A stretch of 64,000 bases of DNA from Polytrichum commune (taxonomy: Eukaryota; Streptophyta; Polytrichopsida; Polytrichales; Polytrichaceae). The position numbers and the translations under genes are program-made. Positions 1 through 64,000 of the stretch are shown in pieces (the first letter of the stretch is position 1; the number at the start of each line of letters is the position of its first letter). Where the stretch lies: positions 72,059,554 through 72,123,553 of the forward strand of contig OX485803.1 of assembly GCA_950295325.1 (NCBI GenBank). The letters run 5' to 3'. The notes under the pieces were generated by a model. The model was given only the letters and a program-made list of their open reading frames with translations. It ran no database searches and had not been told where the DNA came from.

Positions 1-486
1 CCGAGCTACTGCCCAGGAGCCTCCCCCTTCGGCAGCGTCCCCCCTGCACGTCAGTACCCGAGAGAGAGAGAGAATTGAGAGCGTCCTCCCACAACAGGGA
101 ACCCATTCCGAGGTTCCGGAAATTGAGCAGTTACCTAATCCGTTGGGGAGCCCCCCCCCCCCCCCCTTGAATGAACAACAACTTAGCCTAAAACCGGTTG
201 GTGCTTGCACACTCTCAACCACTTGTAGACCCGAAACAAACACCAAATCATGGCCTAAGGCCTTACCCTCTATTAATGCTAACTGAATCTTGACTTAATT
301 AATTATCTAACTCCCTTGATTCTACGACTAACTTCCAATTCCATTCTTCTAAGTAAAAGTCCAAGACTACTCTTATATCCTCCCCTAGATCAAATGCACT
401 CCCTACACCAAGATGTCACTCTTTTTATGTTTTTGTTTGCTTTGACCACATCAAAGCCTAAGTTCTAATGTACTTCTTGAGTCTAA
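1..486. other. Spacer, no gene recognised
   Basis: No coding region could be supported. The first 170 bases are C-rich with a short GA run near 61-74 and a poly-C run of about 17 near 150-166; the rest is AT-rich. It may be the end of a repeat that begins outside the window. Confidence 0.4.
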
Positions 487-775
487 GTACGCATGTGGGC
501 ACCAGTTTGGGCTCACAGTGGGCCAAGCTAGCCTTGCATAGACCAATCCGGGATATAAGACAACATGCCCCATGTGCATACCTTATTCTAGATCCTAAAA
601 TTCTCTCAAAGTTTAAGAGGTGAAAAGAAAAAGACCCAAAACTTTCACCCAATTTCCGAAATGGGCTCTTATACACGATGAGTTAACAAGCTCTTAATAG
701 AAAGTCTTCTCAAAGAAGGATCAAACCCATGGTTTCATCCCTCTTTGAAGGACTTTATGGATAACTCTAATATCA
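487..775 (+). repeat. Dispersed repeat R1, copy 1
   Basis: This stretch aligns by eye, in the same orientation, with 11737-11985. Shared landmarks in the same order are CCAAGCTAGCCTTGCAT, TATTCTAGATCC, TTTCACCCAA, CTTAATAGAAAGT, CAAAGAAGGATCAAA and CCCTCTTTGA. Its opening motif (ATGTGGGCAC, then GAGCTCACAG-like sequence) also recurs at 46698-46740. The copies are clearly diverged, so this is an old dispersed repeat; no ends or target duplications could be fixed. Confidence 0.65.
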
Positions 776-2214
776 TGGATATTTCCAAAAAGTTGGGGGC
801 TTGAATGAATGGAAATCTATGCAAAAAGATAACCACTATTTTGCCAACACTAGTATGAGCGGAGGGTCTTAGGTTCAAAGGATACCGCTTTACCTAGTTA
901 GGAGGTGGATACTTTCTTATGGCCATAACACAAAATCCTAAACACAAATTGAATCCCTTGAACTACTGACCTTTGATAAATATAGTATAATCTCAAAGTT
1001 ATTATTTTATTATTATTTTATTTTGGGGGGGAGGGGGCACAAGTTGAGTTATTAACATGGTCATTATTCCGGTCATTCCAATTTGTCTCATTGAACAATC
1101 TATTAGCCCTCTGATAAAATATTCTTGTGCATGTTCTAGATGTTAGTGGTGAAACCAAAACTTTATTAAACATTTGGTCTTGAAACTTGGGAACAAGTTT
1201 GCTCTTTGAAAGACCACTTTCAGTGTATATTTTTGACAAAAAAATTGCAAGTTTTTGACATTTGATATGCAAAACTTGCACAAAAATAAATTGCACATCA
1301 ATTGACATGCACGGTTTAGATTCTGACATGTAGTGTGACTTGTGAAGAAAAATACCACACGTCAATTAACACTTTAGAAATTGAAATGACACGTACTACT
1401 AGGCATGTGACATTGAGGTGATATTTAAGAAGAAAATGTAGATGTCAATTGATATTCATTTTCATTTTTGAAATCGTCACGTGACACTTTGAATTTGAAG
1501 TTGAATGTCAAATGAAATATGTCAAACATACACATTGGCCACTTTGGTTGACGTCCCAACATGTGTGTAGTTGAGCATAAATTTATCACTTGACAACCCA
1601 ATGCAATTAAAATGAAAACCTAAATAGTGTGCATCCTATAGTTGAATGCCTACCACATTTACTTTTTGAAATATATAGAAGTGACTATGATGTCATATAA
1701 TTCTCAAGTCTCAACCTTGCTTGAGAAACCCGTTTTGGGTTCACATATGAGCTCACGGTTATGATCAAAGATGAACTCTCTCTCTCTCTCTCTCTCTCCC
1801 TCCATTAGAACATTTGATTGTAAGCTCTTACATTAATATACCTAGCAATTGTATTCTTTATAAATAAGACGATTATATATTCAGGAGATCCTAAATATAC
1901 ATACATGGAAAGTGGTCATACTTACCATGATGGAAATATAATAAGGATGTAGATGAATGGAACAAGATAACCATAGTTACAAACGTGACCCATGTCTCTA
2001 ACCCATGGTAAAAATAGGGTTTTCAAGAAACTTACCATAGATAAGAACTCCAATATAAACCCCTAACCCTAAAAAAACCTCATTTTTAACCATGCACGCA
2101 AGTGTGAGGTGAGGTTGGCTTTGTGCATACTCACTGGAGTAGTAGATACGTGGTAAAAGTGAGAGAAATTAGGGCTAATCATCAGGATGAGTATTCTATT
2201 TGGAGTGACCCAAT
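776..2214. other. AT-rich spacer with simple repeats
   Basis: No gene is recognised. There is a G-rich run near 1024-1038 and a (CT)n microsatellite at about 1776-1800. Short open frames on the minus strand at 1018-1365 have low-complexity composition and no family signature. Confidence 0.4.
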
Positions 2215-2435
2215 TATGGCCAAGGAACGGGTTTGAACACCCATATGTCATGTTGCTATGAGTGTTGTTGTTTGAATTACTACAGTGCATTCGATCTAGT
2301 TTAAATGTGTGCAACATGGATAACAATTGGGTCATGTTATTATTTACCTCGTGTACGTAACTAATCCTCAAATGTCTGTTGGTTGGTTGCATGGGCACAT
2401 GTGAGGCATGCCCTTCACACCTTCAATACAATGAT
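2215..2435 (+). repeat. Local duplication, unit 1 (partner 3258-3460)
   Basis: Unit 1 shares ordered motifs with unit 2 about 1.04 kb downstream: GGC(C/T)AAGGAAC, GTGTACGTAACTAA versus GTGTACGTTACTAA, GGTTGGT and CCCTTCACA. The two also lie upstream of similar CCCACCCACCC tracts (2800s and 3770s). This suggests an old tandem duplication of about 1 kb. Divergence is high, so edges are approximate. Confidence 0.4.
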
Positions 2436-2898
2436 GTATTATGATTTTGACATTTTATGCAAATTTATTGATTGAAGTTACTAGGAACATTTCCCTTGTA
2501 AGTACTCCATACATGTGGTGGATTAGCTATATATGCTTTGAGGTGAAGCAAGAAGATAGGTGATTAAACTTCCAAGGTATGGAGCAGTCAAAATCAAACA
2601 TTTGTTGTTGGATACCATTTGATAGCAAATACCCTAAGAAAGGTACATATTCTTGCAAAGCAAATTAGGTTATGGCACAAATTGTCTATGTTGTACAACA
2701 CATCCAGTTAGGCATAATTGCAAATAACTTTATTATGCAAAATGTTATTGTGTTATCAAATAAGAAGATGCAAAAGAAATAGAAAGAGTCTTGTGGAAAT
2801 ACCCACCCACCCATCCTTGTTTTGCAATGATGAAGAAGTTGAAGGATTTGGCATTTGAAAATAGGAAGTTCAAACTTTGTAAATTTTTGCAAAGTCAA

Positions 2899-2960
2899 CT
2901 CTCTCTCTCTATAGATAGATAGATAGATAGATAGATACACACACACACACACACACACAC
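2899..2960. repeat. Compound microsatellite (CT)n(GATA)n(CA)n
   Basis: Three simple repeats run directly into one another: about six CT units, then about seven GATA-type units, then about twelve AC units. A compound array like this is expected to be length-polymorphic. Confidence 0.9.
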
Positions 2961-3257
2961 AATGTTTTTACCTTGCTTAAATGAATCGCACAAATAATAA
3001 AATATACCCCAAAGGACTAATTACTTTAGGGTTAGGTAAGTCTTACCTAACAAATATCCATCATTGATCTTATACCATGAATCTACATACAAGGATAGTT
3101 ACCTAATTTTATATTAAGTGAAAGGAAGCATGAGAACCTCTTTTCAAAGGTTAAGCCGCATGAGTAGTTGACCCTAAGTAACTTATGGGATTAGTGTAAA
3201 AGTGTGCGGCCGTGTGGGAGGTGTAGGCTAATTGCCTTATTCTTTGCTCACGCAAAA

Positions 3258-3460
3258 TGGCTAAGGAACAAGTAGAATACTCAATAGCAGTTTGAGTATG
3301 TAATGATACAAAATGTATGCTTATGTCTTATTTGATTGTGTGACATATATAACAATTGCATTCTGATGCTATTCATCTTGTGTACGTTACTAACCCTCTC
3401 TTTGGATTTGGTTGGTGGCATTGGCATAGGTGATGCAAACCCTTCACAAATTTGGTTTGA
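3258..3460 (+). repeat. Local duplication, unit 2 (partner 2215-2435)
   Basis: Second, diverged unit of the approximately 1-kb duplication described at 2215-2435. Motif order is kept, but many substitutions and small indels separate the two. No coding function is evident in either. Confidence 0.4.
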
Positions 3461-5299
3461 CGGCAAGTTTAGGTTCTTTATTTCATCTTCTTCAAAAATA
3501 ATGTGTGTATAATGCTTAGGCATTCTATAATGATGAAGAATGCATAGCAGTATTGAACTTAAGAGTGAACTATCGGAGCATACTTTAGACATAGCCTTCA
3601 TGCTTTTTTTGAAATTTGACTTTGTAAGCCTCGGATATGGAATGCCAATATTTAATACAACCTTAGGTGTTTGAATGCTCAAGGTTTTTAACTACTTAGA
3701 CATATACCAAGATGAAATAGTGGCAAAAGCATAGAGATAGATATGCAATGATGTCATCCTAAGGGATGGTCCCACCCACCCTCCCTAGATTTGCAAAGGT
3801 GAAAGGAAATGCAATCTTGACTTTTCATGTACCTGGTACGAACAAGACTTTTTATTTACAGGGAAGAGCATTCTTGCAACTAACCGCTTGTTCACCCATT
3901 GAATCTTCACTTTGACAATGAATAGGCTATTCATACAAGCTCCAAAAATAGCGAGGAAAGTGGCTACCAACACAATTTAGATTTGCTAATCATCTTGCAC
4001 TAATTATGTGCTTCATGTCCTACAAGAAGTGGGTGTAGAGAGTAAAGTGTTTGTTTAAGACCCGCCTACCTTAGGACCACTTCATACACGAGACTGAGAG
4101 CCATGACCAATACACTTCAAGCACTCTCATTGGTGGAAAAGGCGGAGCCGGTCCAAATTCACTTCACAATACACTTAAGGGACCAACGGAGTATGTGAAT
4201 GCAAAATGGATGTAAAGTCTACGTGGATCCTACATGGCATCGAATGGATCATGCTTCATGATCGCTTGGACCATTTTCAAAAACCACCTCTTGGAGGTAG
4301 GCCTAACACAAAACGGGGAGATCATGACACTCCGAACGCTCACAACCGTTGATTTATTCTATTGTATCATGTATGAGGACTCGCATGAATAGAAATCCAT
4401 TGAAGTAGCATTTGATTGAAGGCCTAGTCACATATGACTTCACACTACACTTGAGGGTCCGTGACCACACTACATGATTTTGTAGGTGTGTTGGGACAAC
4501 CTTTGGACACTTTCTTTTGGGCTCTCACAATCTCATGGTCATGGCTCTTGGCTTGTGTGTGAAGTGGCCCTTAGGTTACTGTTACTCATAATTCACGCAC
4601 CTCCACCCCAAATGCGCCTCGGCTCTACTTCAACTCTTTCAATCTCAGAAGTAATCAATGAATTTGAGTGTATGGTCACAGTCCTTCCTTCCCATCATGA
4701 ATTTATAATGGGTCATGGTCATACTACCATCAAAGCTTGCTTCTAATTTGTTATTACATATTCAAATCGCACATTATTTGCGACATGTCACTCCCGCATT
4801 GGTGAGGACTTGAATGAAATTCACATGGCGGGCCCCAATTGACATCGTCAAAACTTTGCATATGTTGGTTTTGTAAGCGAAACGTGTGAAAATATGGGCC
4901 ATGATTTGTAAAGCCATTGTTGAATTTGTCATCCACAATTTTGGTCCAATAGGGTTGATAGTCTTATCACCGATTCCCCTAGTTATATTAAAGAATTTTA
5001 TTAGGTAGCATTGGAAACACGCCAAGTTCCCCATACATACATGACCTAGAAAACTGAGAAGAGGAAAGTGGATGATGAGGTGGTTATTGACCAACAGAGA
5101 ATCGCTCATTTTAGAGTATAAGGTTCTCAAAACTTGTCATAAAAGTTTCCATGAAGGCATAATATCATCCATACTTCTTAGATTATGTTCCCGAGTTGAT
5201 TAATTATGACTAATAATCAACTTAAGAAAGAGGATGACTTGCCACTCCTATTTGAGTTGGTTATCAATCATAATTGATCGTCTCCTGAACAAAATTTGG
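3461..5299. other. Spacer, no gene recognised
   Basis: AT-rich sequence with short open frames only, the longest 118 codons and compositionally non-coding. The section from about 4770 may belong to the same diverged repeat family as 5300-5577. Confidence 0.35.
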
Positions 5300-5577
5300 A
5301 ATTTATGGATGATATTGTGTTTCCATGAATGGAACATAGAGACAAGTTTTTAATGACCCTTATGTTCTTGAATGAGCGATAATTTATGGACTTTAATAAC
5401 CCTTATGTTTTTTAATGAGCGATAATGAGAGGATTTTATAAGTTATTCATGGACAACCAATCGACTTGGGAACATGATGTAAGATATATGAATAGTGTTG
5501 TGCCTCCATGGATGAAAACGTGTGACGAATTCTGATAACCATTCTGCTCTTGGATGAGCGATCGGGCCATGTGCGGA
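5300..5577 (+). repeat. Dispersed repeat R2, copy 1
   Basis: The stretch ending near 5577 matches 34605-34706 in the same orientation: GGATGATATTGT, then CCTCCATGGAT, TCTGATAA, CATTCTGCTCTTGGATGAGC. Inside this copy a shorter block (ACCCTTATGTT then AATGAGCGATAAT) occurs twice, at about 5350-5385 and 5398-5427. No terminal repeats were found. Confidence 0.55.
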
Positions 5578-6835
5578 AATAGGCCCCCGAATCACAGGGA
5601 ACGTCTAGTTTCCATACTCCGGGCACTGTTCTGCCCCCTTGGGAACGTGGGAGCTTGACGGGGATATAGGAGGCATAGTTGGAGGTAGTTACCGCGCGAT
5701 ATCAGGAACCCGCCCCACGCAAATAGGTTGTCTCTTCTCTTTCCCCTGTTCCAACTCCGACATGCACTATTTTCCGGCTTCGTTCCTCGCCAGCACCGAT
5801 TCATGGACTAATTCTTGCGCGTAGGAAGTATTTGTAGTGAAATTTCCTCTGGTTCGTAGGTCCTCTCCCTTGTGCTGCCATTTACAAGAAGGTTTGTTAT
5901 TTCTTGACTGCGAAGCTTCGACAACTTCCGTGAGGGCGAGAGTTGTGTTCCTCTTCCTCGCGTTGTCGGTGCGCTAAACCGAGGTAACCGATTTTGGTAC
6001 ATCTCCATTTTTTTGGATCTTCGCAACAACTATTGGAATTGAAACCTTGTCGAAAGGTTTATGTTACCAGTCAAAGCAATTTTGAATGTCTTCCTTAATC
6101 AAAGGACTAGCATTTGTAACATAGATTTGAGCCTTCCAATCACATGGACATACAGTCGTTTCAGTACGTAATTGTCGAGGAAGTGGCAACTTCTAAGTTC
6201 TGCTAATTTGAGTTCGCCTGTGTGCTCTGCAGGTGAGGGCGACGACGTCGTGTAACTTAATCAATATTCCTGTGAGCATGGGGGTCTCATTAGGGAGCGG
6301 ATGACACTAGTGAACGGATTGCGCTCGTTCATCTGAGATTTAATTGGACTTTCTGTCTGAGAATCGATAGGGGAGCGACGACGTTTCGCTCCGTCTGCAT
6401 TCATATGATTCCCGCATTCAACTTGGTGAGCTCTCAAATTCACTTCGATCAGAATTTGCATCCGTAGGCAGCAGTTTGCAGTTGCTTGTCAGTCCCCGAG
6501 TTCATCGCCATTCAATTGCTGCTTCTTATTATGGTCCCTGTTCCTCGCGTGAGATACTCTGCTTAAATTGAAATCAAAATGGCGTAGGCCTCTATCTACA
6601 CGGCTTCCTGCATCGGAGCACAAATAATCACTTGCCACGAGCTTCACATTGATTATACCGATTTTATACCTTCACATGGAGAATCATTCATCACGATAGA
6701 TTATAATAAACACCTACTTATGATAGTTTTTACTTTAAGGACGACGTTTGCGTATGTGCTGCTAACGTTCCAAATTACTACAGGATTGACAGGACATTCA
6801 GTTTTCTTCTTGTTGGAGCCTCCAGTATCTCCACC
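5578..6835 (+). promoter_or_regulatory. Upstream region and possible 5' UTR of the WEB-family gene
   Basis: Sequence just upstream of the WEB gene is richer in G+C than the spacer before it, with CT-rich tracts. A possible donor at 5984 (GAG/GTAACC) and a good acceptor at 6781-6783 (polypyrimidine-poor but TACTACAG) would give a leader intron, placing the last leader exon at 6784-6835 before the ATG. The donor choice is inference; another candidate is GCAG/GTGAGG near 6231. No clear TATA box was identified. Confidence 0.35.
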
Positions 6836-9800
6836 ATGGCAGAAATTGACACAACAGCACCGTTCGCATCCGTCAGAGATGCGGTGAACATGTTTGGTGA
6901 GCGTTCTCCTGTTAAAACACAGCGAATATTTCCAACTGTCAATGCTGCAAATACAGAGGTAACTACTCCTCGCCAACGCTTACTTACTGACCTACTAAGG
7001 AGACGTAACCGTGATCTCAAATGCTTTAACAATACAGTTCTGTACATTTTCATAGTTCTAGGAGGTGTATATTTAGTGTAGTGGAATGCACTTCATTGAT
7101 AAGGTGTTTGTGTGACATTCTGTTCGGCATTCTGCTGAGTAGACACTTCAGTTTGTATGTTATTTACGATTGTCAGTTACATTTCGAGGCAATTTTGCTA
7201 TGTCTCTCATTTTTCCACAACATAAGCATCTCAAAGGAGATTGTCCTTAGAGAAATTCATTTATCAGCTTGGGAAGTCACTAGAAGAACTCCTCCGCACA
7301 TGCCTGGCTATGGCCTGATGCCCTGCTAATTACAAATTGTGGCAGAAAATCATCTCCCTCGAGACCGATTTGCATCAAACGCGACAGGAACTGGCGCAGA
7401 TCCAATTACACCTGGCAACGGCAGAGAGCAAAGCAGCCGGAGCTTTGAAGGAGTTGGCTGAGACGAAATCCGTTCTGGAGGAAAACAAGAAGAAAGCAGA
7501 AAAGGCTTCTGCATCGACAAATTTGGCATGGCAGGCTCACTTGGATGCAACTTTGGAAAAGCTTGCACACATGTCGACAGAAATCGAGAATCGAATCTTA
7601 AAGACAAACAATGTTGAAGTGGAGCTGGAAGAGGCGAGAGCACAACAAAAGAACACACTCTCAGCTCTCAAAGACGCGGAAGAGGAGAATAGTAGGTTAA
7701 AAGAAGAAATGGTCAGTAAAACAAATGCTTTAATGGAGACCCAAGAGCGAGAAGCTAAAGAACAGGCCAACCTAGCTGCGCAGAGGATAGACGACCTCCT
7801 CAAAGATCTGTGTGCATCTAAGGATTTGCTTGCAAAAACTGATCTGGCTCGACAACGAGCCGAAAAGGAATTGCTGATGAGTAGAGAGGAAGAGTCTGAA
7901 AGGTTGAACGACGCATCTACCACAGCAGCTGTAGAAATTGAGAAGTTGAGAAGCGAATTAAAAGATGCTGAAGGAAAGCAAGAAGAAATTATTGCTGCCG
8001 TGGAGAAGCTAAAGGATGAACTCAATTCCACAAAAGAATCTGAGAAAATGGCGTTAAGAAGAGGATCGGAAGCCAATTTGAACCTTCAGAGGATGAAGAT
8101 CGATGTTGAGGATGGAAAACTGGCTCAAGAGAAGGTATGATTAATCAATACCTTCTCATATGAGCATTTCCTCACATTGAACTCAAAGCAGATTTTAACT
8201 GTGCAGAGTCTTTTGACTCTGCATCTAATATTGCTAGTTACCTCATTCACTCAAGATTTTTGGGTTCCGTTCTCTACACAAATATTGTAGCATGTGATCA
8301 TAAATCTGTCATTGCCATACCAGAAGTGTTTTATACTATTGCCAATTGACTACTAGCCTACATGCTTTGTTTTAAGGAGATGAATAGAATGATGTTTATA
8401 TGAGCTTCGTTGTTATTTATTTAGTGTTTTCCATTGATTGAAGGCCAGGGTGCTACTTATTCAACTGGATGAAACAAATGTAAAGTTGAAGACTGCAACA
8501 GAGCAAGAGAAGAGCTTGTTGGCATCTTTAGCGTCACTCAAGGCTGAGCTGAAAAATACCAACACTGAGCTTTCAAATTGGAAGAAAGAAGCTGAAGAGT
8601 CTTCTGCAGAGATGGAGGAACAATTGAGTCAACTTCAACGTGACTTAGACGTTGCCCTTCTAGGAGAGGATAAAGCCAGAGCATCTATAACCAGACTAAA
8701 TGATGCATTGCACCAGGTTAGTGAAATAGTCTCATTGAAATTTGTGTCAAGCAAAAATTTAAATATTGCAGAAGAGAGGCTGTACGAAATGATTCTTGTA
8801 TTTCGTTGTTTCAATCACATCTTCCGATATTAAAAATATCCTGAGATATCACTGCATGCCATTGTTCATATTCTTCAGTAGTACCGCTCTCAACGTCATA
8901 AGGACCGAAAGAGTAGGTGAATCTAGGGGTAGAGTTTACTCAAGCTAAAGAGGTCCTTTGTAAAAAGGAAACCAAAGACTTAGAATCAGTTTTCACCGAA
9001 GATGATCGTTTTTAAAAGCTCGAGAAACCAAAATTGTTTAACATTTCTAAGTTGACGTTGTAGTATATAAATGGAACGCCGACACTTGTAACTTGGAAGT
9101 TATAGCTAAACCTCTTATAATTTTGAATAAAACATGTATTCTACAACCAGATGAGTGCAGAAGCAAATGAAGCGAAATCTACTGCAGCCCAAGCGATGGG
9201 GGAAGCTGCACAAAAGAAGCTAGAATTGGAGCAAACCCTGGCTCATAGTTGCACGTTAGAAAGTCGGTTGCAGGCGGCATGCAGGGAGAAAGAGGCAGCA
9301 CAAGCATCCGAAGCATTTGCTCTTGCAGAGGTTTGTAACCTTTGCAAGTTAGGCAGGGTTTGGCTCTCATCGTGGGAAATATTAATTGGAAAGCTTAATG
9401 TCTAAGACCATTCAATTAAACCTCATCACCTTAAGAGGAAATTGAACTGTCTCTCAGTAGGATTTTCTGCATTGGCTGAACCTACATCTGGACATGGACA
9501 CCATTAGTATTGATGTTTGTTTTCATTTGTGTTAGTGGATTCTGTTCATAGCACATCAATATCATTCTAACTGGAGGTGCAAAGATGACCTCTTCCAGAT
9601 CAAATATTTGAAAGCAAGGACAGGAGTTGATGTAGAATTCAAGAAAGATGGACCAAATGTGACAGTATCTTGTCTCGAGTATGAGACACTACAAAAGCAG
9701 GTGCTTGACTCAATTGATTTGGCTAACAAACGAGTAGCAGCTGCTCTAGCCCAGGTTAGTTCTTATGTATGGTTTTCATTTTGTCAAATCTTATCATGTA

Positions 9801-10994
9801 ACTACTTGGGGAAGAGAAGGGGGACACATGATGCACATTTGAAAACTAGGTGGGAAAAACCATAGTTTTGAATCTACCTCTTACTTAAATTGAAGGCGTG
9901 CATAGTCTACCATGAACATACCCTTCTTTTCAGTCTTCTATGCTGGAAGCTTAGTTCGTTGTGTCACTTGTCTCTTTATAACCAATTTCTATACATCTGA
10001 TAGCCTCACAAATAGATTGGATTCATGGCAGCCAGGCTAAGGGTCCTGTAAAAACCTATCCCCTATAGGTTTATGGCTAATTCATTCCAAATTAATCTCA
10101 TCAGACTAATTTGGGGTCTTTGATGCTTATTCTGGGGTCGAATATTCTTCAAAGTCAATTCTGAGTTATAAGATGTTCCAACACTTCCACCAACTTACAT
10201 GGCTGCCACAAATCCTTGGCCCTCACCAATAGGTACCCTCCTGGAAAATACTGTGCTGTGGCGGTCGATTTCAAACATATGTATATATTACACGCCTTAA
10301 AGAGAGTAACCCGAATGTATGCCATTGAGGCACACAATTTGTTGGGAGGGATTTATGGATAAGTATCCATGTATTTTTTTTATAAGCTTTCAGTGAAGCC
10401 TGCTTCTGAGTGGTCAGCCATCTCTCTGATACTTCTGATCTCTCTCTCTCTAATTCTTGTCTTTGAGGCCCTCCATATTTGATGCAAGTCCATACCCCCA
10501 GAACATAAACCAATTAACCAGCTTTGAATTGCTAGGCTGATGCAGCAAAGGCCGGAGAGTTAGAGATGATCATCAAAATGGAGGCAGCTAAGAACTTGGT
10601 AGATGCAAGCCAAATAGCCCTGAAACAGTCTATCCAAAGAGCAGAGGCAGCCGAGGCTGCTAAGTCTGCAGTTGAAAGGGAGCTTCGGAGGTGGAGATCG
10701 GAGAGTGAGCAACGGCAAAAAGCTACTGTTGCAGCAGTGATACAAGCAGTTGGCTGTAACGGAACTGAGCAGAAGAGTCATCCTGTCGGGAATGGGGAAG
10801 GCCCTCTGTACCGAAGGACCTTTGCAAACCCTGAGGCCGTTGCAGAATGTCAGAATGCGGTCCCCATCCGTGCTCCACAACCAAGAGAGTCGCTTGCCCA
10901 GGTGTTACAGTACAACTTCCCTTCAGATGAGAAGGCAAAGAAGAACAACATCTCCACAAAGCTGGGCTCTTACTTCACCAAGAAAGTCAAATAA
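6836..10994 (+). CDS. WEB/PMI-family coiled-coil protein (DUF827 type)
   Basis: Six exons give a 659-residue protein: 6836-6958, 7346-8134, 8444-8716, 9151-9330, 9599-9754, 10536-10994. All introns are GT-AG and phase 0, so the joined frame has no break. Residues 12-22 read SVRDAVNMFGE, the N-terminal signature of the WEB/PMI2/PMI15 family. From about residue 42 to 560 it is Lys/Glu/Ala/Leu-rich with heptad character, as expected for a long coiled coil. The ANKRVAAALAQ segment at the end of exon 5 also resembles family members; the C-terminus carries ESLAQVL and a basic tail. Characterised members (WEB1, PMI2) are cytosolic and help control blue-light chloroplast movement through actin; that role here is by homology only. 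The start is the first ATG in frame with the signature, in good context (CCACCATGG). Exon 5 starts at 9599 because ATC AAA TAT TTG continues the family frame. I cannot assign a specific paralogue. Confidence 0.88.
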
Positions 10995-11736
10995 AAGACA
11001 TGCATTTTGGACTACATAAGCGGTCAGAGGAGAGTGGCTGTGAACGTCCACGTACTCAAGCCGTTTGTGGGTCATTACCAGTCTGCTCAACAACAGAAAC
11101 TGGAGGTTATCGATGGAATGCTCTTTGCCTGGATGGAAATATATGGGTGAGCTGTTCGACGTGGTCTCCTCTTGGATGAGTGACCCGTTATAGTTTCCTA
11201 ACCCATCTCTCCTGAATTCATATCTTTGGCCTAGGGCCATCAAATCAATTCTAGTCTTACAAGAGCCATCTCTTGGCAGAATGACTATATAGCGAACCGG
11301 GTTGACCTTGTGTAGGAAAAACGTTCAACCACAAATATCTTTAGATCCAACAAGAGCCTCGATGCGAACCTGGAGGTTGGCGCAGATGAGCCATTTTGAT
11401 GTGGAACAAGCATTTGCAACGACATGGATGCATAAAGTACACGGAGCTTCGGAACAAAAATATCCCAAGTGAACTCAGAAGGAATAGGCATGTGGATGCA
11501 CATGCCATGACATGCCGCTCTCTTTGCAGGCATGGTTATATGTTAGTGTGTGCTACAAAATAACACATACAATAGAGCTCTTTGTAAAGTAAAGGAGATG
11601 AAACCATGGGTGTAGTCCCAAACCTTGAGTTCATGAGAACTAACACAAAGTCACCCAAGTTTTCTTAACGCTTAAATTACCACACACAGAGTGGTGTCGA
11701 GCTATTAAAAGCCAATTTTTTAGCTTGTCCTAACAG
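10995..11736. other. 3' flank of the WEB gene and spacer
   Basis: Contains the 3' untranslated region of the WEB gene and unassigned sequence. Overlapping open frames on both strands (10923-11243 minus, 11285-11533 minus) have no recognisable family features. Confidence 0.4.
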
Positions 11737-11985
11737 GATGGATGGACCAAGCTAGCCTTGCATTGGCCGATATGAGATCTAGGACAGTGGCTCTCATGTG
11801 CCTACCCTATTCTAGATCCAAAAATTTCTCTCAGTTTGTGAGGTTGAAAGAGGAGGTCCCAAAAGTTTCACCCAACTCTCAAAATAGGCTCCAATATATG
11901 ATGAGCAAACTTTCCCTTAATAGAAAGTTTTTCCAAAGAAGGATCAAATCCACAATCTTGTCCCTCTTTGAGGGACTTTAAGGAT
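11737..11985 (+). repeat. Dispersed repeat R1, copy 2
   Basis: Partner of 487-775 in the same orientation; see that entry for shared landmarks. Both copies have short open frames at different positions, so the repeat is not evidently coding. Confidence 0.65.
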
Positions 11986-12654
11986 TGATATCTTCCTGAT
12001 GTCAACTCAGCAATTGGTGTCAAGACCCATGTTTCGGATTTGCAGAATGCCTTTCGATGAATAGCGAAAGGATTCATGCATGGCCTGAATCCACAGGTGC
12101 TGCTTAGAGCAAAGGCTCAGCTGACCTAAATCGGGGTCTGAATCTCTCTTTGTAGAAGAAAAAGAACATTATTAGATGCTTCCGCAATGACATTAGGTAG
12201 TCATGTCACCCAGTGTTTAAGTTTGAAGTGTGCACATGCATTTCAATGTGAAGGGCTTCAAAATAATCACACTTCACTCAAACTTTCAGAGTTTTTTGCA
12301 ACACTTCATAAAAAAAACTTGATATTGGCCATTTTCTATTGAATTTGAAAATAATATGATGTCTCACTATATTGAAGAAGTGCATGCAATAAAATGATGG
12401 ACTAAAATTATTAAGATTCCCTACATAATGCATTTAATCATCTTCCAACTCCAAAGGCAAAAACCCTTTGGTGTCGTGTAAAAAAGTTTGCTAAGAGAAA
12501 ACACAAAGTTTCTAGCTACAACTAGCATAAGCCAATGATGGGGAAAAATCAAAACTTTAAATCCAAAACTCTAGAAGGAAACATGGGAGAGAGAAAATGA
12601 GAGAGAAAATACGTTGGGAGAGGAAGACTCCCCCCCTTTTTTGTATATCCACTC
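11986..12654. other. AT-rich spacer
   Basis: No gene, terminal repeat or structured element recognised. Confidence 0.35.
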
Positions 12655-12940
12655 ACACTTTAGACAACTTTATAGCTTTAAACAACTTTCTAACTTCAAG
12701 TAACTAACTCTAGACAACTCATTATCTTTAGACAATTATGTAACTTTAATCAACTAACTCTAGACAACTCATTATCTTTAGACAATTATGTAACTTTAAT
12801 CAACTAACTCTAGACAACTCATTATCTTTAGACAACTATCTAACTTTAAACAACTAACTTTAGACAAGTCATTGTCTTTAGACAACTATCTATCTTTAGA
12901 CAACTATCTAACCTAAAACAACTAACTCTAGACAACTAGG
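12655..12940. repeat. Minisatellite, 50-bp unit built from shorter TAGACAACT motifs
   Basis: TAGACAACTC recurs at 12711, 12761 and 12811, giving a 50-bp period with near-identical central units. The unit itself is built of alternating TTTAGACAA(C/T)TA and TAACTTTAA(A/T)CAACTA motifs, so it is a higher-order array. Edges are more diverged than the centre. Confidence 0.85.
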
Positions 12941-15713
12941 TGATCACTCCTAACTTTTTTTATTACGTTCCTCTCTATGAAAACAAACCAAAATAACAAT
13001 ACCATATTTTTTATATCATGTAAGAATTTGCCTTATGACGCCGGTTTTTAATCAATTTTCAAGTCTCAAAAATTCTAGCCCAATCCATATTTTCCATCGG
13101 AAGACTACATAATGGCACTCACATCACTGCATCCAATGTTTCAAGTTTCAATCGACTTCTACAATCACTCTTCATCCAATTCTATTTGGAAAATCCACGT
13201 TCACATATAGTTATGCTTGCCAAGCCGAAGTTGCAGAGTTGAAATTGCAAGAGTTATAGGAATTTGGAAGTGTCTGCTAGAGTGCCAAGATTAGAGTCCA
13301 CTTATGTTTCCATTTGCAAATTACAACCAGTGTACTTTGTGACAAGCATTTTTTGGAGAGGCCTTCAATGTGACTGGTGGATCACAATGAATGGATCATG
13401 ATTAATTCCAGTAAGTCTATTTTATCATTAATAAGGCTTAATTAATTTGGTGAGCATACTTTCTTATTTAATTGGTCTTAATTAGGATTAATCAAAATTA
13501 ACTAGACTTAAATACATTCAATCACACTTAATTAGTTCAAATGCGTATAAATACTTTGTGAAAGTAGAAGGTATTAACTAAAAGATCATAGTATTCAACA
13601 TACTAAATTTTAAAACACTAATTTTAGTTCCATTTTAGAATGAAAAAGATCCTTTCAATGGCAAGTGACAAAAATCATAACCTCGGTGCTAATGAGGGTT
13701 TTATAATATTTTGACTTCCAAGTTATTGACATACTTTAATGGCGGTTTCACTTTGAAAATGAAATCCCAGTCAATTGCTTATTTACTCAATGGAAGTGAA
13801 CATATATATATTGGATTTTGGACCTTGAAGGTGAAGTGCACTCAACATGGGATTTGTGGATTAGTGCCCTTCAAGAATGCAAGGGCAATGGTGTTTTTTA
13901 AGTCGGGCGGGCGGGCAACAGTTTTCGGTTAGGTCTAGAAAATATGGAAGATCAAGGCCGGGCGGTTGCCCCTGCCCGAATCTACCTCCCCTATAAGTTC
14001 GTGGGGGGAACTTTAACGTCCCCCGTTGTCTACCTCAAGCTAGAATCATGCAATTGAGCCATTTGCATGGCTATGTGTCTTCATGTGGCAATGTCCAAGA
14101 GGCACAATTGACATGCATAGACGAGCGCAAGAAACATGTGGCCAATAAAAATTTGGAAAAGACGACCAAGTTGAGAGTCGAGTCATATGCTCTCTCATTG
14201 TATAACTTTCCAAGGTGACATCATAACATTTTGTTTCAATAATATGCCTTTCCAAGGCATCTCATTTGGCACCACTAAGGTAGAAAAACAAAAAATGGTC
14301 ATAGTCAAAGCACCTACTCCCAATCAAGACCTCATGAGGAACCTATAGGGTGCCATAAATTTGATCGTAATGGGACTGCATTTCAATTAGGCTAAAATCA
14401 ATAGTGTCATGACACATCATGACCTTAGTGTTGGTACTAAAGTGAGGAGGAGTGAGAGGTCAAAACACACACTTATGGTAGACTCTAGGCATTGGTAATA
14501 TATTCAGGCCAACTTTTGCTTCAAAAACTCATAATAATATCATTTGAAGGAATAAAACTATTGAAAATTTTGCAGTCCTCCTGAATTCTATCTTCCTGCA
14601 TGGGAAATTTTTGCACCACCTTGTAATTCTCCATGATTGGCACATAATCTCTTAAGTGATAAGTTATGGACGCCTCTACTCTAATGACCACTACGGTGCA
14701 CTAGACTAGGGGTAGAATCATTGTTATGTGAACACATAATGACTAATTATAAAAGTGGTGGCCCAAAGACGATGCAATGATTCATTGGATGGGTGTTGTA
14801 CCACACCACTTGCAGTCACTTGTGGGTGCCATTGAGTTAACCTTTTGTGTGCATTCGTACGTAGAGTAGGATGTTTTTGATGCTCAATTTAGGGAGACTC
14901 TATTGTACAAGTATGTCTCCTCGTTGGGAAAACGTAGTTAATTATCTGCATGGAATAAAATTATGAAACAACTTGCATTCTCATCGTTTCCTTTACTTCA
15001 TCTCTGGAAAATAATGCACAAAATTCAAGCCACACTTTCTGGCCGAATCAACTTATTCTCATCATTTTCCATATATCCATCTTACCAACATCATAGTTCA
15101 CCATGATGAACATACGGCTAACGGGCTCACATTCATGCCGGTGCATGGATACGGGCATTACTTTTACTTTATTTTGTTTTGTCTACCTTACCATAAAGGA
15201 GAGTAGGTGAACGCTACTTGGGAGTGCATTAATTAGTAACCGCATTAGAAAAGGTTTGAACCTTGAGCACAATATAATAACCAAAATCACAAACAGATTC
15301 ATCCGACACAGGGCAAGTGGGTTGAGGTGTTTATCACATGCTGGCATATCTTGATATTTGTGCAATGATGGGCATGTGTTAATTTTGTGAATAAAATAAA
15401 TGTGAGAATGACTCAACAAACGATTGTACTACATGGGTCACAGAGATGTGTGGCACACAAGGAAAGCCGTTCGGTAACAAAATCCGGATGAGTTCATCAA
15501 GAGGGCCGGATGGAAGTTAGTTTAGGTAAACATTTTCGAGTTGTTGCGTAAGACCCTTTTGTCCCCTCCTAGCTATTATAAGCTTTTTCTATTTACAAAA
15601 AAACCAAATAGGTGGTATAGAACCATCATTAACATTATTCAACTTTGTTAGCCCGTGCGGCGGGCCCAGGTGTCCAAACAAGGATATTCCCATATTTATC
15701 CCAATTAGCTATA
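12941..15713. other. Spacer, no gene recognised
   Basis: AT-rich, with only short open frames (for example 13711-13932 plus and 15183-15419 minus) lacking family signatures. A short G+C-rich patch lies at about 13900-14010. I see no confident repeat ends. Confidence 0.35.
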
Positions 15714-16040
15714 GTCTCCGCCTATGTTCGGGGAAAACCGACGGCTAGTTCATTATCAGCCGATGGATTTCCCCTCATGGCTGGTTCAAATTTCCAACCA
15801 TCGGATGGCAATCTGACTGTAATTTCAATCCTCCGGCAATTAGCCGATGGACCAGAAAATGTCCCGGAAATGTAGCCGATTCTTCTTGTGAGTACTGGAT
15901 TTCAGCCAGAAGCATCCAGAGCGCTATTTGTCTGGGACATCTGATGATGCACTTGAGGAAGTACCCTAAACCTTCAACTTTTTGAATAATGCAACCTTTC
16001 CATGACCAAATCCAATTGCTTCTATGAAGAATTGGGGAAC

Positions 16041-16090
16041 CCTTGGCCTTCAAGCGGTGAAGGCATTGCTAGGTTCAATTCCTGCCAAGG
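16041..16090 (+). other. tRNA-like minihelix inside the hAT-like element
   Basis: This segment can pair at its ends (CCTTGGC with GCCAAGG). It contains an A-box-like stretch (TGGCCTTCAAGCGGTGAAGG) and a perfect B-box match (GGTTCAATTCC) with a TAGG/CCTG T-stem, but no anticodon arm. The same block is at 30784-30833 (B box changed by one base) and 52726-52775. It may be a tRNA relic caught in the element or chance; the A-B spacing looks too short for normal pol III transcription. Confidence 0.35.
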
Positions 16091-16355
16091 TTATTAACTC
16101 TTCAAATTTAAACTTTTGAACATGCCTTTCTTTTCACTTATTCAAGATTTTGTACTAAGAAATGATTTCTAATAACTTTTCATACATTTTTTAAACAATT
16201 AGTGCCGATATGAATTCCATTTAATCGGATATTGGCCAATGAAAATATGAAAATATAGGCAATTGGCCGATTGATTTTACGAAAGACCGGCTCTTGCCGA
16301 TGTAAATTGGAAAAAATCCGACCCTTCATAGCAACTACCGGCAATTAGCCACTAA

Positions 16356-16907
16356 GGGCCGCTTTACACTTAGAGGCCGGGCCAATTCGTTGTGTAAGAG
16401 GCTTGAAATCCTCATTTGTGATTGGTCAAAAGGCTCAAATCGGCCCCAACCCCTTTACATCTAGAGGCCGGGCCGATTTGGTGGTATGATTTTTTAAATT
16501 AAAAAATGTATGTTATGACACGGCCCGAGCTTGTTGAATTGGGTGCACCCAAAATGGAAGGCCAATTCTTGGCCTAGAGGCCAATTCTTGGCCTAGAGGC
16601 CAATGTCATATTCCACTAAAAAAATCTTCTTAAATAAAGTATAATTTTTTAAAGTGAACTAGATCCATTGGATTATGTGGAATCTAAAGGCTCTATCTTA
16701 GATTATGCTACATCCGTTGGATTAGGCTAATTTTTTTGAATCAGCTTGGCTTCTTGGCCCGAGGGCCTTTACATATGGGAAAATTGGCCCCCGGTATAAT
16801 CTTATTATAATGTGTAGTAGAGGCCGGCCTCCAACCCAAAAAAGGCTGAAATTTTGTGCAATCGGCCTCAAGGGAAATTGGCCCGGCCTCTAGATGTAAA
16901 GCGGCCC
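16356..16907. mobile_element. Harbinger-like MITE nested in hAT-like copy A
   Basis: This 552-bp element has inverted ends beginning GGGCCGCTTTACA and extending about 32 bp with two mismatches (both ends also contain TAGAGGCCGGGCCAATT). It is flanked by TAA at 16353-16355 and 16908-16910. The empty site is seen in the two sister hAT-like copies (CCACTAAGGCTTC), which proves insertion. A 3-bp TAA duplication with a GGGCC start fits PIF/Harbinger MITEs. Subterminal motifs repeat inside (TAGAGGCCGGGCC near 16465). No coding capacity. Confidence 0.9.
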
Positions 16908-17147
16908 TAAGACTTCAAAAACTTCCCGAACTCAGGTCTCCGCATGAATGTGGGTAATGGCCCCGGCACGGGGACCAACAGTTGTGGCCAAGAAGCCACC
17001 AATGTCAAAGGTGACATGTTATAGAGATTCTAGGCCGGGCCCATCCCTTGCATGTGGGGGTCCCACTGCCTATTGGCGGACGACTAGTGACATATTTGTT
17101 TTTTGAGTGAGGCTTGCCATCAGGACGGAAGCCGCCATGTCACTATG

Positions 17148-17689
17148 AGGTTGTTTACACTATGGGCCATGAAGTTGTCCCAAGGTGTTGTAAAACCTAC
17201 GATTGGCTGTCGAACTCGTCCCATGACCACTTCAGTTTACACCGAGGGGAAAACAAATGGTCGAGTGACCATGGAGTTTGAGGTCCCCAAAAGACATATT
17301 GTAAGGCCTGCATTATCCATCGACATGGTCCAACGGGTATTGAGGTGGGAGAGGCAAATGAGGTGCTTTGGTAGAAAAAGGTAGGGGCCCATGGCAAAGA
17401 AACATTGCTATAATAATTTCGTACGTGAAGACAAAAAACAGTCGAACTTGATTTTTATTTTCAAAACTGCCTTTTTTGGGCATACATTGTAACAAACCAA
17501 CACATTCACTTTTTGGTGCATGGTCATTCCTCTTGATCTACATTCAGTGTACACCTAGTGAGGAACTTTATGAACGGATTTTTTAAGGAAAACATACCAT
17601 AGAAATTGGATCATGAAGTTAGACGACCATGATGGGAAAAAGACCATCTTCCATGATCCAACTTCATGGTCCATGGTGTAAACCAACCC
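17148..17689. mobile_element. Degraded MITE related to 19461-20047
   Basis: The left end reads AGGTTGTTTACACTATGG and continues GCCATGAAGTTG; the right end read on the other strand is GGGTTGGTTTACACCATGG continuing ACCATGAAGTTG. They pair over about 30 bp with a few mismatches. TIR sequence and length (about 542 bp) resemble the GGGCCGGTTCACACTATGG element at 19461. No clean target duplication is visible, so it is probably older. Confidence 0.6.
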
Positions 17690-17693
17690 GTAA

Positions 17694-17747
17694 GTGACTT
17701 GTTGAATTTGATTGGTGGGTGCCCACGAATCAAATTCAGCAAGTCAC
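17694..17747. repeat. Near-perfect 54-bp palindrome
   Basis: GTGACTTGTTGAATTTGATT pairs with AATCAAATTCAGCAAGTCAC around a centre at 17720/17721 with almost no loop; about three mismatches in 27 pairs. It lies 4 bp beyond the right end of the MITE at 17148-17689. It could fold into a cruciform or RNA hairpin. No gene is associated with it. Confidence 0.8.
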
Positions 17748-19115
17748 CTTGCTTGCATGCATATATATATATGTATGTATATATATGGGGCTGCCCAATA
17801 TATGTGGCCACTACCTCAATGGCCTGTGGGCCTAGCCTGACTTTAATAGCAATGTAAGGAAGCGAGTAAAGTGCTGCTGAATAGTGAGTCGTGAGCTACT
17901 TGCGGTGATGCACCACAAAAGCATATAATCTGGCTCTACAGTAGTGAGTTTATGTACGCTACAGTAAATAGAATATTTAATGTTTGATTATGTTTTAATG
18001 TTGTTACCACCCTACTAACCTCCTCACCGCTAATTTTCAATTTTTTTGACAATTAGTGTTAGAAGATATGCTAGAAGATATACTAGAAGACATGTTGGAG
18101 TTCTCTTTTTATTATCGTTATTTTTTATTTTTATTTTTTCCCATATCTTTACTAACATTGAATTCAAGGATGTAACTTCCATATATTACCATAGTTGGTA
18201 TTTAGTGTTTGATTTTACATTTAATGTTATTGACTTTCATAGGGTTGTTGAGATTTAGTGTATGCGTTTGTATTTAGTGTATCAAACACTAAATATCCTA
18301 TTTAGTGTAGTGAGTTTGATGATGTAGCAAAGCATTGTTTGGCTTGGTACACTAAATTGGATATTTAGTGTCACCATTTCTAATTGACTTGCTCAATACT
18401 AATTGTGAACCGCGGTGTAGTGTCACCAACACTAAATGTTAACCCAACATTATTTGTCATTCCTTGTAAAGTTTTGGGGGGATTATAGATTCACAGTGTT
18501 GCAATTACTGTCACTTACCAAGTGATTTTTCATCCAAATTCCAATCATCCATGACGACATTTCATCACAAGTTGCTGACAAGAGAAGGTTGGATTTTGAC
18601 CCATGGAGGGACTCATCCATCACCCGTGGCAATATTTGTTCACTTATACTTAAGAAGTGTCATCCAAACAATTACCATAGTGACATTAAATACCATATGT
18701 AGTATTCATATTCAAATTCGCATTTCGATATAAGTAAGGTATATGGGTGTCATTTGATTCATGTTTCACGTTCTCTAACTTCTACCAATTAGATTTACAC
18801 AAAAAAAGACTTGTGTTGCATTTGCAAATCTATGATGAAACATGTGCAAAAATCAAATTCAAAATTGGACATCCCCTACTTTAGTCATTGTTATTGGATG
18901 TGCATGTTTGATGATAATTCAACTGGATACATAGGTCCCTAAAAATTATGTTCACAAATGAGTGTAAGTAGTGATTAATATTTGAAGGCGTAGTCCAATC
19001 TTTATTAAACAAGTGTCTTTTATGTTGTTTGCTCTTTGATCCTCACTAAATTATTGATCTGTCACATATGGGGGTCCGATCAAGACACTGAGCCATTTGA
19101 GATTCCACCACCTTA
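17748..19115. other. AT-rich spacer with microsatellite
   Basis: Contains an AT/TATG simple repeat at about 17757-17786. From about 17940 to 18440 the motif TTTAGTGT or its complement ACACTAAA recurs many times on both strands, which may mark an old inverted-repeat element, but no paired ends were fixed. No gene seen. Confidence 0.4.
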
Positions 19116-19117
19116 TA

Positions 19118-19364
19118 CTCTCTCTATTCCAAAATGATAGTCCGGTTTATATGTCCAGCTAGAAATTTGAGGCTCAAAGTCAAATATTTTTGCTCCAAAC
19201 TTTCATTGTCAAGAAGTCTTTCGACACTGCAACTTCGGGGGGCGTTTTGGAATAGTTGTTATTTTCTATTTTAAGAGTCACACTTATAACTACCCGGTCA
19301 ATGGTCAGTGGGCCAAAACTCGCCAAAGTTAGGAACACAAACAATCATTTTGGGACAAAGGGAG
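19118..19364. mobile_element. Stowaway-like MITE
   Basis: This 247-bp element begins CTCTCTCTATTCCAAAATGA and ends with the complement of CTCCCTTTGTCCCAAAATGA. It is flanked by TA at 19116-19117 and 19365-19366. The ends fit the plant Stowaway (Tc1/mariner) consensus CTCCCTCCGT-CC-AAAAT. Non-coding. Confidence 0.88.
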
Positions 19365-19460
19365 TATAAATGATAGTACAATGAATATAGTATTAAGTGT
19401 CACATGGTACTTTATGCCACTGTGGTGATGTTTCTAATGGCATCTCTTATGAATATATAA

Positions 19461-20047
19461 GGGCCGGTTCACACTATGGCCGTCGAAGTTGAGAGGCCGT
19501 GGGATTGAGTGGCCAAACTTTGTTGAGAGTCCAAAGAAATGAGCTGAAAATAGTCAATAAAATATAGTAAGTGGCGCCTTTGGCTGGGCATAGTATGAAG
19601 CCTCCAAAGGCTAAGCCCAAAGTCCTAACCTTTGGCCATGAACTCCCACGGCCTCTCGACTTGGACGGCCATAGTGTGAAGCCTCCAAAGGCCGAGCCCA
19701 AAGTCCAAACCCAAAGGAGCATCCCACTTTATTCCTTGCTCAAAATAACCCCTCCAATCTAATGGTCAAGATCTTGTCAATGATTGATATTCTAATGAAA
19801 AAAAAGTTCAGCCTCTCGACGGAAGTTTGGGTCGAGCATTTTGCTCGACCCAAACTTTGCTCGAGAGGCCGAACTCTTGGCGCCATAACTTCCTAAAAGT
19901 GCTGCCACCTAGGCTCTTTTGAAGGCGAAGTCCTTTGGACTTCGGCCTCTAGTGTGAAGGCCGAGAGGACGGACTTTGGACATTTCTGCATTTTCATTGG
20001 TCCAAACGCTTCTCCTCTCGAAGTTTGGCCATAGTGTGAACCGGCCC
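19461..20047. mobile_element. Harbinger-like MITE with internal repeats of its own ends
   Basis: The element is 587 bp with ends GGGCCGGTTCACACTATGGC and its complement, a perfect match over about 21 bp, flanked by TAA at 19458-19460 and 20048-20050. The end motif (GGCCATAGTGTGAAG or a variant) recurs internally at about 19587 and 19668, each followed by CCTCCAAAGGC. A nearly perfect small palindrome (TTTGGGTCGAGCA with TGCTCGACCCAAA) sits at about 19828-19858. Short open frames inside are by-products of these repeats. Confidence 0.9.
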
Positions 20048-20050
20048 TAA

Positions 20051-22364
20051 GGGTGCGAGTATTGTCATCCCAACTTACTTTTACTTCAACCCAATGCCAA
20101 TTGTTAGAACAAAGTTGTTATATATTTTTATTTTTTATTTTTATTTTTTTTGTTTGCATCTTGACGTTTTGGTAATGAATTGTTGTCATGGATGATTGAA
20201 ATTGGGATGAATTACCACTTAGTCAGTGACGATAATCGCTACATTTTTAAATGCATAGGGCCCAAATTCTTTTGCAAGGAATGGCAAATAATGTTGGTAG
20301 TGCATGTTGTGTTTGTGGGCGCCACACGGGCGATTTACAATCACTATTGATCAAGGCTGATAGAATTAGAATTAGTGGCACTACATTCAATCTTTACAGT
20401 ACCGAGCATGAGGTAGTTTGGGATTGACTGGTTATTTCCCAACCAGCCCATATTTCTTAGGTTGTGAAGCACACAATTAGCACAAAAATGGTTGGCTTGA
20501 GGCCTTAGCCACTTTGCTCATAATTTTCAGAGCTTATGTGGACATTTCATTCTCTATCAAAGTGACGAGGGAAGTGTCATATAGGCCCCTTTGATTTTGT
20601 TGACTATTGGGCATATTACGGTTATCGTATTTTAAGCATGCAATTAAATTTCTTTTAAACACATGTCTTTTGGGCATATGTTATTGGAGCCACACCAAAG
20701 CACATGCAATAAAAATACATGTGTCATAATAAGATAAGCAAATGATATGGATTGCTTACCTTGTCATGTAGTTGGTGAACCTCATATGAGTTTGTGTGGC
20801 ATTGTCAAGGTGAAGATCCTCATGTTCATGAACCCAAAATGGATCATTGGGCCCAAACATAGTTAGATTGGAGTAGAGGTGCCCATAACTCATCACTTGA
20901 AGGATTTTGTGTCAAATCTGGAGGGGCATAAGACGGCGCAAATCTCTCCTATGTAGGAAAATAAAAATCAAGAAGGTTGCAAATTTCTTAGTAATTTTAT
21001 TCCTCAAATTGAAATTATTGTGAATTTTGAAACCAAAAGTTGGTTTGAACATATTGCTAGTGTCTAGAGTATGCCACAACCGCTCATTCCTCCTCATTTC
21101 AACACGCAAAACCATGACATGTGCCATGGCGCTATTGGTTTTGCCATGTTCAAAATTTAGTCCCAACCTAATTGAAACTCTTATATTATGTAGATTTCCG
21201 ATGGGACCCTAATTGGCAATATGCGCCTCTACTATAATTGGAACTCCCATGATTTAAGATGGATGAGGCTAATGTGGACACCTCCAATTCTTTTGAGTCA
21301 TCCAACATATGGTTTCAAACATTAGAAGCTCGAGCATGTTAACACTTACGAATTAAGATCAAAGAATTTGAAATCGCTAAAATCAGAGTTCATGAAGGTG
21401 TTGATCTACGCTCTAAGATCGAAGATTTTTTGCTTCTCAACATGGTTTTATAAGAGGGGGGGGGATGATAAAATAAGAGAGTTTGCATCTATTTGGGAGG
21501 AGAAATAGCCAATAATTATTTTGCAAAGAGAAATAAATTCTAAGGAGAATGTAATTATTGTCCTAAAAATTGCTACAAATTATGAAGTGTAAATTTTAGG
21601 ATTACAAATAGCTGATCTATAGGTTAACCCATAACAAATCATCTCAATGCCACTCATTGGCTATGACAATATCCGGAAGTTGATAGAAAGTTGGTGTGAT
21701 CGGGGCTTAAATCGGGAGAATAGACTGTTAGTTACAAATGAACTGATTGAGTTTGAGACATAACCGGTTGAAGTTCGAGACTTCAAGCGAATTACCGATC
21801 GGTTAAGAAGAATCGATGGAATGTTCCTTTACTTCAATAAAGAAAAACCCCAAAAATATAAAAATACAACTGGTTGGACTTGAAAACACCAGGACCTTGA
21901 CTGATTATATCTAAAATCTCCCGGAACATTGCCTCCTTGCAACCATCATGTGGTTAACTACATGCGAACATCTCCAACCCACTATTATCTAGAATCTGGT
22001 GGGCGAGAGGCCTACATGGAAACTTGCCCTAACTTATAAACAATAAAATAATTAATTACCACATCCCTTGCCCACAATGTAACGTTCTCATAAGGGCTGA
22101 AATGGTACAACATCTGGATTGTATATCAATCATCGGACGGTCAGGAATGCTGGGTATGAGCATGTCCATAGAGTATCCTAATCTGCTCCCAGATGATCTC
22201 CAGCCCAGCCTCTGGCTTTGCAGGGCACAAATATCCATCCTCTTTAACTTACTGTTTTCCTGAATTGCTTGCTGTAGTACATGTACATTGGATGGAGTGT
22301 TCTTCATGCTGAAAAAGCGGAGGCACAAGGAAAGCGAGGATTTCGTGTGGGGTCACATGCACAT
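20051..22364. other. Spacer, no gene recognised
   Basis: AT-rich with T-rich tracts near 20119-20151. Short frames at 20912-21166 (minus) and 22056-22328 (minus) show no family signature. I see nothing else supportable. Confidence 0.35.
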
Positions 22365-23036
22365 TTCGAAAGGTTCTGAAATGAAGTTTGGTAAGTCAAG
22401 GTAAAAGAATTTCAACATTCTTTAATTTTTAGGAGCTTGGTTTCAAGTTTGGTCCCTCTTTAATTGGATAGAATCATCCGTTTTCAAATTTTAATTCATG
22501 TGGAGGCCGCACACGTTAAAAAACGCCACTTTCGAAACGGAGCTTGGTAAGCCGAGGCAACAAGAAATTTTGGCTTTCACAAGTGTCTAACTTCGAGGAG
22601 CTTGATTTCAAGGTCAATCCTTCTTTTATCGGGTGTAAACGTCCGTTTTCAACTCCAATCCAAAACGGTGGTTTTGGAATGCTTGAAACCTCCGTTTCCA
22701 AGTGGAGTTGAAAATGGATGGTTTTAACTCAAAAAAGGAGGGACCAACCTTGAGACCAGGCTCCTCGAAGTTAGGCACACGCGAAGGTCGAAATTCTTTA
22801 CCTTGGCTTACCACACTCTGTTTCGAAACCAATATTTTTAAATGTATGTGGCCTCACCTTCAAAACGATAATTATGCAAGGCTTTTATAACCTCATGTTT
22901 CTGATCGGAGTCAAAAATGGATGGTCTTAACTTTATAAAAAGGGCCAACTTGAAACCAATTAGGCACACATTAAGGTCCAAAATTCTTTTAGCTCGACCC
23001 ACTCATCTTCGTAAGAAAACCGGCGTTTTCTGAACA
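22365..23036. repeat. Four-unit foldback (long imperfect hairpin)
   Basis: Two repeat units lie head-to-tail left of about 22680 and two inverted units lie to its right, so the whole region can fold into a hairpin with arms of about 320 bp. Units share CGAGGAGCTTG(A/G)TTTCAAG, TGTGCCTAACTTCGAGGAG-like, GGTAAGCC(A/G)AGG and CCGTTTTCAACTCC motifs, or complements. The right edge touches the TA of the pogo-like element at 23039. Unit order and inversion are visible directly; whether it is a foldback transposon or a hairpin-RNA locus is open. Confidence 0.75.
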
Positions 23037-23038
23037 TA

Positions 23039-23701
23039 CAGTATAGTCCACCCTCTATAAATGTTACACCTATAAGTGTTAACCCTCTCTAAATGTTAAC
23101 TTTCTTCTACTCCCCACATATTGCACACTATAAATGTTAAACGTGTTAACTATTAACAAAATGGTACTCCCTTCTTTGTAAATTTGACTCTATAAATGTT
23201 AACGAATGAAATGTCACCGAAGAAGATGTATGGGATGTTTTAGGCTCTATTGGTGGGACTTCTAATGTCTCAGATGATGATTGTGAGGGAGAGGAGTGTG
23301 AGGTGGAACCCATTCCATCTTATAGTGACTTGCAATCTAGTTTTGGTACCATTAGAAGGTACATGGAATCACGTTCATGTGATGTGTCCAAGTATGTGGG
23401 TTTGTTGGTGCAGATTGAGAAATATTTGCAAGTTGTGCATGCAGATGAATCTCACCAAAGAACCATTGATTCATACTTCACCCGTGATTTGTAAACTTGA
23501 TATTGAATAAAGTTTTGATTGGGTTTGCAATTTTATGAATGGCATTCTCTCACAAGGACTCTTCACAATTGCTTATATTTATAAATGTTAAGATTTGTAT
23601 ATTGCTCAAAAAAGTAAATTTATAATTGTTAACTGTTAACACCTCTATAAATGTTAACTTTGATCCACTCCCGAGGGTTAACATTTATAGAGGGTAGACT
23701 G
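23039..23701 (+). mobile_element. pogo-like (Tc1/mariner) deletion derivative
   Basis: The 663-bp element lies between TA at 23037-23038 and TA at 23702-23703. The left end reads CAGTATAGTCCACCCTCTAT, then AAATGTTA; the right end on the other strand is CAGTCTACCCTCTATAAATG. The CAGT...CCTCTATAAAT layout resembles plant pogo/Lemi1/Emigrant ends. Subterminal TATAAATGTTAAC copies repeat in both orientations. It keeps the 3' end of a transposase reading frame (see 23210-23494), so it is not a pure MITE. Confidence 0.88.
23210..23494 (+). pseudogene. C-terminal fragment of a pogo/Tigger-type transposase with a PIP-box
   Basis: The frame is open from after a stop at 23207-23209 to TAA at 23492-23494 (94 residues). 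It encodes an acidic stretch (VSDDDCEGEECEVE) followed by a helical region and ends SHQRTIDSYFTRDL. QRTIDSYF fits the PCNA-binding PIP-box (Q-x-x-I-x-x-aromatic-aromatic). Pogo-family transposases are known to end with an acidic region and such a motif. The DNA-binding and DDE catalytic parts are absent, so this is a non-functional remnant in an internally deleted element. Its reading frame is intact at the 3' end, suggesting a recent parent element. Confidence 0.75.
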
Positions 23702-23703
23702 TA

Positions 23704-24516
23704 TGTGGAAGTTCCCTCAAGTTTGTCAGATGCGAGTCTCCGAGCCGGAAGGGGATGCCGACATCTGGCCAGACCCCTTGACGTCTTTCCTCGCTCATCG
23801 CGGACTTTGATCAGCCACTCCGACATGCTATCACCCTAACTTTAATCTGTTGGTGACGATCATTGACACTGGTGGCCATTGTGTTGGCAGGCTTAGCTTA
23901 ATACACCATCATCAAGTAAGTGCATAGTGGAAGTCATCAGCTTATAAGAGCCGCGATGGCAGGTTCATCATCAGGCGTTTCAACTTTGTGGAGGAGGCGA
24001 GGAGAAGGAGAAGATAGGCCGGGCAGCAGCTTGTCTCCCTTTGTTGTCTCCCTTTCATGCCTTCGAGATCTTTGTCTGCGTCGAGTTTTACAGAAAGTTC
24101 AGATTCCAGGTTTCCGCGGCGACTAGTCGGCGCATGCAGCATTAAATGTTGCCTTTCTTAATGGGTTTCCAATCTATCAATTAATCTGAACCTCGTCTCA
24201 TCCGAGTCCTGTGCCGCATGTGATGGTGTGAGGCTGATGGGTTCGGCTATGGTGACGAAGACCGGAATGTGGTAATGTGGTCGAAGTGATTAGAAGAGTT
24301 TTGGAGCTCTGGAAAAAGGTTAATTGTGAAGGAGCACTTGCAACGATGACATGCTTGTTCTGTAGAAGGACGTTGCAAGGAATGACGGGGATTGGTTCAC
24401 AGATTCGGTACTAGCAAGTGCTTGGAAAAGGAGTTAATTGTATTCAAGAAATTCATCGTTCAACTTTGGAAAGCAAGTTTGTGGTTGGCAACTGTGTTTT
24501 GGTGGAAGAAAGAATT
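23704..24516 (+). promoter_or_regulatory. Upstream region of the MATE gene
   Basis: Spacer and presumed promoter/5' leader of the transporter gene; richer in G+C than the transposon cluster before it. The frame is open upstream of the chosen ATG back to 24418 without another ATG in frame, so this part is probably leader. No convincing TATA box was singled out. The pogo-like element ends only 815 bp upstream of the start codon. Confidence 0.4.
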
Positions 24517-27500
24517 ATGTCGTCACCCATTGGGATCCCAACGCCGACTCGGGTGACAAGCTCGAAGCAGGTGATTATGTCACCGGCTTCGTCGTTTCCC
24601 TCTAGGGGAAGCTACTACCGTACTCACAGCTTAACGGAGGAGCAACAAGCGTACTCTTTGGCTCGATCAGGGAGTTACAGATCTCAGTATGCCGCTGACC
24701 GAGCTGCTGAGTCGGTGAGTGAGCCTCTCCTGGCTTCGAACGAGAAGGATGTGGACCTGGAGGCCACCAAGTTAGAGAACGCCGGGTCTAGGATGCGTTA
24801 CGACGAGAGCGAGAAATGGAGCTTGCAAAAGGAAGTGCGGCGGCAGTGCATGCTGGCAGGGCCCATGGTGTGCGTGAACGTGTTTCAATATTCCATCACG
24901 GTGGTGTCGGTGGCTTTTGTTGGCCACCTCGGGGAGCTGGAGCTTGCAAGTGCCTCCATTGCCACTTCACTCGCCGGTGTCCTTGGTTACTATGTCCTGG
25001 TATGTATAATCTCACACCGAAGATTCTGATTTTCCCTTTTTCGATATTGACAACCCCCTGCTTCTTTCTAAGAGAGTACGTGTCCTCTAAAACGTTCGGA
25101 AGCCATCGAATTACACTGGAGAGAGAGAGAGAGAGAGAGAGGACTAAGAAATCTGAGTGTTTGGGCTTAGAGCATTTTCTGAAGACTTTAGTGCAAATCT
25201 GGCAAGAGACACAGTCAAAAGATCGAAGTTTTCTCCTTGACATCATCCGTGCATTGAGTTTTGTGGTTGAGGTTTCTTATGTCTGTCTGTCTGTCACTCT
25301 CTCATTCTCACAGCTAGGACTGGGGAGCGCATTGGAGACTCTATGCGGGCAAGCGTATGGGGCAGGTCCCCAGCATTACCATCTGCTGGGAGTGTATCTT
25401 CAAAGAGCGCTGGTGGTGCTTTACATTGCATGCATTCCCATCTCCTTCATCTTCTTGTACATGGAAAATCTGCTGCTGCTGTTGGGCCAATCTCCCGACA
25501 TTTGCAAAAAGGCGGGCGAATACGCTCTGTTTCTCCTGCCCAGCCTTTACGGTTATGCCCTGCTGCAACCGGTGGTGAAGTTTTTGCAGACCCAGAGTGT
25601 GGTGCTCCCGATGATGATCTGCTCGGCATTAACATTGGGCTTGCATGTTGGCATTTCGTATGTGCTCATCTACGTGCTTGGGTTGGGGTTCAATGGGGCT
25701 GCACTGGCGACGAGCTTGTCGTTCTGGCTCAACGCTATCTTCCTGACCTTGTATGCGAGGTTCTCAGGGGTGTGCGAAGACACATGGAAAGGATTTTCGA
25801 AGGACGCTTTTGTAGACCTCCGCGAGTTTCTCAGCCTGGCAATTCCGTCTTGCATCATGATCTGGTAAGCAACAAGTTAAGAAATGTGTTGAATCTCGTA
25901 ATTCTCTTGTCAAGCGACAATTGGTTTAGTCGCATCTTCAGAGGCATATCCCAGGGTAGTAGGTACCAGTGTTGGTCTGAAATGTCTCTTTTTGATACCA
26001 TTCGGGTATTTATAATGAGGATTTTTGGAATGCAGGAGGGTACAGGGTATGGGTATTTGATGGTATTTTCGTTTTTGATATTATTTGGGTCTATATACCA
26101 TGCAAGAACCTTCAAACCTAGACAAAATTGTCCTAATATCAATAGTCCTAATATCAATATGGTTTAGAATGATATGGATCCAAATAATAATTCGGGTATA
26201 CAAAGATTCGCTTCCCTTGAGGTACCCACCAAATATCAATATTAGACTGGCATCACAATTTTGTTAGCCACAGGAGGTCCTTTGATACCATAATGATATC
26301 ATGCATTCACCTATATATATAACAGACCGACTTTGGTAGGAAATCTGTATGGTCAGCAGTGGAAATTTGGTGATAGTAGATGCCTGTCATTTGCTTGTCG
26401 TTATTTCTTCCCGGCATAGCTACACTCAGTAGCCAAACCAGGAACCATCATGGGTGCTGCTCCAAAGTTTCTTCAAGATTGTCATCTTCCCTAAGACTTT
26501 GTTTCGGTGTGGCTGCTGATGACCGGCCTCGTTTGCTCGGGATTGGGAATCAGATTATATTGGTCTGTGAACGAGAACTGAGAAATGCAGGCCTGCCATA
26601 GCATGTTTGTTTCACGTGGAACATTGTTGACATGGAATTATGACATGCTTGTGTCATGATCCCTGTCGAGTAGCCACTACCAAACAAGGCTAGTTCCTAA
26701 AGAAATTAGACAAATGTTCACCTCTTGAAACTCCATAGGATGTATAGGACTTGAGGAATCTGGTTACCTCGACTATCTAGAGGTTTCCTGGTCTAGACTT
26801 CAGGAAGTGGGATGTTGAAGCCGAGTCCTGGAGTTTTTTTGTATGTCCTCCCACAGCTGTGTGCCAGGATTGTTGCATACTTGAGAATCCCATGTTGTAC
26901 TTTTGACAATGGATTTTGTCACAAGTGGTGTCGGGTTACATCTAATGGGAGATTCTTGCGCTGTTGATGTTCTTCACAGCTTGGAGTACTGGTGTTTTGA
27001 AATACTCGTCATCCTAGCAGGAATTTTACCCAATCCTGAACTTGAGCTGGCGACACTCTCTGTCTGGTGCGCATTCAAACTAAGAAAGGATTTCCCATTA
27101 AAAAACGATGCTCTGTTTTCATGAAACTGCCCAGGTTAGGGTTAATTGGGGGTTAATTTGCATCAATGCATATGATTACAAGGAAATCTTGTGCAGAGTC
27201 ATTTTGTCATTCCATCACACTTGAGAGACGTGGAAGCTCGGAATCATGTTGTAATTGGTACAATATACTTCCATAATCGTGTACTTCCCTAGGCTTCTTC
27301 TATAGTGGAGCTGATTTGGCAAATTTGTTGTGCAGTTTGAGTACAACCTCTTTAAACTATATGATCCCCTTCGGCCTCAGTGCAGCTGCCAGGTTTGTTC
27401 TTCCTTCTCTCTTGTTTTGTTGAGCTTTGCCTTTTGATTCCCTTAGGACATAGGCAGTGCGTTGAACCCAGTGTTGGTCTGGTACATAGGTCAATGCATG

Positions 27501-29837
27501 GGATCAATAATAAACATCAATAATGATATGAAAAAACCTACCCATTGGCATCAAAGTTGCAATACCAATCAGATACTGATATTTGGTGGGTGTTTCGAAA
27601 TGAGAGAATCTTTGGATACTTGTGTTATTATTTGGATCAATACCATTCTAACCGTATTGATACTAGGGCAATTTTACCTAGGTATGAAGGTTCTTGCATG
27701 ATAGTTAGAGCCGAATGGTATCAAAAACAAAATATCCTCAAATACCTATACCCTACTCGCATAAAAAAATAAAATGTAAAATTCTCATTACAGATACCCA
27801 AAATGGTACTCAGAAAAGGCGAGAGCAGTCCAGCACTTCCTCACCTCTTTGTTTGTTGCTGCAGCACAAGAGTTGCAAATGAGCTCGGCGGTGCCAACGG
27901 CCAAGCGGCCAAACGAGCTGTGTGGGTAGTGATGGGCCTCTCCTCCATGCAAGCCATAGTCATCTCCAGCTTGCTTCTAGTGTTCCGCCATCAGTGGGGC
28001 TGGCTTTTCAGCAGTGATGCGGAAGTTGTGAACTCTGTCTCTGCAATAATGCCCTTCCTCTGTTGCATTGCTCTTCTAGATGGCATTCAAGGAGTTCTTT
28101 CAGGTGAGCACATACTTCCAAGAATCGCAATTTTGGTGAATACTGCATTATTGAGGAAATCAAGCTGAAAGCTGTGGACTGATGTTTCAACATAGCTGTT
28201 TATTTGTGGTTCATTTGATTGTTCCAGTTCTATATTTGTGTTTATTTTTTCATTTCTCCATTGTGACATTTAATTGTCTACAGGTGTTGCTAGAGGATGT
28301 GGGTGGCAAGAACTTGGAGCTTGTGTCAATCTGGGAGCATTCTATGGCGTGGGTGTTCCAATGGCGGCGGTGCTTGCCTTTGTATTTCACTTGAGCGGCA
28401 TGGTACAGTGTCCGAGAGCCATCCAATTTACAGTATATTTGGATCCTTAAATAACAAATGGCTCCTGCAGTCGTTGCTCATACAGGAAAAGGATGAGGAA
28501 GCTTGTGAAGCTACAATTTATGACAAAGATTTGCATTGGATCTAATTTTATAATATAATATTTACTAAAAAACACTAAGATATTGACGTCTTGATAAAAG
28601 AAAAGTATTTCCCGCCCACATGGCTCAAGTGCAACTTCTGATTGCACTACTGCAAAGCAGAAGTCCTCTTGAAGAAGGTTAATCTCTTTATGTATGCACA
28701 AAACTGTATTCCATTTCTAAAGCATGTAAGTCGTGGTGACTAAACTACTTGGGTGTCAATTTTCATACATGCTATGGACAACAATCCACATGTTGCTTAA
28801 AGTTCACCTACAAGTGACGACTCCGCCCATGGTTCACATGTTTAAATGAACCAATGACCAATGACCAATGACCAATACGAGATTGTTTTGTCTCCACTTC
28901 TATTTCCCCCACTTAAAAGGACCCCTGTCTCGCATTGGGATCTCCTGTTTAATGGATAGATTTGATTCCTTTAAGGCATATGTGGCTATCTAACTATGAC
29001 AGGAATCCGTGAATTATCTTTATCAGTCTGCAAGGGCAGTTTTTCTTTGTCTAATCAACTGGGGTGGTGAAATTTGCAGGGACTCTTTGCAGGTCTGATC
29101 TGTGGGTTGAGTGTTCAAACACTCATACTTGTGTATATTACCATGCACACGGACTGGAACAAGCAGGTGTTTAAGATACTTGTTCACAACTGCATTTTAG
29201 AAATTTCACATGCTGTATATGTAATAGCCCACTGGACAGTAGGACATGGAATATTAGTTTGGGTCGTAGTAATGTTAGGAGTTTTAACTATCAGCTATTC
29301 CCCAGCCATGTGCTTAATGAGCCGATTTGAGTAGATTCAGATTGAGCAGGTTGGTGTTTGTTATCATATATTTCAAGTTGTGAAGAAAGTCAGTTGCTTG
29401 AACACTGATCGTGCCAACCTTGGGGTGGATTTGCAAATACAGGTGGAGTTAGCAACTTCTCGTGTAGAGGGTGATGAAATTTCATATACAGAGGTGTGTT
29501 TCTCACAAACGACATCAAAGCTGATTCGGTCATTTATTTGTGCACATCAATCTGAGCGCACAGGAACTGGCTTGCTATCTTCAATTACTTAGATTGAATA
29601 TGAGATAGTGCATGACTAGGCCAGAGAGAAAAAATCATGGTGCAGGTTAGGAGCATGTTTGAGTAATTATCAGGTTGTAATAATGGCCTGGTAAAACCTT
29701 TCTGACCTTATGCTTATTTAATCTGGAGTTTCATTTTGAAGTCGAGTGGGATGGGGATGATGTGCACAATCAACTGCACTTGTCAAGAAAGCCCATATTG
29801 ACATTTTTAATTTGTTGTACAGGCTGTTGAGAAGTAA
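24517..29837 (+). CDS. MATE-family efflux transporter (DTX type)
   Basis: Nine exons encode 562 residues: 24517-24999, 25314-25864, 26980-27066, 27336-27392, 27865-28103, 28284-28402, 29080-29166, 29443-29493, 29823-29837. All introns are GT-AG and phases agree throughout. An N-terminal hydrophilic tail of about 110 residues (Ser/Thr/Tyr-rich, then SEPLLAS) precedes the membrane domain. Family landmarks: [11 protein letters not shown] (134-144), [11 protein letters not shown] (169-179), [14 protein letters not shown] (from 346), and STRVANELG (393-401). Length and about 12 predicted hydrophobic segments suit a plant MATE, a proton- or sodium-driven exporter of metabolites or metals at the plasma membrane or tonoplast; substrate unknown. 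The ATG at 24517 is the first in the frame. Exons 3 and 4 are both multiples of three and sit between inverted intronic elements. Intron 1 holds a GA microsatellite (25119-25141). Confidence 0.92.
25966..26336 (+). mobile_element. Intronic inverted-repeat element E1 (MATE intron 2)
   Basis: E1 begins CCAGTGTTGGTCTG and ends CAGACCGACTTTGG, which are imperfect complements, so it has short terminal inverted repeats. It matches 27468-27832 in the opposite orientation along its whole length (shared: CATGCAAGAACCTTCA, GATCCAAATAATAA, CACCAAATATCA after complementing). Non-coding; open frames in it are accidental. No clear target duplication. Confidence 0.75.
27468..27832 (-). mobile_element. Intronic inverted-repeat element E2 (MATE intron 4)
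   Basis: Opposite-orientation partner of E1. Its left edge keeps CCAGTGTTGGTCTG; its right edge is degraded. It ends about 30 bp before the acceptor of exon 5. Together E1 and E2 bracket exons 3 and 4 of the transporter gene. Confidence 0.72.
28850..28877 (+). repeat. Four tandem ACCAATG heptamers in MATE intron 6
   Basis: Three perfect ACCAATG units and one ACCAATA. Each carries a CCAAT core, but the position inside an intron makes a promoter role unproven. Confidence 0.75.
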
Positions 29838-30455
29838 GACCATGACCCAGCTCTGGTGACCGCAGTTCTGTATACATTCGACACGACAAATATTGTAAAC
29901 TATTGACTTAAAAAAGTAGAGACAGTGAAATTATAGAAAATGCTACCATCTTCATTCCAAGACCATACTTTTTGTCCCATTCCAACCAATCAATCATTTA
30001 CAAAGTTGAAGCAATAATCAGCTATGATATCTTATCCTGAATTAAATAGTTTTTGTTGCAAATACCATTAAGTCTTGTTAAATGACACGAAGTGACAAAT
30101 ACTTCACGGTACAGTGCAATGCTGAGGAAAGCTCAATGCAGCATAAATACAATGCAAATGCACTAAGAAGCTAAAAATTCTCTTAGTTTTTTGAAGATTC
30201 CCATACAACAGTGATGTTTGTACTTTCTGTGATTTAGAGTGTTTATGAGAGCTCAGTATCTCATGGTTATAACTTTAGTACCTTTCTCAATGGTCAAACC
30301 AGTTTCAAGATTTATGCTTCCTGAGAGACTCAGGCTGAGACTCTTCAAAAGTCCTAGCACTAGGGATGGAACATCCTAGTGTTGGGTACTAATATGGACT
30401 TGGAACAACTACAGTTGTTTGAGCAATATCAGTGTCTAAAATACTGCACTACAGA
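29838..30455. other. 3' flank of the MATE gene and spacer
   Basis: Presumed 3' untranslated region followed by AT-rich sequence. No other gene is recognised before the hAT-like element. Confidence 0.4.
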
Positions 30456-30463
30456 GTTTAGTC

Positions 30464-31123
30464 TTATGTTCGGGGAAAACCAACGGCTAGTTCATTATCA
30501 GCCGATGGATTTTCCCTCATGGCCGGTCCAAATTTCCAACCATCGGATGGCAATCCGACTGTAATTTCAATCCTTTGGCAATTAGCCGATGGACCAAAAA
30601 ATGTCCCGGAAATGTAGTCGATTCTTCTTGTGAGTTACTGGATTTCAGCTGGAAGCATCCAAAGCGCTATTTGTCTGGGGCATTTGATGATGCACTTGAG
30701 GAAGTACCCTAAACCTTCAACTTTTTGAATTATGCAACCTTTCCATGACCAAATCCAATTGCTTCTATGAAGAATTGGGGGACCCTTGGCCTTCAAGCGG
30801 TGAAGGCATTGCTAGGTTCAATTCTTGCCAAGGATATTAACTCTTCAAATTTAAACTTTTGAACATGCCTTTCTTTTCACTTATTCAAGATTTTGTACTA
30901 AGAAATGATTTCTAATAACTTTTCATACATTTTTTAAACAATTAGTGCCGATATGAATTCCATTTAATCGAATATTGGCCAATGAAAATATGAAAATATA
31001 GACAATTGGCCGATTGATTTTACGAAAGACCGGCTCTTGTCGATGTAAATTGGAAAAAATCCAACCCTTCGTAGCAACTACCGGCAATTAGCCACTAAGG
31101 CTTCAAAAACTTCCCAAACTCTG
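30464..31123 (+). mobile_element. hAT-like non-autonomous element, copy B
   Basis: Uninterrupted 660-bp copy flanked by the 8-bp duplication GTTTAGTC at 30456-30463 and 31124-31131. Very similar to copies A and C along the whole length, with the same orientation. It supplies the empty-site sequence for the MITE nested in copy A. Confidence 0.9.
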
Positions 31124-31131
31124 GTTTAGTC

Positions 31132-32239
31132 TCGATTTCCACAGCATTTGCCTACTAATATTAATATGCTCATTTAACTAATCCCTTCACATTCCCATAT
31201 GTTTCCTCGAGGGGAGGATATGTAGTGGTGCAGTGGGCCTAGCTTGCTCAGGTAAAATCTTACTTGGTAGCAAATTGTGGGCCAACACTTGGACCTCTGA
31301 TGCATGGAGGCGCACAAGAAATATACTATGATATAATTTGTATGTTCCGTCTTGTGCACAGTGAAGATGAATGGCACAAGTTTTTAGCTCTCAGAAAAGT
31401 ACATATTTAGCCGCCCATATGTATCAATTGTGCATTTCGTATGAAATACACACCACTGTAATAGGTCCTTTTATCCACTAAATGTTCACTTGAATGTAGG
31501 TCCAATGGAATGCTTTGTGTAGTAGAAGATGCTAAATGTGAAGGGTGAAGGGTTTTAGGTCGTCATGTAAGTCTCCGTGGCATGGTAAGTGGGTGCCTGA
31601 CATTCTTTGACAATTGACCAAACTAATTAGTATGTTCTTTTAGTTCAGTGTAGAAACATTTGGATTTTGAACCTTGTAAGGTGTGGTTGCATTGAAGCGA
31701 CACTTCCAACTTATAATATGGTTTTAGGTGTGTTAATAAAATCAATAAAATCTCAAAAAAGTACATTGAACACGCAAAATCAAGACAAACAATCAAGGGA
31801 AAATAAATAAATTCATATGAAGCCACAGTTAAATAAAAACTGGCAGTTTGCATTGATAGCTTTGATCAACATATAAAGGGGGCCTCAACCACAATGGCCA
31901 AAGGTGAGAATGGTTTAATCCTAGCTTCTTGGACATTGCCTAATTTGGCCTTAGACAGTAGCTACAGATGTCAACATGCTAGTTGCTTGCTTTGTCCTTA
32001 TAGATACAAGTTGACTTACTTGTCGCTAGTATGGCCTACCAAAACAATCATCACTAGGTAATGTGCCAACCAATTTGTATCCTTGCACCGCATCTTACAG
32101 TCCACACACTTGCTATGACATTACCCTAACTGTACTTTTCATTTAGCCACTTTAATCTACCATCTATGCCAAGAGCTTGACCCACAATACTAAAAAACGC
32201 CCATTTGAAATCTACATACTTTGAGAAATCCTAGGCTCA
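31132..32239. other. AT-rich spacer
   Basis: Short frames at 31174-31377 and 31623-31853 (minus) lack family features. No gene is recognised. Confidence 0.35.
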
Positions 32240-32495
32240 ATCACTATATTCGTTAATTGGAGACTTTTTCATGATTTGGAGACTAATCAAAGACTTCGAG
32301 TCTCATATTGTGTTTAGTGCATGTTTTGATTATGATATAGATACTTATTATATTTAGAAATATATATACTCCTCATGCATGAATATGTAGAAAGTTCATT
32401 ACCAATGTTCTCCACGTTCACAATATTGCATCCCAAACTATGAGTAAAGTTTATTTTGAGACTTTCCAAAGTCTCCAATTAACGAATATAGTGAT
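32240..32495. mobile_element. 256-bp MITE with perfect terminal inverted repeats
   Basis: The two ends match perfectly over 28 bp when complemented, beginning ATCACTATATTCGTTAATTG and continuing GAGACTTT. The interior is AT-rich and non-coding. Flanking CTCA lies one base out of register on the two sides, so the duplication is not certain. A diverged right end of the same family is at about 51533-51560. Confidence 0.82.
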
Positions 32496-34604
32496 ACTCA
32501 CCAATCCTTGACTGCCCAAATACAGATAGGTGAGTGTATACGAGCAATGTGACTCAATAAATTTGAGACATTAAGGGATTTCCCGGTTTGGCATAATCCA
32601 CATTTCAAAATTGGTAGACTCATACAAGTAATCTCAACAGTTTGTCTCAAAAGCTTCAGACTCTCAATCACCTTTGAATTGAAATCTACCTAATTGCTCA
32701 ATTTCTTACTGACAAGCACGTATCTACATACCTTAGCCTTTGTCAATCCCTTAGGTAGCATGCAACCTAATTCCATTCGAATTGAGGCAACAAAACATGT
32801 AGGTTATACATGAGAGGGAGAGTTGCATGAGTACTTCTCCCACTTGTGTACTTGGGAATGGCAGCTGTAGGCTAAGATTGGCTTGGACACTCTTCTAAAG
32901 CACTTGGTGACTGAGGTCGTTGGCAAGGCAACGCTAGAGAGGAGCTCAATCGTTGGTGTGATTTGTTGGTGACAAGCAGGTGCTGGCTGAGAGTGCAGTC
33001 AATGTCCACCTCCAACACATGTGCCTGGCCTTCTCGGAAATCGTCCCGTGAATTATCATCAGAAGAACCACCATGCGACATAGTCTCCTTCCAATGTAGT
33101 CTTAGCAAGCAATATGAAGGCTTGAAGTGGGTCCTCGGGATCAAGAGGCATAGTTGCAGGACCCATAATTCAATTCATTCTTTGAGTCTATGATCTCAAT
33201 TTGAGATGAAGGTTATTATGTTGGCCATTTTGCCTAATTTTGAAGGGCTTAATGTCTTGAATTGTAACCCAATTTTGATGTTTCATCACCCACCTACAAT
33301 TGTGCTATTGAGCTGCGTGGTATTGAGCTACATGCTATTGAGAGATGTTGCAGGTGGGTGGCAAATTCACCAATATGTTTCGCCTCTCACAACCAAGCAA
33401 CACACACAAAACCCTTGGCCCTCATAATCATACAACGTCCACGACCTCCTTCACAAGCGCCCAACCCATTGCCGCGAACAACTAATGTGGTTTACTTAGA
33501 CAACACCAAAATACACCCATAACTGCCTAAAAATAGTCATGATTACCCTATAATTGGATAGTCCCTGTCCACATAGAGCATGTATGACAATCTAAGCGTG
33601 CCCAATAGGTGTCACTTTTGGTTAATGTCCACACCTTAAGTTGTGTGACCATGGATTCATGTCAAAGCGACATATGTATCAAACTCAAAAATAAGGGGAG
33701 GAGGGGTTTTGCAAGTTTTATCATTTCAATGCATATTCACTTTCCCAATGGTTGAGTTTACTTACACACCACAAAGCTCAAACACAAGACAAGTGCATGA
33801 GTAATAGCTTTGTCCCAGCCCGTTGCACTCTTGCTTATTAATTAGCATCCCAAGCCACCCCAACCCGAGAGCCCATGCAATCATATAACCCCCCATGCCC
33901 ATGCATACATGCCATATGCATGTATGTCCATGCCCCCATTCATACATGCATGGCCATGGGCCTCCATCCCATGCATGTATGACCATGGCCGCCACCTTGG
34001 CTCCAAACTCGTAGCCTTAAATAGCATGTAGCTCAATAGCACAACTTAAGGTGTGGAATCCATGGTTACATAAATCCATGGTTTTAACTCGGTGAATGAA
34101 CTCTATGACCGAAAAGCATCAAGAATTCCCTTCCCCCCAATATATTCTGTTGCATACCCGGTTGCTGTCTCCAAGACTCTGTTTGTACTACATTTGTCGC
34201 TGATTCAATCTTTGAGTCAGGAATTGGAGAAGACATCAGCAGGCTGAGCTAACCTGTGATTGAATTTTGTATGTTTGTGGATGTCTATCTCATCAGTTCC
34301 AAGTACTAGGTAACTGGATCGAATCACTTCTTATCAGTACACACATTCCAAAACAGATTAGCATCAATTCATTGTTGTAGCCCTGAGTACATTAAAATAA
34401 GTTACTGACACATGTAAGAGTCCAATCCACGTGGATATTTTAGCTTTAATAGACGTCTCACTATTATGGTAGCCATTGCAGCACAACCATTTGTATAGAC
34501 TAGATAACAAGCAAGAGAAGAGAGTGGATGACTAACCGTGGGTATGGGAGAGCAAGGTGTCCTACTCGACATGGTTATTGGTTATAACCTATCAGCTCAC
34601 GAAT
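32496..34604. other. Spacer with a CATGCATG-rich block
   Basis: A block at about 33885-33995 is dominated by CATG, CATGCAT and CATGTATG words on both strands and can form several short hairpins. Open frames at 32872-33144 (minus) and 32963-33193 (plus) overlap; neither could be assigned. No gene supported. Confidence 0.4.
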
Positions 34605-34706
34605 ATATTATGAGAATTATGGATGATATTGTACCTCCATGGATATAAAGTTGTGACTTAGTTCTGATAAGCATTCTGCTCTTGGATGAGCATTCGGTTA
34701 TGTCTG
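34605..34706 (+). repeat. Dispersed repeat R2, copy 2
   Basis: Partner of 5300-5577: GGATGATATTGTACCTCCAT, then TCTGATAAGCATTCTGCTCT and TGGATGAGC in the same order and orientation. Confidence 0.55.
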
Positions 34707-37274
34707 CAGTAATTTATACTCGAAGATCAATGCAAGGGTGAGGTGAGTAGTGATTAATTGACTCTGTAAATTGCAGTCAGAATTCAATGCAACACATAAT
34801 ACTCATCAGACACATAACATCATTCACATCCGTATTACCTCCAGTTTTGATAAGACCAGTATGATGTCGTTGTTCCAGTGATAGGATTCAGCAAGCAACT
34901 TGGAATATATTAAACATAGAGAGCGGTGATTACATAGCATACACCCTGACTACTTTTGCATACTCCTGTGACAGTCAAACCTGTTTGACTGGTGGAATCT
35001 TCAGGACACAGCTGGTGGATTTGCTCTTCCCAACATGGTCATAATCGCTGCTTGAATCTACTTCAGATACATTAACCTTCTGTTACCTAGCGGAGTCAAC
35101 ACGGTGGTGTAATCTTCCTTCCTCGAGTAATTCATTGACTGAATTGTGACCATGAGCTCGACGATCGGCCTTCTATTCATTGATCTCCACCATTGATCAA
35201 TTGTAGCACATTCATAATGAACACGAGACCGTGCAAAATATTCGTTCAAGAATTTCACAGCTGAGAAGTTCCACTAACGTAGATAAGATTTGACAATACT
35301 TCTGATCTGTGTAACACGTGCTTGAACCTTCTGGGACCTCTATCACATCAGCTGCTCGAGGTAGAACTGGAGGCAGAACCGGAGGCAAAGGGTCAAGGTC
35401 TCGTCTAGCATCCTTATGTGGTATTCTCATGAAGAAATTTCTTCAGACTGACTAATTCCGACAGAAACCTCAAGGCTTCTGGTCCCTAATTATAAGTAAA
35501 AGGAACAGGAGATGATATCAATAAGAATATAATCAGCTTGACCACGCGAGATTTAGATACTGCTACTGACCACTTGTTATACTGGTGTATTGTCATTTTG
35601 ATTCCAGCCGTATAAAGTGATTTGACATGGCCAGTTCCAAGTATACCTACATGAATTAAGCAACTGAATTAAGTAAATGGGCTAGCTTTAGGGCAACAAT
35701 TCCCCCAGGTATATTATTTAGAACTTAAATTCAGGAGGTGTACTCGTAAAATTGCGTACCGTTCGAAAGTTGTTCAGGTAATCTTAGTTGTTCCTTCAGT
35801 ACGTAAAAACATTATGCAATAGAATGTACAATAGAATTTGAACCCTAAACCCTAAACTGAAAATTGAGTCGATGTAAGGGAGCTACTGCGGGGTGCAAAG
35901 AATCTGCCCCGAATCTGTTCAATAAGCATTTGATGATAGGGATTTCTATCCACGCATGCAAGATTGATTACTTAAGTTCATGACATGTGGAGCGCATAAA
36001 ACTGAAATCACGACTGCTACCAGGTTCCGACTTCATTGATCATTGGGCCTTGCCGTTCCTTCCCGAGGTCCTTCAAATTCCCGACAAAAGTTTTACGGCG
36101 GTGGACCCTGGTTCATGACCCGAAGTATGCCCCTGGCTCGTTCTTCAACCTCTCCAGTATGGAATGACAAATGTGGATACATACATGTGTCATATATTTC
36201 TTTGAAATAACTAGCTAGCGACCCTACGTCGAAGAACCACTGTTCAGGAAGACTTCAACCATGTGCCTTTAGCGTGAAGAATTTTGTATGTACAAGTTGC
36301 AGCACTTTTATAGGAATAGCCGATTGAATGGCGGCCCCTTGGGCGTTCAGGGTATAGGTCGACAAATTTTCTTGTATATTAAACCTTTACTACTCGTGAC
36401 ACACTCGTGACACACTCGTGGCACAGTTACTTGCATGAGCTTGCACGATAGAGTGCTTGGAGGCTGGCAGACCTCGATTGTCAGCGGACAAATTAGCTTG
36501 GAATTCACCATTTTCTGAATTCGATGTGACAGGAATTGTCTAATTGTCACTCAAACCATACGAGTATAATATCCTTAATCCACCGCAAACTGAATTAATC
36601 CGGAGGATTTCTAGGAATTTGACTCTTAATTAAGCACGTGTGAAATTTGCACATTGCAGAAAGGATTCTTCAAAGTGGGGCTATGAAGTATTGCAACAAA
36701 TCTCCATCAGCTTTACGTACCTATTAAAATTACTAATTTTCAATTCATCTGCATGGACGAATTCTTTGAGTACGTGTGCACAGTGAAATGCTCAAGAAGC
36801 GTACTTAAAGGAAGCAGGAGTGTCCGATGTTTCAAACAATACGAATTGCTTGTGCTCTTCGATCTAGCGGGTGGGAGGAGCCAGGGACATCGATCCATCA
36901 GGCTTTCTTTCATTCTTATGCGGAGCTGGTGGGTGAGTTGGAGCTGGCCATTGTAAGTCTCAGCGTCTCACACTTCATGATGATGTTCGTCTTTTGTCAC
37001 TCAGAAGAAACCTATTTGAGCTTCATTATGTTTTAATTCACCTCAAGGACTTCCTCAACTATGAACCTGTCTCGTACTTGAAAGAACCGTTGATGTACAC
37101 CATCCTAACGCCACATATTCATTGTTGCTTACCGCACCTCAAGTCAAAGACTCAGCATTGAAAGTAGCTGGTGATTGACTATCCCATTCAAAATTTCTTT
37201 TTACAGTGTATTTGAGAATAAAACACATTTCATTTTGCACTAGAGTGTCTCCTCTACAACTTAATTAGAGAAAG
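34707..37274. other. Spacer, no gene recognised
   Basis: Base composition is more balanced than the other spacers, but I could not support a gene. Minus frames at 35212-35430 and 36347-36550 and plus frames at 36753-37036 are short and unassigned. A short tandem repeat ACACTCGTG occurs at about 36402-36422. Confidence 0.35.
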
Positions 37275-37450
37275 ATTTCAATCCTTATTTCAAAATGTAG
37301 TACTACATCATGGTCCTAATTAAGTCTTTTGTCCAATTGGACCACCGAGTTGATATTAGAATCTATTTCAATCCTTATTTCAAAATGTAGTACTACATCA
37401 TGGTCCTAAGTCTTTTGTCCAATTGGACCACCGAGTTGATATTAGAATCT
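37275..37450 (+). repeat. Recent 90-bp tandem duplication
   Basis: ATTTCAATCCTTATTTCAAA starts at 37275 and again at 37365. The two units are identical by eye except that the second lacks four bases (CTAATTAAGTC versus CTAAGTC), plus an edge difference. It lies about 200 bp upstream of the small-protein gene at 37665. Confidence 0.92.
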
Positions 37451-37664
37451 ATCTCATGAAGGCCTCTACTGTCTGCACTCCAAGTCTACTCTGGGGAATT
37501 GGCCTTTTTGTCACGATCTTGATGTGATTATAGTCCTCCCAGGCTTTAAAGCCAATTTTATTTCATGTGCAGAATCTGTCCAGCTGTTTTCGCGTGGAGA
37601 ACAGCTACAGGCTTGGAGAACTCCAGTTTCACAGGATAGATTTCTTTCTCATCCACCTGTAGTC

Positions 37665-37934
37665 ATGGCCCAGTCTTCAGGAAATCCCTTCGCTGATCTG
37701 TCTCCAGAGGATCTACCGGAATGGGCCAGCGCTCCAGAACTTGTCAACGCCATAGCAGAACAGCTTGGCGATGAGGCTGGACAGACTTTTGCACAGATGC
37801 TCGAAAATCTTGAGATTCCTGATCGAGTGAACGTTCGGGAGCTTCTTGAAGAGATTGAGGATTTACTCGGTGACCATCACTTCGATCACTTGCTCCATGG
37901 CTCTCGGCGTGGAGAAAGCTCAGCTCCTAATTGA
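37665..37934 (+). CDS. Small acidic protein, paralogue 1 (unrecognised family)
   Basis: An intronless 89-residue reading frame. It is acidic and contains FADLSPEDLPEWAS (9-22), PELVNAIAEQLGDEA (24-38), IPDRVNVRELLEEIEDLLGD (51-70) and FDHLL (73-77). Its closest visible relative is 58684-58938: about 42 of 73 aligned residues agree by hand count, without gaps. I know no family with this signature and assign no function. The ATG at 37665 matches the paralogue's start, and the 20 or so bases before it are similar too (TTTCACAGGATAG versus TTTCACAAGATAG, then GTCATG). The frame stays open upstream, but no homology supports that part. No signal peptide or membrane segment is seen; predicted helices suggest a soluble adaptor-like protein (inference). 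Conservation of the frame between copies argues that it is translated. Confidence 0.75.
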   Translation: MAQSSGNPFADLSPEDLPEWASAPELVNAIAEQLGDEAGQTFAQMLENLEIPDRVNVRELLEEIEDLLGDHHFDHLLHGSRRGESSAPN

Positions 37935-39081
37935 GGATTTTGAACTTTGTCAATCATGACATAGAACGGATACTTACAATGGTTACAGTTTTATTTACTA
38001 GAAGGAAAAAAACAAATGACAAGAAAAAAATATCGGTGTTTCTTGTAACGATGTGAATGTGAGCCCATAGTCCTTATATTGATCATGGTTATTCATGATG
38101 CAGGGCAAGGTGTTTTTCCTTCGTTTCGGAAGTTGGGTTCCGTTTTTATATGTTATAATAGTAACGTATAAATAATATTAGTGTTTCAAATAAATAATCC
38201 CAATGAGAACCACATGTATGTTATCTATGCTCCATGGTCTTTTTGAGATCTACATTGCCAAGAAGTTGTGAATGTCAAACATTTTCCTGGCACAAGGTAG
38301 ACGTGTCTATTTTGTTCATTTATTTTAATTGGACACTTGTATCTGGGTGGTGTGCATCTAAGAACGGAAACCCAAAAAAATGTGTTTAAAAAATATTGGC
38401 CTATCTATTCAATTTATTATTATTATTATTATTCTAGGTTTGATAGGATCAACATAATTGATGATGCCTCCATAAGCACATTATGACTCCGATACTTTTG
38501 ACTTTCAAAATTCGTACCAGAGACATGGGCACTCAATAAGCTCTTTTGACTTCAAATGCTAAAATCTCTTATCGCATTCACGGATCACTTCAAAATTCCA
38601 ACTCTGAAATCCAAGTTCAAATTCAAGTCAAACATCAAAACTATCCATATAAGATATGCTTATGTTAAATCTTTTGAGATGGATGTCAAATACATAAATG
38701 TATTATCACAAGATAAAGCACCCTTAACCAAATAAAACTTTTAAGAAAAACCATTCTCAAAAATTTGCAGTTTACAAATTGTGGTGGTCATAACACGACT
38801 AAGGACATAGTTGTAGATGAGTGGCTGGTCATGATACCCCACCTATTATTATGATAAAAATAATCAACCAAAGCATAATGAAATTCATGGTCTAAGATGT
38901 ATCTAGGGTTGTCTCACTCTTCACAAAATCAACACCAAAACTAGGAGATCTACTCCTAAGGATTTCATGTAGCCTTATGATTTTTATGGGCACATGTGTT
39001 AACCAACTGTTTTATATGGGAATATTATGGTGGAAAATTTTAAGTGACTTTAATATTATGATGAATTGGTAGCATTTTTAG
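37935..39081. other. AT-rich spacer
   Basis: 3' flank of the small gene followed by AT-rich DNA with an (ATT)n run at about 38410-38432. No gene seen. Confidence 0.4.
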
Positions 39082-39211
39082 AACTCTAAGTTCAATCCAG
39101 ACAACCCAATGAATAAATTGAAAGAAAGACTAGTAGTGGCAATTCATGAAGTGGTAGCCCAATTAAATAAGGGGATATTGATAAGGCATAATTTTTGACA
39201 TAATGGCCACC

Positions 39212-40959
39212 CCCGGGTGCACAACTTCCATATTATTCGCAAAGTGCATCGGCATTAAAACAGCTTAGAGAACAACTTTTGTAAAAATTATATCAAATTA
39301 TAAAAAATTAAAAGGACCAAAAAGTTGGGTGGAGACCAAATAAAATAAAATGATATGTAAAATATTTTTGGTTGCATTTTTATTTTAAAAAACTCCACAA
39401 TGTATATAAAGAATTGAAACACCTTTTAAAAACAACCTTGTAGAGTGTCTAATTTAAAAAGATCCACATGAGTAGTTTCCTCTAATTAAAATTAAAAGTA
39501 ATTGGATTTTTTATATAATAAAATATTTTCAAATTTTAATAAAAAAACCCAAAAATCTAGGTAGTTTGGCCTATGTCACTTGTATTGATAAAATTCATAT
39601 AATTAGGTTTTGAATGCAATTATATGCTTCAAAGAATATTGATTTTATGTATATAATTATATTTTTGGATTCCTTGTTAATATGGCTACAAGAATTTCCT
39701 ACATTAAAATTTATATATATATATATATATATCTCACTTGAGATTGGACTAAAATGCATTATAAGTGATTATAATCAGCGCCATATAATATTGGAATTGC
39801 GTACCCGGTGTCGGGTAGAGAGGGTTCCGCCTTGGGAAAGCACTGGGCTTCTGGCTGCAACTAGATTTTATCGGATCCGTCGAATCTTCTGGTCTTCAAT
39901 CGAGTCTTCTGGTTTTCTAGTCTTCAATTTCTTCAATTTCTTCTAATCTTCAACCTCTTTCCCGTCGACCTATCCTGTTGCGGCTCTATATGGGTAAAGG
40001 GTAAGGGTAGTGTGATAAGAAACCACGGGCTTCGGACGGGTAAAACGGGACATCAGAACACGAGTTGACGTCCAAAAGATTGGCTCCTAAACTTTCAAAC
40101 CCACGGTGACCAGCAATCGCGCCTCACCAGTGGAAACGACAGAAAACAACCTTGTGGGTGATCAATCCCACTTCGTTGTCACAAACAACCTTGTGGGTCA
40201 TTAATCCCACTTCGTTGTCACACAGGAAACAAATTACGATGCAGAAATGAAATGCAACTAGCCTCCAAAACCGGCTTGGAATCACACACACAAGAAAAAG
40301 ACAACGTGCCACAAGCAACCACACATTCAAGTCTTGAAGCCTTCAATTCTTCAATCTGTCCGTCTTCTATGGTCGGTCGAAGTCTCAGTTCTTCTTTTAA
40401 GAACCAACAGACTTCCCTCCACTCAAACAAGCACAAATCTTGATTGCTAACTTCCAAAACAACAAGTGAGATCTCTCATGAATCACAAATCCCTCGTATT
40501 TTATTTCATATTCTTCTCAAAACAACTCACACCGTGAGCTTCGAATCCACTTCTCTCTTTCCACAACTTCTCTCCCACAATAATCACATAACATCTTTCC
40601 TTCACCACCTCTCCCTATCCATGCGAGAGACAAAGTTTAATCTTATCCTCATCACATGGCTTCTAATCACCCATTGGTCCAAAGTAACTCAAGATAACTA
40701 AAAGACAAAAATAAACTATGAGTAAATAAAAAGGTAATCTATTTCTATCATTTGGTAAAGGTAACTAAGAGTAACTATGAGTAAACATAAAGGTAAGCAA
40801 CTTCTATCCTTTGGTAAAGATAACTAAGAGTAACTATGAGTAAATAAAAAAGTAATCTACTTCTATTCTTTATTATTTTTCTCCAAGACCAAGAATCACA
40901 ATGCAATATTAAATACGTACACATCTATATAGTGTACGTATTTACATCACGACACCGGG
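39212..40959. mobile_element. CCCGGG-ended TIR element, copy 1 (in gypsy gag; itself interrupted)
   Basis: The left end CCCGGGTGCACAACTTCCAT and the right end (complement of AATTGCGTACCCGG plus G after the inner insertion) form inverted repeats. It is flanked by GGCCACC at 39205-39211 and 40960-40966, and the gag frame continues across when it is removed. Without the inner 39809-40954 insertion it is about 600 bp. Copy 2 is at 48389-48938, copy 3 starts at 63901. No coding capacity. The 7-8 bp duplication suggests hAT or a related superfamily. Confidence 0.82.
39809..40954 (+). mobile_element. Probable solo LTR nested in the CCCGGG-ended element
   Basis: The insertion begins TGTCGGG and ends CACGACA (TG...CA with 5-bp inverted ends TGTCG/CGACA) and is flanked by CCGG at 39805-39808 and 40955-40958. 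It is 1146 bp with no gag-pol, so a solo LTR is the simplest reading. Inside are a 39-bp tandem duplication at 40147-40223 and three diverged copies of a GTAACTATGAGTAAA-containing unit at about 40710-40870. Strand is assumed. Confidence 0.72.
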
Positions 40960-41850
40960 GGCCACCTCCTACCTTGTTTCTTATGTGGTAGATTTGAACA
41001 CAAGGATTTTTTTTGCCCTCATAAGGAAGAAGCCCAAGCAATGTCCAGAAATAGACAAGCACAACAACCGCCTAAGCCAAAAGTTAATCCTCAAGTAGAA
41101 GAGGTAGATGTCAATATGGCGTTAGCAGTCACCACGCAAAACAAGGTTTCAGAGGAAGTCGCATTCAAAGATAGGGAAACCATTAAAAAAATTTGCTAGA
41201 GGATTGGAAATGCAAGGATTATATCAAAATAGGTTTTTTTTAGGCCATTCAATCGTTACAATCAGAGGAGATGGAAGGACCTAGTCAATTTACTGAGTGG
41301 GCAAGACTCACGGTGGTGGAGATACCCAAATTAGTCAAGCAAGATATTTAGGTAGAATTGAAGGAGGTATTGTCAGATATAGGTTCGCAAGTGCTAGACA
41401 GTAAGTATACCTCAACCCTTGAACAATTTATGTAGTTAGCACAAGTCCTTAGACGGCATCTTACTACACCATCATTAGTGAAACTTGCTAATCGAGTAGA
41501 GATTTAACATTATGAAAGAAACTGTAGTTGCAAGAGCCATTGATCATCATATTGTAATAATTCCAGTACAAGTTGGACGGAATATGGCAGAAGATCTTTT
41601 GCCAGATGGGATATCACGCATTAATATCATCACAGTAGACCTGAGAAAACAATTAGGTTTGCTAACCCCAAAACCCACACCATATAATTTATGAATGACG
41701 GATCAAACTATGGCTTAAACGGTAGGATTAATTAAGGACAATTGAGTTGGTATTCACAATATACCATATACCGTAACATTTACTGTGATAAACAATAGTG
41801 TGAAAGATGACACTTACTCAATGTTATTGCACATGCCGAAGAAATTTGAA

Positions 41851-42740
41851 GGCCTTGAAAGAAGGAATGTTAGGAACATAGTAGGCTTGTTTTGTTATTT
41901 TAAATAATAACTTATAGCAGTAAAGGAATTAATCAAGTAGACAAGATCTTGGTATGCTAGCCCAATACCGTATGACCTTGGTAAGGATATGGGATTATAA
42001 GAGTAAAGTCTGGGATAGTGTAAGAAAGAACCAGTTGGGGGGTTATACCATTAAGGGCAAGGTATGAGAGGTGAAGGAGGAACTATCGAATAAGCTATCT
42101 AACTACCGGATGGTTTGGAATGGCAACGATAGGAGGTCATACCCTCCTCCAGACTTACAATGTTACTAGGATTGTGGAGTAAGGTAGCCATGCACAGAGA
42201 GGACGGTAGGTAATGAATATAGACGTAATTAAGGCTAAAGTGACGAGGAAAGGGTCAATACCAATAGAAGGGGAGGGATTGGTAGCAATCCTAGAACTAG
42301 AGTCTTGGTGACTGAACATAATAATTGTATGGTTGGGAGATGGAATTGGAAGCGGTAGTATCAAGGGGGTTAATTGGTAATATACTATAACCGGTAGCTC
42401 AGTAGTCCAGTACGGGGAATGATGATAAGTTGGTAGGACTTAGAGAAGCATGGGCGGTATAGACATGATTACCGTACTATGGTAAAACTGTTAGGTTGTA
42501 GAAGGGTAGGAGGGAGTCGAGTATGATAAGAACAGTTGATTCTACTAGGGGTAGAATAAAATATTCTACAACATTCGTTGTCATTTATAAAGTTTTTTCT
42601 TGCTTAAATTTTTTTTGATTTGGCCTCAGTTGACTACTTTGTTTTTTACACGCTATATTGTTGAATAAATATGCTCATAGTATGCTATACTTGTTTATGA
42701 TACAATGCACATGTAACAAAAATATGTGTTACATAAGAGA
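41851..42740. other. Spacer or decayed retroelement tail
   Basis: Purine-rich sequence on the plus strand from about 42000 to 42540, possibly the rest of the gypsy remnant, but no polymerase motif was found. AT-rich after 42560. Confidence 0.35.
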
Positions 42741-42753
42741 TGCACTCCATATT

Positions 42754-43125
42754 AGGCACCACGGGCCTTGGCTTGGTGGTTAGGGCTCATGACCCCCAAT
42801 GAGGAGGTTGTGGGTTCTATTCCCCATGCCGGCGTGGTGCTCACCACCTTAGTCCACCCAACTATGGTGGGGGGTCCTTGGACCTTGTTGTATGGGTACC
42901 TCAAAGCCCTTTGGGGGGATACCATGTCCGGTATCTTCAAGGCACTAGTGGCTAGCTAGGAACTTGTATAGTGTGGCACTATAGTGTCCATCCTCGAAAG
43001 GGGAGAGTAGTATTTGTCCCAATATCCCCTTGTCCAGTGGGCATCGGGTCATTGGCATTACGAACGGACACTTTATTCACGCCGGCCCCTTGCTTGAAAG
43101 GGGTTGGAGTTTCTATCTATCTATT
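42754..43125 (+). mobile_element. tRNA-derived SINE with perfect 13-bp target duplication
   Basis: The element is 372 bp, flanked by TGCACTCCATATT at 42741-42753 and 43126-43138. Its head is tRNA-like: A box TGGCTTGGTGGTTAGGG at 42769-42785 and B box GGTTCTATTCC at 42813-42823, at normal spacing. It ends in a short TATC repeat (TATCTATCTATT), like plant SINEs with simple-repeat tails. Non-coding. An intact duplication suggests a recent insertion. No second copy was seen in the window. Confidence 0.92.
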
Positions 43126-43138
43126 TGCACTCCATATT

Positions 43139-43730
43139 TGAGGTTGATTTTTTCCATTTCTATTTTAGCCTTTTAGGTCGATCTGCCAATAGAACTACAT
43201 GTTTACAATTTCAAGCGTACAAAATTCATGCACAAGTCTACATTTACTTAAAATTTTAAATCTTATTCCCCTTCTTCTACATTAAAAAATGACTCTTTAT
43301 GTAGTATTGATATGTGGAGCATCATAGGCACATGCTTTGGTTGCAATACACAAATACATGAACTTTTACAAATAGTCTAGAATACGAACAACATCAATAA
43401 ATAAAATTGCTTATTAGTAACTCATTTGGTACGAGATTTGATTTGATTTAACTAGACTCAAGCCTAGGGGATGGACTCTTCATTGGAAACCTAAATGATG
43501 TGTGTGGGTGATTATAAAATAAAATCTCTTATATACGAGAAATCTATAGCGTCAAATAAATGTACACAACATTATAATGTTAATTTGGGATTTTTTGGGC
43601 ATTTTGAGACATTTACAAACATAAGAACATAGATAAAATCACACAGATATTGGAGAATGTTGTAAGATGCAAATACTTTCAAGCGGGTATTCATATCAAG
43701 AACCCAATTAAGAATTCATATCAAGATGGT
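43139..43730. other. AT-rich spacer
   Basis: No gene or element ends recognised. Confidence 0.35.
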
Positions 43731-44320
43731 TTAGGTAGGACAATCCAAACATTAGACCATATTGAAGGGGAAATCGTATAACACTCATATCATTGCAAGT
43801 AGAATATACAACGTATGGCATTAATTGAATAGCATACTAACGCCACAAATCCATTGGATAGTGTGACCAAAAATCATCATGCCTATGCGCAATGTCTACA
43901 CCTACAATGGCCTCTAGAGCCTTGGATTAGGTAGGACAATCCAAACATTAGACCATATTGAAGGGGAAATCGTATAACACTCATATCATTGCAAGTAGAA
44001 TATACAACGTATGGCATTAATTGAATAGCATACTAACGCCACAAATCCATTGGATAGTGTGACCAAAAATCATCATGCCTATGCGCAATGTCTACACCTA
44101 CAATGGCCTCTAGAGCCTTGGATTAGGTAGGACAATCCAAACATTAGACCATATTGAAGGGGAAATCGTATAACACTCATATCATTGCAAGTAGAATATA
44201 CAACGTATGGCATTTAAATTGAATAGCATACTAACGCCACAAATTCATTGGATAGTGTGATAAAAAATCATCTTGCCTATGTGCAATGTCTACGCCTACA
44301 ATGGCCTATCTAGCCTTGGA
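43731..44320 (+). repeat. 196-bp tandem repeat, three copies
   Basis: TTAGGTAGGACAATCCAAAC starts at 43731, 43927 and 44123, an exact 196-bp period. Units 1 and 2 look identical; unit 3 has a few changes (for example TGGCATTTAAATTG and CATCTTGCC). The array is short and recently formed. No frame is kept along it. Confidence 0.95.
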
Positions 44321-46842
44321 GACTGCATCTTTTTCTTTTGCCGCCGATTCTTTTGCTCGCATGGCTTCAACATTCTTGAAAATCTCCGCACCGTGACTAT
44401 AGCCAAGGTCAGGACGTGGGCCCACCATAACATTTTTTGGAGTCCATCAAGCGCCCGATTTATAGGACGAAGAATTCGAATACGATGAAGTGGACTCTCT
44501 TGCATTTCTGGGCATGGCGTACAAATGCTTCAACTTGATGGACACACTGGACCGCGGAGGTTTAGGGCTAGACGCAACCTGCAACTCATCAGACCGGCAA
44601 ACATGTGTTACTTTGAAAAGAAAGACCCAAACATGTGACCTAGTTCTTTCAAGATAGACGGATTGTAATGTATGGTTTAGCCATGCGGGGGTTGGTTTGT
44701 GGGGGGTCACCTTGGCATGAGGGGCACTCACATCCGAGTTAGCTTGGAGAAGCAAAACGTCCCGCAAAGGAATGTGGAGGGGTCCACTCTTTGTAGGCCG
44801 AGCGTCCATCTGCAACCGCCGTTGAACAATCCATTCACACTATCCTAAGTGTCCATCTACAAAAATGTTTGTGCGCCGCCAAAAATTGAGCATAGTTGCA
44901 CGTGGGGATAGGGGCGGGAGGGTGGTGTCAGCCCTAAACCCCCAGCCTTGTGCATCGTAGTCCGGGTGAGAGCCTATGGCTCACATGTACTTAATTAATC
45001 CCCTTAGCCTCGGAATCCAACTCCCAATAATCCTCCAATACGAATATTGAACACACAACTTTTATTCAAGATTGAGAGGTAACAAGTATTTAAAAATACT
45101 CTCCTTCCTCTTAGTCATTGCCACACCACTCACAAGCCTCTAACACACAACCATGGGATAATTAACTAACCAACACAATATCCCAATGGTCTTGGGCAAT
45201 GCCAATTGTACCTTTGGCATACCCCTCTTATTAACTCACTATACTAATCTATCCAGCCCACCCCCTAGCTTCCAACCTTTGGCTCCACCTATCAACCTCA
45301 CTCACACTGCTACCAAGGTGAAATCACAACAGTGCACCTAATGCTCTGCCCAACCAGCACAATAAGCTGGGCTTAGCTCAAATGACCGTAGTCAGGGACC
45401 CTTACTGTTCCAGCCACCTGGCAGCCCTTGGGAGCCCCTTGGATAGCTTCCCGACTCGGCCACTGTGAGTTAGCCTCCAAGGCAGCTCTACCACTGATTT
45501 GAGGCCGCAACTCCCCTCACCATACCCACCTCCGCTGCCACATGAGGAGGAGAAGTGGCAAGTGCCCAATTTGGGAATTCTTGTAAACAACTCCAGCAGC
45601 TGCGGCAAGGTGATGCCCACTTCCACTTGTCTCTTCCCATTGGTTAGAACATGGCAGATTGGTTTGCATGCAGCTCAAAATTCATTTAGATGCACCTAGC
45701 TTTGACTGTAGCGATGATCGACTCTTCGCTTGCTGAGAATTCAGCAACATTGTCCAGGCTTACCATTGTCGAGCCAGGTGAAGAATGCTGGTGGCCAATG
45801 CAGCTCAGCTGCTGCTGAGAGATCTGAAACCATTGTCAGCAGCAATGCAGGCTAGAACTCCTCACCTCTTTCGACCATCAGTGAACCTTCCTCAGATCCA
45901 GCAATGTGTTTTCACCCTTGTATCTACGCCGAAATCCCTCGCCTAATGCCCTAACTTCCAGCCTAGTCGCCGAACAAGGCCCCAACCTCACTCCCTGTAA
46001 TCACCTTCACTCAGTCAACACTGGCAAGAACTTCTTTGGCGCTTCTGCACCCACAACAGCTCCTCAAATCCGCCCAAACTCTGCTTCCGAAGCAGCCTCC
46101 CCTGTTACCAACCGATTCAGGGTTCACCCTTCACACAGAAGGCCGTAAAAATCACCATGTTTGCAATCTGTATTGAGCTGGTGGATCCCAATTTACTTGT
46201 CTCGCTTACACTCATCGTCGTCTCTCTTCCTGCTTCTGCATCCTTCGACTGCCCCAGTCCTAACAAGAGAAAAAAAACCGGGAGAGAACAGGGCTTCCGC
46301 CCACATCTTTTCTCTCTTCTCCTCCAGCCTCTTTCTTTCTCAAAAACCGAAGAGAGAGAGAGTTCGGCACACTGCCAACCACTCCAGGGGACCCCTTCCA
46401 AGGATCCGGAGATCCTGGTTCTCATCCATAGGCAATGAAGCCCAAGCCCTTTATTGAACATCTCCAAGGCCCTAAACGGCCGATTTCAATGCCTCAAGTC
46501 TCTCAAGCTTCCATCACTCACTTAATTACACACCCCACACTACGTTTTCCTCCTTCGACATTTTAACAATTCACCTAAAATACTCACCACCTCACATCAA
46601 AACACATTTACTAATCTAACTTTAACACATCATTTTTTTTTTATCGTTTTTGAATATTCAATGTCAAAACAAAACCTAAGGTTTAATGTTTTTTGTAGAT
46701 TAGGAACACATGTGGGCACAAGATTGAGCTCACAGGTGGACAAGGGGGGGGGGGGGTAGTTCCTCATAGCTAGGGGGACATGACCACACCAACAAGACAA
46801 TGGCCTAGGAAGTTTGGGTCAATCAACCCAAATTGGGAGGTC
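44321..46842. other. Spacer, partly C+T-rich, no gene assigned
   Basis: From about 44930 to 46480 the sequence is C-rich on the plus strand with overlapping open frames on both strands (45906-46148, 46117-46467, 46157-46457) that show no family signature; an LTR or other repeat is possible. A (GA)n run lies near 46352-46361 and a poly-G run at about 46745-46757. 46698-46740 resembles the start of repeat R1. Confidence 0.4.
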
Positions 46843-49199
46843 TCAGTATATTACCTCATCTTGGTCATGTCTGGGCGTTGCGGAAGGCTCCACCATGTCT
46901 GTTGTCCCACCTCTCTCTCCACCGCCTTCTCCGACGATGTGAGCAACCTGCTCCCGCGAAGGCTCAATATCAAGCCCTTGTCCTAAACCAACCTCCGCAT
47001 GTGCATCATGCATGCGTTCATCGATTTGGTTAGGAATAGAAGTATTACCAGGCCCTTGCGGGCCTTCAACATCTAACATGGTTATGTCTTTTTGACACCC
47101 ATGTTGGTCAAGGGGAGACTGAGATACAACATGCTTTGGGTTGCCTGGCCCAAACCCTCTTGTATCGGGGGAGTCACCTTGGGGCACTACAGGGGCGAGC
47201 GGGTTTGGGTCGGGCGACCCAAACATTTTGGGGTTGTCCTGCTGATGAGGGGGGGGGGCATCACTATGGGCGGCCGAAGTGGTGGGGGGCCCAAAGGGAA
47301 AGAAACCCTGTGGATGTGCCAAATGTTGGGATTGTCCACCTGCTGGACCGGGGCGTATGGAACAAGGTGGGGCCACATCATGTGCTGGAAAGTGAAGGAC
47401 GGTTGCGGGACGGACTGCTAAGGGATGCTCTGTGGAGGGAAGTCAGGGGGCAAGTGTGGAAAGGAGCTCAAGGGAGCCACCACCAAACCTTGCGCCCACA
47501 TCCTTTGTATCACTTGCGAGATCAAGTCCACGCTATATGGAGGTTGTGCCATCGCCCTTTGTCGCTCCCGCTCCAACATGAGAGCCCTCAATTTTGTGAC
47601 TTTGTTCCTCACCAAGGGTTCTCCTGCAACAACCTTCTGCAAGCGGATGCGTTGCTCCTCGTCCCTCAACATCTTCTCATTAGCCTCCTGCACAATGAGG
47701 ACTTCGGGTTTCACCCTCACCATGTCGGTGAATGTTGTGGGGGAGGGAGGATCCAACCTGAGCCGTTTGGTGAGCTCCATGTCGTCCTTGTCCTTGTTAC
47801 TTATAGCGATGGCCTCCTCCATCGCATAATCGCCATAGAGTTTCTTGCCCTTTAGCCTCTTCCTCACCCTGAAGGTGGTTGTCGCATCCCTGGAGTACAT
47901 GTCCCTCGCATTGCCCACCATGAGGATGCGCACCAACTTACTTTGCAAAGTTGCCATCCGCAAAGTTTTCTTCCATTGAGAGGTTTTGGGTTCTTTTGTG
48001 AATCCCGTTGCCCTTTCCTCCACCTCACCACCTGCTACCCGGAACGCATTGCCCGAATGCAATCCAACCAGAGGTTCGGGAATTTGGAGTGGGGCCCTCG
48101 TGGCGATTTCTTCGGGGTTGATATGCCTCGCCTTATCCAATGGGTTTTCACCCCCCTAAACGATTTCCTCGACGTAGCTTCCCGGGATCCAATTGAGGAT
48201 GTTCATCTTCTTCGCCAACGACTTCTAGGTTTTATAAAATAAAAAATCACCATTTTCTATGTAGGAGTAGATGTTCAACCCCAACATCTACACATTCCTA
48301 GAACATTAGTATTAGAATTACGCTCATTAAATTACACCAAAAAAAGAAAAAGAAACAGTAAAAGAAAACCAAAACAAAGGGACCCACCCCCGGGTACGCA
48401 ACTCCCATATTATACGCAGGGGGCATCGTACTTAAAACGGCTTAGAGGACGGCTTTTGTAAAAATTATATCAAATTATATCAAATTAAAATGATCAAAAA
48501 GTTGGGTGAAGACCAAATTAAATAAAATGAGATGAAAAAAAAGTTGGGTAAAGACCAAATTAAATAAAATGAGATAAAAAAAAAAGTTGGGTTGCATATT
48601 TATTAAGCCTCCCATTAAAATTATAAGCCACGAATAGTTGCCTCCCATTAAAATTATAATTCATTCACAATGTTAAAATTTTATTAAAAAATCCAAAAAG
48701 TTGGGTAGTTTGACCTATGGTACCTGTATTAAAAAAAAATCATATAATTAGGTTTTTAATGCAATTATATGCTTCAAAATATATTCATTTCCTATATATA
48801 ATTACATTTTTGGATTCCTTGTTAGAAGGGCTACAAGGGTTTCCTACATTAAACAAATTGTATCACTCAATATTGGACTAAAACGCATTATAAGTGATTA
48901 TAATCAGGACCATATAATACGGGAGTTGCGTACCCGGGGACCCACCTAACAAAAACAATACTAGTTTGGGTCGGTCAGCCCAAACCATGAACCAACATTC
49001 AAAGTTACTTACCATGGCAGCGTAGATGGGTTTGGAGCCCCTAAAGATGTTGAAAATATTGTCTCCTCTCTTCATTAGAGTCTCCATTATCCATAGGTAG
49101 AACTCCATCCGTAGCTCATCGGCAAGATAGTTGGTGTTACGTGCCTCTCCATGAGGACTGTCCAAAATACCATGGGCACAAGGTGTCGCAACCCTTGCT
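46843..49199 (-). pseudogene. Broken coding region of an unrecognised gene or element
   Basis: Three minus-strand pieces look collinear. The upstream piece (about 49199-49013) reads ATPCAHGILDSPHGEARNT-type sequence and ends at a good donor (ATG/GTAAGT, GT at 49012-49011). A middle piece (about 48237-47418) has an in-frame TAG at 48158-48156 after GSYVEEIV, then about 240 codons of Arg/Lys/Glu-rich sequence (MYSRDATTTFRVRKRLKGKK, then helical ERERQRA). A last piece (47376-46843) is Pro/Gly-rich in another frame. So it has at least one stop and one frameshift. The presumed intron holds the CCCGGG-ended element 48389-48938. I recognise no family; a host gene relic or a transposon-borne gene are both possible. 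Confidence 0.45.
48389..48938. mobile_element. CCCGGG-ended TIR element, copy 2
   Basis: 550 bp, flanked by GACCCACC at 48381-48388 and 48939-48946. Ends CCCGGGTACGCAACTCCC and its complement match over about 26 bp with one difference. The interior shares long stretches with 39212-39808 (AAAAGTTGGGTG, AGACCAAAT, TATAAGTGATTATAATCAG). It has an internal duplication of a GTTGGGTAAAGACCAAATTA-type unit at about 48499-48592. Non-coding. Confidence 0.9.
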
Positions 49200-50189
49200 A
49201 GCCCCTTAACAATCTTGCCCCATTTCCTTTTCTACCACGGGTTACGAGCGCTAACCCTTCGCATTCCGCCATGCTAATGGTTAGCTCCTCCTACCCCGGA
49301 CCTTATAGTTCATAAGAGGAGAACCAACCCTCCTACATTGCTTTCGAGACTCACCCCTTAATCGGTAACTAATTCTTAGATGTGGTCTTCCATCCATGGA
49401 AGTCCAATCTTATGTTGATCATCGCGTTGCCGGAGCAACACTACAACAACCCGAACCATACTAGGCAACTATGGCCGCACATTGGGCCAAAGCCCATGGA
49501 GGTTGTGCCGTTCGGTCTCGAGTGGGTGAGGCCACACCACCTCACCCATATAAGCCTTTAGGAATCTAGGCAGGACCCCTACTCCACCGTCAAGAAACCT
49601 CTTGTCTCTCTACCAAGAGTTGGGGCCAAGTAGACATTTTCCCTTAGCCGCTGAGCCTAGAAGCCCCTAGCAGCTTCAGACCATCATAACTTCTTTATAT
49701 GATCTCTGATGCTAACAAGAAACCACTCCATCTTCATCTATGTTTTACGTAGATGCCGATGGACTCCTCATTTGCCCCATTTGGGCAAGTATTGAGGAAG
49801 TTATTCCTGTTCAAACTTTGGCAGTCCCGGGAGTCACTCCCACGCCACTGCTATACCAGGGCGCTGTCCCGGGACAGCGCCCCACTCAAATTGCCATACT
49901 CCTAGCTCACACCTCCGATTGAGGTGATCTTGAGCATTCTAGAATCACCACGCCACGAGTTGTGCATAGCTCATGGCCTTATCCTCATGCCTCCTAGTCT
50001 CCGTGAGTGGGAGGCGTTCCCAACGCCCGGGGCCCTCACCCACACTAGGATCACTTGGGCCCTCTCACCAATAGTGCCACAAGTCCCGGGTGTCACTATG
50101 CATGTGGTTGTGTCCATGTGGTTCACATATCTAATGCTTGCTCCATATTTGGTTGTTTTTTTTTTGTTCAACATAGTTTGCCCCCCTAT
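49200..50189. other. Unassigned sequence upstream of the broken minus-strand gene
   Basis: May include more of the minus-strand gene's 5' part (a frame with ALVTRGRKGNGA-like sequence near 49210-49270), but frames are interrupted. Plus-strand frames at 49740-49922 and 49924-50193 are not recognisable. Confidence 0.3.
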
Positions 50190-51170
50190 GTGACACCCCT
50201 CTCCTCGATGGCCTTTCCCGTCCCCCCTCGTCCCCTTCTTCCCCTTCCCGCGGCGTGACGGATTCCCAGATCCCCTCCCTCTACTAGTTCTCGGCGGTGG
50301 ACGCAGCCTCGACCATGGATTACTTTCGGGACGTCGACATTGACGACGGTGTTGTGAACAACCCGCTCCCCAAAGTTGTCGCCCGTGCGTACGCCCCGTC
50401 GCCCTCTCCCCTCTCCAAGGAAAAGCGAACGCTCGTTCGGTTGGGACATGTGTCGCCCTTGAGGGATGACGCCATCACTCGTCGTGGGGCCGAGCCAACG
50501 TCTCTGCATGGAAGCTCCCCAATGCGACCCCTCCCTTGTCGACTCCACTCCTCCTCCCGCAAACTCGTCCGCGATTGTCGGCCCTCCATGCCTTGCTTCC
50601 CCCCCAATTATTCAACAATGTCACTGTTCAATCGGTTCCGGATGCTCCCCTCAACGCCCCCGCCATGCCCATCATGCCCAGCATCGACCTCACCAAAGCC
50701 AAGGTGCCCTTCTTTGTCCCCTCCCCCTTTTTCACCGTTGCTTTCCTCTTGTCTCTACGTGCCGGGAACTTTACGAGCGCCCATCCCAAACCGCCCTCAT
50801 TATTTTCTCCACTTCATTCTTATTCTTATTTTCCTATGGCATTATTTCGCAAGTGGCTCCCCACTCGCTTGGTGGCCGGCCCTCCTCGACTTCTTCATTG
50901 GATAGGCATGCCCTCAAGGCCGCATCTTCCAAGTCCAATCGTTGTCTGGCCCTCCAGAGAAGTACAAGACGTTCCCTCTCATGAACGTCCTCGTATTCCA
51001 CTTACAATACCACCTCTTACAATTCGGGAGCGCGTCCGGATATGTGGAAGAACGACACATATTCTGATCCAGTCAACAAACATGGATACAGTTGTGGGCC
51101 GGAGATTTTCAGAGCCATGGAGGCTGCCAAAAACAAGGACATAGCCATGACAAAAAAAAGTAGTGGGACG
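50190..51170 (+). pseudogene. GC-rich broken coding remnant, unrecognised
   Basis: This block is clearly richer in G+C than the AT-rich DNA on both sides. Three plus-strand frames overlap at 50297-51144, suggesting one reading frame broken by indels. Protein-like pieces are MDYFRDVDIDDGVV (50315 on), MPIMPSIDLTKAKVPFF (about 50665-50715) and YSDPVNKHGYSCGPEIF (about 51060-51110). I recognise no domain. The sequence could be a retrotransposed or transposon-captured gene fragment. Confidence 0.35.
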
Positions 51171-52397
51171 TGCAAATGAGACTAGAACCGTCTATTTGAT
51201 ACCTAAATGCGTGCAGGGGTAGAACGTAGTGCTTGGTTATTTATTATATTTGAAGGTCTTCAAGACATTGATGGTATTTCCATTATATTTGTATTTCAAG
51301 CCCATTGAGTGGATTCAATTTGCAATCGTTCTCCTCATATTCCCTTCCATTGGCATCGATTTCTCATTTCATACGCAAATGCTTTCATGTATGCTTCACA
51401 TTATTTTTTTCACTTTGATGCATTTATGTCTGATAATTATATCCAAAACTATTTACATGGGATATTTATGTTGTCATTATTGATCCAGATTTGAAAATCG
51501 CGTCCTTAAAAAGGTCTCAAAATCATCAAAAAATCTCCGATTACCGAATACAGTGATCTTAACTCCTTATTAATGTCCTATGCAACCATAATATGGTTGT
51601 GAACAATTCGCTCTAACCCTTTGACACTAATTCAAATGGTTTCTAGAGATTGTTTCAAGTACTCCTATTGTTCATGTTCAAGTTTGTTGTGTCATGCCAC
51701 GTGGATAATTTTGATTCAAAAAAATTGGTTATTTTATAGTTATTTCAAATATGGGAGTGTGCACTCAACTAGTTTACAGTGGGACTATCACCACCGCAAT
51801 TTAGGGGCAAGATATCTTAAACATATTTTTTTGTTGATCCCTATGTGCAAATGATTCCCAATAAATTTGAAAATATGCATGACACTCAAGCGCAACATAT
51901 CCTAAACATCTAGTATTGGAATTCTTAGTTGGACTTGTATTGGTGGGTGTAAATCCATGTGGAAGGTGTGTAATTGTGGCACTGGTGCCTCAAATTGCAA
52001 AGCTTCTCAAAAAGTCACAAAATAATGATTTCAAGATTTGTGAGCAATATTGAGTAGGTATATTGCCCCTCTTTTGAATGAGGGTAACATTTTGTCATTT
52101 GGAGACGATTTGAGTGGAGGTTTGATAAAAAAAACCAACCCCAATTTAATTTCTAAAATGTTGCCTCTCAAGACCAACATTAAAATCTATTATAATCTCC
52201 TACATAACGGAACTTCAACATTTGAAATTTGGACAATGAGTAGACACCTCTAACTTGCAAACACCTATACGGTTGGATTTGTCAAAAAAAACTTTAGATC
52301 TTTAGCTACGATCGCTGAAATTGAGGGAAAGTGACCATGGGAAGTGAGGGGTTAAGGAGAGTTAGTTGAGTTGCTTTGACCTTTACTCCGATAACCG
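51171..52397. other. AT-rich spacer with one orphan element end
   Basis: 51533-51560 (TCTCCGATTACCGAATACAG then TGATCTT) resembles the right end of the MITE at 32240-32495; its left partner was not found. No gene seen. Confidence 0.4.
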
Positions 52398-52405
52398 ATT
52401 CCAAC

Positions 52406-53066
52406 CTATGTTTGGGGAAAACCGACGGCTAGTTCATTATCAACCGATGGATTTCTCCTCATGGCCGGTCCAAATTTCCAACCATCGGATGGCAATCCGA
52501 CTGTAATTTCAATCCTCCAGCAATTAGCCGATGGACCAGAAAATGTCCCGGAAATGTAGCTGATACTTCTTGTGAGTTACTGGATTTCAGCCGGAAGCAT
52601 CCGAAGCGTTATTTGTATGGGGCATATGATGATGCACTTGAGGAAGTACCCTAAACCTTAAACTTTTTGAATTATGCAACCTTTCCATGACCAAATCCAA
52701 TTGCTTCTACGAAGAACGGGGGGACCCTTGGCCTTCAAGCGGTGAAGGCATTGCTAGGTTCAATTCCTGCCAAGGATATTAACTCTTCAAATTAAAATTT
52801 TTGAACATGCCTTTCTTTTCACTTATTCAAGATTTTGTACTAAGAAATGATTTCTAATAACTTTTCATACATTTTTTAAACAATTAGTGCCGATATGAAT
52901 TCCATTTAATCGGATATTGGCCAATGAAAATATGAAAATATAGACAATTGGCCGATTGATTTTACAAAAGACCGGCTCTTGCCGATGTAAATTGGAAAAA
53001 AATCCGACCCTTCGTAGCAACTACCGGCAATTAGCCACTAAGGCTTCAAAAACTTCCCGAACTCTG
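52406..53066 (+). mobile_element. hAT-like non-autonomous element, copy C
   Basis: 661 bp, flanked by ATTCCAAC at 52398-52405 and 53067-53074. Same ends and orientation as copies A and B, with scattered substitutions. Non-coding; contains the tRNA-like block at 52726-52775. Confidence 0.9.
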
Positions 53067-53074
53067 ATTCCAAC

Positions 53075-55987
53075 CCTCAATATTTTTACAAACTTTGCCT
53101 ATCTCTTGTTTGTAATCCTATTATCACAACGGAAAGTGAAGAATCAAGATTGTAGACATACCTGTATTTTTGGTTATTATATTGTGCCCCTTTGCGCCCC
53201 CCCCCCCTCTTTATATATTAGCTGATAATAATGTATTATAAATATACACAAACGCGAGACTTCAGTTGTATCCGCTGCCACAATTGCATAGAAATATATA
53301 TGTAGTGGAGTTTAGAATTCAATACTGTATAGGTGTGCTCCAAAGTCCTATGGCACTTTGTGGTTATCATGTCAACGTGGAGTCCGCTTTTCCTCTGATG
53401 AATGTCAACATGAAAGAGACCATATACTGTTGCTTGAACACAGTAGTCTATGTTGCATAGTGAGTTATTCAACAAAGTTCACGTCAAATCTCAGTCCGTG
53501 ACGCCCAGTTTGGTTTCCTAATACCTACCAAGGGGGTAATAGTAGGAATTGACTTAATAGGTCAGTTGCTTATTCATCCCAATTTAAGTTAATTTAAGGT
53601 TTTTGATCCCAATTTTAGGGATTGTTTTTTCTGTTTAAATAAAAATTTCAACCCTATTATAACCGTAATCAATGTTCTCACTTTCCCTTCCCCTAGTTCA
53701 CCCTCCCCTCAATAGGTGTTGTGAACATATGTCCCATGACACCTACCTACGGTGCAATAAAATTGTCCCTTTCAAGTTTGTTATTAATGCATTTCAATTA
53801 GCTTTTACTACATCAAACTATATTGAGGTTGGACTCTAACCTTGATTTAAGAGTCGATTTAGCTAAAAACATTCTTTATGGAGGACTACAATGTTTTAGT
53901 GTGTTGTCATCACCCTCCCTCTGGTAGGCCGCGTCATAGAACTTTGCATGTTTCATCTTAAAACCTAGTAAGTGTATCTAGAAGGTTGCTTATGTGCCCA
54001 TAAAGTGATGTATGGTTCAACCCTTTGAGCATTGGAATATAGTTTTCACGTAGAATTTAACATGGTCTTGACCAATGTGAAGTTAACACGTGGTAATTTT
54101 ACCCAAATAATTTTATTTTGTGTCAAACCATAGAATAGCTTACAATAACCTTGTTACATATACCAATCACACTAAAGTTGAAAAAATATGAACCAACAAA
54201 TTTGTCTTTAGCCCTTAATCATAGTGTAAACACCCCATAATTTGACCTCTCAATATCAATCTCCCACATGGTTAGATCTTGCTCAAATCAAGTGGTTTTT
54301 AGGAGTTGATTTCCCCAAACATAGGTATTGAAATTAACTATAACCTTCAAAAGCTTGGCTATAAAAAAATATTAAATGGTCCAAATTCCTTAATACCTAT
54401 GAAGCGCTCATGAGTCACATCTCAAGAGACATTATGATAACTTATTAGTACATGACCATAGTATCATGCTTGCAACTTTCCACCTATCTAGGGTTTCTGT
54501 AATGCCATCAAATCATATCTCAAGTAAAAAATTCCTTCCATAACATTACTTAGCTAAGTGTGTATCTTGGGTGGGGCTGGGAATTAGCAAGATTCTATTC
54601 ACAGTTATACTTTGTTTATTCTCATAGCAAAACATTGCGATGGCAGATTTAGGCTGAAAAACTTAGGTGAAGTAGTGCACTAATATTATTAGAATAAAAT
54701 GGTTGATAGCAATTGAATAATTTTATGTCATCAAACCAATGAGATTTGTGATTTAAGATAAATTATCAAATTTTCTTATAATTGTAAGAGGATTGTAGGT
54801 ATTGATTTTATGTATCTTGAATTGTATGGAAGTAATATTTTATGGTGCTGCACAACTTCCTATTTCTGATGTTTCTTGAGTAAACCATTGGAAACATGTT
54901 AGCTCAATAACACAACTTAGAAAACGTTTTACCCTTCAGGCTTTGTGAGTATTTAAAAACTATCAAAGCAATCAACTGTTTGCATGCTTGAGACAAAAAC
55001 TAATTTAATGGCAAATTAACCTTTAAGAGTCTGAGAGGCCCTCTCTTCCAACATTATTACATGCAGAATTGTTTCTTTGAACATAGCATACTCTATTTCT
55101 TGTTGATTAGGTCAGAAGTGACCTTATGTAAAGTTAACACATTTAGCAAGTGCACTTTAGGTTCAAAATTATGATGTACAAAGTCATATTTTCAAGCCAT
55201 ACATTGGACCCCTTAGACCTGTAACTAGTAAGGAGGTCCACCACAAAGGGCCAACCGCCAAAGTTCAAATCCATGTAAATTAAGCTTAATATGAGGCAAC
55301 TCCGTGTCCATAGCATCTCGTAACTCTCACCCAAGTTGCACATCAATCAAAATGTTGTTGAAATGTTTTACAACCTTGAATCTCAGCAACCAACAAACTT
55401 GTCGTCAAAGAATGTCAAGTCATGCTAAGCTTTGAATCCTTTGAGGAGGTAACTATGATTTTTGACCATTTGATGGTACTATGATATATGTACAGTAGGT
55501 ACTCACTTGTAAGCCGCACAATTCAAGTGTAGCTAAATTAAGCTAGGAGGTTTTTACAAATGCATATATTACATGAATTAACTTGAGAGCTGAGGGGTTT
55601 ATCTTTTTGATCAAACTCACCATTACATGACATGTTTGTTACAGACACTAATTTGAATGCACTGGAAGGGTCATGAAAAAGAAAAAGTCTAAAATATGAT
55701 AACACTTGTCTTTGAGGAATGTTAATGTAGTATCACATTTCTCAAGGTGAAGACAAAGAAAGACTCCACTGGGTCCTTCAATTAAGATGAAAAAATTGGA
55801 TGATAAAAGTCCAACAATGAAATGAACTTGATTTTCAAGTCCGGGAAGCCGAAAGGCTTATGGGACAATAATTTTTTTATGTCATGAGTAGTAAGGTAGC
55901 AATCTAGCACCCTGGATGAAAACTTAAATCAAATGTAAGCATGAATACAACAAATTTGTTGGAAAGATTACATTGATTCACCGTATT
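53075..55987. other. AT-rich spacer
   Basis: A poly-C run of about 11 lies near 53199-53209. Open frames are short and unassigned. I see no gene. Confidence 0.35.
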
Positions 55988-56170
55988 AGTGCGTGTTACT
56001 ATTCGGAGTTATGCAGTGCAATAATGTCTTATAGGGGAGTTCAATATTTACTAATGAAATTTTGATAGATTGCTCGGACATTATAAAACGTAAATGAATT
56101 TTCTTGGTAAAATATTACATTCTCGTTGAATAGTTATAGCACTGCGTAACTCCAAATAGTAACACACACT
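55988..56170. mobile_element. 183-bp MITE with about 32-bp inverted ends
   Basis: The left end AGTGCGTGTTACTATTCGGA continues GTTATGCAGTGC; the right end complemented reads AGTGTGTGTTACTATTTGGA continuing GTTACGCAGTGC. Three mismatches in 32 bp. Interior AT-rich, non-coding. No unambiguous target duplication, so the superfamily is open. Confidence 0.82.
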
Positions 56171-57788
56171 CATTGGGATAATCAGTGTACCAAACTGCCA
56201 AAAGTCACTCTACAGCAAAGTGGGAACTGTGAATCTTGACGTTCTGTGTTGTCAATGGAAATTGTCAATCCTGCGTAGTCTGCTGAAGTGAGCTCTGTGT
56301 CATCCAATTCAAAGACTCCTGGATATACTAGCACGGATGAACCTTAAATCTTGCAATCATCGAATTGGTCTTGGAAGACTCTCAAACTACCGAAATAAGT
56401 CACCCTTGCGTCGAAAGTAAGAGCGATTGGAGAATGTTGACATGCAGGAATTTAATGGCATGAGCCTGGTGGTCTTTTTTTCCACTTGTCAGCTTCTTCA
56501 TCTCTTCCTCAGTTCTTATTCAGTTCCTGCAATTCCTGGTGTGGTTGGGATCTAAGGCGACACCAGCGTCAACCGAGAGGTCAAGTGCTTTCAAAGGAGA
56601 CTTCGTAGCCAAGGCACCCGATGGAGCATCTCCATGACCCACCAACTGGGCCCTAAAAGATGACAGGGGTGGGTCACTCCTCTTTCTTCTTCTTTTTCCT
56701 TTTTAAAACAATGAAATGAGACGCTTTGTTGGGGCTCTCCTTCATTGCCAAACAGCACACAAGGCCACCGCGGCTCAAAACAGGGAGAGAGGGCCACACC
56801 ACTTCTGGTATCTAGTGTCACATGCGTAACAGTGCCACTTACATTATTTTGAGACATATGCTAGGTTATACTAATGATCAACATCTAAATCATTATTAAT
56901 GTCACCTCATAACACTTGACATTCAAGTGTGATGCTTGAATATGTTACCATAATGTTATGAGGGGTATGTATATGTTACACAATGATCTACAAGTTAACT
57001 AAAGTGTACACAAATGATACTTGGCACTAGTATGTTCAAGAATAATATCTTCCTCTTGCATACAAGGTGACAATTGTGCACAACTTGGCTGGATGAATTT
57101 AGAAAAAACTTCGTCCACATGTTGCTTGCTCCATGAAAAAGGGGAAATCCCCCAAATGACCTCATGTGACCCCCTCTAACTTTGAGGGGGACTTCATCTA
57201 AATTTGCTCCAAAAAAACCCAAATTTTTGAGAGTACCTCATTTATCATCCACTTAGCATAAAATTTGGCAGAGTTGCCAACTTTCTAAACTTGTGACATG
57301 ATCAAAATGATCATGAAACGAAAAGTTTCAGAGTTGTCTCTAGCTGCCCCCGGATGAAGGCCATGTTCATATGTCAACTTGACCTAGAAAATGTGGTCCG
57401 ATTAACTCCCACCAAGAATATATAGTAGTCTAATTCACATCCACACGGTTGGTTGAATTGAAGAAGACAGATCCTATTTGGCTACATAACAGAAAGGTTC
57501 GGCCAAGCACTGGTGCTGGAGGTGGCCGAAAATGGGATGTGAAGGCTCGAGCGAGCGTTTAGGGGTTAAGCCCCACAAAGCTTCCCAGACACTGAGCCGA
57601 TGTGGGACCTAGGGCGAGGGAAAGAGCAGGCGCAAGAGATGTGACGCGGGAAGCTCCGCACTTGCCACCCTAGCTACCCTCCTCGCATCATTCTTGCTCT
57701 CCTCCGACGGAGCAGCAGGAGCAGGACGAGGAAGAGGAAGAGGAAGCGCAACAGCCTGCGATCTCTCTCTCTCGCTCACCAGTTAACT
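56171..57788. other. Spacer and G+C-rich promoter-like stretch
   Basis: 56171-57500 has no recognised gene. About 57520-57780 is G+C-rich with a CTCCTC/GAGGA-rich tract and a (CT)n run just before the ATG at 57789, which looks like a plant promoter or leader. Confidence 0.35.
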
Positions 57789-57983
57789 ATGTCCTCGCCA
57801 TCCCACGCCCGGCCTGTGAGATTGTCAGCCGTTATTGCGGGACTGGCGAGTTTAATTTATCCTTTTTATACAACCTTCGGAGGAAGACAAGGAGGATGGG
57901 AAGAAGCCGCAGCTACCTCGCATCGAGCGAGCTCACAATTGGACATACTAATAAGGTATTCATGGACTTCGAGGAGCGAGTGA
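57789..57983 (+). CDS. Possible small membrane-anchored protein
   Basis: A 64-residue frame after a G+C-rich, CT-rich leader. It starts MSSPSHARPVRLSAVIAGLA and has one hydrophobic segment at about residues 11-29 (LSAVIAGLASLIYPFYTTF). It could be a complete small protein or the first exon of a longer gene; possible donors downstream were not resolved. I do not recognise it. Support is only the promoter-like context and the single membrane segment. Confidence 0.25.
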   Translation: MSSPSHARPVRLSAVIAGLASLIYPFYTTFGGRQGGWEEAAATSHRASSQLDILIRYSWTSRSE

Positions 57984-58500
57984 GTAAGTAAATTCGTTGG
58001 AGTAGCTGGAGTGGCTCCCAAGAAAAGTGAGGCCTATAATAAAATGGCACGCGGGGGAATAACTAGTCATCGGGGGTGAATTGCATACGAAGGTGTGCAG
58101 ATTGAGCCAGGAGGGAACTTTAACCTTTGCCACCAGATTTTTAAATACCAGAACTTCCTTCGCGGATGAACAAATACCGACTCCCGCCGGCAGCAGGTGT
58201 CGAGGTTTCGGAAACACATGCAGGAATGCAGGAGCCAGTCATTGATAGCCATCACGAATCCATCGCTTGACATTCAAGCTCCAATTTGCCCCGCGCTACT
58301 AAACTACAATTCCTTCATTGTACCGGATTGACATTCTGTAACTTGATTAGTACTGAAAGTTGCGCGAGTAGCTGATAAATCAATATTATTACTCCAGTTC
58401 ATCAAGACTCAATTTGATAAGTTAATTACATGCATGCAGATTGTTTGGAAAATCGAATTCAATGCTGTTAGGCACGTGTAATTTGGAGTCAATCCCTTCT

Positions 58501-58683
58501 AGCTATAAATTGGGCCTGGACCTGAAGCAGGTCATCCTACAACTTTCAAACCTATCTCAAAAGGTTAGGTTCTGATCTACTTAGAGCTCACAGCTAAGTT
58601 AGCAGATACATACTCAGGAGGATTTGTAATTCTTTCGGTGCTAATTTCACAAGATAGGCAGTGCTTTGTCAGATCTGGGAGTC
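58501..58683 (+). promoter_or_regulatory. TATA box and leader of small-protein paralogue 2
   Basis: CTATAAAT at 58503-58510 is a good plant TATA box, 174 bp upstream of the ATG, implying a leader of about 140 bases. Part of the leader just before the ATG resembles that of paralogue 1 (TTTCACA(A/G)GATAG). Confidence 0.55.
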
Positions 58684-58938
58684 ATGGATCCCCGGGAAGT
58701 TTTCGCAGACTTGTCCCCTGACTCCTTACCAGAGTGGACCAGTGTGCCTGAGCTTTTGTACACCATAGAGACTGAGCTCGGAGATGATGCTAGGCAGCAG
58801 CTGGAGCAGTTGCTGGAAGGGCGTGACCTGCCTGACCGGGTGAACGTGCGGGAGCTCCTCTCTGAAATACAGGAGGAGCTCGGTGAACCCTACTTCGACC
58901 ATTTTCTCGATGGAGACCAAGATGACTACGATGAATAA
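58684..58938 (+). CDS. Small acidic protein, paralogue 2 (unrecognised family)
   Basis: An intronless 84-residue frame, strongly acidic with a DGDQDDYDE tail. It shares with 37665-37934: FADLSP (7-12), LPEW (15-18), PEL (22-24), LGD (32-34), PDRVNVRELL (50-59), EI (61-62) and FDH (71-73). About 42 of 73 aligned residues match, with no gaps. A TATA box at 58503 supports transcription. No signal peptide, membrane segment or known catalytic motif is visible. The acidic tail replaces the SRRGESSAPN tail of paralogue 1. The start is fixed by homology and by a similar leader. I do not recognise the family and propose no function beyond a small, probably soluble, helix-rich protein. Confidence 0.78.
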   Translation: MDPREVFADLSPDSLPEWTSVPELLYTIETELGDDARQQLEQLLEGRDLPDRVNVRELLSEIQEELGEPYFDHFLDGDQDDYDE

Positions 58939-61577
58939 ATGACAACTCTCTTCAAGTGCTCAGAATGAGAACCACAATTAGGGAAGACATTTTTGTAATT
59001 TGATAGCCACGAATTGCACCTGAGGAATTCTTAAGTGGGCTATAATAATTTAGGTAGAAATCTTGTAGGAGATTGTTGTCGCGGGCAAGGATCGGAGCCA
59101 AAATCTCTCAATCGTATCTAAATTGAGTCTAAAGATTTAATATCAGAGAATTATTATAGAGCCTTCAATTCATTTCAATTCACTTCGATTCATCATTATA
59201 GTCTCTGAAGGGACTAGGGTTGTACCTTCAGATGATTTTGTTGATTTTGGAATAAAACTGTGTACGAGTTCGCCAGAGATTGACGAGCTGTTTACAATCT
59301 GAGTTCTTGCACTATTTGACCATGAGTTGCAGATTTTCTCTCTCATAGTTAGAGTCATTCCTCAGACTCTTGAGCTCATCATGTTCGTACTCACAATGAG
59401 GACATCCGTGTCGAAACCCGCAAGAGCAAACATGCGGCTGCAGATATTGCAATAACATTTTAGAACAGCATCTGCTGAGACTATACTTGGAGTGTGAAAA
59501 TGATTGCTCTGATAGCATATTCCAAGTCTTGTCACTGATTTTGGGGACAGGGTTCCCATCTCTTTCTTCTCACCACCTTATCTCTGGGAAGCTCTTCAAG
59601 AATCAAGTTCGTGCAATTCTGCTCTTGTCCTGTGTTATCATAAACGATTCACCGATGACGATAGTCTCCTAAACACTAATCTTACAAGTACATGATCTAA
59701 GTCTAGGTATAAATCAAGTTGTTGCAATGCGTCATAGCGATTCCTACAGTATATCTCACGTCCGTAGTCCCATCCATATCTCACATGTCCGGCATGCCTC
59801 TGTCTTACCAATACTCATCAACACACTCAGACTGATGCTGCTCGCTTTCCCTCCACCTTGTCTCGGCCATGGCTGCACGCGGTTTTGTGAACATATGGAA
59901 GTACTAAGACCTCAAACATACCAGACAACAGAATTGCGACATTTCCTTCTCCTTGCTGATGTTGAGTGCATACATAGCACTGATGCATTCTCACACAAAC
60001 CCAATTAATTCTGTCTTAGGACACAAGGTTTGCTACATGCAATCAGGACACAAACTCAAATAAATACACCTCCGAAGTACCAATTACTAGCAGAATGGCT
60101 ACCAGAGGAAATCACACCAAAGGCCAAAGATTGTATCATAGCAGGTGGATTTCAGGTTCCAAAGTCAAATTGCAAAATGTTTTCTTTCCCAGACTATGGC
60201 GTACACTCGGTTTCTGAATCTCAGTTATTCCTGGAAGTCCATTGCAATAAGCACAGACTGAAGCACGTGGCATGGTGTAGGTCGGAATCATGAAGCAGCA
60301 TCAAAATTAGACCTGTAGTAGAGACCAAAGGGCTACTACTTTTATCTCCCACATAAGGGATCCGACCAGCAATTGAGGATACCTCCAAATGCAAAATTAA
60401 GAATCAGAGCTCATGAACTTGCACAGCAGCCACCATTCTTGCAGAAGGCAAAAGGCAAAAGGCAAAATTTGAACTGGTCTTTATACATGTGCATTCATTA
60501 CGCTGCAGCCGGATCGGCCTGACATCATTGTGAGGATCCCCATCAACCACCGCATTGATGGGAATTTGCAACTACCACGTACGATACATATGTTGCGTAA
60601 ATCCATAAAGCTGGGACAGTTTACAAAAACTCGCCCACCCTCGAATATACTCAGTACTACTCGACAAGTTGACATGCTCCACCCAACTTGTCATTTCACT
60701 GCATTGCCACGAAGAAGGAAGACGGTCTTTTGATTGCGAATTTTGTGTGATGGTGGCTCGTGCGGAGACTCAACATCCTTCCCCCATCTGAAGAATGATC
60801 GTGGTGGGGGAAAGCGGCATGGCAGGTGGATGTTATCCAAATTGTGCCAAAAAGGGGTTACGGAAAGTGGAGGATCATGGGATGGTCAAGCAAGACCCCC
60901 ACAGCTCATAGTGCCATCTCCTGCCTTTTACATGATTAGGAATGAACCCTTGCCCTTAGAATTTCCCTTTCCACATATCTCCTTTATGGGCCATCCCCAC
61001 ATCGCGAACTAGGTCTATGGTATTGTAGCTACCTAGAGGAGACTTAATGATCAAGCATGCGTGCATACATATAGATAGATAGATATAGTTTAGGGTCTTC
61101 CAAGTTTGTCTAATAAGTTAGTTTGAGTGTCATATATTTGAAATAAGTTGAGCCGAATGTTGACAATCAACTCATAGTGGTTGAGTTATAGAATAGTTAT
61201 CACCATGCATCTCTTCGTATGGTCTATGCATTCTAAACACATTTTCATTGAAATTAGACTTTTTGGATGTTCAAAATTTCCACATGACGAGAATTTTTGG
61301 TTGTTGAAATTGAAATTATTTAAATGGAAAAAAGTATGTTTTTGAAAAAGACAATAAACTAGCTAGATTATTTTGTCTATGAAGTGTGTTTATTTTTATA
61401 CATAGGCCATGGATTGTATTATTGACCCCAACAATTTGGGGAGAGTTGATTTGCACTGAGAAGTGGTGGAGTTATTTAACTCATGAGACTACAAAAAATT
61501 GTCAATGGAAAAAATAATGAAATTTAAGATAGATAGGTCTAAAAATTGCTTCTTGAGGCAAGGAGATATATGAGTTG
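58939..61577. other. Spacer, no gene recognised
   Basis: Mixed-composition sequence with short frames on both strands (59727-60008, 60734-61012 plus; 60481-60675 minus) lacking signatures. A (GATA)n run lies near 61070-61085. Confidence 0.35.
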
Positions 61578-61817
61578 TCAACTAAAATGAGCCAATTGGG
61601 CCATTATGGGACAATCCTTTTGTCACAATTGATGAGATCTTCCATATTACAATTGATTATTTGCATGATTTTATAAACATGTGTGGGTGTATTGGAATGG
61701 TTGAGTTGTATTTTAAGAACCCTCAATGGGTATTCTCTCGTACCAACTAGCAATTATTACGTTCCCATCACGTTCCCTACATTAAATTGAGCGGACCAAT
61801 TGGCTCATTTTAGTTGA
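61578..61817. mobile_element. 240-bp MITE-like element
   Basis: TCAACTAAAATGAGCCAATT (then GG) at the left is perfectly complemented at the right end 61796-61817. The interior is AT-rich and non-coding. No target duplication is obvious. Confidence 0.75.
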
Positions 61818-63900
61818 TAAGGCCAAGTTTTTTTTTGTGTGATATGTATTGCAAATAAAATATAAGTTGTATGCATGTGTGTGTGTATATATATATCCCT
61901 TTACCCTTTTTGGCCAGAGGGTGCATTTCAATTAACATGGAGCTTTCATACCACCCCTCGTGTTGAAGGCCATTCAATCCACTATCACCAACGTATTTTA
62001 TGCTCACCCACTTTTATGTGGAAACCAAGTTACCTTGTTATGGAGATCTTAGCAGCAAAATCATTTCATTTCAACAAAAATTTAAAAAGATTCAATAGTC
62101 ACAAACTTTTTGATGTTTTCAAGTTGGAGTAATGGGTGCAAATCTTGTTTATTCTAAATTTGGATGTGAGGATGGATGAGAATGTTTAATAAAATTAACA
62201 TCAATTACACATGTTTAAAATACGCAAATCTAAGGATCCAAATTTCCAAATTTGGGATCCTATGCCTACCCTAAAGCTAATCAAAACTCATGACCAGATG
62301 ATGAGTATCTTTCCCAATGAACTTAAATGCTAATTTTAAGACATTGTTGGTTTTAGAGTATTGCCCCACACTTCTAAAGATGGCTTACCTTGTAATCGCC
62401 ACCCCCAATGAGCATTAAAATTTGCACCCTTCTTCAAATCTTAGTGACCTTCTACGACCTATCCGATTGGGGGTTGCATACGTAGTTGCAATAACCAACT
62501 CCAAGGTCGCTTTTTTAGAAAAAATGAAAGGTAAAATGTTGGGCTTTTTTTGACAATAAAAAAATGAATCTCCCTCAACATCTTCAATTGAATCTCTTTA
62601 TTTCTTATAGTAATCTTATAAATTCAAATAACAATGATTGTTGTTTGCACATAGATAGGTTTAATAAGTACAAATCAACTTTTAAAAGTTGAATGTCAAT
62701 AATCACCACACTAATTAAAATTACCATTTTTTAAAGAATTGTATTTTGTATAGTTCACATTCCTACTTCCTAGGATCACCTTGGTGTCAAGTACTTCAAA
62801 CTTAATGCACTATTAAATAGAAATTACAAACATTTGTTTTAATAATTAGAGGCATGTGTTTTTTTTATGTTGGCAAAAACATTGCACAAAACCTCACAAT
62901 ATTAGGTTTGGAAAAATTAAATTGAACTAGAGATACGTATTGCGCATATGGAATTATTTTATCTTCAACACATACACTATGCATATACAACACAATTTGA
63001 GGTTTTGAATCCAACTACTAAAATTTCAATAACACATGGTTTTAATGTTTTATTTTTTACTTTAATTTTTGATAGCTATTAAAGTTCAATAATTGCTTCC
63101 CAACAATTGCTTCTAAGCTTAAACTTTAAAATTGATAAAAATTTACTTAATTTTCTTAGTATGTCATTTTTTTTATTATAAATGTCCTTGGTTTTTAATT
63201 GCAACAAATGTAGTTAAAATAAATTTAAGTTCTAAATATGAAACCTCTAGTTGGTCTCTAAATTTTTTTTTCCTAACTTGGAATATAAATGTACAAGTTA
63301 TCCTTCCCCAAAGTTCACTTACCACATCAATCACCAACCAACTATGGTGGCTAAATAATTTTTTTTTTCAAAACTTGTGAAGAGAAGAATCATTGAATTA
63401 TCGAACATTTCTTGTTTTAATTTATTGCCAAATATGAAAAAAAATGTGTAAGATTAAGCCCGATGTGGATCCCTAAATTTATTTTAGCAAATCAAAGATT
63501 GTGATACTAAGATGGCTAATGAATATCATGACAATGGTATTATGCATGTACATACTTTGATCTTGTTATATACGAATGATCATCTACAATATGTGAAATT
63601 CATGCATGTTTGTAATTGAAATAAATTCATTGGTTTTTTTGGTACCACAATCGGAAGATTAAATTAATTATGATCATCATAAATAATTTTATAATCAATT
63701 TTGTATGATAATGATTTTTAATTTTTAAAAATGGCAACGATCAAATTATCACATGTTAGAATATAATACATGTTTCCACATGTTTCCATCCAGCATGATA
63801 CATTATGTTTATTTTATGTTGAATGATATATTCTCAACACCTCCTCAACAATATATACCTAGTGTCAACATCATATCTTAATCTCGTTTGATATTGGTCT
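61818..63900. other. Strongly AT-rich spacer
   Basis: No gene. Contains an AT/GT microsatellite at about 61873-61896 and a small palindrome GGATCCAAATTTCC/AAATTTGGGATCC near 62235-62261. Confidence 0.4.
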
Positions 63901-64000
63901 CCCGGGGGCGCAACTCTCATATTATATGCAGGGGCATCACCATTAAAACGGCTTTGAGGACGGCTTTTGTAAAAGTTATATCAAATTATATAAAACTAAA
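63901..64000. mobile_element. CCCGGG-ended TIR element, copy 3 (cut by window end)
   Basis: Starts CCCGGGGGCGCAACTCTCAT and continues ATTATATGCAGGGGCATC, ACGGCTTTTGTAAAA and TTATATCAAATTATA, matching the left arms of copies 1 and 2. The right end is outside the window. Confidence 0.85.

Follow-up and report, generated by a model that had tools for sequence, protein, structure and literature searches.

The window analysed here, a stretch of 64,000 nucleotides of Polytrichum commune DNA, carries two small open reading frames of similar sequence, and the question raised by this locus is whether they are real genes, how many relatives they have in the genome, and what kind of protein they encode. 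Gene A (37665..37934, + strand, stop included) encodes an acidic protein of 89 aa and gene B (58684..58938, + strand, stop included) an acidic protein of 84 aa, and the coding frame of each is single-exon. When the coordinates and translations were re-derived, the positions, lengths, shared strand and reading frames reported in the earlier note proved correct, and its description of both genes as intronless is true for their coding frames. A possible TATA box of gene B, weak as evidence, lies at 58504..58509 on the + strand, with no ATG between the box and the start codon. Elsewhere in the genome a contig of 146.6 kb bears chlL, by which the plant is probably no angiosperm.

Because the window contains 38 ATG-started open reading frames of at least 80 aa, length alone is no evidence for genes, and what shows A and B to be real genes is their conservation. 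The two proteins share 41 identities in a gap-free core of 70 residues, in agreement with the roughly 42 identities in 73 residues counted earlier, and their homology is confirmed. The core differs at 72 nucleotides, 41 of them at third codon positions (one-sided binomial p 3e-5), and the ratio of nonsynonymous to synonymous change (dN/dS, omega) was 0.068 to 0.092 across six codon-model fits, while fixing omega at 1 cost 35 to 39 log units in four nested comparisons, so that a value of 1 is rejected. The dN/dS check proposed in the earlier note, in which a ratio near 1 was to count against the genes, thus gave a ratio far below 1, and its view of selected genes left by an old local duplication is supported. 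By this measure the genes are protein-coding and under purifying selection.

What had been described as a pair is, by whole-genome searches, a trio. A third paralogue, gene C, lies 19.8 kb past B on the opposite strand and outside the window, and A, B and C together span 41 kb of one chromosome. With A as query, whole-genome tblastn found B at E 1.1e-21 and the other paralogue match at E 5.1e-11; three places were returned with A, three with B and four with C, the fourth of which (query C, E 2.8) was dropped, as it sits in a reverse-transcriptase-type element. The pattern LPEWx4EL[LVF] had five matches in the genome (four for the reversed-pattern control), three of them the family and two not, and the pattern [VIM]NV[RS]EL[LF] had 24 (control 23), of which 20 were examined, giving the three family members and 17 rejected matches. 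A six-frame profile search of 124 kb round the cluster recovered A, B and C, with the next best match only at E 0.064. No fourth gene was found by whole-genome tblastn or by the patterns, searches which a diverged or intron-split relative could escape, and within the limits of these searches the copy number is three. A, B and C, each with a single-exon coding frame, are a real small gene family, anciently duplicated and of unrecognised kinship.

The similarity that the earlier note saw in the leaders before the start codons did not hold up, since 25 of 500 dinucleotide shuffles scored as well as the best local alignment of the A and B upstream sequences within 300 bases, which joins parts at unlike distances from the start codon (-299..-276 of A and -140..-118 of B). 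By eye, the short sequence TTTCACA[A/G]GATAG precedes the ATG of both genes. The upstream alignment of A (-279..-246) with C (-298..-267) scored high, its score being reached by 2 of 500 shuffles, as did a downstream alignment of A and B (4 of 500), which covers 14 bases located 268 past the stop of A and 26 past the stop of B. For the other three flank pairs, shuffles reached the score in 222, 335 and 409 cases of 500. When the 11-kb surroundings were compared with one another, nothing emerged beyond the match of the coding regions, matches of 25 bases and dispersed repeats that lie away from the genes.

The three proteins are 9.8 to 10 kDa in size and strongly acidic, with pI values of 4.05 to 4.17; the tails of A and B are indeed unlike, as had been noticed before, yet all three proteins share this overall acidity. 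Each protein carries one motif twice, as LPEW-x4-EL[LV]... and as [VI]NVRELL...LG, the two copies being about 34 residues apart. From half-to-half comparison and the models described below, the repeats in gene A were placed at residues 17-48 (LPEW..., 37713..37808, + strand) and 51-79 (IPDRVNVRELL..., 37815..37901, + strand), and those in gene B at residues 15-46 (LPEW..., 58726..58821, + strand) and 49-77 (LPDRVNVRELL..., 58828..58914, + strand). Shuffled sequences reached the half-to-half score within a protein in 2 (A), 0 (B) and 0 (C) of 2000 trials. Among the comparisons across proteins, the second half of C was matched in score by 31 of 1000 shuffles against the first half of A and by 15 of 1000 against that of B, and the remaining four pairs by 0 of 1000, while a column-shuffle test of the repeat, for which the 30-residue segments were placed by hand, gave 0 of 20000.

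In the libraries searched, A, B and C match no catalogued family, in agreement with the earlier note, which recognised none. No Pfam family scored over its cut-off with any of the three queries (best E 0.022), nor did any NCBIfam family with A and B as queries (best E 0.012, at 15.6 bits versus a cut-off of 94.7), and PHROGs gave only weak scattered matches with all three (best E 0.05). Among PDB sequences, the best match of A (E 0.0005, residues 32-72) was a chain named PS1, accompanied by two similar helical proteins, which we take to be designed proteins, and the family profile matched rat RAP at E 0.006 with no single stretch significant; these matches were set aside as probable likeness of helix composition and not kinship. 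None of the 96 pattern matches in prokaryotic genome contigs and none of the 40 in viral contigs was confirmed by tblastn, a plasmid search with B gave no match, and none of the 43 Foldseek matches of B among viral structures had an E below 2. No published account of such a family was found in the best-matching literature on the motifs, degenerate EF-hands, microproteins or moss-specific genes.

Both AlphaFold2 models, one of A and one of B, have a pLDDT of 73 and a pTM of 0.54 to 0.56 and were built on the same three sequences (A, B and C). They are helical with two short strands of 2-3 residues, and the order strand-helix-helix occurs twice in A and likewise in B, where the strands are of two residues. 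The Trp of LPEW and the RELL/FDH helices had been taken earlier as signs of a small binding or adaptor protein; the helical model suits a small binding protein, while LPEW and RELL turn out to belong to two copies of one internal motif and not to unrelated helices. Judged by titles, EF-hand entries made up 21 of the 27 Foldseek matches of A (best E 3.3) and 48 among the best 50 of 332 for B (best E 0.62), and in VIA they were found in 22 of 23 rows for A (best Z 4.5 after trimming) and in 50 of 50 among the matches listed for B (best Z 5.1 after trimming). VIA on the whole models gave no Z of at least 5, the scores being within the range that the tool calls common, and the PDB contains a great many EF-hand structures. 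The structural neighbours of the two models, weak as they are, are mostly EF-hand domains.

The label of EF-hand protein was not given, since sequence support is nil and the calcium ligands are missing. Even with E values up to 10 allowed, the Pfam matches of the three proteins included no EF-hand family, the family profile compared with 12 EF-hand pairs of the same genome gave P 0.27, leaving EF-hand kinship unsupported, and shuffled sequences scored as high against the EF-hand HMM in 52 (A), 163 (B) and 215 (C) of 1000 cases. No calcium loop of the DxDxDG type, whose positions 1, 3 and 5 are acidic ligands, is present in the alignment of the three proteins; of such a loop, both repeats of all three invariably keep just the glutamate that corresponds to position 12. 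The models do bear a weak overall likeness to EF-hand pairs, such as the lobes of calmodulin and myosin light chain and the calmodulin-like domains of CDPKs, and like these A, B and C are small acidic helical domains of two units. When aligned by hhalign, with no significant sequence match, their [VI]NVREL falls on the end of the EF-hand loop and the last helix, and their loop is about 2 residues shorter. Plant proteins of the KIC and PBP1 type are likewise small, acidic EF-hand proteins with a protein partner on which they dock, and they bind calcium via a canonical loop, which A, B and C do not have, the likeness being one of description only. Similarly by description only, A, B and C may be likened to AtSCS-B, the short variant of the SnRK2-interacting calcium sensor AtSCS, whose variants, according to the published account (PMC8465348), carry three EF-hand-like motifs, against two units here.

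The explanation that we put forward, tentatively, is that of a selected trio with an EF-hand-pair-like fold, that is, a degenerate, calcium-independent lobe of the calmodulin or myosin light chain kind, the fold being one that we infer from models of moderate confidence. The motif that each protein carries twice is a short strand and a helix, after which comes another helix; presumably the strands pair with each other, and the helices, four in all, pack round the strand pair. Because the calcium-ligand loop is absent, the lobe may work without calcium, a step that reaches further than the fold. The amphipathic helix of a partner would be held constitutively. The protein would in this way serve as an adaptor, or else be a small inhibitor that competes with calcium-sensing relatives, and the choice of partner would be tuned by the tails, which are not conserved. 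A, B and C are probably small docking proteins, and our best guess is that they are calcium-independent helix-binding adaptors or inhibitors. It seems a good deal less likely that they are calcium-independent "half-calmodulins" without recognised kin, which arose by strand-helix-helix duplication in a non-flowering lineage and serve, as three genes, as constitutive competitors for the helices bound by calmodulin or CDPKs.

It is quite possible, if short of probable, that the trio has instead a helical fold of its own, which arose by internal duplication and has no relation to EF-hands, with a protein-binding role not predictable from known families. The missing sequence kinship with EF-hands (the profile comparison and the HMM shuffles), the lack of a family match over cut-off and the low structural scores all favour such a fold, whereas the structural neighbours of the two models are mostly of one fold class. 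That A, B and C belong to a plant family of wider reach, whose members plant databases already list as uncharacterised proteins and which would not be peculiar to this lineage, is unlikely: old duplications leave time for wide inheritance, but the lack of a Pfam match over cut-off suggests a narrow distribution without proving it. This last alternative concerns distribution and fits the half-calmodulin or the private-fold mechanism alike. The doubled strand-helix-helix order, found in both models, could also be read as a tandem ribbon-helix-helix protein, a one-chain pseudo-dimer binding DNA via its strand ribbon, which we consider very improbable given the brevity of the strands, a pI unusual for DNA binding and the lack of any such family in Pfam at E up to 10; the absence of ribbon-helix-helix entries among the matches listed by Foldseek and VIA excludes nothing. 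That these are functionless transposon-derived or chance open reading frames, as their small size and the repeat-rich region might suggest and as the earlier note had considered in the form of a transposon protein, is scarcely credible and in the main refuted, as only three copies exist in a single cluster, no repeat borders are shared round them, copy number and flanks being unlike those of a transposon, and omega is far below 1.

Small genes of restricted distribution are abundant in plant genomes, and it is hard to tell whether they are real and what they do; the trio offers a good concrete case, since selection on it is clear, its domain is repeated internally and its fold can be tested. 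If the half-calmodulin reading is true, plant calcium signalling would gain from these genes a competitor that does not depend on calcium; if not, they would stand as an orphan family.

Both open reading frames described in the earlier note, gene A (37665-37934, forward strand, 89 amino acids) and gene B (58684-58938, forward strand, 84 amino acids), were found exactly at their claimed positions on re-reading, and when the whole genome was searched with protein A by tblastn, B was retrieved with an E value of 1.1e-21. The same search returned a third gene, C (contig C1, 72138077-72138334, minus strand, with the stop codon immediately past these coordinates), which encodes 86 amino acids and starts 19.8 kb from B, beyond the window; the proposed kinship of A and B thus stands, while the family of two paralogues becomes a trio. 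In the core, the gap-free 70-residue part alignable among the three proteins, identical residues numbered 41 for A/B, 38 for B/C and 30 for A/C, making B the closest relative of both A and C. No fourth member was found by protein searches with A, B and C or by two degenerate DNA patterns for two signature motifs. The first pattern gave 5 matches (control 4), three of them the family, and the second gave 24 (control 23), among which 20 were examined, comprising the 3 family genes and 17 rejected on reading. When the 124 kb around the cluster were searched with a profile, A, B and C were recovered, with the remainder no better than E 0.064. Seven contigs of the genome measure 42 to 78 Mb, and a further contig of 146.6 kb (C8), with an open chlL frame (locus L050) and a GC content of 22.8% in the 3.8 kb read, is presumably the plastid genome. 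Flowering plants are not known to carry chlL, so the plant is probably a non-flowering one, presumably a bryophyte.

The DNA of the A and B cores is 66% identical, and the 72 nucleotide differences are distributed as 20, 11 and 41 over codon positions 1, 2 and 3, respectively. The dN/dS ratio (omega) for the three cores was 0.068 to 0.092 in six fits of IQ-TREE codon models, far from 1, and the log-likelihood fell by 34.7 to 39.2 units when omega was constrained to 1 in the four nested comparisons (GY and MG models). The three genes form a genuine, maintained family, better defined than before. The pairwise A/B dN/dS, the check proposed in the earlier note, was 0.12 to 0.36 depending on method, with dS of 1.0 to 2.4, and the NG86 synonymous distance was saturated and hence undefined for A/C and B/C, which marks the duplications as old and makes the values rough. 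No larger duplicated segment is visible, since blastn of the 11-kb surroundings gave for A and B a coding match of 187 bases, a single dispersed repeat and, among weaker matches, two of 25 bases (E 0.008 and 0.029), for A and C a best E of 0.10, and for B and C a distant repeat only.

Several other features were observed in the window. A dispersed repeat of about 640-660 bases, in three copies 95-96% identical (15723-16357, 30465-31123 and 52407-53066), is probably a recent mobile element, and a second one (39212-39807, 48389-48936, and from 63901 onward into locus L011) has copies 79-88% identical. A tandem unit of 92-96 bases, 95% identical, lies at 37275-37456, about 200-390 bases upstream of A. 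Exons of a MATE transporter occupy 24517-28168 (Pfam MatE, E down to 1.4e-21), and an exon at 10566-10994 weakly matches WEMBL ('weak chloroplast movement under blue light'; E 2.8e-6, under cut-off).

The description of the family as unrecognised was borne out: no curated Pfam cut-off was passed by A, B or C, and none in NCBIfam by A or B, so the family is absent from the family libraries searched. PHROGs gave matches only at E 0.05 or weaker, PDB sequence searches gave helix-type matches only, and no confirmed relatives were found in the prokaryote genome collection or viral contigs or, for B, in plasmids.

A feature new relative to the earlier note is an internal repeat, in which the first half aligns with the second in each protein; in B, LPEWTSVPELLYTIETELG pairs with LPDRVNVRELLSEIQEELG. 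The half-to-half local score was 37 in A (reached by 2 of 2000 shuffles), 45 in B and 48 in C (reached by none of 2000 in either case), and no column shuffle among 20000 matched the summed 3 x 3 column score, calculated for 30-residue segments placed by hand. In cross comparisons between proteins, no shuffle among 1000 reached the score of four of the six pairs; for the remaining two pairs, each of which involves the second half of C, 31 and 15 shuffles per 1000 did so. The aligned stretches, of 17 to 21 residues, take in the strand of each unit together with its first helix; in the models, the second helices would also correspond.

AlphaFold2 models of A (mean pLDDT 72.6, pTM 0.54) and B (73.3, 0.56), both built on the same three sequences, share the order strand-helix-helix-strand-helix-helix, with strands of 3 and 2 residues and low-confidence ends, and it is from these models that we infer the fold of the family. 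Foldseek's best E value was 3.3 with the model of A and 0.62 with that of B, and a viral structure search found nothing. Judged by entry titles, and with chains of 1eg3, 5e37, 6ycy and calmodulin complexes which we take to be of the EF-hand class, EF-hand entries made up 21 of 27 Foldseek matches for A and 48 among the 50 listed of 332 for B, and, after re-checking by VIA-align, 22 of 23 rows for A and 50 of 50 among the rows listed for B. The Z values were at most 4.5 for A and, after trimming, 5.1 for B, a level which by VIA-align's own warning may reflect merely a common arrangement.

The family was nevertheless not assigned to the EF-hands, because calcium ligands are absent from every loop of A, B and C in the alignment, 12 EF-hand pairs of the same genome (the best 12 of 48 matches) gave a P of 0.27 when compared with the family by profile, and an HMM of these pairs did not separate the real proteins from shuffles, since 52 (A), 163 (B) and 215 (C) of 1000 shuffles scored as high. 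Despite this P value, the profile comparison aligns ELxxxI and DRVNVREL in the register anticipated for EF-hands, and the family may function in the manner of a degenerate EF-hand pair. Elsewhere in this genome, at eight loci on contigs C2, C4 and C5 (e.g., L015, L018, L020 and L024) that match EF-hands, the reading frame stays open for 535-584 codons, and HRD and DFG kinase motifs are present in all four that were read; CDPK genes thus seem to be intronless here.

The proteins are small (9.8-10 kDa), acidic, two-unit and helical, and neither a catalytic nor a metal site can be recognised in them; for this reason a binding role is the most economical reading. The suggestion of an adaptor protein is upheld to that extent, but the docking function itself is a prediction, and partner and role are guesses. 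Should the arrangement indeed be EF-hand-like, an amphipathic helix would be bound constitutively in the groove between the units, in the way that apo-calmodulin and myosin light chains hold such a helix. The predicted function of the family is likely that of a small docking protein of an ordinary kind.
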